Shown piece by piece: positions 1-64,000 of a DNA stretch of 64,000 bases. Under the pieces are notes generated by a model. That model did not search any database. It had not been told where the DNA came from and saw only the letters and a list, made by a program, of their open reading frames with translations. Source of the stretch: Hyaloperonospora brassicae (taxonomy: Eukaryota; Oomycota; Peronosporomycetes; Peronosporales; Peronosporaceae); NCBI GenBank assembly GCA_947650285.1, contig CANTFL010000448.1, forward strand, positions 29,465 to 93,464. The letters are read 5' to 3'. The position numbers were made by a program, and so were the translations under genes. How positions within the stretch are numbered: position 1 is the first letter of the stretch; each line of letters starts with the position of its first letter.

Positions 1-916
1 GACTGAAATCACCGCGGACATGTCAACTTTACCAGGAGCTACCCTGGGTGTAGTTTCCGAGATGCAAGCTGTTGTCGCTGGTTCTACCAAGGGCGACGAC
101 AGCTCGCAACAACTTGTTATGTCCAATATTCCGGTCGTACTGGCAGAGAACCTAGTCAAGGAGCTAGTGGAGCCTTTCGGGGCGCTTAAGAGCTTTACGT
201 TGGTCAAGGACGCTGCAACTGGTGCCTCTACGGGCAGCGCCATATTCGAGTACAAGGATGAAGACGTCGCTGCTCAGGCAGTGAAAGGTTTAAACGGACT
301 AAGCATCGGTGGCATACCTCTGTCTGTTCAACGCCAGTCATCCAGCAATGGAGTGGCACTCGGATCCATATCGACTTCGGTCCCTAGTCCTGAGGACCAA
401 CCCGGTCCTGTTCTCAAGATGGTAGGGTCTTGCTATCTACGTTGTCTGTTTGCACGAAGGATACTTAATGTACACTATGTTTTGCTTGTGACAGTTAAAC
501 ATGGTTTCTGTGGATGAGCTAAAAGATGACGAAGAGTATGCTGATCTAGCTGAAGATGTGGAGGAAGAGTGCAAGCGCTTTGGAACTGTAGCAGGCTTGG
601 AAATTCCGCGCCCTAAGGTCTGTCGAGCTGTGGCAGCTGAAGAAAAATGGTGTTACTGATGATGGTCTGTTGTAGGATGGAGAAGATGTGCCCGGCTTGG
701 GCTGCATTTACGTTCGCTTCGAAAAGGAGGAAGACGCAGTTTCTGCCTTGAAGGTACAGGGTCGTAACTTGTATTTGTCGTGTCCATGCTTTGTTCTCAG
801 CACTTTCGTTCTTCTGTTTTTGTGGCTAGGCTTTGAACGGACGCAAGTTTGGCGGAAACATCGTGAAAGTTACCTACTTTCCGGTTGACAAGTTTGAGAA
901 ACATGCGTTTTCCTGA
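1..916 (+). CDS. U2AF large subunit (U2AF65-like), 3' part, four exons
   Basis: Splicing factor that binds the polypyrimidine tract at 3' splice sites and recruits U2 snRNP in the nucleus. The reading frame is open at base 2, so the 5' part lies outside the window. The proposed exons are 1-421, 495-617, 676-753 and 830-916, with GT-AG introns of 73, 58 and 76 bp; all junctions keep frame and the stop is TGA at 914-916. Exon 1 encodes the second RRM (SNIPVVLAENLVKEL, then FTLVKDAATG and a VKGLNGLSIGG segment). The remaining exons encode the third, UHM-type RRM: a VLKMLNMV start, an acidic DDEEYADLAEDVEEEC helix, GCIYVRF, and NGRKFGGN carrying the R-x-F motif typical of U2AF homology motifs. 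Order and spacing match the C-terminal half of U2AF65. The short introns fit oomycete genes. No RS region is visible, as expected for this half. Confidence 0.93.
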
Positions 917-2574
917 GCTTTTTGGCAGCTGACGATTTTTCACGCTGAGGAGTGGCTATGTCAATTCCTCTTTCTATATCTGCTACTCGCGGGCCAATTG
1001 CCTGTGGCGTCAGGTTACATTTGATGGGCGAGTTGAGCTGCTATGAGCTTGCAGCAGGTTTGTATGGTGGGCGGCTCAGGACGTTTGCGCGCAGTGGGGT
1101 AGCTAACTGAAACGTGCTGCCACGATGTGTAGATTGAATCCAATGAATTGGTCTCCGATGTTGTGTGTTGCCAATGTGTCTTCCTGTTATTACTGATTTG
1201 CTACTGTGCTCATATAGCAGCTGGCAACGAAAGCAACGAACCACAAACAGAGAGAACAGTCTACCAATGAACAACGGGCTTCTCTTGTCGCTCACGCCAT
1301 TCTGCCGCTGATTTGTCGGAGACGCTGCATACGAGATTGTGCTTACGATCATGTAGAGAATTCATGAGTTTGGATGACCGAGTCGATCAGGTACGACAAG
1401 GTACACGTAAGCATTGCTGATATGAGTCTCTGTCAAGGGTAAGCGAGGCAACATGTTTCAGTGTCATCTTGGCTTGACAAGCTCGAAATACCGGCGTGGT
1501 GCCTGATACACGCGCCTTGACCAAAGGAATGCTGCTTTGTGTAGACCAGGCAGAAGGTGACGCTATAACCAGCGAATTGGTGATATCGTCGGTAATCTGC
1601 GTAGGTGAATCTGGAAGCTACCTCAAGGACCTTGTACCATTTTGTCGAGTTCTTTTCGTGGTGCAGAAATTACGGCTGAGATGTGCACACCCCAACACGT
1701 TCAAGAAAATGTTCATGGGAGCAATTAACGGGAAGAATGTCTTCCAGCAGCACGGTGCTGAGTGTTTTAGGTCGAATTGATGTGTATAATGTCGCCACGG
1801 CTACATCGACAGAGCATGAAGAGCAACGTTCGTATGATAATCCACCATGTGTTTCTACTGCGTACGGCGACATGACAAGCAAATTTAGGAGAGAACGATT
1901 TGGTGAACAATTGTGGACACGCCGTTGAGAGTCAGTGTACACATGTACCACTGCACGTGGTTTCAATGACCAGCGATAAGGTACGCAACTCATTTGTGGC
2001 TGACACTTTCACAAAATGTAAAGATATGAAGTAAGTGCAGCGACCACGCGACATAACTACATACAAGTCGACTACATTGAGCGCAGGTCGCACAGCAGAT
2101 TGACAGCAAGTTACAGTGTCGTCGTCAATTTGGTCGTACAGTGCAACAAAGCAACAAAAATCCTGTGAGCAAGAGCAGAGCGCAGCTGACACATGTATAA
2201 AGCACAAGCTGTGTGGGCTACCAAGAGCTCGTAATTATTGTCCATATCCGCTGCAGTATAAAGACTCGTGTACAGGACATTCACGCTGGTAGTGCAGACG
2301 TTATAAGCTGATCTGCACTGACAGCCGTACAGACGAGTGTCTTGGAGCCACACCTACACACGAGTGCAGAGGAAGATTGACAGTTAATGAACACACGTGA
2401 GTGAATGCAAAAAGATACCCTGTCATAGAGCTGATTAGATGTTTTGCTTATATCTTTGTTCACTATGGCTAATAAAGACACGACTGCACACGAGATGCTC
2501 ACCGGCTATTGCACGCGTCCATCATTCATCGGCAGCTTTGATGTTAAACAAAATGACCGGTATCAACCACTTCG
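917..2574. other. Intergenic or decayed sequence, no supported gene
   Basis: About 1.65 kb downstream of the splicing-factor gene. Only short ORFs of 60-110 codons on both strands occur, with no recognisable domain and no splice-linked extension that I could find. I see nothing here I would annotate as a gene. Confidence 0.5.
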
Positions 2575-3057
2575 TATGTATCGGGTGAGCCCGAAACCTT
2601 GTTGGTCAGATGGTCTACTTGCACGGAGTTAACTATGCGTTATATCCTCAGCAGTTCGCTAAGCCTGATATCAGCGCCGGGAGACCCGGAATCTAATCGT
2701 GGCTGGTCCCCAGAAAAAGAGACATTCTAGTGCGCGGACCGACAACTCGTGCTGCCGGCCGGTCCGTGGTACATGGTAGGGTCATAGACCCTTGAAGCTG
2801 TTGACACAGCCAGTAGTCTGTCGTATGCTATCGCCAAGGCAAAAACATCGAAAGTGGGGGAGATCCACTGCTTAACGTGGAGTGCTATCATTGAAGTAAC
2901 GTCAGGTGTGGGAATGCCAACCCGCCGTATTATCTCCCCTAGGAGCTCATCAACCCGCGATGGTGGGTCCCATCGGCCGCTTGCGCGGTTTCGATCACCG
3001 AAGTAACTGCAAGGCGCGGGGAATGCCAACCCGCCGTATTAGTGAGCCCGATACATA
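2575..3057. mobile_element. Possible MITE-like element with 11-bp terminal inverted repeats
   Basis: The sequence TATGTATCGGG at 2575-2585 recurs as its reverse complement at 3047-3057. Both ends also contain GTGAGCCCGA. The interior is more GC-rich than its surroundings and contains a partial direct duplication (separate entry). It has no coding capacity. An 11-bp match is weak evidence and no clear target duplication was seen, so this could be a chance pairing or a piece of a larger repeat. Confidence 0.3.
2893..3041. repeat. Direct repeat, ~40-bp units about 108 bp apart
   Basis: Units at 2893-2932 and 3000-3041 share GAAGTAAC, a diverged middle, and an identical GGAATGCCAACCCGCCGTAT stretch. 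The arrangement suggests an internal duplication inside the GC-rich block at 2.58-3.06 kb. Confidence 0.6.
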
Positions 3058-6000
3058 TCATTGACACCACATTGGGTCAATGAAAAAGTATCTGAATTGA
3101 TGATGATCTCTAATAATATCTTGCTATGTAAACATGACCAGAAGAATTTGCTATTATCATCACACTTTTTGCTATTTCCACCACATTTTTAGCAAGCTCC
3201 ACCACACTACACTACACCACCACAGCACATTTCACACAGCATCTCAAATGCCCTGAACGAAACACAGATAGAGTATTAGCGGTCGAATACCGTCAAGTTT
3301 GAACCACCTGTCGTAACGCAAGCACAAAACAGTGTCCACACGTATTCGAGCACATGTTCGCACGGCGATAAATCATTATATTGTATACAATCGATCCGAG
3401 ACCGACAAGAACCAGCTGCATCGGTCAGCGACAGTGAGCAAGTACACACTCGTGCGTCTACCAGTGTGGCGCTGTCTTCCATTCACACCACCAAGATGTG
3501 GCCAATGGAGATTTGCTCGATCACATCAGCAACATGGACAAGACCTACAGAACTCCTTTGTCGGTTCATGATAGATAGTCAAATTACTTGATTGTCCATT
3601 CATTATCACAGCACATTGCGCAGCGGAAAAGAGCCGTTGCTGCTGTGTGCTATGAATTGTGATGTTTATGTAGTCGCAACGTGAGACCGAAACATGTTAG
3701 CAATGATGCTGGCAGGATGTGGAAGCGATCAATCGTACGTACTTGAGCTACTCGAGTGCTCTTCCTGTCGTTGCGGATGTTTACTTGTTGGAACCCACAA
3801 GTTCGGACCGATCAACACTTGTCTAACTGCTATTACGGACTCTGAATGTTTATTGAGACGCTGTCACTCTTAAATGGAACTGAGTAATGCACATAGTCAC
3901 TGCAATTTTGGAAGAGCTGAGCTGTACGCGAGGTAATCGAAGTGCTCCAAGAAAAGCGCAAAGCGAGTACTGCTACGTATCGACAACATGGAAGCGAAGC
4001 GTTTATACTAACCTAGACAAGCTGGACCTGGTATTCATGCGCAGTAGGCAGGCAAATAGTGTTCATGACTTCACTTGAGTCACCACCATCAGCTGTGCAA
4101 AGATTGGGCCGCTCGTTTGCCATTTACCGATTGGTCATACGTATGAATCTCGATGGACCGTCAAGTGATGATTACCGGCGGGTAAAATGGAGAGATGACA
4201 CGCTGACTAAAATAGCTTACAATTTACCAGCAAGTATGTCATGCCATGCCGTTGATGCAATGTGGATCGGACGTAGCGTTGTGGCTCTTCACAGATTGCC
4301 CGTGACTTACAACAATTGGTAAGTAAAAACAGATACGCTAAGACAATGCATGGTGACCTGTAAGGATACAGTGATGTTAGGATCTCCGAATATCGTTTAT
4401 TGTATGCTTTGGGAGTCAATGGCGTGGCGAAAACAGTGACCTATCTCGTAGACGAGGTACTACTTCTCTTCAATGAGTAAAAGAGTCGTGTATACGTTCT
4501 GAATCGCATGCGGCATTATTTGCATAGCTGATATTGTGACGCTTGAAATGTAAGAAAAATACGTTCTTTTGTTTGTATGGCAAAACGGATTTGGAAAACG
4601 TAACATCTTTTTAACCGGTCGGAGATAAATCAAGTAGTTGTGTAAGTCAATATCGCAAGATCTATTCGATAAACGAAAGATCTCTGAAAGCGGTGCTGAT
4701 ATAGATCGAGCAATACAATGGCTCAGAATGATTTAACATTTTCATTCTAGATGTAAGATCAAGACCTCATTATACGAATGCTGCATTTATAAATTTGTGG
4801 AACGTTTCACCAAATGAGAAGTTTGAAAAATGTAGAATTTCTCTTGTTCGGTAAAGCAAGTACAAAGTAGGCCCCTGACTAGCCCGGGTCAACAGATCAT
4901 TATCAAGACAGAATAAGATTTGGTCAATTTGCGATAAGACCGTACTTAATGTGATTCAGTACGTTGATATCGCAAATGACCAAATGTAATTCGTACTAAA
5001 GCACTGTTAATGTGCGAAGGCTATCACGCGTCGCCAGCCCAATACGATTCATGATTTTGGTGAGATTGACATCTCAAAGCTGGAAAAAAGCGCTTCGGCC
5101 AGCCTTTTTCTTGTAACCCCTATCGTTGATAATCATACGATTTACTTCGTTGAAGTCGTGTGGTGATTGTCGATAGAAGCGGCACCTGTTATGTACACTT
5201 CCATGGAGCAGAGATAAAGGTTGAAAGATATGAAAAGATCTTCGAGGTTAATAAGGGTCATTATTACTACGGAAAATTTTCAACGATACGTATTTCCTAT
5301 GCTAACAGCGCTGACATATATCCACTATCTATATCAAACTGCGTCGTGGATATGTTTGCCGACAGATTATGAGTTCATTCTTTAAATAATCTTCGTCGGT
5401 GCAAAAAACAGGCAACGATGAAACGCACTTTGATATCACGAAAAAAGAGCAATAAATAAAAATTAGTTACACTTCGTGCCCACGGTCGACGAAGGTGCTG
5501 CTGTGCTAGCATTGCTTTAAAGGGATAGCGCAAGACTCAATGGATCGGAGAGAAATTCATCATATAGTCTAATCAGAGGCTTGAGTGATTGCTAAGCTTT
5601 ATACCAATTTTTTTGAACCACCATCGCATCATCCGAGCGCCAGCGGTTATCAAAAGTTGCCATCCAAATTTTTTTACTCGGTGCGTCCCCGTGCATCTTC
5701 AGATCTGCAACAAAAGCAGCGTACATACGATAATGCAACCAATCGTGTATGAAAGTCTACATTTTCAAGCAGAAAGGTAAGTGGTACATCACACGCATAA
5801 GCTTAAACAACAAATTGGTTACGAAAAACTTATACGTGACAAATCGTGATTCGGTAGGGCTGAGCTGATGATCCGAATGCCAAAACGTTGGAGCAGATGG
5901 GCCAGAAATTTGATGCAAAGAGTTTTACGCAGGACTGGGAAGAGGCGTTCGCGGATAAAAAACCTCGTTATTATAAGCTTTCGAAAGGATATATACGACT

Positions 6001-9000
6001 TCAGAGTACCGGTGGGCAGCACGTCAAAGTGAATGAACAGGTCGATTACACAGATAGAAGCGAAATTGCTTCGTACTACTTCAGACAGAATGTGATAACT
6101 TGATGGTCGATTTCAGGACATGTGGATGATAAATATTTAATATTAAAGTCTTGAGTTATGTATCCATCACTACAAGGACTTCGTCATAGTTAGACAGAGC
6201 GTCTTACAAGGTTCTTTGGCGATGTTACCCTTAGAAGATCATCAGCGTATTTCAGGTAGTATAAGCAACCGTCTCGATTGTTGTCCTTATACTATATAAA
6301 CTTGTACATCTTGATGAATTGAATGAGTTAGGCGAAAAACGTACCAACGATACTTTGAAAGAGATGCAGATCAGAAAATAAGCTTATGATGTTAGTTAGG
6401 CTGAACTAAAAGTGACTTGATCATTATGCACACACTTAAGAATTAAATGCGTAGGCGCACGAACTTGTGGAAGGTCAAACATATCTCAAAAAAAGGTCAC
6501 GGTGTCATTGTAAAAGTTGGTGAGTCAAGTGATGACACACAACATGCAATTATATACTCCATGCAAAGATACCGTATCAACTTAAAGAACGAGGAGGAAG
6601 AGACATTAATACAAATATGAAGAAGCTTGCTCAGAATGTAAACACTACGGACAAAGATGTGAAGGCATATGTTGCGATCGACTCATTTAATAGTGAAGCT
6701 AAAGACTGGAATCTAGATCAAGTCTCGTCTCGTTTAAGCTAAATCTATACTTTATTATCGTGTGCAAGAAGATGCTAAAATGAATTTACGTTTTTGAACG
6801 AAGAAAAAGTTCGTGACGAAGTTAGTCAAAGTTACGCTCGGATTCTTACTCGATGATTTGAGCCACAAAATCACTCTCTTCGACCTCTTATATCAGCATT
6901 CTATTTCAGAAAATCTACTTCTCGTCGTATATATCTGACGAAGATGTATGCGAATTCGCGGACTGCGCTTATAGCGGTGGTGAAATAAAGAAGAACGGTC
7001 AATTTTTTGAAGTTTGGATGGGGGATGACGTATGTATTATCCGCAGAATATGGGGACACAAGAAGTTATTGGATGTCGCATCTCTAGTGTATATGGTGCT
7101 TTTAGATCTGTAAAAAATCGAGGATCTCTCGACGACGCGTAAGTACGCTGGTGAATTTTACGCGCATCTAGACCATCTAGAACTCAACGCTATCGTGTGC
7201 CTAAAAACGTACCCGGGTCGATGAGAACATTTAATTTGCACAAGAGCCCTACACGCCTTACTAGATCTTCCGATTATAGCACACATACCGCTAGAACTTA
7301 GGAAGATCCGAAGATAACTGAAAGGATCGATGAGGTAATTTGAAGTGACCATGAAAGCCCATCACGCCTTAGGAAAGCATGGACGCAAGAAAGTAGTCAC
7401 TATAATCCATGAAAGCCAAACTACGTTTGTCTATTGTTGCAACCCACAAGTAGAAGAGAGCATCCAAGTGTATCGATATTGTTGTATTATTTGGGGCCGA
7501 AAAAAGCATTGTATTCGCATCCTGCGCACAAATTGTAGTAATGAGCTCGAAAATTGTGTTGGCGAAACTCGCGTGAACTTGGTATAACAACAAAATACCG
7601 ACAGTCGGACTAGTGACGTTTTAATACAATGACAGGGCGTAAATGATGAATCCAACATTCTTATTATGATAAAAAGAATGCGTTTCTTGCGGTGTGCCAC
7701 TCGCCCATATTAGCGTTGCTGATACGTGTGCAGCTTTCATTCAGTATCGAAGGCTCACGCGAGCTTAATCTAAGCGAGCATCACCAATGAAGTTTTAACC
7801 GGCAAAAAAACTAGCAACATGACATCTTTCTATTTGATTCGCATTGTTAGGTATGACGCGACACTAATAAATTGAGTCAAGAAAGTCACGTGGTCAGGAA
7901 TCTTATCTTGGCTAGAGATCAAGAGACCAAGGGATATAATGCTTTACTACACGGGTTCGCTGGATGGTCACAAAGAGTCATGTTGATTATATCGACGACG
8001 CCAAATCACTCATACGTTATTGTCGCCGTTACGCTTACATGCGAGGGCGACGATAAATGAGAAGCGATGGAGATGTCTCGTACCTTAGGTGAACACGAAA
8101 AGCAATGCAACGCGGGCGGAGGAGAGAATAGAAAATACGAGTGATTCAGGAAAAATAAAGCACATTACTCAATATATCTTAGTGTAACCGTGCAAAGATC
8201 GAAGAAAGCCAAACGAGGTCTTAAAAGCAGGACAGGACAAATGGTTCCGACTTTATAACGCAAAAATAGTCAGTCGTACAATATTGCAAAACGGATCGTT
8301 TTCGCTTCACTAATAAGTCAAGAGTCACTACCACTTATACGCATTGCAATAATGAAAACAGCGACCAATGAGAAGTGAACAGCGGATAACGTGACCCTCT
8401 CATTTATGGGTGATACAATGCAGCTCGTTTAGTAGTAAGTTGTGAGAAGTCGCCAATCCGAGATAGTTACAGTTGAGGTAAATCGAGATAAATATGGAAC
8501 GATTGCAGATCGTTATTCGAGCGTCTGAAAATTGCCGACCAAGTGTCGGATCCTGAAGCTGTACGACCTTCCTACGCCATCTGCTCGCAAGACAACTCTC
8601 GACGATACTATTTATTTTTTGCATCCTTTTAAGACCACTCAAAAACAAAATCAAGTGACTGACTAGCCCTATCTCAGCTGTAGCTGCTTTGTTGATGCCT
8701 TGTGTTTTTTTTCGTTCATCTTTACACGCAAACAACCGAAGTCGACGTGTCTTCCTCTGGATGCGTGTGTGCTGCTAGTGCAGTGAGTGGAGAGATCTTG
8801 CAAGTATAAAAAATACAGATTTGCTGTTGCAAACGTCGAAGGGGGGATCATTTCACACAATTGTTCAATCGTATTGTGGAGCGCATCTACTACTCGGAAT
8901 TTTCGCTACGCCTCACCGACATTTCGTTAGCATTTCGGTGTAAGTCAGGCAACAAAAAGCTACAATTTGTGCGCTAGATGAATATCTGCCTTTCTTGTTT

Positions 9001-9449
9001 GCGCACACGCTTGTTACATTCATGCAACACTGCTCGCTCTATCGATGACGCATTGAGTTTATCTAGGTGATTAAACACTGATAAGGATGTACGTTCCTTG
9101 TTTACTTGACAATGCTTTGTGTCCACAGATCATATCGAGGAAAAAGCCTCCATCATACCACATAACGTGTGTGATGCGCACCGATGATATCACGAGCGCT
9201 CGTCGTTTCAAAGAACCTCACATTAAAGGCATTTAATAGTGTTGATCGACTATGTGGAAGGCATTTTTGCAAAAACCATCCGTCTAACGTGACCATGTTC
9301 GCAGGGACAATTTCCGATATGTCTACGGCACATGAGCCATCTCTGCCATCACTCAATTTTAAATTGACATGATCCAATTGATAGCGTCAGTTATTTTTTG
9401 TTGTAACTTGTGGAACTTTTCTCATATTCACACATCAAGTCGTGTTCAC
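3058..9449. other. Long AT-rich decayed region without intact genes
   Basis: More than 6 kb in which every frame is broken at short intervals. A CA-rich low-complexity patch lies at about 3,190-3,240. ORF fragments such as 5160-5372, 5888-6103, 7345-7587 and 7872-8060 on the plus strand are lysine- and tyrosine-rich and resemble worn transposon coding sequence, but I cannot assign them to a family. The segment at 8546-8770 is one copy of a dispersed repeat (separate entry). I see no RNA gene or promoter that I can support. Confidence 0.5.
8546..8770. repeat. Dispersed repeat, copy 1 (second copy at 29152-29374)
   Basis: This segment and 29152-29374 align in the same orientation. Both begin TCGGATC, share CTGCTCGC, then AACTCTCGACG, a CTTGTG block, CATCTTTACACGCA, and end near TTCCTCTG. 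Identity is moderate, with small indels. In the second copy the segment lies about 125 bp beyond the start codon of the broken effector-like gene, so it may derive from a duplicated upstream region or an unknown transposon. Confidence 0.55.
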
Positions 9450-9671
9450 TGCAGGGATTGGCTTAACGATTCACGATGGGACGGTTCACGACAAAGAATT
9501 AGCTCGAGTGTCCATTGCAATATCAAGAACGTATTCCAGACATTAAGTCGTTGCGGGTCCTGGATAGAACTCATTTATGATATAGTAGGCTTAGACTAAT
9601 GTAGAAGTGTAAACTAAGGACCTCAATGCACTTACTTGTTAAGTTCTATCGAAGAATCGCACCTGTTAGCA
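9450..9671 (+). repeat. Element C 5' LTR (diverged)
   Basis: Starts TGCAGGGATTGGCTTAACG and aligns with the start TGTAAGGCATGGCTTGACG of the 3' copy. The two also share CTAA-AGAAGTG, CTCAATGC and a terminal TTAGCA. End coordinates are approximate. Confidence 0.6.
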
Positions 9672-11639
9672 CTTGTTGGCCATTCGATCTATACATCAGA
9701 ACCAGACCTCGTCTTTGACTTGACCCAAATAGTATCCCGTATAACTTTGACTCTAATTAATTATCGACGCAAGCCTGAACCTCGTGGAGCAGATATATTT
9801 GCAATACGTGTGGACATCTATAAGCGCGCTTTCAAACGCGAAGTCAACGGCAAACATACTCGCAAAGATGGCGCAGCAGCAAGAGATGATACAGAAGATT
9901 CCAGATGCGACGTGACTACAGGACCTAAGTCTGGACGCGGTAAAAGCACCACGTTTCTGAGGATATGTGCAAGAATCATTTGCGCTGTGTTAGGAACACG
10001 TACAGAAATGTTTTACAGTGAGAGGAGCTGACTGGAAGAATGCAACGATGGTAGAAACGATGGTTCCAACGATTGGTAAAGTGGTCACCGGCACTAACAA
10101 AGAGTATTCGTCTAGTCGTGAAGCAGATATACGACTGTCAATGATTTGCTCTTTTATCTATGGATGGAGTTTGTATCAGCTGATTATCTAACTCAGCTCT
10201 GTGATCTGCTTTAAAATTTCATTCAAGCGCGCTGTATCGACTTGCAAGATTTCGTTTTTCGATTCCAACAGCTGATGATTCAAGTTTAAAACATAAACGT
10301 GTCGATTCCATTTTATGCTTCACAACGGTTGAACAATCAGGCACGTGCCAAATTTTAAAATCGATGCTATTCATCGTTGAGTCAAGCGATTAATATCGCC
10401 TTAGAGTTTGAGCTGAATTATTTTGGTGTAAAAAACTCAAGACTTACTTAGCAGTTTTCTCGCCTTAAGCCGACTCCTTGACAAATCTTAGGGCATGTCT
10501 GACCTGGGCCATTGGAAATGAAACACGTGCAACTTCCCATCAAGGAAAGATTGTCGATTCGCGACTTTATGTTTATTAAAAACGACCAGGACATCGACTT
10601 GCAGAAAGCCTGAAAAGACCAAACAGCCGGAAGAAATCGCGACTGAAGGTGCAAATTAGAATTATTGACAGTGTGCAAGAGGCACCCGAAGATGTCGAAG
10701 AGGCGATAGTCTATGAGTATAAAAATACAATCGCGGTAAATATAAAGGAGTCTTCTCAGCTACCATCGCTGTCAGGTACATAAGGCGTCATTTATTGTAT
10801 ACCGATGACAAAGCTAACATAAATGTAGATTCTCAAGTAGTGTTATCCGCCCCGAGCTAGCTACAAATAATGTAAGAAAGCAAAGTGGATAGCTGAAACG
10901 ATCTGAGGGATCGTTTACGAATTCAGCAGAGCTGTCGTCTGTTGAGGCGGCTGTCCATTCGAGTGAAGGCAAGTTTTCTTGAATAATATATGCAGTAAGT
11001 AGATCGGATGCCGAGCAGGAATTATTTTTTGGTCTATTGTGGTTCCTAAAACACGAGCCCCGAGTGGACTGGGAGTCCAGTCAATTTGACTACAAAACGG
11101 CCCCGTTAACGTTTTTGGACTTATGAACAAAGCAGTGGTCCAGAGAAATTCTTTAAACAAAGCCATTAAGCCATCTAAATATTTACAAAGGACTCATGTG
11201 CTTTGAAAAGAGTAAGCCCAGCTGTATTTTATTCAAGTTGCACCTCCTAAATTGAATGACACTATTCCATTTTTTAGCTCGTATATTATATCGAAAACAG
11301 TAATGTTTTTTTCGAAAAGCTATTGGATGGACTTCCATCTCCCGGTGTAGTGCAGTTAAATTCGAGACGAAACTAGATGCGGTTCTGAGCTCTTAAGCCT
11401 TATTCCGATGTTTAAGACAGCGCAAGAAGCTCTTGAGGTATTTAGTTCGTACAACCTAAAAAAGGGATATAGTTAAAGTCTCAAACTCACCGTGGGTACC
11501 AAATGTATGTAATATATTAAAAACGACCATGTTACGGGACACTTTCCTACACGTGGTGAGTGGCTTCGGACAGAAAAAAGCTTCGAAACTATTAGTTGGA
11601 TCATCAATTCTCGCCACGTGAGCAGTCACATCACGATTC

Positions 11640-12740
11640 CTAACATACCGCTCCCCCTATCGAGGAGATGAATGATCGAATGACAGTATGCGCTTTTTAC
11701 ACGGTAGTTTGTTTTGCAAGGGCTATCATCTATTGCTTTTCAGAATATCCAGTCGTTCATGTACGGCTTTTCGCACGCACAAGGAAACTTATTTTCGGTG
11801 CGTCGCCCCTATGGGATTGGCAGGAATGCCTGATTTTTTGTCAAGCCTTATGCAGGTATATTCGTTATTTATTTGTATATGTGGTCGTCTACTTGGACGA
11901 CATTTGTACTTTTCTCAATCAATAATGGATTATACCAAGCATCTTTCCGAGATGTTTCACGATCTGCGTCGAGAAAACCTGTCCGCCCACAGAAGAATGT
12001 GCTCGCTGTGGATAGGCAGTGCCGGGTTATGCGTCATACCGTCTCCAAAAAGGGATTGAGCGTGGACAAGCAAAGCCCCCAACAATCAAGCAAATGACGG
12101 CACCAAGCACGCGGAAAGATTTTCTCAGCCTTTTATATCCATCAGGTTTCAACTGACGCTTTACAAGTAACTTTGCAAAAAAAGTACTTTCCCTAACCAT
12201 TTTAGGAAAGAAAAACGTTCGATGGGAGTGGATCGAAGATAATAAAATGCCTTTAAGATTTACCGATGGCTCTCCAGCAAGAGCCCGTGCTACAACTATT
12301 AGATTCTTCAAAATCGTTTGTTATCACTAGCGATGCGTTCAATTGCAACACGGGCGTCGGGATATCATAGATCAAGGCTGGAAAGGACCACCTTATCGCG
12401 TCTCATTCCACATTTTTTAGTTTTCATGAACAAGGTAGGCCTGTCCACGTACAACAAATGATTGCGATCAATTATTATCGTACTAGATAGCGAATTATCT
12501 ATGTAAGAAACCGTCTGATGTCTTTATTGACAACAACGCGTTTCGTTGGATGCTCTCCCATCCCACCGTCATCCCAATAGTGGCACTCATGCTGAATTTT
12601 TTTGGTAAATTTGAGGTTACATTGCATCATGTCAAATGTACTACGAACATTGTTGTTGGTGTGGTATACCGTCCACGTATCAAAAACGTCCGTGCTAAGT
12701 AAAAAGTCCTCCATTAATGTGCCGCGGTCATGACTGAGGA
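11640..12740 (+). pseudogene. Element C reverse transcriptase / RNase H fragment
   Basis: Conserved Ty3/gypsy RT blocks can be read across shifted frames: a CTAFRTHKETYF segment, the substrate-binding block PMGLAGMP, then VVYLDDICTF with the catalytic Y-L-D-D (near 11,885-11,920), SQSIMDYTKHLSEMF, and further on a connection region around 12,100-12,330. The frame changes several times and stops are frequent. The lineage differs from elements A and B, whose catalytic box reads YFDD. It cannot encode a working enzyme. Confidence 0.8.
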
Positions 12741-12959
12741 TCCAAATGTGTTACTCGCAAGTAAAACATTCGTCGTTACAGTCTGTAAACGGCTAAATAA
12801 TGTTCTTTCTTCCGACTCAACCATTTTCTTCTTCTCGCTGTGCCAACCTATTCAGGGGAGGGAATAGCACAACATGATGGATTAGTTCAAGTGCAGCAAC
12901 TACATTTTAGTGGTCAAGTCCTTCATATCGAGTTCTTTGTACTCAGTATATAGCCCTTT

Positions 12960-13400
12960 TTATCTGGGTGAGCTCGTTACATATTAGTATCGTTTGTGAC
13001 AACTTAATTATAGAAAATATTGAGGATAATATATCACTACAGTACCTCTTAGCTCAAAGATATTGTTACAGTGATCTAAGGTATTCTTATTGGTTGAGAA
13101 ACCACTATGTCAGCTCACCGATCGCTGCTAGACGCGCGCAATGGGTGGAGAGTAGAGGTCAATATACATGCTTTGATATTTATGCATTCAGGTTTTGCAC
13201 TAATAGAGCAAGACGAAATAGTGCTTATAAATGATTACTGTTTTTCGATAATTTAACAAAAACTTGGTTGTCGTACTAAGACTTCCTTTCAGGGTGTACG
13301 GTGTACACTAGTCAACAAGAGCACTAGTTCTCACTGTTATTAATGCGTATCTTCTTAGTACCTTATAATGCCTCTCCCGCAGTGAAAAAAGCGTTTGTGG
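12960..13400 (+). repeat. LTR remnant of the element A family nested in element C
   Basis: Contains the diagnostic core of the element A LTR: a TATTGGTTGA-like stretch followed by CACCGATCGCTGCTAGACGC and GCGCAATGGGTGGAGAG (13116-13160), matching 16220-16270 and 43945-43985. Flanks are too diverged to define exact ends. It lies between RT/RNase H and the integrase of element C, so element C is older. Confidence 0.65.
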
Positions 13401-13478
13401 CAGGGTACAACACGTACTACTAATTTGAGGTTGCGATACACAAAGTCAAGATAAGTACGTGATGGAGATTGGATAATT

Positions 13479-14862
13479 ATGCGTCAAGACAACCACGCTG
13501 TCACTAGATTTTGCGTCCCTTCAGACGATCAACTTATCACAAATATGTTAATGGAATATCATGATGGAAACACTGTAGCACACTCGAGTGTACGTCGGAC
13601 ACAACTTACATTGGTACAATGGTATTTCTGGTCGACAATAGAAAAGGCCGTGTGTGTATGTATCAAGCTTCGGCATATGTGTGCGATGAAAGACGAGCAT
13701 GCTTAAAAATGACAAGCTGATGCCCGTTCCTCTACCAGATGAATGCTGGAAAGCTGTCTCTATGAATTTCATATCTGGACTGCCGCTGTAAAGCGGGTAA
13801 GAAGATATCATGACTGTAGTAAATTAGTTGTTAAAGCGAACAATGTATATTTCGATAAACTTCACCCTTGATTCGCCGCAAGTTTTGAAATTCTTATCCG
13901 ATGTTGTTGTGTAAAACCACAGTATGCCAAAGGCTATAATGAGCGAACGCGATCCAAAGCTCACGTCATGCAAAGTCGCTAATTCCATTACATATATCGC
14001 TTACAATGACTGCATCTCGCCGTGCGCAAGCTGACGGCCAAATGGATTGGCAGAATTTAATTCTGATAAGACGCTCTACGCTGTATGGTATCGTATTGTG
14101 GTGATGATTGGTTCGATCATCTCGGTACCATTCATTTTATTGCGCGGGTTGCTAGTAAGCAAGTCAGACCAGCTGTCAACCGTCGAAATTGACACAGGGA
14201 GACAGGTAAGCAATTTTGTTGTTGATGATCTCAAAGGTGGTATAAAGCAAATGGCGTAGTTGAATATGCAAAAAAAATGCAGACAAGATGCAGAAGATGA
14301 TAGAGCTGGCACGAACCAACTTGATGAATGCTAGAAAAACGCAGAAGAAGTATAACTATATGAAGCGAATCAATTTTACATTTAAAGCTGAAGATGTGGT
14401 AATGCTGGCCGCCGACCATCTCAATCTCCGGCATCTTAAAAAATAAACATGACAAGATGGAGCCTAAATTATCTGCATGGAAGATAGGTCCGTTCAAGAT
14501 AAAAGCGAAAATAAATAGTAGCGTGGCCAAGCTATCTCTACTTATGACCATCAGCAAGTCGCACTCGATCTTCTTCATCGATCTTCTGAGCCATTTCGTC
14601 CTAGTTTCATCAAGAGTCAGCGTTCGGTCCATTTTGAAGACAGCACCTATGTTGCTAGAGAAAAAACTGGCAGTGATCTCCATCATTGAAGCGCTTCAAG
14701 GCAAGAGTGTGTTCTTGAATCATCCAGAATGGCTCATCAAGTAACATGGGTTTCGAGAGCACGAATGTACTTGGAAAAAGGACCCAAACATCAAGCACGT
14801 GGCCCACTGGGAAGACTTTATCCTAGACCACAAAGACCGTCGACGAAAATCTCTTAGGGGTA
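13479..14862 (+). pseudogene. Element C integrase and chromodomain remnant
   Basis: The first part (13479-13706) reads as the H-H-C-C zinc-binding domain: MLMEYHDGNTVAHSSV, then QWYFWSTIEKAV, then LRHMCAMK, with one expected cysteine replaced. The core region (about 13800-14060) is badly broken. At 14060-14140 a DALRCMVSYCGDDW block is readable, followed by KIGPFKIKAKIN (GPY/F-type C-terminus) at 14475-14520, a PEWLIK...HGFREHECTWEK chromodomain block at 14725-14780 and HVAHWEDF at 14800-14820. Stops and frameshifts separate these pieces. Confidence 0.8.
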
Positions 14863-15102
14863 TGTAAGGCATGGCTTGACGGTTTACGTTATGACATTTT
14901 ACGACAAAATTACAGCTATGTCATCCATTAAATTATCAAGAAAGTCCTTTAGGCGTAAAGTCCTCGAGTCGTAAAATCCTTACGAATTTCGGAGGGATCT
15001 CGTTTATAATTAGCAGGATTAAGCTAACATAGGAGTGCGAACTGAGGACGTCAATGCGCTCACTTGTGTAATTCCTCTCGAAGCATTATTCAAAAATTAG
15101 CA
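14863..15102 (+). repeat. Element C 3' LTR (diverged)
   Basis: Begins TGTAAGGCATGGCTTGACG immediately after a purine-rich tract and ends near TTAGCA. It aligns with 9450-9671. Boundaries are approximate. Confidence 0.6.
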
Positions 15103-16063
15103 AGGGGAGGAAATTCGACTGAACTTAAGCACTGCCAAAGCGCTGAGGTATAGCATTCTCGAGCCGCGTCATTAGTCTCGATTACGCCCCATACACTGGA
15201 TCGAGGCATGCACTTGCTTGCAACTAGACTCAAGGCTTCTTCAAGTACTAAGTACATCATCTACGATGGTCTGATGCACGCAGTGTATGTCTGCATTCGT
15301 TTAAGATCCGCGTATGAAGTCAATTTTGTTGAGTTGTGCAGCCATGGTGTTGTCTATCATGTAAGTCTTCTTGAAAGCATAGCAGTATGTGCCACTACTT
15401 CTCCAACGAGCATGCATGATGCACGTCTGTCCAAGCAGCCTGTGATCGGCCTTGCGTTCTAAATCGTTTGCAGACGTACTCGACCGTCGAGTAAGGACGA
15501 TGAATCCTCTTTGAGTGTGAGATTTCACAAACCGAGGTTTAGCTCTTTTCTAAAGGCTAAACGGAACTTACGGCTCGGCTACAGCTGCGATTAGTCGTGT
15601 CGTGAGCGAGATGCCACATTCAATATACTGGAGGGAGTACAGTGGTTTGTCTAAGTAGAACAATACCGTCCGGACATAGTGACTGGATCCGTCACGATTG
15701 TGCATCATCATGTTCGGTCGCCCATCCTGCCATTACATGATGAAGGGTGTGTACAAATGATGGACAAATACGATTCAGAAGCGCATAGCGCGTTCTACTC
15801 GTCAAATTTACACAGCGATGCGGGTACGCATCTTGAGCTCAAATATTACACTAATATTATCCGATTCATTGTCATCGTATGATGCCACTGTGTTGATAGA
15901 ACGCACAATGCATCCGCGTCTCAGATGGGCAGTCTACGTTATCGCCCAAGACGCGACGAACTTTCACACCAATCTTTGTCATCACGGCTCCCATAGGTGG
16001 TGACAAACATAAACTTTATGCTTTTGTAGAAGTACAAAACTGGCAACATATCATGACCACCAC
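15103..16063. other. Unassigned sequence between two repeats
   Basis: Several ORF fragments of 60-85 codons occur on the plus strand (15208-15462, 15679-15882, 15818-16003). They have no motif I can name. I see no gene here. Confidence 0.45.
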
Positions 16064-16410
16064 TGTAACGGGGTAGCCCGTTGCATTAAATTACCATTAT
16101 GGAAAATGGCAATATCGAAAATTATGCTAGAAATCCTTTAAACAATATCACTACTTGCAGTGATATTGTTAAGAGGATTCGAACGTCTACTCATTGGTTG
16201 ATATTGTGATTATATCAACCCACCAATCGCTGCTAGACGCGCGCAATGGGTTGTGAGTAGACGTCATCATCCATTTAGTTATAGTAATATATTTAAGTCA
16301 GGTCAATACAAGAAACGAGAGATATATGACTTAATTTAGTATTACACCAGTTCTACTATTTTTCTAGCTAGAATATTGACTTTGTTGTTCACCCTTCCTG
16401 TGTGAAAGAA
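16064..16410 (+). repeat. Truncated solo LTR of the element A family
   Basis: Begins TGTAACGGGGTAGCCCGTTG, the variant start of the element A LTR, and keeps in order the CAATATCACTA...CAGTGATATTG stem, a TTGGTTGATATTG...TATATCAACC stem and the CCAATCGCTGCTAGACGC core. Homology fades near CTTCCTGTGTG; the CCCCGTTACA terminus is missing. No coding sequence flanks it. Confidence 0.75.
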
Positions 16411-16929
16411 GGCCCAAATCTTGAAAATTTGCTGAAAGTAGCGATCGATATCCGCAATTTATTTATCGGACAATCTACAAAAAAATAATCCACCGGGAAC
16501 GATTCACTGCGCACCAATCTCTTCCAGACGACCTGCGGCTCTTTCCAGACGGCCCACACCCGCCAGATCGTGAACGATGGGACAGCCCACGACTTTTCAG
16601 CCTGGTCACGACTTGCAGTTTGAAGTAAGTTCATGATCAAGGATGCCAACACTTTTCAAATTGGCTTCATCACCGCACGGCCCTACCAGCCATATATGAG
16701 CTGATAGGTTGGAATGTACCCGAGTACACTTACAAGTTATTTTCTCCAGCGCTTGCGCCCGGAAATACTTCGCCCGACCGCACCATGCGTGGAGCGGCGA
16801 ACCTCGACATGGGCTAGATACTCGCACTTGAATGTGTGCCGCCCGACACGACAGCCTCGGACCGTATACGCGGATTTTCGATACGCGGCCTTCCACGACT
16901 GGGACCCCGAGAATTATTGTCATATTTAG
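16411..16929. other. Unassigned sequence upstream of the LINE
   Basis: About 0.5 kb with overlapping short ORFs on both strands and no recognisable domain. It may be older sequence or part of the LINE 5' region. Confidence 0.4.
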
Positions 16930-17107
16930 CGCTCTACCTTCCCCCCTTATAGCGGGCGTAGGCGATGAGCTGAAGCCCCCTCCCCCGCCCCCTCTTCCTC
17001 CTCACGATTGGGGCACGGACTGTAATGGAGGGTCTCCCTTGGTGGGAAGCGCCGGCTAGCTTCGGCTACAGGTACGCCCTGAGGCGAAAGAGGCGACGCA
17101 CGGCCAG

Positions 17108-18026
17108 ATGACCAGCGTGGTGGTGGATGCGCGGAAAGCGGCTCCACAAGAATCGCCGCGCGACGCATGGACGACGACGGTAGCATACCTGACCTTTATC
17201 GTCGAAAGTACCGTCGTGATCGACGCCGAGTTGGTTCCTCCTGGATTGAATGGGTTATTGAAATATTACATCGACGAGAAGGTGGTTTCGTTACAATTCT
17301 TCGAGGAAGCATGTGTAGCTGGAATTGCTTGTTACGAAACATGGTTGGCTCAGACCAAGAAAGTGACTTAATCGCTGTATAATTCGAATTCGTCCTTCAA
17401 GCCCATCTTACATAATCTAATTAGCAAGGTCACATGGGCATAGCTAACACCACTTACCCTATAAGCGACGACTGCCCCGCCGACCTCCGACTTCGTGGAA
17501 GGAGCCAACAGTCGCCACGGCATACGGGCAACCTGCAAGCCATTAATATCAATCCAGAATTCTACAACGAGAAGGACATTAAGACTTTGCGGGCGCCCTT
17601 CTACAGCCGGCGGTGATCAACAGCAGGGGCCGACTTCTTGGAGGCACGCAGAAAGGATGATGCATAATCAACGGCCTAGCCGACGGGAGTATTGTGTGCC
17701 CGTGTTTGCCCGAATTATTGAATTGCGTGCTGAATTATAAGACATGAGTCCGTCTGTACATGACAATTCAAGCTCAAGGGGAAGGTGAACTTGTCTTGCA
17801 CTCGCGTAGCGGACTCACCATCTGTCTCTATCGCAAAAATACGAGTGCAAGCAAGGAGGACATTTTGCTGGAAGCGGAACGCCTGCGGGTGAAATGGGAT
17901 GAGCTGCGGCGGCTGTTTAATGTAGCCAATACGACAAGCCACAACTCGGTGGGACGCAGTATCCATTTTTACTTTTTGGATCGGGCGACGGCACGTAAAT
18001 TTAAAGACGTAGCAATTCCACTTTAA
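17108..18026 (+). pseudogene. L1 ORF1-like protein remnant
   Basis: Three open pieces, 17108-17371, 17495-17740 and 17760-18026. The last contains a compact block, LTICLYRKNTSASKEDILLE...LLFNVANTT...SIHFYFLDRATARKFKDVA, laid out like the RNA-binding RRM-like fold of L1 ORF1 proteins. The family link rests on position and layout as well as sequence, so it is a moderate call. Confidence 0.5.
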
Positions 18027-20964
18027 AGCGCTATGTATATGGTGATTACTGTTAATATGCCATCTCAGGGGTCCTTTTAAGTCCGACAGACTGGAAGGGA
18101 CGGACTTCGTGTTGCAACAGCCAGCGAGCATTCCGTGAAGCGTTACAACGTCACAAGATTTACGTACATTGAGAAGCTCACCGCGTTTTTCCAAAGCAAA
18201 AAATTGCAGCTGATTCTGATCTGGAACATCCAGATATATGCACACTTCACTCCCGGAACTATACATTCTGGCGTCGAACAGTCAAACTCACTGGCTGTCT
18301 ATGTTTCTTGCGTTTAATCGTGCGCAATATATGGTTTAGGCGTCGAATCATATTAAAGCACCCTGAGGTTAGACGCCGTCTTCAGTGCTTGTCTTGAAGA
18401 GCGTTAGGCCATACCATGGCCTAACGCTGCTTCACGGAAGCTCAGTTGAGCGGCCCAGGTAGTAGAGCCGCTACCGAACGGGAAATTGAAGCGCTACAGA
18501 ATTTAGCTACATTTTCACAGCCTCAACGAGATTAAAAAAACAGAGCGCGCATGCTGCATTTACATCAAGGCAAGGAAAAGAGGTCTCCAGCGGCAGTTGC
18601 TACATCTGCGGCAGCGATTAACATCTTTTGACGTACTTACGATACAAGCGTCTAGTACAAACGGCCCTCTACCTCCTTTAAACGCTCAGCAGACAGCACC
18701 CGCTCCGAAGAAAAGATGGGTCACGGTGCCTATCCGACGGCGTCAACTTCCTATTGCCATTTCTAGGGACCGACCGGCACGTCTTCATACAGTCGCCTTT
18801 TTCTATGTTTACCTCACGAACTGGCCAAAGAAGACGGGACAAGCAATCGATCCACCTTCTTCCACTCCTACGGGGGTGGGTGCAGTCGAGCTCTCGTCCA
18901 GCGACGACGAGAAAAAATGACCGTCGGTGACTATTACGGAAGAGGAGAAGCAGTCGCTACGTCTTCGTGCGGCAACCCGATTATAACGGCCGCCCACGTC
19001 GTAGATCCTCACATGTACGGAGCAGTAACGCGCTACTTTACGCCAATTAGTTACGAATATGCGGGCAAGCTCGGGATCGATCATTACACTCACGATCATG
19101 GACTTGAGCCACGGAACATGATCTGTCCACAATCGAGAAAGGGCTAGGACTTACGCCGGTGACAAACCCAGCCATTGAACATTTTATGGCAATGGCGTTA
19201 GACCAGGCCGTGTCCGATAATGACCTGGTTGCCGACGATTTCTCTCCGTAGTTTATCACGGCCTGTATAAAATGGGGTATCTACGTGGCGGTATTTTTAC
19301 ATTTTGATGAGCAATTCAGTCATTTTGTACGTACATTCACGCTAATCAATGTACAACGTGGGTGAAACGGCATCGCCCCACGGGAATCAGTTTAAATATT
19401 TCAATTGTATATACAGGAGTGCGCCACGCCCCCTCTATTTTTGTCTCTCCCTTTTTCTAAGATGTACACTTGGGGCAGCAGTGATATTTCATCCATCGCG
19501 GCTATTGTTTACGCCGAAGGGTTTTGCACTTGGATGTATTACAAAATGCAAGCAATCGTAGGATTGCTCCTCGTATCGCCCTAGTACCAACACAAGATGA
19601 ACGAAATTTTACGAGAGTGGACATATAAGTTTTTTTAGATATACGCCAGTGCGTCAAGACTATCTCGTTCGAAAAACATAAGAGCAGCAGCAGCCACTGA
19701 TGCTTCGATTATGAGGCGACCATTAATTAGCCTACGTACACACGCGGTCTCCAGAGAATGATCAACGCTCGACATTGACCAATCCACACACACGGTCGAC
19801 ACATCTCGGTCATAAATCGGATCTAATGAGCACTCAGCATCTTGCGCGTACCCAGCTCTCCACAGAGGACTGACTGACAACAGCCTTGCTATATCACAAT
19901 GATGACAACACCGACGCCAAAGTGCTAGCGTTAAAACTCAGGAGTCGCGATATCTCTGATCCTCCCGTGTCGCAAAAGAGAGCGCACTCTACCACTTACG
20001 CGGAGGGAGAGCAAATTCGACAAATTATGCGCACTAGTGTTGCCGTTCATCAGCAATGTGAGACGCGGTCATGTCGGACTATATTATGCATATTGATAAC
20101 TGTGATCCGGCTTACACTCAAGCGAGTTGGCCGAAGATTCGGCTGAAACAAGGTGAGGCAAGGACAGCATCAGCTGCGACTATTTACCACATATGCATAG
20201 TAGTCCTGACAAATGGGCCGCGGTGTCGTATCGAAAGCCAAAGCTGCTTTTATCCATGATGCAAAGCTTCCCGTATCCAAATGAAGCTATTAACCGTTAA
20301 ATCGTCCAGATCCTAGAAAGCTGGACGGCGACCTCGCGACGTGGATGAATACAAGCCAGGTTAGGTGCTTATCGCTCTCAGACAGCCGATACATCGACGA
20401 TTAAGTGGTTGGAGTCTTAGTGTGCCAAATTCACCAGACCGGCTCCGTAAAATTTAACGGCGCTTACAGATGGCCGCGCAACTGAGTCCAATTACTTACC
20501 AACGCATACGGGGATGATAATTTGTCTTGAAATTGTATGATTTAGGCAACAAATCAAGATTCGCTTAACACATAATTTGCGCGATTTTATCTGAGCGAGA
20601 GAATTAAGTTCTTCTTGTCCAAGATGAATGCACGGCGAGGGGTACGTTACCCCGCCTGGGAATGCATTCTGCTGCGCCGAAATGTTTTGCAACGTATTGA
20701 AGGCAAATAACATCTGAAAGCCACCGAAAATCGGTGCTTTGTCGCGAGCTTCATCTCTAATGCATTTAAGCATGGGAGAAAGAAGGCCGTACTTAAATAC
20801 TAAGGGAATCCCTATCCTAGACACTGGGGCGTCGACCTGCACAGGAGGCCACACTCCCACGGACGACTACGGCAGACATTACTATCTCCGGCGACCACAC
20901 AACATGTGGGGGAGTCATCAAGGTATAAAGCAATACAATGGGTCCAAATGGATAGAAAGATAGA

Positions 20965-21700
20965 ATGTCAGGGGTTATTACGTTAACTCTCGTATTTTTT
21001 GTGGCTTACTGCATTGCGTCGGATTCCGGGTCACCAACGTCCACTAGAGGATCCAAGAGACTCAAGTACTCAGCCAAGACGAAGTGGATCAGCTCATTAT
21101 CACATGGGCCCGCTTATAAGGTCAACATGAGCAGCACAGTGGGCCACCAATTTCGTATTGGAGCATCGGAGATGAACGGACTGCGAATGTTGCGATGTTA
21201 TTGACCCCTCCAATATCTGCCTCGACTACGTCATGGAAGATAATGGGATGTCGACCCGGGCCATTGCAGTCGACCTGGATGATATCCGCTTAATTTACAT
21301 AAATGCGCCGAACAATCGCTTCTATCGTGATTATTTCTTTACTAATTTGCGGGCGTGGGCCTGGAATCATGGAGCGACAATAATAATCGGCGGCTTCGAT
21401 TGTGTTCCGAGTCCGCTTCTCGACAGGCTTGGCGGTATACGGAAGGGGCAGATGGAAAGCGCAGCGCTCCTGAGCGTAATAGAAGCTAATCTTATGGAGT
21501 ACGCTTGCATTCTCAGTGCGCCAGTGTATGGAGAAGGTGACGGCCCTGACCTCATCAATTGCTTTACGTACTAGGGTCCAAGCGGCGAGTCACATAGATC
21601 GGTTCTATGTGCCTCAAGCCTGGTCCTCCGTGGTATAAGATGTGTCAGTATATGAACCGCGCGTATCTTCCGATCATCAGAGGGTGCAGTTGCATTACAA
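20965..21700 (+). pseudogene. L1 apurinic-type endonuclease remnant
   Basis: The 21233-21574 frame reads DLDDIRLIYINAPNN, then ATIIIGGFDCVPSPLLDRLGG; the GGDFN catalytic box of the exonuclease/endonuclease/phosphatase fold is altered to GGFDC. A second frame supplies HIDRFYVPQAWSSV and VYEPRVSSDHQRVQLHYKD (to about 21710), including the conserved SDH box. One-base frame changes separate the parts. Confidence 0.8.
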
Positions 21701-22259
21701 AGATGCCGGACTATTTTCCCAGTCGCGCCGACAGCGTAGTACCGTTACATATCCCATCAGGTGTGCTCAGCCCTCTCCAGTTATTCATAAGCTCCTTGAA
21801 GCTCTTATCGATGACCGCATGTGCTACAAAGCGACATGTGCAACTTGGGACGCTACCGCTCGGAGGTGTGTGACATTGATTCAGCGACTACGGCGGCGGA
21901 AGGACCAATGAAGAAACGTAGTTATTCGGCGGATAAAGTCGTAGAGCCGAGCGCATATACTCACTCGTAAGAGGCGTCTTGCGGTCACAAGTGAGGACGC
22001 TGGAGAATGACATTTGGCGCTAACGTGTGACATATTGATCCGGACAATGGATCAAATTCGATGGAAGTTGAAACGGGTATCTGTGTTTGAAAAGGATCAA
22101 ACTAATACATCCATTTGAACCAATTCCGGGGCCGCGTTTACGCGCGACATGACAACGACGGATCAGTTTGAATATGAATGAAAGCATATCTGGGGTGCTG
22201 TCTACCATTCAGCGACGCCTTAACTACTGGATGTCCGGTTCGACGACTTGAACACGATT

Positions 22260-23180
22260 TCGAACACCAAACACTTATCGGCGACCGATAATGTTTTGTT
22301 GATGCGCGAGATATGTCTCAATGAGGTAATAGAAGCCATTGATACACTGAACTGCCACAAAGCAGCTGGAGCGGATGGGCTTAAAAGATTCTTTAGTGAT
22401 ACCTAATCCGTACAAGCATCGGCGATGGTCGCTGTTGGCAACGAGTTACATCAAGGCGGTCACCCACAGTATTCATTCTTAGAAGGGCTAATTATTTCGT
22501 TACACAAAAAGAGGAATTCTGAGGATGCGATGGATTTCAGACTAATCGTGCTGCTACAAACAAGGTACAAGATATTCGCGAAGGCCATCACCACGCGGGT
22601 TCAGCGCGTACTGGAGAAATTAATAGGAGATTCGCATTAAGGCTATATTCATGGACGGCAATGGCAAAAGACATACCTAATGATGAGGGGATCCTCAACA
22701 CAGGTACTGCCAAACCTAAGGTGTCCGAAATGCACAGAAAATCGATACTCTAACTCGAATTTTGCAAAGCATATGATCCCAGTACCCGAGATTTTCTTTT
22801 CGTAGCGCTCACCTGGTTTAAATTCTCGCCTGAGTTTTTTACCGTGATTTGAAAGATTTATAACGGGACCACTGCATACTTTATAGTTGTGGGGGATGTT
22901 TCGAGGACACAGGAACCGCGCTCGATATCCGCCAAGGATGTTCGCTGGCTCCTTTACTATACAGCATCGGGGCGGAAGTACTTGCGCTGGCAATTCATGG
23001 TAACCCTTCTAACCCAGGCATCACTTTTTTACACGGAGGCGGCTCTAAACACAACTTTCATCGTTTTTAGATGATGCAACCGTCATTAATAAAGAAGTGT
23101 GGCATATTCCATGTGTCCAGCAGATCTTGGAAAGGTTTGGGCGTCATTGCGGACTTTGGGTGCAACCGCGCAAGCGCAAG
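22260..23180 (+). pseudogene. L1 reverse transcriptase remnant
   Basis: Readable RT blocks are KAAGADGL near 22360, LIISLHKKRNSEDAMDFR and LLQTRYKIFAKAITTRVQ near 22490-22610, a SH..YIHGRQ block near 22630-22660, and FLDDATVINKEVW with a DD pair near 23060-23105. The frame shifts repeatedly and the region between 22700 and 23000 is badly damaged. Confidence 0.8.
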
Positions 23181-23339
23181 CTATGATTTACTGTCCACAG
23201 TAAGGAGTTCTGTGGTATTCCAATACTTTATCATGGCGGAACGATGCGGTGCTTTGATTTATTTTTCTAGGGTGGAAGGGCTCACGATCGTGAATTGAGC
23301 AGCGCGCATACGTAACGTCCAACGACGTCTTTCCTCAGC

Positions 23340-25312
23340 AACGCCGCTTGCCACCAGCGTCGAGCTTCGTGCATTGAATTTGAAGGTCATCATACTACCG
23401 TCAGTTTTATTTACAGGAGCGGTGTTGAGCTCCCGTCATTAGCAAAAAACAGCTCCGAGATCTACAAAAGCCGTTTTTGTGAAACTACTTACCCAGAACC
23501 GAATCCACGAGGCACAAAGTGAACCCAATGCTCCTTCACACGTCTAAACACGCCGGCGGTGTCGGGCTAGCGTCGATAGCGATCGCATGCAAGACTCAGC
23601 GAATGAAGAATGCCTTATCATGGCTTGTACAACGCATGGATATCTACTATTCGGTATTGCAAGCTTCATTCTTTATGTGGTCTTCGGATACGAAGCTGCT
23701 GCAGTGTGGACACTAGACGAACGAACGCCATGGCGGTCTCAATCCCGAAGTTGCTTCGGAAGTAATCCTCTGCAGCTGCTATAGCCGGGGCTGGCCCCCA
23801 GTCTACCTGATCTTGCAAGCAGGAAGCAGCGGTACATGACAGAGCGTGAGAGCATGGCATCGACAGCCATCAGCTGGACTAAACCGAAGGAATGGGAAGT
23901 AGAGCTTCTGCGGCCACTGTCCCGCTGTTACCGTGTGATAACGGCTAATTAGCAAGCCTTCTGGCCCACGTACTACTGAATTGATAACCCTTGATTATAC
24001 GTTCGACGGAGGGACCCTATGTCCGCCTGGATGTATGGCAGAATTTAGCCTTGCGCCATCGAGGAGCTGGGCCTGCAGAGAATCGGAGTCTACATCTATT
24101 AGTTTCAATTCCCTCGGTAGCTCTCAGCACCCATCAATAGGTCAATCTGCGTCTCTGGGGGTTGCGATACTTCTGAGGGCGCCAAATATGACAGTCGGGG
24201 CTAGCCTCCATGTTCAGCGATTCCAGCTTATGCGGCACCCACCTGACTTGGAACGGGCATGTGGCCGGAGACTATTATAGCCGGGGAGTGTACGGGGGAC
24301 AGGTGAGTGTCATTTCATGGAGCAGCAAAGTGCTATCCTGCTCGAGGAGAAGCAAGCCAGTATCTATTGTTGCATTGCAACGGATAACGTTGTCGATCAG
24401 TGAACAGCGGCCGACTCTATGGACCTTCGCCGGAGTGAAACCGTTCAAGACATAGCCTTTTACGCGCATCCGCAAGTCCAAGGGCTTCCTTGGAATGTCC
24501 CAGAGTCTATTGGTAACAAAAACGTCTAGAGGGCGTTTAAAATTTACCTGTTTCGGTATTTGTCAGGCATTGCATTCACTCTGACGGTGATTAGGCATTA
24601 AAACGCAGAGCGTACAAGCGGTTGGCAAGCGGCGGCATTGTTACAGGCCTTAAATTATCTGTGGGCGCTAGGCACCGAACTAACAGCATACCAGGTCTGT
24701 GTCTGCTATCGGGTCGCGGTTCGGAAAGTAAACCTGTATTTTACGGGGAGGGAGCTTAACCCATCTTTTCAAAAGCTTCATTGCTTTCGAGGGGTGACCG
24801 AGAGGCTGGAACACATCTTCTGGTCATGCCCCTGCGCGCAGTCCGGTTTACATATTACTATATGCCATTGGACGGGAGAGCGCTGGATCAAATACACGAC
24901 TTTTGCTCCAATAGTGCAAGCAGGTCGGCGCCGACGCTATCCAAGGTGGTCGAAGACCGTTTAAAGCAGGGTCATCCTGACGAAGATACGAAATATGCGA
25001 TGGTCTGGAGAAGGTTCTAGCGTCTGCTGAGCAGCAAGTGTGTTACTACGTTGTAAATTCATCGCAACATAGTCGTTTTGCAACGCGAGGAAGTCACACT
25101 TGCAGGAAGTGTCGGAAAGTTTTGGCAAACTGGCATGCAGCAACTACGGGCTGTCGCTAAGCGAAAATTTCGCCGAGCCGAGACACAAATTTGAGGAGCG
25201 AGCCTGCTATTTTATCATCAACAAATTGCCAGCACCCAAGAGAGCCATCGTAAATGGTGACCAGCCCCGTACAACCACCGGAATCGAGCGAAGTACCGGC
25301 GCTGCTAACTAA
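23340..25312 (+). pseudogene. L1 ORF2 C-terminal region remnant
   Basis: Includes THAGGVGLASIAIACKTQRM-type sequence (23519-23716), the block that follows RT in oomycete L1 elements, and a FSDSSLCGTHLTWNGHVAG segment (about 24210-24270). A cysteine- and histidine-bearing block, HCFRGVTERLEHIFWSCPCA, lies near 24780-24840. Frames are broken throughout. A terminal RNase H-like domain is possible but I cannot confirm catalytic residues. Confidence 0.55.
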
Positions 25313-25383
25313 ACTTGATATTTATCAGACATCTTACAACCGGTAAATGATTAAATAGACACGTCTGCTCTAGAAACAACACG

Positions 25384-27209
25384 TTGATCCACTACATCAG
25401 CGCCCGCATCGTCGACACTATCATTGGCTACATGTTATTTCGTGACGAAGAGGTGCTTGCCAACTTTGACATTGACAAAAACGGAGACGATGACGTGGCC
25501 AACGCGATCGCCAAGAAGGCCTCCAAGCCAACTAATGAGAAGGCCAACGGTTTGTCAAGTATAAGAACGATCCTGATTGGTACAGGTCACCATCAATTAC
25601 GTCATGCGGTTCGAGCTTGCGGTGGACCACGTGTCTTTTGATATGTCGTTCAGGCAGACAGCGGCCACCATCCAGCACTCCAAAATCATACCAGGACGGC
25701 CAAATTGACCGGTATGTAGACATGATCGCTGGCCAGAACGTTTGCTTCCTGGTCAGCGCCTCTCTATAGGACATCTCGAACATGGTGGGCGACGTGTCCG
25801 TGTGAGCCTTCTCCCTTGTGTTTGACGCAATCACCCATCGCGAAAGTCTGTTTTTCGATGTTCGATTGCGGATCTGCTACAAGGGCCTGCTCTGCAACAT
25901 TCATCTGGTCGACCTCTCAATGTTTGTTTTCCATAAGGCGGAGATCATGTGCAACATGCTCGTTGAGTTTCTTGACGCGCTCTACCTAGACGGCCGCGTC
26001 AAGCTGCTCAAAGCGTCATCAGACAGCGAGAACACGATGGCTGGGCGCCACGCAGATCTCGTGACTCTTATCGCGCGTTGCACCGATTTCAATGTGGTGC
26101 GCGTGTGGTGCGCGCCGCATCAGATCGACATCATCGTCAATTAGGCGGCTAAAACTATCAGCGGCGGCGCCTATATCAATGAGGTCTACTCGTTGTCCGT
26201 CCATATGCGGCTGCAAACCAAATTTATTATCGAGATAGGCGCCAATTTTCCTAAAACAATGAATCGCTGGGTACACTTGGATCGCGTTATTAGAGTCTAC
26301 AAGCTGTATTGCCGGCCGATCATCGCGCACACCGTGGAGAAGCACCTGGAGAATCTGGTATCGATCGAGTGGTGGAATTTACGTACGTATTGTCGCTCAC
26401 CATCGAGGAAATCAACATCTCGTTCGCCACGCAGCAGAGTCGGTCGCTGCCGGTCACGTAGTAGCAAGGGTTCATCAACGTTGATCTGCACGCTCATTAC
26501 CATATTCTGCATCGAGGACGATGATCCGGACGAGGGACGACGATGACGAGGCCGAGTGCGTGTCAGTCGGATCAATGCGGATCGACGTCGCGGGCATCGA
26601 AACTCAATTATACGACCAAAGGTCGGCTGCTGACGAGTACCGTTATCGTCTTGAGGCTAACGACCAGAAGTCAGTCATCAAGGAGATCGTGTACGCAAAT
26701 ATGTACGCCATAATAATGGTCGTGATACTTATGGGCGTTAAGACCGAGCGTGACGAGAAGAACCTGCAGCTAGACCACGACACGCCGCATGTCTTGCCTC
26801 AGCAGCTGGTTAGGATGCGTCGCACAAAATTCACTTAAGAAGTGCTAAACGCGTACCGCGACCGCCTCGAAAGCTTCTGGATGCCTTGATAAGTTAATGA
26901 GATTGAGGAAAACTATCGATACCTTTTTAATACGTACCGCGACGACGTCAATACCTTATTAAATGACGCCTGGGACTGCGTCCCCCGTTTCAAGCGACTT
27001 CGCCCATTCTGCGGCGGCCTCGCGACCATCTTTCCAAACACGACGTCGATCAAGTGTGATTTCTCGATCCTAAAATGGGAGCTGAACGAGCCCTTTATCG
27101 CTTTCATGCACCTATCTCTGGAAGAAAACTTCATCGAAACATCGCGCCATCCTGAAGCAGGTCTGGTCCTGATAAGCTGGCACAGGACATACACATCCGG
27201 ACGTAACAC
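25384..27209 (+). pseudogene. Decayed hAT-like transposase
   Basis: The plus strand carries a string of frames resembling hAT-type transposases common in oomycetes. The 25818-26144 frame has a VFHKAEIMCNMLVEFLDAL helix, SSDSENTMAGRHADLVTLI and the CAPHQIDIIVN block typical of the hAT catalytic region. The 26193-26546 frame continues with PKTMNRWVHLDRVIRVYK. Near 26860-27330 come YRDRLESFW, a WELNEPFIAFMHLSLE block like the C-terminal dimerisation region, and further helices. At least six stops or shifts interrupt it. No terminal inverted repeats were found. Confidence 0.7.
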
Positions 27210-27334
27210 GGACCGTTATGCGGTCAGAGGCGCTATATGGACCGATCCACAGTTACTAGTGGAGGCGTCCACAAATTTGCTCAATTTGTTTACGTTTATG
27301 AATTTACAAAATTATGAGGCCTGGTACAGTGTCT

Positions 27335-27421
27335 GCCTAGTAGGGCACTGAACTTCACTGTTGTCAGTGAGAGTTGACTTCGTACTGGTGATTAGTACGA
27401 AGTGACCAGTGCCCCGTTACA
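27335..27421 (+). repeat. LTR 3'-end fragment of the 52.2-kb solo LTR subfamily
   Basis: Matches the last ~85 bp of the solo LTR at 52189-52626 (TAGTAGGGCACTG ... CAGTGCCCCGTTACA). It contains a closing stem GGGCACTG/CAGTGCCC (27343-27350 and 27407-27414) around two inner hairpins, TCACTG-TTGT-CAGTGA and ACTTCGTACT...AGTACGAAGT. The rest of the LTR is absent; the fragment abuts the hAT remnant. Confidence 0.8.
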
Positions 27422-28392
27422 ACTCTCAGCATTGTCACTGACCGACTTTTTGCATAGTCGTGTCCGCTCTGACTGAAATCTTGGAAAGGGTCGAGCGATT
27501 GCTTTGTCTGCGCACACTGAATTTTTGGCGTCTTTATTACGATGCTTGTACTAAGTCTTCGGTCGTGGCAAATGCTTCCATGCTGCAAAAGTCCATTGAT
27601 CTTTTACATCGTAGTCGTTTGTTGTTTTGAAAGAACGTGAGGGATCGGTCTGAACATGTATTTTATTCAGTTTCGTCTCTTTTCGATGTTGCAGGGCTGA
27701 CCTAGTATACGAGATATTACGTTTCAGACATCGCTGATGAGGAAAAGATACTCGTTGCTGCGGACATCTTGGTCTGAAAAGTATATACTCGTTGCCGCCG
27801 TCCAATGCCAGGTTTGTGTTGTAAGACTTTGGATGCCATGCACTAGATCTCCTTGCTCAATCGATCTCCTTGCTCAATCGATGTCCTCTTTCGGCTAGGT
27901 CCAAAAGCAATCGGAGCACAATAGGTGGGGGTGTAGCTGACGAGTCATTACATTGACTGTACAATGCAGCATATGATATTGTGACAGCTCGAGTGCGCGT
28001 TGCGTTCCTGATGGATGTTTCTTTTTCTTTGCGGCATGGAGCTTCAAGCGTGGAGAGCGATTGCCCTAATCCTCATACTCGATCCGCTGTTCGAGTGCTA
28101 TGCGACCTGCAGTATGCATTTAATGTCGTGCAAATTCATGTATTCTCGAATCGACAGGAATGTGCGAGTAACCCTGTTAGAAGGCTTACTACACACGAAC
28201 GAACGTGGCGGATACTAGAGCGTTATCCCATGCGTGTTTGCTTCATCGCGGCCAAAAATTGAGATGCATACAGTAAATGTTGTCATATGACGTTCTTTTT
28301 GGTGTCAGTCACAGCTCACCCCTACTTCTTCCATATAAGTCACCACATCTGAACACACGCTTCTGCTCGGCGAAAGCGACGAAGGCCGTCAA
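27422..28392. other. Unassigned sequence
   Basis: No convincing gene. A 17-bp tandem duplication, GATCTCCTTGCTCAATC twice in a row, lies at 27846-27879. ORFs 27551-27805 (-) and 27981-28262 (+) have no recognisable features. Confidence 0.45.
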
Positions 28393-29026
28393 TTATTTAA
28401 TGGAGGGCGCATTAAGGAATCGTAACGCCGTGGACACTGACACGAAAGGTCTGGACAGCAAGCGTGTCAAGTTGTTGCGCCCAGCTGCGTCGGAAGCGAG
28501 CTCGCCTTCTTCTAGGAAGGCCAGTGTCTCAACATGGCACTTCTTCTTCTCATCATCCGCGAAGAAAGCCAGTGTGATCAGGAAACCCACTAGTGTAGCT
28601 ATCGCTATCTTAGCGCCTCGATCGGTGACTACAAATGGCTTGTCGATATAGGCTGATCTTGACAAAGTCCCACTTTTCAACCAATACGCCGTGTCTGATA
28701 GCGCGTCACCATCCTTGGTCGACTTTGCTCGGTTCACTACACTCTCTGCTGATTGTGTGATAGCGTTTTTGTCTTTCCATTTCTAGCCAAACCTCGCCTT
28801 CATGCCATTAAAGAAATATCCCCATTCTTCCTTGTGGCTCGGTGCCGATACCACTTCACCCTGCTATTGTAGCTCTTCGCCACCTGTATGAGCGAGACGA
28901 CGGGTCGCCTCGCCGTCGTCCTGGGGGATGCTGAACAACTCTCAAGCTTCTTGCGGCCGATACGACGCCGAAGTCGCTTGTCGAGGAGACGCCCAATACA
29001 AGCAGGAAGCAAACAGTTTTCGTCAT
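28393..29026 (-). pseudogene. Broken secreted RXLR-like effector gene
   Basis: From ATG at 29026 the minus strand encodes a short signal-peptide-like stretch (MTKTVCFLLVLGVSS...VVSA) followed immediately by RSLR, a match to the RXLR host-targeting motif in the usual position just after signal cleavage. The frame then runs into arginine-rich sequence and stops at about 28856. A run of five C residues just after the RSLR codons is a likely frameshift site. Further downstream, 28393-28737 is open and encodes an AYWLKSGTL helix and a hydrophobic segment (AKIAIATLVGFLITLAFFA), resembling the C-terminus of effectors that end in a membrane helix. Whether the two parts belong to one gene is inferred. 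An upstream in-frame ATG at 29098 would spoil the signal peptide. Confidence 0.5.
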
Positions 29027-29151
29027 GAACGCCTTACTGACCTTTTCTGCGATGGATGTACCGCAGAACGCTTTGATGCTGAACCGAAACAACGACACTG
29101 TTCAGTTTGCGCAGTGGCGTGTACTTCCGGTTGTGTTTTGCGATGTGCAAA

Positions 29152-29374
29152 TCGGATCGTCAAGTTGTACGAACTTTCTACGAACGATCTGCTCGCGTGA
29201 AACTCTCGACGCTACTAGTTGACTTTCGTATCCCTTCCAAGCTGCACAAACGACACAATCGAGTGAGCGACAACTCCTACCCCAGATGCAGCCGCTATGT
29301 TGTCGCCTTGTGCTTTATCGTTCCATCTTTACACGCACATACACTAGTTGGGTACGTGTATTCCTCTGTGTGAT
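29152..29374. repeat. Dispersed repeat, copy 2 (first copy at 8546-8770)
   Basis: Aligns in the same orientation with 8546-8770. It lies upstream of the broken effector-like gene's start codon on the minus strand. Confidence 0.55.
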
Positions 29375-31852
29375 CTTGTGGTTTTTCAAGACTAAACGGA
29401 TAGAAATGGCGACATCGGTTAAATATGGGCACGATTCGTAGGCCGTGGTACATTACCGATCGAGGTTGATAGCTATTTTTAAACATATTCGGCTGTCATC
29501 TCTATGACTTTCATATGTCAAATTATCGATCAAATGGAGTACCCCAGCAAGCCATGGCGACGTTACTAGTGCATATGTCAAGGCGCCACTCGAAGAATGC
29601 TTCTAGAATATGCTTCATATCCCGTCCAATATGGAAATTATCGATGCAGTATTCCAATGATTTGGTGCAAACACTCTCAAGAATTTGAAATTGAAGGTAA
29701 ATCACAGCGGTTCTGGCTCAAGCCTTGCGGACACATTTAGGACGAATAACAGTGTCCACGCTGGCCAAGATTTGTCCTGAGCAATGCATTACAGACCATG
29801 TGTGTTGTTTACAAAGGTGTCTAGAGCAGACATTTTACTAGATAGCGATGGTAACAGTTGGTACGATTGCAGGAGGTCATGTATGAGCTTGCATACTATC
29901 AAAGCGGAAGATACCTGTCCATTTGTTGCCCAACGCAGACTTCCGCCGTACCAAAGACACAATCTACATTATTGTGGCGACACTATGGTACTGCGCTGTA
30001 CCATTTCATCCATTAACATCGGATACTGCGAAGGCTGTGGCTACATATAACTTCTAAGTCATTCTATGATATTTATGCAAAGAGATACGGGCGTCGTGGC
30101 ATAACGATTGAAAAATAAACAACAGTGCGAAATTTACATTTGACACATCCACACGCACCTTAACTTCCCTGTAAATGCACTGCGATGGAACAGGTAATAT
30201 AAGACGCATCGATAATAAGTGTTCTGGCTGTCACAAATAAGTTTATGGTTATCGTTGGTAGTTATGTCAATGGTGATCGAGGGATTGTCGTCTGAAATTG
30301 CCGTGAATATAAGTACATTATTGACGTCTGCAGTGGAGGACATTTTGCACACAAGCGTAGGTACATCGTTTTCTCGGTACACATCGAACATGTAGCACAC
30401 TTAACGAGATCTATTCATGACGCTTTACGCTTGACATAGTAGTGTTTTTTAAATCAAAACACAAAACAATGACGCTCGCGTCGTAGAGTTCTGTGTCTGC
30501 AGCAAATTTCTTACGTGTCAATATTTACCATGATGCAACATGCACTGATCATTTGAGTAACGATTGATGCGACGCCTCTTTACTGCCAGGAATACTCAAT
30601 CTACAATAATTTGCTACGACAGTTGTGCGAATATCGACAGAAGACTTATACGTGTCTATGTTGTACAAGCATGTGCATGGTTGAGCGTAGAGTATTCATC
30701 ACATGTGCATTATGATTCGTTTTCAATGCATCATTCGGGTAATTCCATCTTGCGGTGAAGTTTATGCTGTTTCATTTTGTGGTGCTTTAGCTAGTTTCGT
30801 GATCATCTGGAGCATTTGTTACACCCCCAAGAACGCGTCTGAGTTTCTTCCGTAGATCTGGTGTAAATGTAACTGCAGAGGGAGTATATACAAACTGCCG
30901 TGGCGTAGATGACCAGCCACTACGGGATCTGAGAACCCTTAGCAACGTCATGCGCTCACATTATCCTACAAGGCGCGTCACATTAGACATCTTTGAGTCG
31001 ACAAGCACAAAATAGGCAAAATATCGCACACGCAGCGTGGCCGAAGTGAAAGTATTTTGGTGGCTAGCGCATGGGTGAGAGTACGCAATTAGCTATGGAC
31101 ATGCTTGCGAGCTTTGTGCTTGCCTGAAAGTACCTGTGCTTTTGTCATTGTAGCATGACCAATATTTGCACGCAGTGATCGCGCTGTACCCGTGTCGTTG
31201 AAAACCACAACAGTCTGCTGCACTTGCCCTCGCACATCCAAATGTCAATGAGCACGCGCATGGATCTCCGTATCGCAAGTGCCTACGCTGCTTCTTGGAA
31301 GGAAGATCACCAAGCACAAGTTCCAAATGCAAACTCCATTACACGAGTTACTGGCCCACCGCCACTAGCACTGGCAATACTGCTGCCGCTCGAGTTGTAT
31401 CGGCATCTCGCGGGCTTCGCTACCGCAGGAAACGAGGCCTGGAGAACGATCTAGACTGCACCATTGGTTATCGATTTCCCGGCTCTTGCGTCAAACAGAC
31501 GACTTGTGCCACACCTCTTCAGCCGTGTGATCGTCGCTAAGTCGATCGCGGACTACCGTCCCGTCGCTATGTTCGCAGCTTTTGTCGAAGACATGCTGGC
31601 ACTCGCATGCCAGCTTGGACTCTAGATCCAAGCTTGCGGTCTAGACCTGTTCTACTCCATCGGCGTCCGATTGTTACTCCATGTGAGGGTGGTCGTCGAC
31701 GTTTGCGCCGAGGTCATTTATGACCTGTTCACCGCCTACGACGACGGGACGCGGGTCAAGCAAGAAGCAACTGCTCCACCACACCAGAAACAAAAATATT
31801 AGAAAAATATCTTTGACATCAACACAGTACTCCGCTTGCGATCGACACTAGC
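29375..31852. other. Gene-poor sequence 3' of the Derlin gene
   Basis: Short ORFs only. The plus-strand stretch 31224-31800 has longer open frames in all three phases and higher GC, including a C-x2-C-like CLRCFLEGRSP segment at about 31270-31320, but I recognise no family. I cannot support a gene. Confidence 0.4.
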
Positions 31853-32937
31853 TTACATGAGCCGTGGAGTTGCAAGCGGTCGCTGGGTCTTCCAGCCTCG
31901 AATCCTAGCGATTGTAGGAAAAACATCTGCAGATTCAGCGTCAGAGATCAGCCCATTCACCATTCACCACCACAAACCACACTATATGCACACAGTCTTC
32001 CAACCTTCCAGAAAGTAATACACATGTCCCACAATGATGCCAATCAAATCCGTAGTCGCGCTGTTTCCCAGTAGAATCGAGAACGAAAAGAGCACCCACG
32101 GCAGGTACGGCGCTGTGAACGGAAACAGACCCAGAAAGCTCATCCGCACGTGCTCGTTCCGTCGGCCCCATACGTACACCATCATGAACGTCAGCGAAGA
32201 GCCGAGAAAGTGAATGCTCACGAACGGTGCTACTAACTGCAGCCGAAAAAAAGAGCACGTGCCAATAACATGAGCAAAAACACAACCCCCCGTCAATCTT
32301 AGACACCACAGCAATACCACGAGCTGCTTTCGAAACTATACGAGGCACACTATCGCCACGTACGATCATTGCCCCCGCTCCTAGTAGCAGCATGTACACA
32401 AAGTCTGCCGTGCGACCCCGAAACGACCCTTCTTCAAGCAACCGGCAATAGCGAGCACTGCACCAATAATGCACCGACAGCAAACCCAATCCCAACAGCT
32501 CAGCGTGACCAATGACGCCCGGCGACGGCCTCACATCGTTACAAGTAGTGCTTGGGCAGCGACGTACACAAAGTACATGTGGAACAGAAAGTCGAGACTA
32601 AAGAGGCCGAAGAAGAGGAAATTGGTCACGAGTCGCCACACCTAATGACAGAAAAGAGCGGACACGGCACAGCAGCGCGTCAGTCAAACACAGCCAACCA
32701 TCGAGCCCTTCACCGCGTGTCGTCGTCCCCGCTGTCATTGCCGCACTTCGTGGAGCCGTAGCAACAGAGCAATGGACGACGTACCTGTCCTTTCAAGAAG
32801 ATGAGCTGAAAGTTGAAATACAGCGAAAAGGGCGACACGAGGTCCAGGGCACAGGCTGTGGTGGTCAGGACCGACCCGGTGAGGTACAGCCGCGACACCA
32901 CAGGGATGTCGTAGTACCACTCCAGTGGGTCGTTCAT
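31853..32937 (-). CDS. Derlin (Der1-like) ER-associated degradation protein, five exons
   Basis: Derlins are rhomboid pseudoproteases of the ER membrane that help retrotranslocate misfolded proteins for proteasomal degradation. The proposed exons on the minus strand are 32937-32785, 32641-32568, 32457-32364, 32236-32005 and 31926-31853. All introns are GT-AG (79-143 bp) and the spliced frame is 208 residues. It starts [21 protein letters not shown], the typical Derlin N-terminus with the PP/IPxVTR-type motif. [12 protein letters not shown] carries the conserved W-R pair (residues 53-54). Next come [20 protein letters not shown], then [21 protein letters not shown], and a GIIVG (G-x3-G) motif at residues 173-177 in the last membrane helix before HVYYFLEDVFP. 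Several hydrophobic segments fit a polytopic membrane protein. Length suits the family. No SHP/VIM p97-binding box is evident in the short tail. Reading straight through the introns yields misleading ORFs. Confidence 0.93.
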
Positions 32938-33033
32938 CGCGGTCGAGTGCAGCAGACGCACTACGAGACGGCGCAACTCACTGCGTCGGGACTGAGACGT
33001 GGCAGAGCGCTGGGAAATGCCGCCACTTGGCAA

Positions 33034-34075
33034 AGGTGCGGACGGGCCGGCGGCGGGTCGGGTTTGGCCGAACCCGTGGGTTGGGCCGACGACGGCCCGC
33101 CCATGTAAACCGAAACGGAGCTCCTCGCTCGCTCGCTCTCTGGTCGAGACGCTTTGGGTCGAGGCGCGAGCAATGGCGTTCGACTCGTGTTGGGCAAGAC
33201 ACAGGTGTCAAAGGAGGGAGAGAGGAAGCGAGTAATGGAGAACGTGCTAAGGGCTCTGATGGGTACGTAAGCGAAGACGACTTGTTTCCATAGTGACATC
33301 GCCCGTTCGGTCGGGTTGTATAGTAGCTGATACCGTAGCTGCAAAATGATACGCGTCACTTGACGTGGAATTGAGTCCAAAACGTTCCATTGATCTGTAC
33401 AGTGCGACGCTCACCCGAAGATGTCGGATGGAATGCCACGCACGATGCCTGGGTGGATGTAAGGGTGCAGGAGTCATACAAGCAATGCGATTAGACTGGT
33501 ATCAACTGCGCATATAGTGTTGACCTTCTTGTCCCACACGACGGATGACGAGCACCAGTGTCGCTCCAGCTCAGACACGCGTCTTCCTATGGCGAAACTA
33601 CATTGCAGTTCTATGTCCTCACTGCACATTCTCCCCACACCTGCGCAAAGAATGAAAGCTGGTGACCAACGAGCACGAAACGCTTAACTTCGACCGGACC
33701 ACAGTCGACAGAATGATTAATGGGTGTTGAAAGACCGCTTTACCGGGAAATGTCATCGAGCGTGCACATGCCTGAAAGATTCGCGTACGTTTGACGGAAG
33801 ACATCTTCAGTGCAGGGTGTATCAATGGGTGAACGACGGCAGCATGGAAGATGTGCCGTTTTTGTGCTGTTATTGTTGAGGCAATGCCACGACAGACTAA
33901 GATCGCATCGCTAGGCATTCTATTGCAACAAGTCGGAGAGTGAGAGGCAAAAGATCAACGTGCATGCGCCTGGAATTATATGCAAATGGATCGGGTCCAG
34001 TATACTCAAAGATTCAGTTTCTAGCAGCAAGGAATCGTGGAGTCGAGCAAAATGCAGTGTCGTCTACTGTGCAAC
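33034..34075. other. Intergenic region, Derlin 5' side
   Basis: GC-rich sequence upstream of Derlin (32938-33240) probably holds its promoter, though I see no clear initiator. The remainder, up to the lipase stop, has only short ORFs on both strands (for example 33619-33918 minus) with no domain. Confidence 0.5.
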
Positions 34076-36973
34076 CTAGAAAATGGACTTGCGCCGGACG
34101 TACGGGGACGTATGCAGTTCTCGCATGTTTCTTGAGCCATGTGCAAAGCGGCTCGATGTCCTACCCTCGCCGCGACGAGACGACGTCGATAGTGGCGTCC
34201 GAACCTTGCGACGGTGACGACGGTACCAAATGGAGAGCGCAATCAGCAGCGTCACCGTGAGCAACATGTACATCTGAGGCTTATAGATCGTTGGAAGCAA
34301 TCGAGGGAGCATGTCCTCCGTAGCTCCGGCAATGTTATGCTCGAATAGACACGATGAGATCCTGCCTCGAGCATAGCCACAGTGTTCCACCAAGTTACAA
34401 ATCGTTCCCTCAAGCATATGACAAGACAGCTGCATCGATAAATGCGGCGTATCACACGAGATCTTCTGGGTCATGCCAGCTTGAACGTCGATCATGGTGA
34501 CTGGATCGTACTCGGGCACCACGGCAAAGTTGCGGTGATGCAAGCTTGCCCGGTCGACCTTCATCGACGTACCGCCGATATGGTGGACCAATTTACTATA
34601 GCTTTGGACGAATCCGGGCGGCGAAAAGGTCACAGATGTCGTCCCGACGATGGAGCCAACGAGCCGTGCAATGCCACCGCCCATGGAATGGCCCGTCAGC
34701 ACAACTTTTCGGTCCGTGAGGGAGGTGACGTAGTCCAGAAGTTCATGATAGTACCATGACTCGTGTTGCAGACCAAACAAACCAATCATTTCACTGTACA
34801 GCTCAATCAGTGTGGAAAATGTGACGTCAGGCCAGATGCGGATGGTCGGAAATATCGACGACAGCACCGAGAAGACCACTGGCTCGAAAAACATTTTCAC
34901 GTCCTCGACAAAATCCGTGAATCGCCATATATCGGTACCTCGCACAGAAATGACGCTCGTGTTGAGCTTTGGGATGTGAGCTTCGAAAAAGTCTAGCTTT
35001 GATCCGGTCTTGGTGTTCAGCGCGGGCAAGTAAACGTGCACGTCGCCCAGTTCGTCGTTAAATATTGCCGAGATAAACTCTGCCGTGTCGTTCGACAAAG
35101 GGTTGAAGTACGCCGCTTCAGCGAAAAAAGCCAAATCAATCAGGCTGAGTCCATTCCATTGATTCGAGCAGCTTGCATACAGCGGGTCGTCGACGAAGAT
35201 AGCCGGGTTTGTCTGATTCGAAAGACCCAGGCGCAACTTCACAACTCCCGTATGATGAATGTAAATCGTGTCGTCCTCATACTTCACAGAAGTGGCATCT
35301 GGGAACCACTTTGCGTTCTTCTGAAGAGCGGAAAGAACGCTGAACCCTGAAAGTGCTGCTACAAACAATAGCAGGATAGCAATCGCGATATTTACGAATT
35401 TCTTGGCCGTTCGGTGACCCAAAAGCGGATGGTCATTGTCGAACGTTGTCTCCTGCAACATTTGTTGGAGAGACTGTCCCACTTCGCTCAACGATGAAGC
35501 AGCTTCGGAGCGCAAAAAGCGATCAAAGAAGAAGAGGCCGACCACAATGAAAACGTGGGGTTTCTCCGTCATCCTCGAGCTCACAAAGATGATCGTGGCC
35601 ATTGCTAAAGCCAAAGGGCCGGCAAACAGTACCGCACGGGCACTCAGCAGACTGACCATTCGAAGGCAGATGAGCGATACCACGTAAATGGACGGCAGTA
35701 GCAAATTGATAATAGTAAGCTCCAGCTGGGCGTGCACAAAGCCCATGTGTGGATGCACGCAAGCTCGAAGAAACACAATGCCCTGTCCAACGACGAAGGT
35801 AAACTTGAGCCGCTCGAAAAAGCCTGAGAGCGCCTTCTCGTTCGAGTCACACTTGCTTACGTTGGGATACGTGAAGCACGTGACTGCTAGAAACCAAAGT
35901 ATCCATCCGACGAGCAAGGCCATGCCAAAGATTTCCCACTGGTAGTTTGTAAGATCGCTCAGAGGCGTGATTTTGAGACCGATGTGCCGCGCACTCCATT
36001 CAACAGTCCACAGACCACCCAAAAAGTTCATCCCTAGCAACCATCCCCCGAGGAAAAACGTTTTCATGGTGCCAAGTCCAGCTAGCGCCGAACGCCATCG
36101 TGGCAAGATCTCTAGCGAGAGCTGAATGAACTGGCAGATAGCAATCGCAGTAGATATACGCAACGCCCGCTGAAACACCGGGTGCTTATCGGTCAAGAGC
36201 TTCATGTACGACTCTTCACACATTGCATGGATCAGCGTTGACGACTCTTGCAACACCGTGCTCGTGCAATACGACGGAACCATGATCAAGCTAGGAAGAA
36301 TGATCAGTAGAGGCATCGCGACTGTAAGAATGACTGCTTGTGGACTGCATTCGCACGCAATAATGCGTCGAATCAGCGGAAAGTTCTCCAACGATTGCCA
36401 CGTCAGGATCCACGTGGCCCGTCCAAAAGACAGGATAATGCCCATCACCGACACGTACACGACAACAACGCAGACTGCTTGAGTGAAGGGCATGGTGATG
36501 ATCGTGCTCATGTTCTCCCCCAGCACAGCTCCGACGTTGAAGAGGAATCCCCACAGAATCGCGAGAGCCTGCAGCATCACGTAGACAAAGAAGAACGACA
36601 CGACAATGCGCGCATTGTTCACGCGCAGGAACACGAGCGTGGGAAGCGCCACGAACATCAATCGAAGCGCCGTTTCCCAGCGCAAAATGCCTTCAAAGTA
36701 CCGACGCCGCCACTGGACCAGCTGAGTGGACTGGAACGTCTGCAGCTTACCACACCGTAGCGAAGGCAATGGGCGCCGCTTTAAGTCGCTGTCACTCTTG
36801 ATCGTCGAAGGTGTCCGCTGAACGTCGTCGGCTTTTTCAGTGCCGTGTGGACGCGTCGCTTGGTCCCAGACGAACGTCGACGACGACGCGCGCTCGGACT
36901 CGGGACGGGGCGGCGGTCGGGCGCTGCTGGACGTAGCAACGGCGTCCGTTGTGCGATCGGTGGACGGCGCCAT
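34076..36973 (-). CDS. Polytopic membrane class 3 lipase (DAG-lipase-like)
   Basis: A single uninterrupted 965-residue frame. The N-terminal ~90 residues are Ser/Pro/Arg-rich and probably cytosolic. Residues about 100-550 hold many hydrophobic segments consistent with around ten membrane helices, some separated by conserved-looking Cys and Trp residues. One more helix (IAIAILLLFVAALSGFSVL) leads into the lipase domain. The nucleophile elbow is GHSMG with the serine at residue 763, preceded by VVLT and followed by GGIARLVGS. A catalytic aspartate is plausible at residue 823 (EYDPVTMID) and a histidine at 844 or slightly later. A last hydrophobic segment (MYMLLTVTLLIALSIWY) lies near the C-terminus, before a basic tail. 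The multi-helix front plus class 3 lipase domain resembles diacylglycerol lipases, but the substrate is unproven. No intron is needed. It lies 517 bp downstream of the isomerase gene. Confidence 0.85.
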   Translation of the reverse strand: MAPSTDRTTDAVATSSSARPPPRPESERASSSTFVWDQATRPHGTEKADDVQRTPSTIKSDSDLKRRPLPSLRCGKLQTFQSTQLVQWRRRYFEGILRWETALRLMFVALPTLVFLRVNNARIVVSFFFVYVMLQALAILWGFLFNVGAVLGENMSTIITMPFTQAVCVVVVYVSVMGIILSFGRATWILTWQSLENFPLIRRIIACECSPQAVILTVAMPLLIILPSLIMVPSYCTSTVLQESSTLIHAMCEESYMKLLTDKHPVFQRALRISTAIAICQFIQLSLEILPRWRSALAGLGTMKTFFLGGWLLGMNFLGGLWTVEWSARHIGLKITPLSDLTNYQWEIFGMALLVGWILWFLAVTCFTYPNVSKCDSNEKALSGFFERLKFTFVVGQGIVFLRACVHPHMGFVHAQLELTIINLLLPSIYVVSLICLRMVSLLSARAVLFAGPLALAMATIIFVSSRMTEKPHVFIVVGLFFFDRFLRSEAASSLSEVGQSLQQMLQETTFDNDHPLLGHRTAKKFVNIAIAILLLFVAALSGFSVLSALQKNAKWFPDATSVKYEDDTIYIHHTGVVKLRLGLSNQTNPAIFVDDPLYASCSNQWNGLSLIDLAFFAEAAYFNPLSNDTAEFISAIFNDELGDVHVYLPALNTKTGSKLDFFEAHIPKLNTSVISVRGTDIWRFTDFVEDVKMFFEPVVFSVLSSIFPTIRIWPDVTFSTLIELYSEMIGLFGLQHESWYYHELLDYVTSLTDRKVVLTGHSMGGGIARLVGSIVGTTSVTFSPPGFVQSYSKLVHHIGGTSMKVDRASLHHRNFAVVPEYDPVTMIDVQAGMTQKISCDTPHLSMQLSCHMLEGTICNLVEHCGYARGRISSCLFEHNIAGATEDMLPRLLPTIYKPQMYMLLTVTLLIALSIWYRRHRRKVRTPLSTSSRRGEGRTSSRFAHGSRNMRELHTSPYVRRKSIF

Positions 36974-37490
36974 GACGTGCGTGGGGGTCGGCCGTCGCGG
37001 GCGAGTTGAGGTACGGGGAGCTCCAGTCGTCTTGTCTCTATTGCGTTTGTCAAGTACAGTACTGTACGTGTGCTCACGTCTTTTGGCGATCGATCAGCGG
37101 GTGATGATGGGAGTGTGTGCGGGTAGGGCGGGTGCATTCTAACCAATCCGAAGCCGAGCATTTGACTTTCTACCACTCGTTGTGCAGACGTGGACGATCT
37201 CAGGAGGAAGCCACTGTCCGTGCAAAAAAGACGCGACCCGAAGGACCACGAGCATTTGATACAAATACCACAACGACAAGTAACTGAATGGGAATCGTTT
37301 TGTAATGGCTCTTCGACTCGCAGCCATGTATCCTTTCGGCGGTAACGGATGGACCTGTTGCTGTTTCCTCCACATTGACAGATGACAGACCACTAACGAT
37401 TGTGGAGCAAAGCCTTCAGTGGGGTTACAAACTTGTGCACGACAACGCACCCTCACGGGGTCACCGCGTCGTCGACTGCAACTGTGGCAG

Positions 37491-39161
37491 TTATGCCGTG
37501 TGCGCCAGGTAAGCCTCGAGCATACTGGTGGTTGCGCTGTTGAAGCCTTTGACGGGTGCATTCTCGTTGCGCGAAGCGCTGAGCTGTGCCCGCACTTGCT
37601 TGGCCAGCACCTTACCGAGCTCGACGCCCCACTGGTCGAAGCTGTTGATGCCCCAAATCGCGCCTTGCACGACCGTACGGTGCTCATAAAGCGCCAAGAG
37701 CTGGCCGGCCGAGTAGGCGTCTAGTTTCTTGAAGAGCAGGGAGATTGACGGACGGTTGCCCGGGAACAACTTGTGGTTGCGCAAGTGCTCGGGCACATTC
37801 TCGGCCTTGAGGTCCTCGAGCGACTTGCCGCGGGCCAGAGCATCTGGCTGCGCGAAGAAGTTGGACATGAGCTCGTCGTGGTTCGACACCGGCTCGCCCT
37901 CAAGCTGCACGGGATTCTGCGACTCACAGAAGCCGATGAAGTCGCATGGTACGACGCGACCCTGGTGAATGAGCTGGTAAAAGCTGTGCTGACCATTTGT
38001 ACCCGGCTCGCCAAAGTTCACTTCGCCCGTCTGGAATGGCAGCTCGACGCCCTCTGCGCTTACCCGCTTGCCATTGCTTTCCATGTCAACCTGCTGGACG
38101 TGAGCAGCAAAACGCAACAGCGCTTGCGAGTACGGCAGGAGTGCACGGGAACTGTGGCCCAAGAATGACGAGTTCCAGACGCCCAGCAGACCCATGAGCA
38201 CCGGTAGATTGGCGCGCAGTGGGGCGTCCAGCAAATGCTTGTCCATCGCATGTGCGCCTGCCAAAAACTGTTCCATGACGTCATAGCCGTACTGCAACGC
38301 CAGCGGCAAGATTCCCACAGCACTCGTGACGCTGTAGCGTCCGCCGACCCAGTCCCAAAAGCCAAAGATATTGCTTCGATCGATACCAAACTCCTGCACG
38401 AGCGGCACCGCTGAGCTCGCGGCCACCATGTGCTTGGCGACTGCCTCCGCCTCCGAGCTCCCTTTTGCCGTCAAGTCATCGACAATCCATTTTCGAAGCG
38501 TCCGGGCGTTCAGCATCGTCTCCGCTGTCGTAAACGTCTTGGACACTACCACCACCAGCGTCTCTTCCGGGTTCAACCCACTCGTCGCGCGGGCCACATC
38601 AACTGGATCGACATTGGCCAGAAACCGGAGCGTCCGACCGGTCGCTGCAGCTTTCGCTGCCGGTTCGTGACGCAGCGCTTCACACACAAACTCGGGGCCG
38701 AGGTAACTGCCGCCAATGCCCACGGAAATCACGTGCGTGAGCGGTTTGCCTGTCGCACCAACGAGCGCTCCGCTCCGCACGTTGCGAGCAAATGTCTCGA
38801 TCGCGTCCAGTACCTGATGGACGTCCGGCACGACGTCGCGGCCGTCCACAACCATCGACTGCGTCTTGGGAGCGCGCATTGCCATGTGCATCGCTGCGCG
38901 GTCCTCAGTGCCATTGACGTGTGCGCCCACGGCCATCGACTGCAGCTTTGCAGTCACGTCTGCTGCTTCGGCGAGGTCCACGAGCAGCTCGAGCGTCTTG
39001 AGCGTCGCGTTCTGACGGCTGTAGTCCAAGTAGATGCCCTCCTGCTGCGTGCGCATGGCCGCGTTGCGTGCGTCGTCTGCCAGGAGATCGCGCAGGTGCG
39101 TGGCCTGGATCTCGGCCGCGTGCTCGACCAAAGCGGTCCACGCGGGCGTGTCGTTGATCAT
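37491..39161 (-). CDS. GPI: Glucose-6-phosphate isomerase
   Basis: Cytosolic glycolytic enzyme interconverting glucose-6-phosphate and fructose-6-phosphate. The intron-free frame gives 556 residues from the chosen start, the usual length. Both family signatures are visible: [12 protein letters not shown] (Y at residue 276) and the [10 protein letters not shown] block starting at residue 508, which carries the conserved lysine. Sugar-phosphate-binding segments [10 protein letters not shown] and [13 protein letters not shown] are also present, as are [13 protein letters not shown] and [12 protein letters not shown]. The frame extends upstream to an ATG at 39287, but that adds 42 low-complexity residues; the start [15 protein letters not shown] matches known N-termini, and an oomycete-type initiator sits at 39200-39214, inside the longer version. 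The gene lies between the effector gene and the lipase, in the same orientation. A 247-codon plus-strand ORF here is a shadow. Confidence 0.96.
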
Positions 39162-39199
39162 GAGACGGGTTGAGGAGCGGCACGTGCGTTCGGGGCGGA

Positions 39200-39214
39200 G
39201 TTTTGGCGAATGAG
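39200..39214 (-). promoter_or_regulatory. Oomycete-type initiator of the isomerase gene
   Basis: The minus strand reads CTCATTCGCCAAAAC, close to the oomycete Inr consensus (GCTCATTYYNCAWTTT). It lies 39-53 bp upstream of the chosen ATG, a normal distance for oomycete genes, and it helps fix the start. Confidence 0.65.
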
Positions 39215-39287
39215 AGGGTCTCTGGTGGGCGGGTGGGACGTAGTAAGTGTGACAAGACGGGGAGGGAGGGAAGGGGGAGGTAGTCAT

Positions 39288-39783
39288 TGGTTGAGAGGCT
39301 CGTGCGAGGACGAGATGCGGTTAGCTGATTGGCGCAAAAGTGAGTCGCGCTTAAAGCGACCGCCACTCAGTGGGCTTTTCATGTGCATGGCGCTCTGCGT
39401 CGGACATTGTTCGTTTATCTTTGTATCGTAAAGACCGGTGGCCCGACGTGGTGGACTGACCACTATGACATGATCTGTGCTGCGTGAACATTGAGGCTTC
39501 AGGCGACTGATTGGAATTGCCGCATTGACGGTTGACCAGGTTGTTAACTCTTTTACCACACAAAATACACTGTGTCTGTAGAAATATGACCTCAATATGC
39601 GTTGTCAAGTAGCACCAGCTGGTGACGCCATGAACAATAAATGTACAAAACAGTTGGCTCTCTGCGTGATCGAGCGGAGCAAAATGTCAATATGTATTGG
39701 CGTTACACCTAAGTAGCTCGTCAGCTGCGCTTGCGCACACCTGTAGAACGCAGCAACCAGCTGACGACTTCTCTAACCCATGC
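39288..39783. other. Intergenic spacer between isomerase and effector gene
   Basis: About 0.5 kb, with short overlapping ORFs only. It should hold the isomerase promoter and the effector 3' UTR. No terminator-like or repeat structure stands out. Confidence 0.5.
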
Positions 39784-40932
39784 CTAAAACTCAACACCAT
39801 AATGTCTGCTTGGCGTTAAACCGTTCTTCCCGTCTACATGCGGTTGCTGCTCCAACATCTCCAAAAGACCACGAATTGCGTCCCGATCACCGTTGCTGAA
39901 CACTTTTTTCGCGCTCGCAACTTCCTGTATAGATTTAGTGGCTACGTATTGCAAGGTGTATGCTTTTAAGGCGCGAAACGAAGACGAGTCCGCCGGCAAT
40001 TCAATGACCTCGTAGCCGGGTTTCCAAGCAGCCAACATGGCTTTTCTAATCTTGGGCCTACGACCACGCATTCCCTCCATCTCGTTTTCCGACAATGTAA
40101 TGAGGCGCGATAATTCAAGGGGAGTGATCCCTTCACGAATCAATTCATCAAAACGGAGTTTTTCCATTGTTTGCCCCAGTGACTTCAGGTACACATTCTC
40201 CTTCATCGCTTGAAAGAAACCTCCATACAGCCACACGGCATCGGTCTCATGAGCTTCATTCAAATAATTGAGCGTGCTTTCGACCGAGAATTTATCGCCA
40301 CCCTTTATCTTTCTGTATAGCTCAGTGAATTCGAGCCACAGAGTTAGTCCGCCTTGCCAAGAGTCCACTATCTCAAACACGTCTTCAGGCTCCATCATCT
40401 TCTCCAGCCACAATCGCTGCAAACTCTCGTGTGCAGTTTCGCTGCCACTCCCTAGAAGCCTTTGTTGTAATACGTCAGCGCGACGTTGCATTCCGTCGCG
40501 ATCACGAAGCCAATGAAAAAACCTGATCGTGTTTTCCTCTCCAAATGATGTCCGCATAAAATTTATAGTCTCGATGTCTCCGTCAGAGCCTCGTCTCTCA
40601 CTCATGCAACCTCTTGCAAGCCACTTCTCAAATTCCTCAGTCGACGCATGTGCTGTCAAGTGGATGTTGTTTGTCGCTGGTGGGCGTACAAATGACGTAA
40701 ACTTCTCTGCCACTCGCCGCATCGATTGAAGAAACGTTTCATTCGCCCTCTCCTCGTCGTCCTGATCGTGCTTATGCTCGTCCTCAGCTGCAGCGTAGTG
40801 CTTTGACACTTTTCCGTCAGGAAATGCGGTCGTGTTCAGACGCGAACTGTTGTCCAGGCCGAGGTGGGCACCACCGGGCAACACGCCGCCCGCATAAGCG
40901 ATGAGCAGGAAGACAAAGCCGTGCATTCGCAT
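39784..40932 (-). CDS. Secreted WY-type effector-like protein with EER but no RXLR
   Basis: An intact 382-residue frame. Residues 1-22 form a signal peptide (MRMHGFVFLLIAYAGGVLPGG). No R-x-L-R is found in the next 40 residues; the region is KVSKHYAAAEDEHKHDQDDEER, giving a DDEER motif at residues 58-62. The rest is helical, with Trp/Tyr-bearing repeats such as EKWLARG, FFHWLRDRDGM, LWLEKMMEPEDVFEI and LWLEFTELYRKI, of the kind that build WY-domain bundles. Secreted EER/WY proteins lacking RXLR are known in downy mildews. They are thought to enter host cells and alter immunity; the target here is unknown. No intron. Its start is supported by the signal peptide and an initiator 26 bp upstream. 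It lies beside housekeeping genes, with repeat-rich DNA upstream. A non-effector secreted helical protein remains possible. Confidence 0.8.
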   Translation of the reverse strand: MRMHGFVFLLIAYAGGVLPGGAHLGLDNSSRLNTTAFPDGKVSKHYAAAEDEHKHDQDDEERANETFLQSMRRVAEKFTSFVRPPATNNIHLTAHASTEEFEKWLARGCMSERRGSDGDIETINFMRTSFGEENTIRFFHWLRDRDGMQRRADVLQQRLLGSGSETAHESLQRLWLEKMMEPEDVFEIVDSWQGGLTLWLEFTELYRKIKGGDKFSVESTLNYLNEAHETDAVWLYGGFFQAMKENVYLKSLGQTMEKLRFDELIREGITPLELSRLITLSENEMEGMRGRRPKIRKAMLAAWKPGYEVIELPADSSSFRALKAYTLQYVATKSIQEVASAKKVFSNGDRDAIRGLLEMLEQQPHVDGKNGLTPSRHYGVEF

Positions 40933-40957
40933 ATTTGTATATTATTGATGTCCTAAG

Positions 40958-40972
40958 AAGATTGCAGAATGA
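40958..40972 (-). promoter_or_regulatory. Oomycete-type initiator of the effector gene
   Basis: The minus strand reads TCATTCTGCAATCTT, matching the oomycete Inr core TCATTYYNCAWTTT except for one T. It ends 26 bp upstream of the ATG at 40932 and supports this gene being expressed. Confidence 0.7.
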
Positions 40973-43783
40973 AGAGTGCAGTCGTGGCCGCTTCCATTGG
41001 CTTTGCGACTACTGATCGTAGCTACCATCTTGAGAGAGCAGGAAAGACGCAAGAACGGTACGCCACTGATGCAAAAAAAGGCTAGGCCTTGGAAATCCAA
41101 CGACTGTCTTTGCTTGTCTGAGCTGGCTTTTCGCACATCGCATCCCGACAGAGTCAACAAACGGAGATGCGCATACATTTTCGTCGCCACAACTCGACAG
41201 ACCCATGAAGTAGTGATCCCATACATATGGAAATTGACGTAGGGCCAAGTCGACCCATCAATCGGTCAAGCCACAGTTCGACCGAAACTCGGTCGACGAA
41301 AGATAGGTAGGCCCTAATGAGGCATGAGAGGGCACAGCCTGCACCGACTCCAGTTAAGGAATGTGGACTGGGGCAAGACACATGCAGATGGTAGTGACGC
41401 TAGACGACGTAAATAAGCCTACCCTTAGCAGCGTGCGGCAATAACAGCTGCTCCCCACAGGCATCAGTATACTTGATCCGGGAGCTTTGCGAGGTTACGA
41501 AGAAAGACCCAGTGGCATGGACTGAGCCTAGATTGTATGCCCCATTCAAGAGAAAAGGATCTGTACTGCCAATGCAAACGTAGCAGGAGAAGCATGTAGT
41601 TGTCTTAAGATACGAAACGTCGGCTGTCGAGCTTTACCACTCATCCAGGAAGGAATAACAAAACCGAAACTTCGACCCGGTTGGAATACTAGTAAAAGCT
41701 CTTGTTAGATGTAAGTCACCTTGCTTTCTCAACCCATTTCGCGACCTCGTATGCTTTTGTAGTATCTCATTGTACTATGATCAAGTTGAAGTCGCGCACA
41801 TTCCCATATGTCTACCTCGCTACTAGGCTTGTAAAATCATACTACCGACCGCCTGTCATAGAGCATGTTTCCAGTACAATGCCTGCCCAGGGGTGCACGA
41901 GCCTGCAGGACCATAAGTCTGACTTGCAATCACTGGTTATAATAGCGAAGATGTGCTGTGTAGGCCCCCGAATGTATACGGTTTGAGCAGATAATTGGAG
42001 CAGCTCAATATATACTTTTTATGCATCTGCGACGTATTCTACTCATTCTTTGCTCCGCGCAACTCGCTAAAGTTTATATTGAGGGTACGTCAAGATAGAT
42101 GAGCATGCCTTAAAGCCGGCCGTCCGGTACAGGTATTTAGGGCTTTCACCTGGACTTAGGTTTGGGCAATCAAAAACCTACTCCGAATGTGTTTAATCAG
42201 GTGCTTACCTATGCCATGATGTGTCCTCGTGTGACTCATCGACACGTATGCCTGCGTGCACTGTACAAAAGCAGATGCCAAGGAGGTTGGCTAATGTCCT
42301 ACGCACACTTAGCACACACAGGTTTGTCCTTCGGACTCGCAATAGTGACAAGCCCACAGCAAACGAACGAAGGATGCGATTTGGCAATAAGGGCATGGGT
42401 CAAAATGAACAACGAGATACAATGACGCACGGAAGCGATTGAGAGTGAACGACTGCCACAGTTCATACCATGGTCTTCTATACAACACGCAGCAGATTAA
42501 ATTACCAGTCTCGCACACCTCGTTGTTTCACATTGATCGTCACGCCAGAATGACTGCCAATCCGATTTGTCGATTTTTTTTACTTAGCCTGGTTACCATC
42601 AAAACTCGACTAAGCTTGTTAAGCGAAATTGCCATGGTTGAGCGATTGCCACCCAGGCCAACTGTGTTGCTTAATCACGGCTTCCATTACAGGCAGACGA
42701 GTTCTTCCGTTTCTGCCGTCTAGCATATGGTGGCACCTTGTAAAAGCAGCAAGCCCAAGTCTTTTTGGTTGCCAATCCATGACGGTAAACGTGGATGCAA
42801 AGAGAACACATTGCGCAGGAGCGCTGCTTTGCATATGCTTCTACATTGGTAAAAACACAATACTTCTGAAATAGACAAATACTGCTACAGCTGCCCTCCG
42901 ATAACAGCTAATTTGAAGGAAGGCGACTGCTCTCGAACTGCAGCTATATTAGCTGCCCAAAGAGATTAGCATCTTGCCGTATCTAGCTGATTTTTCCTTA
43001 CCTTCTTACAACCGTCGTGCGCACGCAGCCGATGTTGGCTTGATCGGACAGAACGGGGCTATCGGGCCAGCCGCGCGGTGATGTTACTGACGTTGCGGAG
43101 TCTCTCTACAGCAGCAGAAAGGTGCGTAGGTTCGTGGACATTTCAAAGCGATGGGAAGCGTCAGTAGGTTCACAAGTTGTCGCCAGAAACGTCATGCCTT
43201 GGCGTTATGTAAACGTCATTCAGCTGTTTTGGACCAAAATGTATGATTGCAGAGATGATGTTAGTCTCAGATATCGAGTCGGTTTTCCCATAGTTTTGTA
43301 CACCCGGGGTGGTGCGAACACAAACCTACACTCGTACTTGTGTGCATACAGTAGAGAATCATCTGTGTCCTGAGATACTTCGGTTGAAAAGCTGGTGCGC
43401 TTTTGAGCTTTCATATCTAGAAAGCAATGCTGTTGTCGGACATCAGCAAGTCGGGAGTTGTACGGATGATATTTGTCATGTCATTAAGTATCTACAAGAC
43501 ATGCGATACGCTGAGCATGCTTACGCTAGTCGTCTATATGTCACAAATGGATGTGGGCAAGTCTAGTTTGGAACCAAATTGCGCTATCACATTAGTGAGC
43601 AAACGAGGAACTTTGGGCAAAGTGGTAGAGGATTACATTGAAATGATCGCATGATAGATCGAGGAGATGACACAAAAGTAGATTTTATCGTTCTAGATGC
43701 ATATACATTACTTCACCCCGTAAATTATTGCTCGCTGCGTGTCATTCTTGACTGCGACATGTTTATTGTTAAGTTTACACGGC
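40973..43783. other. Gene-poor DNA between the effector gene and element A
   Basis: Nearly 2.8 kb with ORFs under 100 codons on both strands and no domain I recognise. Open fragments at 42162-42425, 43122-43373 and 43427-43654 may be old transposon coding sequence. I see nothing to annotate. Confidence 0.45.
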
Positions 43784-43788
43784 AAACA
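43784..43788. other. Target-site duplication of element A, left copy (AAACA)
   Basis: AAACA directly precedes the 5' LTR and recurs at 51763-51767 directly after the 3' LTR, as expected for Ty3/gypsy integration. Confidence 0.85.
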
Positions 43789-44176
43789 TGTAACGGGGCA
43801 GCCCGTTACATGATATTGTCACTTAAGGAAAGTGACAATAAAGAATATAAGATGGATATTCTTTAAACAATATCACCAAAGTGGTGATATTGAAGGGTCG
43901 ACCAAAGGGTCTGTTCATTGGTTGATATCGTGATGATATCAACCCACCAATCGCCGCAAGACGCGCGCAATGAGTGGTGACGAGACGTCACCATACATGC
44001 AGTTATATTAGTATAATTGAATTAAGTCAAACGAAGAGACAGTAGTTTAAAGACTTAATTTATTAATATAACAGTTCTACTTTTACCCTACCTACGCTTC
44101 CTCGCTCGCCACGTGTACGTCCGTCGGGGCACCCAAATCCCTTGCGTTAAGTTACGCAAGGGTGTGCCCCGTTACA
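43789..44176 (+). repeat. Element A 5' LTR (388 bp)
   Basis: Starts TGTAACGGGG and ends CCCCGTTACA, a 10-bp terminal inverted repeat. Internal stems include TGTAACGGG/CCCGTTACA (43789-43810), CAATATCACCA/TGGTGATATTG, GGTTGATATC/GATATCAACC and, at the 3' end, CCCTTGCGT/ACGCAAGGG enclosed by GGGGCAC/GTGCCCC. Confidence 0.95.
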
Positions 44177-44178
44177 CC

Positions 44179-44196
44179 TGGTAGCACTTTGTAGTC
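44179..44196 (+). other. Putative primer-binding site
   Basis: Two bases after the 5' LTR the sequence reads TGGTAGCACTTTGTAGTC. The TGG start is as expected for pairing with a tRNA 3' CCA end. I cannot name the tRNA. Confidence 0.5.
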
Positions 44197-44220
44197 CTTC
44201 CAAGGACCACATCATCCAAC

Positions 44221-45375
44221 ATGAACATGTTGGATGAAGAAGACACCTTTCACGCCACGCGTGAAGGGTTTACCCATTTGAGTGACATCGAATGGGGTGC
44301 GGTAGAACGAATGAGTTCTACCGTAGGCGAACTCGTCGTCAGCACCATGTTGGAGTCTCTAGACAGAGACCAACAACATGCTGCTATCGCCAAGTTCATT
44401 CACAATGAGCTTGCTCTCGAGAGGGAGAAAGTAGCCTTGCTTCACCAGCAAGGCTCTCAACAGGCCGAGCAGTTGAGAGAACTCGGTGCTCAACAGACGG
44501 AGCTGTTGAGACAGCAGCAATTCCATGCTGCTGTGGGCGGGACGGCGCATGCGCGTCGTCCCGAAGTGATGAAAGTCGACATCTCCAAGTACAGTGGAGT
44601 CCCGGAGGACTCCCTGTTACTGTGGTTTGTCGAACTCGACAGAGCCCTAAGGGCTCGTCGCGTCGAAGATGAGCAAGTGAAACTCACATTTGCTCAGACC
44701 CACTTGGCAGGGCGTGCCAAAACTTGGTCCCTGGGACTCGAGAGTAGCGACCCAAATGTGTTTAGGTCGCTAGATGACTTCAAGTCCCGGCTCAGACAAA
44801 CGTTTGAGCCGCCACGTGCTGAGTTCAGGGCTCGTTCAGAGCTCCTGAAACTCAAGCAGGGTAAGCGTGATGTGCACGCTTACGCTCAACATATACGACT
44901 CCTTGCGAGTAGTATAACTGCAAACCCAGTTCATGAACACACGTTGATTACGGTGTTCATGCAAGGGCTCGCAGAAGGGCCCGTCAGGAGCCACCTGTTC
45001 CGCCTTGAGCTGAATACGCTTGAAGAAGCGATATCAGCCGCGGAACAGGAAGACTTTAGCATGAGACAGGCTCATGCTAGCTCAAACTCTTACCGTCCAC
45101 CGAGACGACAAGAGATCGGAGGTCCAGAACCAATGGACCTCTGTTATGTTGAGAGCGAGAGACCTCGCTCTACAAGCAACAAGCGATTGCAGAGGTGCAA
45201 TCGCTGTCAGAAGTTAGGTCACTACGCATACGAGTGTAGTGCTCCGCGCCCAGTACCAAACAGTACTGAGCGAAATGGACGACCATTCGCCAGAAAGGGC
45301 AATGGGCGTGGGTCCAGCGCTGTTGCGAAGCCGCAACAGCGAGACGGGCCATCAAAAAATGGTCGGGGTCAGTAG
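44221..45375 (+). CDS. gag: Element A Gag polyprotein
   Basis: A 384-residue frame that packages the element RNA into particles. It opens with MNMLDEEDTFHATREGFTHLSD, followed by a glutamine- and leucine-rich coiled-coil-like stretch (QQGSQQAEQLRELGAQQTEL). The retrotransposon Gag core follows, including DSLLLWFVELDRAL, LTFAQTHLAGRAKTW, LKQGKRDVHAYAQHIRLLA and LITVFMQGLAEGPVRSHLF. A C-x2-C-x4-H-x4-C zinc knuckle (CNRCQKLGHYAYEC) lies near residues 327-340. The start ATG at 44221 follows the primer-binding region by about 25 bp. The frame ends with TAG at 45373-45375, downstream of a likely -1 frameshift signal into pol. Confidence 0.95.
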   Translation: MNMLDEEDTFHATREGFTHLSDIEWGAVERMSSTVGELVVSTMLESLDRDQQHAAIAKFIHNELALEREKVALLHQQGSQQAEQLRELGAQQTELLRQQQFHAAVGGTAHARRPEVMKVDISKYSGVPEDSLLLWFVELDRALRARRVEDEQVKLTFAQTHLAGRAKTWSLGLESSDPNVFRSLDDFKSRLRQTFEPPRAEFRARSELLKLKQGKRDVHAYAQHIRLLASSITANPVHEHTLITVFMQGLAEGPVRSHLFRLELNTLEEAISAAEQEDFSMRQAHASSNSYRPPRRQEIGGPEPMDLCYVESERPRSTSNKRLQRCNRCQKLGHYAYECSAPRPVPNSTERNGRPFARKGNGRGSSAVAKPQQRDGPSKNGRGQ

Positions 45376-45393
45376 GGGCGGAGCGCCCTACTG
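45354..45393 (+). promoter_or_regulatory. Probable -1 ribosomal frameshift signal between gag and pol
   Basis: The gag frame reads TCA AAA AAT at 45352-45360, placing the heptamer A_AAA_AAT (45354-45360) in the exact register required for -1 slippage. After a 9-nt spacer, CAGTAGGG (45370-45377) pairs with CCCTACTG (45386-45393) around an 8-nt loop. The gag stop lies inside the first arm. The pol frame is the -1 frame and is open from before the heptamer through to 48542. Confidence 0.75.
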
Positions 45394-45425
45394 ATCCAGC
45401 AACCTCAAGAGAATTTGCAAACCTC

Positions 45426-48400
45426 TTGACGAAAGTTGATCCAGATACACAATCATTGTGTGTCTCTGCACCTGGTGATGACGTTTCGCTCATCACCTTG
45501 AAGTTGGAAGCGACAAATGACTTGTCGCTTCGTGCCCTAGTAGACTGTGGGGCGTCGAACAACTTTGTTCGTCGCCAGTCACTAGAGGGTCGTAGGCTCA
45601 AGTTCGTTGAGCGCGACATTCCCCTCACAAGGATGACGGTGCGCCTTGCAACAGGCGCATCGATAACCGTTGAGAAACGTGTAGTAGGAATCCACTACAC
45701 TTTAGAGGGCGAGCAGTACGATGATGATTTCATCGTACTAGATCTGGATGACAAATTTGATGTCATCCTGGGATTACCTTGGCTCAGAAAATACGAGCCA
45801 AGGGTGAGCTGGCAGCATCGATCCGTGAAGATGCCTGCTGCTTGTTCATCAGATGGCCATCTGATGAACATCTTGGAGCGTCCACAAGCGTGTGGATGTT
45901 CTGCGAGTGAGTGCGATGGCCTCACTTGCGGTACGGTCGTTAGCACGATTGCACAAGGTCACAGTGTAGTTGATCACTACACTGTGGAGCAAGCTCCCGG
46001 CGGCTGTACAGAAGTACAGGCTGCGCCGAAGGTCCACCACTCGAATAAGTCGAGTGGACCGGGACATGGATGCATGCCTAGCGGGCAGCATCTTAGAAGA
46101 AAGAAATCTGTTGCCCCCAAGGGGCAACATGAAAATCCTAGGTCGACTGGAGAGTCGACCGTAGAGGATCGGTTCCTGACTGTGGTTGCACAGCCACAGT
46201 CGGAAGACGTCGAGGGAATAAGTCCCCACGTACTTGAGGAAGGAGTTCCTCAAGAGTTGCTTGCTGAGGGATCAGGCCCTCAGCAACCTGTGGAAGCAAG
46301 ATCCCAGGAAGAAATCGAGACGTTGAACGTCTTGGTTAATGACGGATCAAGCGTAGGCGCTTATACGCTTGATCTGATTGTGCCTCCGAAGTTGACTTCG
46401 GAGATAACTCAGTTGCCAACGCTAGAACCGAAACGGTTCTTGCGTGATCTGCGTAGTGGCAAAGTCAAGCAGATCTGCGTACTCGTCACAGAGGACGAGT
46501 ATGTGACCGATATTCGGTCGGCAACAGTATTTGCTGAGAACGAACGGGTTCTCAGCAGCTCATCGATGGACGAAAGTGTCCTCGATGTGAAGACTCGGAT
46601 TGAGCGATACGCGTCCCAATCCTGGGAGTCACTTCAGGCAAATCCTTTGTATATGGATTTGATCGAATTCAGGGATGTGTTCCCTGAATCCGTACCTTGC
46701 GAGTTGCCTAAGGACAAAGGCACTCGACACGAGATCGAGCTCAAACCGGGCTCGAAGTACTGTGTCATGAAGCAGTGGCCACTGCCTCGTGAACAAGTAC
46801 TAGCGATCGACAAGTTCTTTGCCGATCGCTTAGCAGCGGGCCATGTGAGGGAATCAACATCCCCTCACAGCTCTCCGACCTTCTGTGTGCGAAAGGCCAC
46901 AGGAGGGTGGCGGATAGTGCACGCATTCAACAAGTTGAATGCTGCAACGGTACCGGCTCAGACGCCGATACCGAGGAAGGACGTAATCATAGATGGTATG
47001 TCAAAGAGTACCATCTTTTCGTCCATGGATCTGATGGATGGATTCTATCAGATCCTGATGCGTGAACGGGACGTCCCGTTCACAGCAGTGAGTAACCCCA
47101 GCGGGATGCTGTGGGAGTGGCTAGTGATGCCACAGGGGCTGAGTAATGCCCCTGCAACATTTAACATATGTGTAACAAATCTGTTGAGACCGGTGCGAGA
47201 CTTCGCACCGAGTTACTTCGACGATGTGTCCGTCCATAGCCGGGCTATGGACGGGAAGACGGACGTTGAAGTTCACAGAACTCACGTTCGTCAGGTTCTT
47301 CAACTTATGCGCAAGCATAAGTTGTACGCTAACCTCAAGAAGTGTATATTCGCGGCTAGCGAAATACCACTTCTTGGGTGCATCGTGGGGAAACACGGCG
47401 TACGCCCTGATCCCGAAAAGATCAAGGCGATCACCGACTGGCCAATGCCAGTCGATGTCAAGGGACTTCGAAAGTTCCTTGGTCTTGCGGCGTACTTGCA
47501 CAAGTACTCGCGCAACTACGCCGAGATGACGGTACATCTTTCTTGCTTGCTCAAGAAAAATGTCAAGTGGTCATGGAACGCTGAGTGCCAGCGTTCCTTT
47601 AAAGGTATCAAGCAAAGCTTGATGCAATCGCCGATCTTGGCGATTGCAGATCAGGACAGACCATTTCATGTGGTCTGTGACGCCAGCGATTTCGCAATCG
47701 GCTGTGCGTTAATGCAGTTCGATGCAGATGGCGCGGAGCGCGTCATCTGTTATCAATCGCGTCAGCTGCAAGCAGCTGAGCGTAATTACCCAGTGCATGA
47801 CAAGGAACTCCTTGCCATGAAATACGCACTGGCTAAATTTCGCGTCTATCTCTTGGGAGATAGACCGTTTGTTGTCTACACGGACCATGCGTCATTACGC
47901 ACGGCCGTAAACAGCCCACACCTCTCGCAAAGAATGGCGAGGTGGCTGTCTTTCTTCGCGGAGTATAACTTCTCCGTGGAGTATAAAACGGGACGACTCA
48001 ATGTCGTCGCGGATGCTCTTTCGCGCCGGCCCGATTTCGAGCCGGACGCGCAATCCAACAGTGAGGACAAGCCCACTGTTGCGACACTGTCAGTCAGTGT
48101 CCCGTCGTCAAGTTTACTTGACGACGTACGAAAGGCATACGCGGAAGATAAGGATCTTCTGCGATTGATGGATCATCTGGTGAATCCATCCAGTAAATCC
48201 ATGAGGGATTTACCGGCTTTGTACCGATCCTCGTCGGATCGGTATAGTACACGCAACGGATTGCTGTACTATACAGCTGTTGCCGACGACACGCCTCGTG
48301 TCGTCGTACCCGCTCATCATGATTTGCGATTGCGCATCATGTATGAGTGTCACGATGCCCCAACAAGCGGCCATCGTGATAGAGAAAAGACTTACCTCAC

Positions 48401-48545
48401 GGTAAGTCGTGACTTTTACTGGCCACGCCAGTATCAGTTTGTTCGCAAGTACATCCGTGCTTGCGAAGTATGTCAACGGGTGAAGCCTAGTCCTTCATCC
48501 CGTGCGCCATTGCATCCTCTGCCTGTTCCGACAGAGTGCTGGTAG
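45426..48545 (+). CDS. pol: Element A Pol: protease, reverse transcriptase, RNase H, integrase N-terminus
   Basis: About 1,040 residues, with no ATG at the left end, consistent with entry by frameshifting. In order: an aspartic protease with ALVDCGASNNFV (D-C-G-A box) and VILGLPWL; a long linker; RT with SMDLMDGFYQI, MPQGLSNAPATFN and the catalytic YFDD (near 47,213-47,224); RNase H with VCDASDFAIGCAL, HDKELLAMKYAL and YTDHASL; then the integrase zinc-binding domain (HHDLRLRIMYECHD, then CEVCQRVKPS). The frame ends at TAG 48543-48545, directly after PTECW. The integrase core continues in the same frame beyond it, so the stop looks like a point mutation, or less likely a readthrough codon. The coding sequence is laced with inverted repeats. 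Confidence 0.93.
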   Translation: MTKVDPDTQSLCVSAPGDDVSLITLKLEATNDLSLRALVDCGASNNFVRRQSLEGRRLKFVERDIPLTRMTVRLATGASITVEKRVVGIHYTLEGEQYDDDFIVLDLDDKFDVILGLPWLRKYEPRVSWQHRSVKMPAACSSDGHLMNILERPQACGCSASECDGLTCGTVVSTIAQGHSVVDHYTVEQAPGGCTEVQAAPKVHHSNKSSGPGHGCMPSGQHLRRKKSVAPKGQHENPRSTGESTVEDRFLTVVAQPQSEDVEGISPHVLEEGVPQELLAEGSGPQQPVEARSQEEIETLNVLVNDGSSVGAYTLDLIVPPKLTSEITQLPTLEPKRFLRDLRSGKVKQICVLVTEDEYVTDIRSATVFAENERVLSSSSMDESVLDVKTRIERYASQSWESLQANPLYMDLIEFRDVFPESVPCELPKDKGTRHEIELKPGSKYCVMKQWPLPREQVLAIDKFFADRLAAGHVRESTSPHSSPTFCVRKATGGWRIVHAFNKLNAATVPAQTPIPRKDVIIDGMSKSTIFSSMDLMDGFYQILMRERDVPFTAVSNPSGMLWEWLVMPQGLSNAPATFNICVTNLLRPVRDFAPSYFDDVSVHSRAMDGKTDVEVHRTHVRQVLQLMRKHKLYANLKKCIFAASEIPLLGCIVGKHGVRPDPEKIKAITDWPMPVDVKGLRKFLGLAAYLHKYSRNYAEMTVHLSCLLKKNVKWSWNAECQRSFKGIKQSLMQSPILAIADQDRPFHVVCDASDFAIGCALMQFDADGAERVICYQSRQLQAAERNYPVHDKELLAMKYALAKFRVYLLGDRPFVVYTDHASLRTAVNSPHLSQRMARWLSFFAEYNFSVEYKTGRLNVVADALSRRPDFEPDAQSNSEDKPTVATLSVSVPSSSLLDDVRKAYAEDKDLLRLMDHLVNPSSKSMRDLPALYRSSSDRYSTRNGLLYYTAVADDTPRVVVPAHHDLRLRIMYECHDAPTSGHRDREKTYLTVSRDFYWPRQYQFVRKYIRACEVCQRVKPSPSSRAPLHPLPVPTECW
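45843..45870. repeat. 28-bp perfect palindrome in the protease-RT linker
   Basis: TGTTCATCAGATGG followed at once by its reverse complement, with no loop. It encodes the CSSDGHLMNI stretch of Pol. Confidence 0.95.
47062..47083. repeat. 22-bp perfect palindrome in the RT domain
   Basis: GTGAACGGGAC followed at once by GTCCCGTTCAC, inside the RT codons for RERDVPFTAV. Confidence 0.95.
47230..47254. repeat. 11-bp-arm hairpin directly after the RT catalytic box
   Basis: CCGTCCATAGC, loop CGG, GCTATGGACGG, just after the YFDD codons. Element B keeps a shortened stem (CCATAG...CTATG) at the homologous place. Confidence 0.95.
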
Positions 48546-49164
48546 TCCGTTACAATGGACTTCGTCTTCGGGTTTCCCGAAGACGCTCACAAGAATAATG
48601 GTATTCTTGTGTTTGTGGACCGATTCAGCAAGATGGTCCATCTTGCTGCTGTCCCTGAGTCAATCAAGGCTCAAGGTTGTGCTCGTGTCTTTCTAGACAC
48701 GGTCTTTAGACTCCACGGGTTACCCCGTGAACTCGTATCCGACCGTGACCCTCGGTTCACGGCGGAATTTTGGCAAACCGTGTTCCGTACTCTCGGAACA
48801 CGATTGAAGATGTCCACTTCTGACCATCCAGAAACAGATGGTCAGACGGAACGTGCGAACCGTGTCCTCGAAGAGACTCTTCGAAGATACGTCCACTCGT
48901 TTCCGAGTTGGAGCGAATTCCTACCCATGGTGGAATTCGCCATCAATAATTCGGTGCATGCTTCAACACAGCACACACCGTTTTACGTGAATGGCCTACG
49001 CCATCCACGTGTGCCCACCCTTCTAGAGTGTGACTCTTGGATAAGGGGGGGAGGGACTCGCTCGAGCAAAAACCGTTTTGGCTCTTGCTCATCACGTGTC
49101 GACGCAAACGTCGTCACGTATGATGCCGATGTCGATCAAGTCGACATCGATGAAGAAGATCATC

Positions 49165-49192
49165 TCAATAATAGCGGCGACGCTATTATTGA
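49165..49192. repeat. 12-bp-arm hairpin in the acidic integrase linker
   Basis: TCAATAATAGCG, loop GCGA, CGCTATTATTGA. Confidence 0.95.
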
Positions 49193-49600
49193 TTCGGATG
49201 ATGATGACGATGCTGGTATATTCAGCATCGCCAACGATTATGCCAGCGAGGAAGAAGACAACCTCGCTGAAGAAGAGAGCAATCTCTTAGCAGTGCGCAC
49301 GAAGCGCACTGCTAGACAAAACAAAGAGTCAGCAGAGAACTTCCTGCTGACTCGAGAAGCGGTAGTCCGTTTCGTTCAGGACTCCATCGCAAATGCGGTG
49401 GACCGTCAGAAATGGAACGCAGACAAGAATGGAAGAGCAAATGTTCTTTCATTTAAGGTTAATGACCTAGTACTACTGTCAACGGTAAACCTACCTGGAC
49501 ATGCAGTCACTAGTGTCGGCAGTAGTAAACTACTGCCGAAATACATTGGGCCATTTCGAGTGTTGCATCGCAAGGGCAATGCATACACACTCGAATTGCC

Positions 49601-49626
49601 ACGTAGGATGCGCACGCATCCTACGT
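49601..49626. repeat. 12-bp-arm hairpin near the integrase C-terminus
   Basis: ACGTAGGATGCG, loop CA, CGCATCCTACGT. Confidence 0.95.
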
Positions 49627-49687
49627 TTTACGTGGGGAGGCTTAGGTCGTACTGTCAGTACGAGCCTTCTTCTTCCGATGAAGATAG

Positions 49688-50269
49688 CCCCCACGTTCAA
49701 GAACATCCATCAAGTTCTTGCGTTCGCGCTCCAGACGATCCGTCTGGTCGCGCAGATATGATACCTCGGTATTCAACCGAGTTATCTCTCCGCGAGCTGT
49801 CGCCAGCTCGCCGAAAAGGAGCGGACATCCCGCTCGACCTGAAGCTGCGCCGTGGCATAATCGGCGCGATCCCTCGCCCGATCAGCCTCGTGACCCTTGC
49901 GGTTCTTCCGCACGGTGTCGGTCAAAGCGTAGCGTCGGTCGCGCTCGTGCTTCAAGTCATCGCGCAATTCATCGATTGCGCGATCCATCTCGTAAGGGTC
50001 GAGATGGTGGGCCTGGGGTTCTGGAGGAGGTCTTTCCTCCTCCACCACATCCTTTGGTGGATGCTCACGGTGATCAACGCTTTCTAGTGGAGCGTATCTT
50101 GAATCACCGTGACGATTCAGGATCAAGGACGAGCTACCTCGTCCAGTGGCGGGGGTATCCACCCTCTTGGAACAGCTGGGAGCCCCGCTCTCAGCTGTTA
50201 ATGGATGTTGAAGGTCTCGTCCACCAGTATGACGAGACCCATCCGATGAGTCCTGTGGCCCATCGGTAA
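49688..50269 (+). CDS. Element A chromodomain segment in a shifted frame
   Basis: Open from just after a TAG at 49685-49687 to TAA at 50267-50269, in a frame different from the integrase. The last ~70 residues form a chromodomain: QRFLVERILNHRDDSG, YLVQWRGYPPSWNSWEPRSQL and VHQYDETHP, with the aromatic residues that bind methylated histone tails (Y, W, W). Preceded by proline-rich EEVFPPPPHPLVDAHGD. In related elements this domain is fused to the integrase C-terminus, so a frameshift or an extra recoding event is implied between 49688 and 50087. The region also overlaps the antisense ORF. Confidence 0.8.
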   Translation, partial: PPRSRTSIKFLRSRSRRSVWSRRYDTSVFNRVISPRAVASSPKRSGHPARPEAAPWHNRRDPSPDQPRDPCGSSARCRSKRSVGRARASSHRAIHRLRDPSRKGRDGGPGVLEEVFPPPPHPLVDAHGDQRFLVERILNHRDDSGSRTSYLVQWRGYPPSWNSWEPRSQLLMDVEGLVHQYDETHPMSPVAHR

Positions 50270-51245
50270 ACACGCGCCCTAGGCGCTTGTAGACGGATTG
50301 CAAGTTTGCAATCGCGTCACGCATCTCGTCCGAGAGATGTGCCCTTCCCCAGGGCAAATTTAGGGAGTACACATCCCTATGTGCACGCTGCGAGTTGTCA
50401 ACACAACTCGCACAAGGGTCTCCCCATGTGAGGCAAGGAATGCCTGCCTCACTCGATAAACAATGCAACCGGTACCTAGCACCGGTTGGCGTTCGCCGTT
50501 CGAACCTGAGGCGTGTTGCCTCAAGTTTCTTGAGCCACCCTTCTCGTCCAAAATTCTTTACGTTTTGGACGAACGCGTTCCACGCAGCCAAAAGCGATGT
50601 TTTGTCACGCTTTTGGTTGCTATTGTACCATCGATGTCTAAGGAAGACATCGAGATAAAAGTCTTCTTCAGCGCGAAAGCTCTTCGCGCTGGGATCCAAG
50701 CCGTGAAGCTCAGTCGCATCGAATAAGGGTATTCGATGGTGTTGGCCTGTCTCGTGAGACAGGCTATTGATGAGCCGTTCAGGCAAACGCCACGGCTTCA
50801 ACTCATCACGCTTCACAGTGGTACCCTTGTCGGTACCACGGCTCCCAGATTGACGACGGCTCGCGCCATCGTCATCACGCTCGTGCGAAGACGCACGAGC
50901 CGGCGGTGGTGAAGAATAGAACTCACCACCCTGATCATCGTCATCACTGCCGAACAGACTGTGATGCGAATCACGAGTCTGTTCGTTCGGCAGTGGCCTT
51001 GGCGAATACTGAGGCGTCGCCGGTGAGCGAGACGCCTCTGGAGCATTGCCCGAGTCAGACACGTCTGACTCGCCAGAGTAGATGACCTCCACATCGGGGT
51101 CATCGTGCGCACGCGGCGTGATACCGCGTGCACCTGCAGCACCTGTTGCTGCAGGCGAAGAAGGGGCGGCAGACGACGAAGCGTCTGCCGCAGAGGCTTG
51201 CACAGCACCAGGCTGTGTGGGTCTTGAGTCACCTCGCATAGACAT
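49782..51245 (-). CDS. Antisense ORF in element A, 487 residues, function unknown
   Basis: Runs opposite to gag-pol, from ATG at 51245 (130 bp from the 3' LTR) to a stop at 49782. The first ~975 bp have no long ORF on the sense strand, so openness there is not a shadow effect. The N-terminal ~150 residues are Ala/Ser/Pro-rich and acidic (DDPDVEVIYSGESDVSDSG, GSDDDDQGGEF). A central domain of about 150 residues looks folded and helical (DFYLDVFLRHRWYNSNQKR, LLAAWNAFVQNVKNFGREGW), with a few Cys (IPCLTWGDPCASC). The C-terminus is charged and coiled-coil-like (IDELRDDLKHERDRRYALTD). I do not recognise the family. Transcription would have to start in or near the 3' LTR. Its 3' part overlaps the chromodomain and integrase frames. 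Confidence 0.7.
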   Translation of the reverse strand: MSMRGDSRPTQPGAVQASAADASSSAAPSSPAATGAAGARGITPRAHDDPDVEVIYSGESDVSDSGNAPEASRSPATPQYSPRPLPNEQTRDSHHSLFGSDDDDQGGEFYSSPPPARASSHERDDDGASRRQSGSRGTDKGTTVKRDELKPWRLPERLINSLSHETGQHHRIPLFDATELHGLDPSAKSFRAEEDFYLDVFLRHRWYNSNQKRDKTSLLAAWNAFVQNVKNFGREGWLKKLEATRLRFERRTPTGARYRLHCLSSEAGIPCLTWGDPCASCVDNSQRAHRDVYSLNLPWGRAHLSDEMRDAIANLQSVYKRLGRVFTDGPQDSSDGSRHTGGRDLQHPLTAESGAPSCSKRVDTPATGRGSSSLILNRHGDSRYAPLESVDHREHPPKDVVEEERPPPEPQAHHLDPYEMDRAIDELRDDLKHERDRRYALTDTVRKNRKGHEADRARDRADYATAQLQVERDVRSFSASWRQLAER

Positions 51246-51363
51246 GTTAGCTATGCGAGGTCAAGCGGAAAGTGAGTGGAACGGACCAAACAAGTGCTCC
51301 CTGTCCCAATGGTGGCCAACGGGTGGCCTCCATATTTCGATAGTCACACGGTGACTATCAGTT

Positions 51364-51374
51364 AAGGGGGGTGA
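51364..51374 (+). other. Polypurine tract of element A
   Basis: AAGGGGGGTGA lies immediately before the 3' LTR, where plus-strand DNA synthesis is primed. Confidence 0.8.
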
Positions 51375-51762
51375 TGTAACGGGGCATCCCGTTACATGAT
51401 ATTGTCACTTAAGGAAAGTGACAATAAAGAATATAAGATGGATATTCTTTAAACAATATCACCAAAGTGGTGATATTGAAGGGTCGACCAAAGGGTCTGT
51501 TCATTGGTTGATATCGTGATGATATCAACCCACCAATCGCCGCAAGACGCGCGCAATGAGTGGTGACGAGACGTCACCATACATGCAGTTATATTAGTAT
51601 AATTGAATTAAGTCAAACGAAGAGACAGTAGTTTAAAGACTTAATTTATTAATATAACAGTTCTACTTTTACCCTACCTACGCTTCCTCGCTCGCCACGT
51701 GTACGTCCGTCGGGGCACCCAAATCCCTTGCGTTAAGTTACGCAAGGGTGTGCCCCGTTACA
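51375..51762 (+). repeat. Element A 3' LTR (388 bp)
   Basis: Same length as 43789-44176 and, by eye, identical except for one base in the loop of the first hairpin. Followed by the AAACA target duplication (51763-51767). Confidence 0.95.
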
Positions 51763-52188
51763 AAACATCCATCTGTAAAAATATTATAGCTGCTTCTTCG
51801 CCTGATCCGCTCAAGGTTCTTTGTCGCCCCTGAATCTTACGATCAACGCGAGGCAACGGGCTCACCCCTTTCCTCTCACGATTTCGTATTATTGCGCAAG
51901 AAGCACTCTCCTATCATGTACAGCTACAGCCGATATGTCAGTCGCGTATTCGTAGTGTGGAAGTAGGTAGACTTGCTCGCAGTCAGCATGTACCGACATC
52001 TTATGGAATGCTCGCATGATCTTGCAGTCGTAGCGTGATACAAATAACCTAGTGAGCACTGAGAACAACGTCGAATGCAATTACATCAGCTTGTTAATGG
52101 AAAGGTAAAACTCAAACTGGCATACTGATGAGGTTGAACACTTGGGTTGTACGTTGCGCTGTTACGTGGCGCGAGGGTTGAGTATTGG
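51763..52188. other. Spacer between element A and a solo LTR
   Basis: About 0.4 kb with no recognised feature beyond the target duplication at its left edge. Confidence 0.5.
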
Positions 52189-52626
52189 TGTCACGGGGCA
52201 GCCCGTTACATGAAATTGTCATTAAGGATAAAATGGCAAAAAAGAATATCACGTTGAATATTCGTTTAGCAATACCATTAAATACAGCGATATAGTTGAG
52301 ATGACCGAAGGGTCTACTCATTGCTTGATATCGTGATGATATAACCCACCAATCGCTGCCAGACGAGCGCAATGAGTGTTGAGTAGACATCATCATACGT
52401 TCAGTTAGATTAGCATAATTAAGTCAGGACAAACAGAGACAACAAGAGTTATAGGACTTAATTGTATAAAATCCCAGTTTTACTTTTACCACGACTAGAG
52501 TCTTTACCTTAGTCTTTACCTCCCTGTGTAGTGTTTACACCTAGCAGGGCACTGGAATTCACTGTTGTCAGTGATAGTTAACTCCGTACTGGTAGTCCAG
52601 TACGTAGTCGCCGGTGCCCCGTTACA
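52189..52626 (+). repeat. Solo LTR, element A-related subfamily (438 bp)
   Basis: Begins TGTCACGGGGCAGCCCGTTA and ends GTGCCCCGTTACA. The left and middle parts match the element A LTR, including CCAATCGCTGCCAGACG. The last ~85 bp are different and match the fragment at 27335-27421. Flanks ATTGG (52184-52188) and ATCGG (52627-52631) look like a target duplication with one change. No internal region is present, which fits LTR-LTR recombination. Confidence 0.85.
52547..52619. repeat. Three-way-junction-like inverted repeat at the solo LTR end
   Basis: An outer stem GGGCACTGG/CCGGTGCCC (one mismatch) encloses TTCACTG-TTGT-CAGTGAT and CGTACTGG-TAGT-CCAGTACG. The fragment at 27343-27414 has the same layout with a different but still pairing second arm. 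Confidence 0.8.
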
Positions 52627-53803
52627 ATCGGGGCATTACTTCATCAGCGTTAATGAATATTTATATATAAGTATCTTAACCTCAACTGCAAGGTCATTCA
52701 CGCATGAGGATGCTGTATCTAAAAAAAAGAACGAAGAAACTTCGATAAGGTTTGGTTTTGCGGATGATACACAGAGACTGTCATTAAAGGTACAGAGAGT
52801 ATCGCTCACATCATACCGTAGGGGGAACCAGATTGTGTGTCAGCTGCATAATGTTGGAGGAAGCGCACAGAAACAATTCTCACTAATTGAATAACTGACA
52901 TCCGTCGGATTGGTTTGTTTGTTTTTCTATAGGAAGCATGAAGGCTAAGTGATAGAGCCGTCGAGATCACGACTCGACCAGCTTCGTTTGTGTAATACCT
53001 TTGATATAGGCTTTAGGCTTAGTGGAGCTTCACAGGTTTTATGGTAGCGTCTTTGGTTTTTTTGACGCCCACTGTGTAGTACTGTGGCCAGGCGGGAGGG
53101 TTGACAGAGTTGGTCTACGTATTCTCTGCCATGCTCAGCGAAAAAATTTCTGTCTAACCTTCGAAATTATTTATAAGGCAAACATATCATATCCATCTAG
53201 TCATCGGAAGCAGTCTGCACACGCAATTTTATTTCAAGGGTTATGATAAATCCTGTTTTATTTGCCCTACTATCGTTATGAAACGCTAGGACTTGATGCC
53301 AAAAAAACAGCAATCCGTCGCCATTTGTTCAAACTTTTACCGAGTCGCAAGTAGCCACTGCTCCAATCTCGTATAAGCTGCTGCTGGCCTGTCCCTCAAT
53401 TGTCGGCAACGGTTTTTAGTTAGTGATAGCGAAATAATCGCGATTTGATAGGTTTATCATGCCGTAATGCGCCTTTCGTCCGAGTCTATCTCGCGGTCGT
53501 ACACATAATAAGACAAGCATCACTAAGCGGTTAATAATGCGTATGGTTGTCTATCCTTCGATTTGTGTATGTTTGTACATGAAGTCGTTGGTAAAAATAC
53601 TTCTTACCTGTATGACCGTAGAAAAAACTATACCTTACCACTATCAATTTACCATCATGACATATTCGATACTCTTCGGTGATCAGTCTACGACAATTCT
53701 CTTTTGCACCTCAATCTTTGCTGATGCAATGTTCTGTAACTATGAGGCGAACGTTCATGGACTATGCCCGTTTATTTACAAAAGGTGATGACTTTGTAAT
53801 GAG
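52627..53803. other. Unassigned AT-rich sequence
   Basis: Short ORFs (52565-52894, 53022-53246, 53537-53788, all plus) without recognised features. No gene supported. Confidence 0.45.
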
Positions 53804-54282
53804 TGTAGCGGAGATACACAGCGCTATAGGTGAGAGGAAGACCTAACGATTCACGAGCAACTTTGGTTCAGCGAACCCGATTTAAAGAGTCAACAAGCTC
53901 AGATATCTTACGGTCCCTGTTCCAGGGGTACCAAACGATTCAGGGAATCAATGCACAGAGTGCACGAGGAGTATCTGCCATAACAAGGCGTTGCTAAAGT
54001 CCTCAAACGAGCACAAGACGCATCAGAGAGGCACGTGTCTTTTGGATTAAAATGGGAACCAGGCTTTATATTATTTATCCGAAAGAACACCTTAGAACAA
54101 CGTACTTAACCTAGTCACTAATGTTCTAATATGTATCTCTCGCAAGATCTCGTAATTAATAATTGACAGACATCAGTCTTCAACAATTGATCCGGTGTTT
54201 GAATATCACTTTAAAAGGTATCCCACCTCTTGTGTGTACAACACCTAGTGCCGACTTCGAGTCGGCGTGTAAACTTGTTACA
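53804..54282 (-). repeat. Element B 3' LTR (479 bp)
   Basis: On the plus strand it starts TGTAGCGGAG and ends CTTGTTACA. It contains an intact CCGACT-TCG-AGTCGG hairpin near its right end that is broken in the other copy. Confidence 0.9.
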
Positions 54283-54389
54283 CCATCCCTCATCAGACTG
54301 ACGTTACCACAAAACATCAATCGAATTCTTTCCTCGAAGAGGACGGTGTGTGTGCGCTTCAACCTTACGGTTGGCAAAACACAAAACAC

Positions 54390-55560
54390 CATGGCATCAC
54401 CATCCCATTAGTCCTCGACTCTCTCGTCCTACCTCGGCATCGATGTGGAGGTGGATCATGGTAGCGATACCGATATCTATGGTGAAGAGAGGAAAATGTC
54501 CGACACGCCAGTGCCATAGGCAACGTCTCATACTGCACCATACCCATTTGCCGAGCGTGTCGAAGCCAACGCTCCATAGGCGCAACATCATACCCGACGT
54601 GGGCGATGCCATCATCACTAATTCGCTCGATGAGCAACAATAGTTGACTATCCAACGAGAGGAGAGCGCTCAGCGCCGTATGTAGCTTGCTGCAACCCTT
54701 GAGAGTCGCCGTGGCTATGTGCTCACTCTACCCTGTGTGGAAGAACGTTTACGCCAAACGGCAGGCAGTTTATTGGCAACGTGGGTCATTGGCGCTGAGC
54801 CCATATCTACTGATGAGGTTGCGAGTCGACTGGCACTTTGCAAGAAGTACCTGGAACCTCAACTGACGACTCAATTCAACATAAGTTTCGACTTGACACG
54901 CAAGCACCGGGTGCACCGGTTCCACGGGTAAAGAGTATAATCATCACCTATTCGAAGGCATATCACAGGAGGAAGAAGACTATGCATTTGTTCGCTGGTT
55001 GCACCGGAAACGACACCTCAGCAGCGTGTTAGCTCTCAGAGAAAGTACCGATGTGGCAGACGTTCGTCTAGAACGAAAGCTTCGGTATGATTATGCCAAG
55101 CTTAAGGCCATAGGCCAGTTGCGAACTTGCACACGCTATGCTCCGGCTATGCCGGATGATGTGAGTTTCGGTCAAGCAGTGTCCAACTACCCACCTGCTT
55201 TCACCACTAGTGGTGAGAAGCGTCTTTGACCACAGGAAGACCCTTTTTGCGATGCTCAAAACATACAAGGCGTATAATTCTATCGCAGGGGTACCTCAAA
55301 CTCCCATGAGTATTTCAACTCCGGGTAACCTCGCCACTTTAACAGATACTGGTATCGACCCGTACGACGACGTCATTTTAGGATTCTCTTCACGTGAAAC
55401 TGATAGTTCCCTTGCTCATCGAGCAGCGTTGGGGGTAGTAGGTATACCAAAAGAGGAGCATGAGAAGGTGCTTGTTGAAGTAAGCTGTCTTCGCGAAACC
55501 TTAAGTAAGACCTAGAGCGCGCTTGACGCGACACAAGGGCGGCTTCAGACGGCGAGTCAA
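54390..55560 (+). pseudogene. Remnant ORFs antisense to element B
   Basis: Broken plus-strand frames occupy the stretch between element B's integrase and its 3' LTR, the same place where element A has its antisense ORF. A GIDVEVDHGSDTDIYGEE segment (about 54,440-54,490) resembles the DVEVIYSGESDVSD stretch of the element A antisense protein. Further on, 54940-55229 encodes a charged helical region (EEEDYAFVRWLHRKRHLSSV, LERKLRYDYAKLKAIG). Other similarity to the element A protein is not obvious. Confidence 0.4.
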
Positions 55561-55649
55561 ACCCGAATAGAGGCTCAGGTTGATACCCTAGTACAAATCT
55601 AGAAACCGATGGCAAGGCTTAACGCCGCGGCAAAAGCGCCTCCAAGTTG

Positions 55650-56700
55650 ACGTGGGACGGATCCCGATACGGCTTAAGTAAGATAACGTAGAACACCGGG
55701 TGTGGGAGCAGTTATTGCGGAAGATTGAGCGTATACGCAAGTCCCTTCTTCGCGACGACCGTGAATGTATTTATGAAGAGCGTAAGAAACTTTGTCTCGA
55801 AGATAGCGGACACTACGTTTGTAGGTAGGTTTTTAGCATCAAGCAGCACTTTATCTCCCATCTAATAACTTTCATTACAACCTATACCTTTAATAACTGC
55901 TTGTTCCTTTTGTCTGTATTGGCTATCAGCCAGTGCGTTAAGCAAATGTCGTGATACATTCAATCGCGTGCGAGAAACGCTTTCACCTGTTTGTGAACAG
56001 TAGCAGGGCTGATATCATCAAGCCGATCGGCAACTCCTCCCTCAACAAGCCCTGAACTACGTAGTGGTAGCGTTAACAAAACGCGAGGGTGTGTAAGACC
56101 ATTCACGAAGAACGGTTTGTAGCCGGTGGAGGCATGCACGGCGTTATTCAACGCAAACTCAACGACAGGGAGCATCGCACTCCAACGCTTAGACGTTTCA
56201 GCGCAAACACTGCGCAAGATGTCACCAATGATGCAATTCACACGCTCGGTTTGACCATCAGTCTGCGGATGATCCGCGGTGGACATGTTCAATCGTGTGC
56301 CAAGCACCTTGAAGGTGGACTTCCAAAACTTCCCAGTGAAGCGAGGATCTTTATCAGAGTTAATTGCCAACGGCAAGCCGTGTTGTCGAAACACGCGATC
56401 GATAAACAGCGTAGCCGTACCTTCACCTTCGATAGAGTTCGGCACCACCGCTAAAATGAGCCATTTTGATCAAACGTTCAACAAAAACTATAATACCCAT
56501 ATTGTCATGCATATCTTTCGGTTCACCGAACAAGAAGTCCATGCTGATGGAGTCTTAACATCTCTTGGGTACCGGCAAACTAGCTAGCGCCGCCACCGCA
56601 TGAGCTGAAACCTTTACTCTTTGAAATGTTTTGCAAGTAAGAGCATATGTGATGATTCATTCGTAGAGTTTGGTCCACCAACATCGTTGTCTAACTCATC
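55650..56700 (-). pseudogene. Element B integrase remnant
   Basis: The 56448-55960 frame keeps FRQHGLPLAINSDKDPRFTG (catalytic D), STADHPQTDGQTERVN (catalytic E) and a VEFALNNAVHASTGYKPFFV block. The zinc-binding part before it is broken. Past 55960 the frame continues as scattered pieces toward the C-terminus. Confidence 0.85.
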
Positions 56701-56750
56701 CATAAGTCTTCTCAAGACCGAGATGACCACTCAACGCGGTATTATGTGCC

Positions 56751-57419
56751 TCACTGAGAATTCGATACTTCAACACCTTTATCATGAGAGACAACGATGC
56801 GAGGAATATCCTCCACATCCGTGCTATAGCACAACAGACCTTGATCGCTGGAATATCGATGTAACCTCGCACGTAATCGTGCCGACAATTTTACGTCTAA
56901 GTCCTTGAGCTCGTCGATTCCAAGATCACGTAGCAGAGCTATACAGTGTCCATCCTTGGCATAAGCCGAACGGATGAGGTCAGTGAACGACGACGACAGA
57001 GTCGTAACATGAGCAAGCTCATATTTAGGCCTCCGTGACAACGCATCAGCCAAATAATTATGCTTGCCCGGCTTACACTTCACCTCAAAGTTGAACTCGT
57101 CAAAGAAGGGAATCCAACGAGTCATTTTATGAGAAAGATGAGGCGACTGAATCGCAGTGCGTGGTGACACATTATTGGTATAAATCACAAACGGCTTAGA
57201 GCCAAGAAGATATATTCTGAATTTGACGAGAGCATACTTCATTTCAAGTAGCTCGTTGTCATGAGCAGGATCGTTTTTCAGAGGCTTCAGCTGCCGGGAC
57301 TCAAACGCAATGACGCGTTCTCGTCCATCAACATATGTTTGTAACAGAGCGTTGTCTATGGCAAAGTCATCTGCGTCACAGACGACACTAAAAGATCGAT
57401 CAGGATCAGGTAAAGCCAT
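56751..57419 (-). pseudogene. Element B RNase H remnant
   Basis: Reads SVVCDADDFAIDNALLQ, HDNELLEMKYALVKFRIYLLG and ALSRRPKYEL, an RNase H domain of the element A type. It is out of frame with the RT pieces. Confidence 0.85.
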
Positions 57420-57421
57420 GA

Positions 57422-58214
57422 TTAGCGCATGAAGGAGACTCTCCTATACTGCTTGAAAAGCATCATGCTCGGTGCAGTCCAGAACCATTCTACATCCTTT
57501 TCAAGGAGATTGGATAATGGCCGAGCCATATCTGCGTAATTCGCGCTATACTTGTGTAAGTTATTGGAAAGGCCAAGCCACTTACGCAAGTCCTTTTGGT
57601 TCTTTGGAACCGGCCAATCAACTACGGCTTTTACCTTAGCGGGACCCGCTCTAAGGCCTCGCTTACCAATAAAGAACCCTTTAAATTGGAATCTCTTGCG
57701 CACCAAACATGCACTTAGAGACGTTGGCATACAACTTGTTCTTGCGCATGCACTCGAGTACTGCTCGTAAATGGTAGATGTGATTATACACATTCGACCG
57801 ACCGTTCATAGCACGACTATGGACAAAGATATCATCAAAGTATGTCTGTGCATAACCTCTTTGAGGTCTGAACAAATGTGTCACAAGACGGTTGAATGTA
57901 TCCGGGGCATTCGATAACCCTTGCGGCATAACAAGCCACTCCCAGAGCATACCGCTGGGATTACTGACCGCTGTCAGCGGAATATCGCTTTCTCGCGTGA
58001 GAGGTTGGTAATAACCATCGACTAAGTCTAGCGCACTATACATTGTACATCCCACCATATTGTTATGAAGAACATCTTTCCGAGGGATTGGTGTCTGAGC
58101 CGGGATGGTGGCTGCATTAAGCTTATTGTAAGCATGAACAATGCGCCACTTTCCATTGGGCTTTTTGACACAGAAGGTCGGTGTGGAATGGGGAGATTTG
58201 CTCTCAAGTACCAT
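57422..58214 (-). pseudogene. Element B reverse transcriptase remnant
   Basis: Two overlapping frames. 58214-57681 holds SALDLVDGYYQ, MPQGLSNAPDTFN and the catalytic YFDD followed by IFVHSRAMNG. 57793-57422 continues with KGFFIGKRGLRAGPAKVKAVVDWPVP and the LRKWLGLSNNLHKYS block. One frameshift separates them. Confidence 0.88.
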
Positions 58215-58424
58215 TCCTGCCGCGTGCTTTGCACGAAAGAAGTCGTCAATGACGTCACACTGTTTCTTCGGTAAAGGTCACTGCCGTGTTACTCAGTATT
58301 TAGTTCCAGGAACCAAGTTAATTTCATGACGTTCACCTCTATCGGGAGGCAAAACGGACGGTGGGTTGTGACACACCACGTCCTGAAATGCCTTTACCAA
58401 AGGATAGAACGGATCAAGAGGATC

Positions 58425-59204
58425 CTAAAGGATCGACGATTTACTACGGGAATCCAATGCCGCCTTTGTGTACTCAAGGACAGACTCGTCTAATAACGAG
58501 GATGAGCTCAACTCAATATTTGGCCGAATGACCACTAACTCGGATAATTCTCCGTCCTGCAAGGCTTGGCTTAATTCGCCGTCAGACATTTCGTCTAGTT
58601 CAAAGAGAGTATCCAAGGATGGAAGAGTCTCAAGACTAGTATTGCCATCAATCTGGCCAGTCAACTCATTGACAAGTGTATATAGTGTATTATTACTAAT
58701 ATCACTTCGTGACTTCTTAGACGTTGGGTGCTGAACAGTTGCCACCCGATGCCGGGATTGTTTCCTTACAAAAACCGTACGCCTCCTAGAGGCCGGGAAA
58801 ATAGGGTCCCCGTGATTACTATTTATAATAGCACGCTCTGTACGAGAGCTCATGTCTTGAACGACATCTGGTGAAGTGTTACGTAACTCGAAAACTTCAA
58901 CCAGTGAGTTTACACGTACCACTTCACGTTCTGCATTTGGGTCTAGCCCTGAACACTCTGGCTTCTCGTCAACAATGTCATTACCGACATTCAGTGAGGT
59001 GCCACCTCGGCCGCCCTCACTCGGTGGAATTACACGTGCCACTTCACTAACAGCATTCGGGCCTAGCCCTGAACACTCTGGCTTCTCGCCATCAATGTCA
59101 TTACCGACATTCAGTGAGGTGCCACCTCGGCCGCCCTCACTCGGTGGGATTATACGTGCCACTCCACTCACATCAGAGGAATTACAATCTTGATGTCTCT
59201 GCAT
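58425..59204 (-). pseudogene. Element B protease-RT linker, with a tandem repeat
   Basis: A 259-residue open frame rich in Ser, Asp and Glu, equivalent to the long linker of element A. It contains two near-identical 40-residue units, each with IPPSEGGRGGTSLNVGND and EKPECSGL. Confidence 0.75.
58913..59165. repeat. Tandem repeat, 120-bp period, about two copies
   Basis: CTAGCCCTGAACACTCTGG starts at 58943 and again at 59063. The two units differ at only a few positions and the period is a multiple of three. Confidence 0.9.
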
Positions 59205-60029
59205 AGGCCAACCATGCCTGCAGCATGCAGTGACTCATTTTCACAACGAGTATTACTCCACGGAGTATAACTCCCTTCACATACGGTGAAAGAGCTCCGC
59301 TCAATATGGATGTCATTGACATTGAAGTTAATTAACTCTGACATACCTATGTCCATCACATTGACATCTTCCGTCAATGACTCGCGCCAATAGCGCTTTT
59401 GTTGCCTGGCAAAGGTGGGTTCATGAATTTCCAAAGCTTCGCCAGAAACATTGCGCGTGGCGCCTAAGGTCTTAGACCGTCTATCAATACATCGCTCGTG
59501 GCGTTCAAGCCAAGCCATATCCAGGATGATATCGTAATCAGAATCCAAATCGAGGACAAGACAGCGTTCAATGCTGTCAAAGTCCAAAAGAATTCACACC
59601 TAAGTTCAACGGAACTTTGGGCACCGTGACGCGACTACCAGTCGCTAGACGAACGGTGATTGAATCACCCTCATGCGCTTTGAGCGCTTCAGCGTATCGC
59701 TGACTTCCCTCCAGGAAACGACGTCGATCGTAATTGCATGATGCTCCGGAGTCGATTAAGATCGACCAATGATTCTCAAAGCCTTTAATCTTCGCCTCGG
59801 CGACTAACAAGCCAGGCTCGTATCCACGCTCTGTGCTGGTGGGCACATAGCTCGGTGGGGCTAAGCCCTGTTTCGCTCTACCTCGTAGAGAAGTGATAGA
59901 AATCAGTTCTACCCCAGTAGGGCGCCCCGCGCCTACTGGGTGTCGACGTTTCCCCGTGCCATACCAGGTTTCTAGTTGTGGCTGGGGTTTCGACCCATAG
60001 GAGTTATTTGTTGCTAGCGCAAAGGACAA
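59168..60029 (-). pseudogene. Element B protease remnant
   Basis: 60029-59577 encodes SILIDSGASCNYDRRRFL, a D-S-G-A aspartic protease box, and VRLATGSRVTVPKV. 59587-59168 continues with LVLDLDSDYDIILDMAWLERH. A small frame change separates them. Confidence 0.85.
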
Positions 60030-60852
60030 GTAAGACGCAAGTGTTTAGTGCTTCCGTACATATAACAGCGTCTCACTTCCTGTCGTTGCTCTGCAACATG
60101 AAGCTCCGCTTGAACTTCATCTTCAGCATGGCTGAGATTCATTGGTTCTGGCTTACAGTAAGCTGAGGTGCTCGCAGAGGTTGCCCTCGTCAAAATTGAG
60201 GTGTACCCATTCCAACCAAGTCTGGCCGACTTAAAGTTGTGCTCAGCATTTCTAGCGATGCTCACAGCTTCCTCAAAAATAGTGGGATAGACCTGAAAAA
60301 CCTCGGTCCTGGCAACGCCATTACGAAGACCTTCCATGAATACAGTCACACAGACTGTCTCAGGTAGAGTGTCAGACTGTATAGCAGCCATAAGAGTTCT
60401 CAACTCTCAGACATAGTCCGTTAACTCATTCTTACCCTGGAAGTAGACATAGCGTGAGCGCACGCGATAGGCCTAGTTAGGCGGCGAGAATACTCGCAAT
60501 AGGTCTAACTTAATCGCATCCCATGTAGGAAACGCCAAGTCGACCGACGTGCAACACGTCAGAGCTCACTCTCTCGCTCTTCCATCGAGCATGGAGATGG
60601 CCAGCGAGACCCGCTGATACTGTAGTGGATAAGGCCAGAGCTCATGGCCATCTCAATCTCACGGATCAAGAGGGTCCGATTTGCCCCCTCCTTCCCGGAG
60701 TAGTGTTTAACGTCCACCCGACGGGGACGAGGCTCAGCCTCTGGTGGCATCGCCACGTAGCGTGTTGGCATCGCCGACGCTACTTGGTTTTGAACCTGCT
60801 TTAAAATGGCCATTTCATACTGCATGAAGGCCTCGACTCGTGCATTGAGCAC
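60014..60852 (-). pseudogene. Element B gag remnant
   Basis: 60852-60559 and 60403-60014 carry the Gag core (YVAMPPEAEPRPRRVDVKHY, LPETVCVTVFMEGLRNG) and a degenerate zinc knuckle (CYMYGSTKHLRLTC). The intervening sequence is broken. Confidence 0.8.
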
Positions 60853-61017
60853 ATCGGGACCTTGTGCAGCTAGAAACTAAACATACTCAGGAATTACGGC
60901 CGAGGTCAGCTTATCAAGCGCGACCTTTGAGCCCCAGAGAGAGATGTGGATTGCTCCATCCTCACATATTATCGGTCGAAACGACTCAGGAGTAGATTGA
61001 ATACTTGTGCCACATAG

Positions 61018-61496
61018 TGTAGCGGAGCTGCACAGCTCCTTCGGTGAGAGGAAGACCTAACGATTCACGAGCAACTTTGGTTCAGCGAACCCGATTTAAA
61101 GAGTCAACAAGCTCAGATATCTTACGGTCCCTGTTCCAGGGGTACCAAACGATTCAGGCAATCAACGCACAGAGTGCACGAGGAGTAGCTGCCTTAACAA
61201 GGCGTTGCTATAGTCCTCAAACGAGCACAAGACGCATCAGAGAGGCACGTGTCTTTTGGATTAAAATGGGAACCAGGCTTTATATTATTTATCCGAAAGA
61301 ACACCTTAGAACAACGTACTTAACCTAGTCACTAATGTTCTAATATGTATCTCTCGCAAGATCTCGTAATTAATAATTGACAGACATCAGTCTTCAACAA
61401 TTGATCCGGTGTTTGAATATCACTTTAAAAGGTATCCCACCTCTTGTGTGCACAACACCTAGTGCCTACTTCCAGTCGATGTGTAACCCCATTACA
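61018..61496 (-). repeat. Element B 5' LTR (479 bp)
   Basis: Plus-strand start TGTAGCGGAG, end CCCCATTACA. It keeps a GAGCTG-CA-CAGCTC hairpin at its left end that is broken in the 3' copy. The minus-strand sequence just outside (TGGCACAAGTATTC) may be the primer-binding site. Confidence 0.9.
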
Positions 61497-61816
61497 TTAA
61501 CCGGACGAGGTTTAAGGCGGCGTGGCACCTCTACGCTGGGAAGACGAAAATTTTACTGCACTCTGACCTGATGCGTCGCCGTGTGATGACCCGCATTATA
61601 CTTCTCGATGTGACAAACGCTTCTAGCGGATTTGTTTTTTGTCAAACAGCAAGGTGACCGTTTTAGCGTGACAAACGTGGTCAGTCATACCAAATGTATG
61701 ATTGGCTTCGTTAAAAACACTCTCGATGTTTAGTTGTTTGATAAACTGCTTGGTCCTTCATAGAAAATGGTCTACTTCCACGATTACTCAAAGCCCCGCT
61801 TGAAGTCAACTAGCAG
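61497..61816. other. Spacer between element B and an LTR remnant
   Basis: About 0.3 kb; nothing recognised. Confidence 0.5.
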
Positions 61817-62272
61817 TGTAACGAGGTAAACCTTCTGCATTGCATAATCCCGAACTCTGCCAAGGTAAATCTATTCTTCATGAATGATATTAACAATTTG
61901 GATCGTGCGAGTCAATATAAAGTGGAAAAAGTACCGTTGATGAAATTTTTGGTTTAGCTACTAATTTCAGTAACAGATTACGTTACGATACAAACCTAAA
62001 AACAAGAAAGCACTGCTAGACGCGCGCCATAAGTGGCGATTGCGATTCTATAATGTGGATTTGTACTTGAAAATACTGTCAGTAAGATAAGAAAGGTTTA
62101 TTACAGAGGCATAGCTTAAATAATACAAAGACGGATCTCCTTTTTATAAATCTTGCTCTTGTTGTATTCATCCTCTGAACGCATGAAATACGTGCAATTT
62201 GAAAGCATATACCCTTGTATCACTTCGGTACAAGGGCTTGTCACATTATGGTAAGAAGTGAGCCCCATTACA
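61817..62272 (+). repeat. Diverged LTR of the element A family
   Basis: Starts TGTAACGAGGTAAACC, holds the CACTGCTAGACGCGCGCC core near 62010-62030 and ends GAGCCCCATTACA. Confidence 0.7.
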
Positions 62273-63330
62273 AGCATAAGCACTTTGTGGTCCGTTAAAG
62301 GACCACGATATCTCGTTTAATAAAACATACTGAGTGTTGGAAAAGGAAGCGTTCACGCCACACGTGAAGGCTTGTTACATTTGAGCGTTTTAAGATAAAT
62401 ATACATTTATTTTTTTATATGTGACATCGCCACCCGTGGCATGTTACTGTATCTTGCCCGAGACCAACAACTAGCCATGATTAACATGATCACCCAGATT
62501 TAGATAGTTTGAGAAAGGGATAAAGTAGCCCTGCTGCGCTAGCAAGGCAAATAACAAGCATATCGTTAGGAGATTTCAACTAAAACCGACACATCTGTTG
62601 AAACAGCAGCGATTTATTGCTGCTGTGGGCGGGTCAACGCACACGCTTCGCTTTTCATCTAACCGATGGATAAATTTTGTACAGAAGAGTCGAGGTAGAC
62701 TCTTATGGAGGTGGTTTGTCGAGTTGCACAATGTTATAAAGGCTCGTCGCATCATTGACGACACGATGCAAGTTTAGTTCGTCCAGTCCAGATATGGCTA
62801 GAGGATCCAAGGCTTGGAGACCGTTGGGATCGAGATTCTTGACCGAATGCATTCGGGTGTTAAAAAAAATTTGAGAGCCGATTTAGACAGAAAATTGGGC
62901 CGTTACACGCCGACGATAGGGCTCTTGATAAGGTTTTAAAACTCAGGTCGATAAAGTAGATGTGCATTCTTACGCGCAGCACATTTGATACCTCTCTTGA
63001 TTCGGAAGAATACTTCCTTAGATAATAAGCACACATAAATTACTAAGTTTATCCAGGGATTTTCGGATGTTATTGTCAATTCCCACCTATACCGCCTTTA
63101 CGTGCGATAAATAGATCAAGCGAGTTCAGTGACGGACGAGGAAGGTTGAGGTGTAGACAGGGACATATATAGCTCTTTCATCTACCTATCTGAGGGACGA
63201 CAGGAAAGTAGAGGTTTATAATAACGGACGTTTCTTACGTGAACTGAGAGCGTACCCGCTCTCCAGGATATAATCGTCGTCAAAACAAAAGGCACTGCGC
63301 CTCTGAGTATACTGCCCCAAGACCAATATT
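62273..63330 (+). pseudogene. gag remnant of the element A family
   Basis: Directly downstream of the LTR remnant. AGCACTTTGTGGTCC and GCGTTCACGCCACACGTGAAG align with the leader and start of element A gag, GCTGCTGTGGGCGGG with its middle, and the stretch around 62935-62990 with the LKLKQGKRDVHAYAQHI codons. Many stops; not functional. Homology is lost by about 63,330. Confidence 0.75.
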
Positions 63331-64000
63331 ACTTACACAAGTGGGTAGCGACCGTCCGTCAGCTAAGTGAGATCCAACGCTTTAAACAAGTGCTGCTTAC
63401 AATTCCCTACTTATATTGCTGCATCTCCTAGGCAACGCATATTCGTTTATATCGCAAAGGAAGACCACAAATTTTACGCTATGAGTGTGTCGTATATGCT
63501 GTTACTGTCAATTTGAGCCCTTTTCTGACGGCTCTAAAAACTAGTACACTAATGAGTCTCCCCGAGGAACTGTTGCTCACTACACTGGTGTCCATACAGA
63601 AAAATATATATATATATATATATATGAGACTTCATAAGATTATTAAGATATTACCTGACCAGCTGCTATTATATCTACATGCAGAACAACCTTCACCCGT
63701 TTATAACATTGTATCTCAGAATCAGTATGATCGCTTGCTCTATCGTTCTCGAGATCGTTGCGATTCTTTTACTTATTATTGGTCAGGTTCGGCGTTTAAT
63801 CCCTTATTATTTCGATCCTTACGCTGTTCGAATATTATCCTCTCGACTTTTCAATGAAACATATCCGGCAATTGAGCAGGGAAAGGTCTTCTTGTCTCAA
63901 CACGTCCGTAAAACATGGCACGGTATTTAAGTCCGATCATCGGATCAATGTATCTCTTTTTTGAACGTCTGTCGACGAAAAGAACCAGTACGAATCATGA
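63331..64000. other. Right-edge sequence, unassigned
   Basis: No recognised gene. Contains a short (AT)n run at about 63605-63626. The open frame 63679-63930 on the plus strand has no identifiable feature. Confidence 0.45.

Follow-up and report, generated by a model that had tools for sequence, protein, structure and literature searches.

Perfect inverted repeats throughout the genes and LTRs of an oomycete Ty3/gypsy retrotransposon

Introduction

How can a retrotransposon carry an array of perfect hairpins from one LTR to the other, and what keeps them there? This question is raised by element A, a young, high-copy element whose protein domains are still encoded and which lies in a stretch of 64,000 nucleotides of Hyaloperonospora brassicae DNA (the window, meaning the whole stretch that was analyzed). 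With more than 100 stems in each copy and numerous copies in the genome, the element bears on the open question of whether perfect stems are selected or are made by template switching.

Results

Structure of element A

Element A was assigned to Ty3/gypsy on the basis of its LTRs, the order of gag and protease-RT-RNase H-integrase, and a short target duplication (Table 1). The LTR pair was detected as a direct repeat (43788-44087 and 51374-51673), and a direct repeat of AAACA flanks the element at positions 43784-43788 and 51763-51767. In the window copy, a stop codon is located between the pol and integrase ORFs, and the chromodomain ORF is in a frame different from that of the integrase ORF. 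The position of the chromodomain downstream of the integrase core suggests a chromodomain-bearing, chromovirus-like element by domain content. The antisense ORF had no Pfam match at an E-value of 0.01. Protein relatives of A were found in Peronospora effusa (87%) and P. matthiolae (77%), and relatives of its RT were, where named, largely from oomycetes. For one host ORF, the only match was the protein of the window itself. No DNA relatives were found in the viral contig and genome contig collections searched.

Table 1 Features of element A and selected hairpins, with window coordinates. L063 and L064 are sister elements described in the text.
Feature	Position	Strand	Details
Element A, LTR retrotransposon	43789-51762		
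5' LTR	43789..44176	+	388 bp, 1 mismatch relative to 3' LTR
3' LTR	51375..51762	+	LTR alignment, direct repeat
gag ORF, 384 aa	44221..45375	+	Retrotrans_gag 4.4e-16, Ty3_capsid 9e-09
pol ORF (protease, RT, RNase H, integrase zinc domain)	45426..48545	+	RVP_2, RVT_1, RT_RNaseH, Integrase_H2C2
Integrase ORF (rve core, Tf2-1-like SH3)	48555..50087	+	rve 1.8e-08, SH3_Tf2-1 2.6e-13
Chromodomain ORF	49718..50269	+	Chromo 6e-14
Antisense ORF, 487 aa	49782..51245	-	Conserved, 13 homologues
LTR hairpin	43975..43993		Innermost two pairs: two adjacent left-arm-only changes relative to L063 and L064; likewise in 3' LTR
Hairpin	45057..45079		Two adjacent paired changes relative to L063 and L064
Hairpin	45152..45171		One paired change relative to L063 and L064
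Hairpin	45507..45531		Paired change relative to L063; additional mismatch in L064
Loop-less perfect palindrome, arm 14	45843..45870		Imperfect in L063 and L064
Hairpin	45960..45986		One paired change relative to L063 and L064
Loop-less perfect palindrome, arm 11	47062..47083		
Hairpin	50631..50653		Two adjacent paired changes relative to L063

Excess of perfect inverted repeats

We counted perfect inverted repeats with arms of at least 8 bp and loops of 0 to 15 nucleotides. Element A alone contains 114 such repeats, and the scan of the window yielded 113 (109 of them non-overlapping), given that it loses one repeat that starts one base ahead of the LTR. Approximately seven repeats touch each LTR and are thus counted twice. 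In 200 dinucleotide shuffles of A, the mean was 1.6 repeats (SD 1.2, maximum 6). A first-pass annotation of this DNA had put the number of repeats at more than 60 and the chance level at about two; the latter estimate agrees with the shuffles, and the true count is higher, with repeats across the LTRs, gag, pol, integrase, and antisense ORF. Both loop-less palindromes that it named are present.

The excess persisted when the encoded proteins were held constant. In codon-preserving shuffles (200 per gene), the counts of A were never reached: gag has 13 repeats compared with 0.7 in shuffles (maximum 4), pol has 42 (41 non-overlapping) compared with 1.2 (maximum 4), and integrase (48555-49727) has 16 compared with 0.55 (maximum 3). 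Of the hairpin centers that the protein permits, 33 of 161 are realized in pol, whereas two host ORFs realize none (of 73 and of 121 sites); this bears out the proposal that codon usage is skewed toward hairpin formation. The remaining six 8-kb blocks of the window contain 2, 2, 4, 4, 2, and 10 repeats, with the block of 10 including one (AT)n run that was scored seven times.

The arms are 8 to 14 bp long and cover a fifth to a third of A. Hairpins are spaced at a mean of 80 (SD 55), and no fixed period was seen. The 5' LTR carries six non-overlapping repeats (15.5 per kb), and the highest density, 19.5 per kb, was found in the part of the antisense ORF that lies past the sense ORFs.

Copies and relatives in the genome

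All 30 copies of A examined, including that in the window, contain 47 to 56 repeats per 4 kb, and these copies sit at different places in the genome. A sister subfamily, A2, is represented by the LTR-to-LTR elements L063 and L064, which show 80 to 82% DNA identity to A and contain 91 and 56 repeats, respectively. These repeats occupy positions of repeats in A in 67 of 91 cases for L063 and 40 of 56 for L064, and L063 preserves every pair, or all but one, in 72 of 102 stems of A. Two additional sequences, L065 and L066, were tried as outgroups for polarizing gains and were rejected as A2-like copies (93% and 89% to L063, respectively).

Family B, a more distant Ty3/gypsy family with 30 loci in the same genome, has only 1 to 3 repeats per 4.7 kb; neither it nor host sequence thus approaches the repeat density of A. 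The RT of family B is related to that of A, and a B remnant is present in the window. An old relative, L062 (67% DNA identity), showed no excess of perfect repeats; it manifested 18 paired changes against 9.5 expected and may possibly be a decayed hairpin-bearing lineage. Among the elements examined, the excess is therefore concentrated in the A/A2 clade.

Stem stability and conservation

In both A and L063, arm length drops as G+C content rises, and stem energies are less variable than those of spacer segments of equal length. Arm length and G+C content thus trade off toward similar stability. Mean arm length is 9.15 outside and 9.23 inside gag, pol, and integrase (to 49727).

Paired changes, in which both partners of a base pair differ, numbered 33 between A and L063 and 35 between A and L064, compared with 4.0 and 6.5, respectively, expected under independent divergence, whereas comparisons in family B gave 13 against 13.8 and 16 against 15.2; these expectations assume independent sites, without a tree. 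Of 32 fixed paired changes, 3 were adjacent. Pairs at which L063 and L064 disagree were excluded from the fixed-change and clustering analyses, and mostly gapped stems were also excluded from the latter.

Third-codon-position identity to L063 was higher in stems than outside them in pol (0.91 versus 0.77), gag (0.79 versus 0.55), and integrase (0.89 versus 0.76). Differences of the antisense ORF from L063 and L064 fell mostly at its own third codon positions. Among the 30 copies of A, 4 of 48 shared variants were in stems, compared with 49 of 191 private variants. At third codon positions, the stem and non-stem counts were 2 and 37 for shared variants and 19 and 63 for private variants (Fisher p = 0.019). 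No paired changes were found among the 48 shared variants, the only ones to which this count applies.

A test based on proteins alone, from which proteins of fewer than 400 amino acids were excluded, gave mixed results. At changed residues, a hairpin was still permitted at 13 of 22 sites in P. effusa P0001 compared with 29 of 99 controls; the corresponding values for P. matthiolae P0005, 5 of 16 and 23 of 80, were not positive. When data were pooled by identity, realized sites slightly exceeded controls in all four classes, a result that we do not count as proof.

Selection or arm copying

The main rival to selection is a mutational origin in which the growing strand folds back during reverse transcription and copies its own arm, with no benefit to the element. 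Such quasipalindrome template switching is a known mechanism, described in the available portion of PMC8794818, and a mutational process had also been suggested in the first-pass annotation. Perfect Watson-Crick arms without a sense-strand wobble bias agree with it, as do the paired changes and their adjacency given above. Arm copying also predicts that differences gather in one arm, as they do in 14 of 23 stems of A (9.0 expected), a result that counts against the selection reading. Among A stems with exactly two one-sided differences the ratio was 12 of 14 (p = 0.013), in a subset picked post hoc from which two 3'-LTR stems were omitted. Left-arm differences outnumbered right-arm differences in A stems by 68 to 36, which is the direction of minus-strand self-copying. 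The stems of L063, however, show no such clustering (6 of 12, compared with 5.25 expected), and their arm bias flips to 28 to 42 (not significant).

Copying should both remove lone stem variants and leave shared paired changes, yet among the 48 shared variants lone stem changes are depleted and no paired change was found. Nor are the arms longer outside the sense genes, as their near-equal lengths indicate, and their length is balanced against G+C content; a mutational process by itself predicts none of these three features, although it is partly compatible with the data. Family B, with its related RT in the same genome, is without perfect repeats, and L064, whose LTRs are 99.3% alike, has 71 broken pairs but zero paired changes relative to L063. 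We regard template switching as less likely than selection but as its strongest competitor, and the hairpins are probably maintained mainly by selection and less by repeated arm copying.

Strand symmetry of folding

The folding excess of A over dinucleotide shuffles was 46.9% for the sense strand and 46.7% for the antisense strand, compared with -0.3% and 2.7% for host sequence, and all 22 sense fragments of A had an excess of at least 30%. Wobble pairs made up 5.9% of predicted pairs in A compared with 13.3% in the host.

Selection might act on the minus-strand cDNA, with hairpins protecting or compacting the single-stranded first DNA strand or aiding second-strand synthesis. In some A2 comparisons, plus-strand A.C, which corresponds to minus-strand wobble, was more frequent than G.T (24 to 11, p = 0.04; L064, 15 to 3, p = 0.008), which speaks for the minus strand and against a both-strand reading. 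The lean was reversed for L063 stems in L064 (G.T 25, A.C 17), and mismatches within the stems of A itself were balanced (A.C 11, G.T 10); the A, L063, and L064 counts overlap and cannot be treated as independent. More stems were gained by allowing A.C than by allowing G.U in L063 (95 to 76) and L064 (65 to 50), but not in A (95 to 96). Minus-strand folding excess was higher in all six B and L062 sequences (four B copies, the window B remnant, and L062) on a plain count; it was equal between strands in A, L063, and L064, and one host stretch also leans to the minus strand (2.7 to 4.1%, p = 0.26). Loops enriched in A on the plus strand (31 to 32%, compared with 25% in spacers, p < 0.001) also run counter to this explanation, which we rate as slightly less likely than arm copying.

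Structure of the sense genomic RNA alone, serving packaging or stability or forming genome-scale ordered RNA structure of the kind known from plus-strand RNA viruses, would account for the very high folding excess and the conserved stem sites. The A-rich sense loops, together with the greater stability of the sense strand in 60 of 105 windows of 150 nucleotides (antisense, 43 of 105), speak for the sense RNA and against the both-strand reading. Under this explanation, G.U should outnumber A.C, yet the two were tied at 33 to 33 when inner, outer, and internal mismatches were pooled; the low wobble share and the equal folding of both strands also stand against it. Because the stems show no preference for G.U over A.C, the pattern is not explained by selection for folding of the sense RNA alone. 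A structured genomic RNA for packaging, also suggested earlier, thus lacks support as the sole cause, and we judge it improbable.

Chance, base composition, or an assembly artefact is refuted by the 114 repeats compared with 1.6 in shuffles, by the 30 copies at different genome places, and by the paired changes in L063 and L064, which also run from LTR to LTR.

Discussion

We tentatively propose that the 56 to 109 hairpins per 8 kb in A and its sister subfamily are maintained by selection because they let both strands fold, and that they would hinder sense-antisense pairing and so blunt small-RNA silencing; we hold this as a possibility rather than as an established account. Protection from silencing was among the explanations offered in the first-pass annotation and is the one that we prefer. 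Both strands of A would be transcribed, and the sense transcript and its complement would each fold locally at once, which might keep the two RNAs from pairing and feeding silencing. Only Watson-Crick pairs can fold in both strands, because the complement of a G.U pair is an A.C mismatch. The arms remain short, so that no single hairpin forms a long duplex. New arms may come from point changes or from template switching in reverse transcription. The conservation of the antisense ORF, and the location of the densest hairpins in its part past the sense ORFs, were counted in favor of this proposal. The benefit would presumably lie in avoiding double-stranded RNA and silencing by small RNAs. The stronger version, that an element clade has rewritten its genes and LTRs as stability-tuned perfect hairpins working in both strands, a self-folding code that hides the element from RNA silencing, is more doubtful.

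In P. infestans, according to the portion of PMC3804510 available, small RNAs from retrotransposons are mainly 24 to 30 nucleotides long, and inverted-repeat loci give the highest small-RNA yield per megabase. Hairpins would on this basis be a liability, which counts against silencing escape. Given that the arms span just a fifth to a third of A, any shield would also be incomplete. Because one genome holds related families with and without hairpins, the consequences for silencing, packaging, and reverse transcription can be compared side by side.

The hairpin array of A shares features with coding palindromes, genome-scale ordered RNA structure (GORS), and template-switch hairpins, and differs from each. 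The mitochondrial coding palindromes of Nematomorpha resemble it in that many perfect inverted repeats lie in genes with conserved proteins, and template switching is discussed as their possible cause; the part of PMC6649704 consulted lists, for four mitochondrial genomes together, 110 repeats with a minimum of 15 bp, a mean of 43 bp, and a maximum of 142 bp. The arms of A, in contrast, vary little in size and stability, and more than 100 hairpins lie in one 8-kb nuclear mobile element, LTRs included.

GORS shares with A a genome-wide folding excess and lower variation at paired than at unpaired sites, and what seems to matter is the folding itself and not any individual structure (PMC7642675, in part). 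For coronaviruses, that paper quotes an excess of about 15% (SARS-CoV-2) and one of 23.4%, the top value among the vertebrate RNA viruses that it analyzed; the 47% of A, which was obtained with our own fragment scheme, exceeds both. Pairings in GORS are described in that text as poorly conserved between relatives, whereas most sites in A are shared, with paired changes. Both strands of A fold equally, unlike the sense-strand folding that is the selected trait in GORS. Hairpins made by template switching, as far as PMC8794818 describes them, share with A perfect stems, paired changes, and one-arm change clusters (seen in the stems of A but not in those of L063), but sit in RNA genes; in A, the stems extend over an entire retroelement, trade length against stability, and are depleted of lone variants.

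Among retrotransposons, yeast Ty3 is likewise Ty3/gypsy, and its genomic RNA has been mapped for structure. The text available for PMC11381356 contains neither "inverted repeat" nor "covariation"; it discusses 6-nucleotide palindromes for dimerization and links the A-rich composition of Ty3 RNA (about 36%) to less stable structures. Chronos is, like A, an oomycete Ty3/gypsy element with a chromodomain near its 3' end; the accessible text of PMC5348765 is without the terms "inverted repeat" and "palindrom". Chronos also has a second RNase H of the plant/archaeal type, whereas A yielded none besides the RT_RNaseH models in Pfam searches at an E-value of 0.01.

Structure of element A and its family

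The two LTRs of element A are 388 bp each and differ at a single base. The copy in the window contains a stop between the pol and integrase ORFs, and its chromodomain lies in a different frame. A genome search with a 1-kb piece of A yielded 1,873 candidate places, and every one of the 40 places scored, the window copy among them, showed 99–100% identity to that piece. The family of A is therefore young and abundant. The antisense ORF is conserved: it has 13 protein relatives (2 from Peronospora matthiolae, 11 ENA-sourced), and most of the change in it falls at third codon positions. The two LTR-like pieces in the window are related to numerous other LTR copies across the genome.

Features of the window considered in this analysis
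Feature	Position	Strand	Remarks
Element A, Ty3/gypsy retrotransposon	43789-51762		LTRs, gag, protease-RT-RNase H-integrase, chromodomain
Antisense ORF of A, 487 aa	49782-51245	-	no Pfam match
LTR-like piece	16064-16360		75-78% identity to LTR of A (range for both pieces)
LTR-like piece	52186-52490		75-78% identity to LTR of A (range for both pieces)
ORF, 382 aa	39784-40932	-	relatives sought, none besides the window's own protein
Family B remnant	55600-59800	-	
gag-like remnant	62180-63600		hairpin 62603-62626 resembles A hairpin 44511-44534

Excess of inverted repeats

The first-pass annotation had described A as saturated with short perfect inverted repeats, and this excess was upheld. We counted 114 repeats (arms of at least 8, loops of 0–15), whereas 200 dinucleotide shuffles averaged 1.6 (sd 1.2, maximum 6); codon-preserving shuffles gave 0.7 for gag, 1.2 for pol and 0.55 for integrase, for which the actual counts were 13, 42 and 16, respectively. 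Densities were similar in the LTRs, gag, pol and integrase (15.5, 11.3, 13.1 and 13.6 per kb) and highest in the portion of the antisense ORF past the sense genes (19.5 per kb), and the 44 nt upstream of gag contained no repeats. Arm lengths formed a distinct hump at 8–11, loop lengths peaked at 4–6 with 16–21 absent, and full hairpin length peaked at 23–24 nt.

Of the 40 listed copies of A, 30 were fetched, counting the window copy, and these contained 47–56 repeats per 4 kb. Counts were 2 to 10 in each of the remaining six 8-kb blocks of the window and 1–3 per 4.7 kb in 30 loci of family B, a more distant Ty3/gypsy family of the same genome, the pol of which is 44% identical to that of A for the window remnant and 51–57% for three or four better copies. 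Through their LTRs we located two LTR-to-LTR relatives forming a sister subfamily, A2: L063 (82% identity to A, 91 repeats) and L064 (80%, 56 repeats). Among the sequences scanned with mismatches tolerated, only A, L063 and L064 showed a very large excess, with a modest one in, for example, the B copy L032, window positions 16001–20000 and the gag-like remnant. The LTRs of L064 are 99.3% alike and its interior differs from L063 by 6.5%, with broken frames and fewer hairpins; an old, defective copy may have transposed recently. Protein-level comparison weakly suggests that a P. effusa relative shares hairpins, and the same test was negative for a P. matthiolae relative.

Evolution of the stems

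The arms of the A hairpins change together. At stem positions of A, changes in both arms that preserve pairing numbered 33 in L063, compared with 4.0 expected from its own divergence, 35 in L064 (6.5 expected) and 18 in L062, an old relative (9.5 expected); family B gave 13 (13.8 expected) and 16 (15.2 expected). Pooling A, L063 and L064 gave 138 hairpin sites, of which 39 were common to all three, 28 were confined to A and L063, 1 to A and L064, 42 to A, and 28 to L063, L064 or both. Segments not common to A and A2 bear hairpins of their own, which indicates that the property has been renewed and not merely inherited.

Among 30 copies of A (1,004 stem and 3,002 other positions), single-copy variants hit stems at the same rate as the rest (49 and 142), whereas variants common to at least two copies, which have come through replication, were depleted in stems (4 versus 44 elsewhere). 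Three of these four lie at or adjoining a hairpin loop. At third codon positions, stem variants made up 2 of 39 shared and 19 of 82 private variants (Fisher p 0.019). Third-position identity between A and L063 was also higher in stems than outside them (pol, 0.91 and 0.77; gag, 0.79 and 0.55; integrase, 0.89 and 0.76), with little difference at first and second positions in pol and integrase. In both elements stem energies were less spread than those of equal-length spacer segments, and G+C falls as arms lengthen; loops are shorter where arms are longer, and arms are equally long beyond the sense genes (mean 9.15) and within them (9.23). We read these data as selection for a level of stability.

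Template switching, in which one arm is copied from the other, would account for both perfect pairing and paired changes, and has some support in A: differences clustered in one arm in 14 of 23 stems (9.0 expected) and, among the 14 stems carrying just two one-sided differences, in 12 (p 0.013), with a left-arm bias of 68 to 36. The stems of L063, however, showed neither clustering (6 of 12, 5.25 expected) nor left-arm bias (28 to 42). Arm copying could also deplete lone variants by reversion, but paired changes should then be about equally numerous, and none occurred among the 48 shared variants; the sole paired change among A copies occurs in L003 alone, the copy that has diverged furthest. 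Given the number of shared variants, the result is suggestive rather than final.

Strand symmetry of folding

If RNA folding were selected in one strand, G.U pairs should be accepted. Wobble pairs made up 5.9% of predicted pairs in either strand of A, compared with 13.3% in host sequence, and mismatches within A stems were balanced (A.C 11, G.T 10; 33 and 33 when those just outside and inside stems were included). Folding excess over shuffles was 46.9% for the sense and 46.7% for the antisense strand of A; sense values were 41.3% for L063 and 29.7% for L064, host sequence gave -0.3% and 2.7%, and neither L063 nor L064 showed a strand difference. Folding of both strands is the simplest selected trait that requires Watson-Crick arms in both.

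Some results depart from full symmetry. On the sense strand, hairpin loops in A and L063 are enriched in A (31–32%, compared with 25% in spacers). Of 105 windows of A, 60 were more stable on the sense strand and 43 on the antisense. A.C exceeded G.T in some A2 comparisons (24 versus 11; 15 versus 3 in L064), which would suit tolerance of wobble on the minus strand, but L063 stems examined in L064 leaned oppositely (G.T 25, A.C 17). The lean toward A.C is in line with selection on minus-strand cDNA. Structure of the sense RNA alone, favored by the A-rich loops, fits worst.

Four B copies (L032, L034, L044 and L055) showed a folding excess of 11–20% on both strands without perfect repeats, and the window B remnant one of 9–12%, so that A may represent the far end of a trend. 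The minus strand tended to be slightly higher in these five and L062 (six of six); L061, an unrelated locus, leaned the same way (-1.9 to -1.0%), as did a stretch of host sequence (2.7 to 4.1%, p 0.26), and two host genes did not.

Possible mechanism and known systems

Beyond selection, we infer each step. The conservation of the antisense ORF makes antisense transcripts plausible. On general principles, sense and antisense transcripts of A that each folded immediately into short hairpins would pair slowly with one another, and less double-stranded RNA would form. In Phytophthora, according to PMC3804510, small RNAs are directed at retrotransposons and inverted-repeat loci are strong small-RNA sources, the latter counting against hairpins as a shield.

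In the literature searched, which lay mostly outside subscription journals, no LTR retrotransposon saturated with hairpins was described. The nearest known systems are the coding palindromes seen in mitochondria of Nematomorpha (PMC6649704) and, for RNA viruses, genome-scale ordered RNA structure (PMC7642675). The latter report puts the folding excess of SARS-CoV-2 at 15% and its own recorded maximum, among vertebrate RNA viruses, at 23.4%; it uses its own fragment scheme, so that comparison with the 47% of A is approximate.
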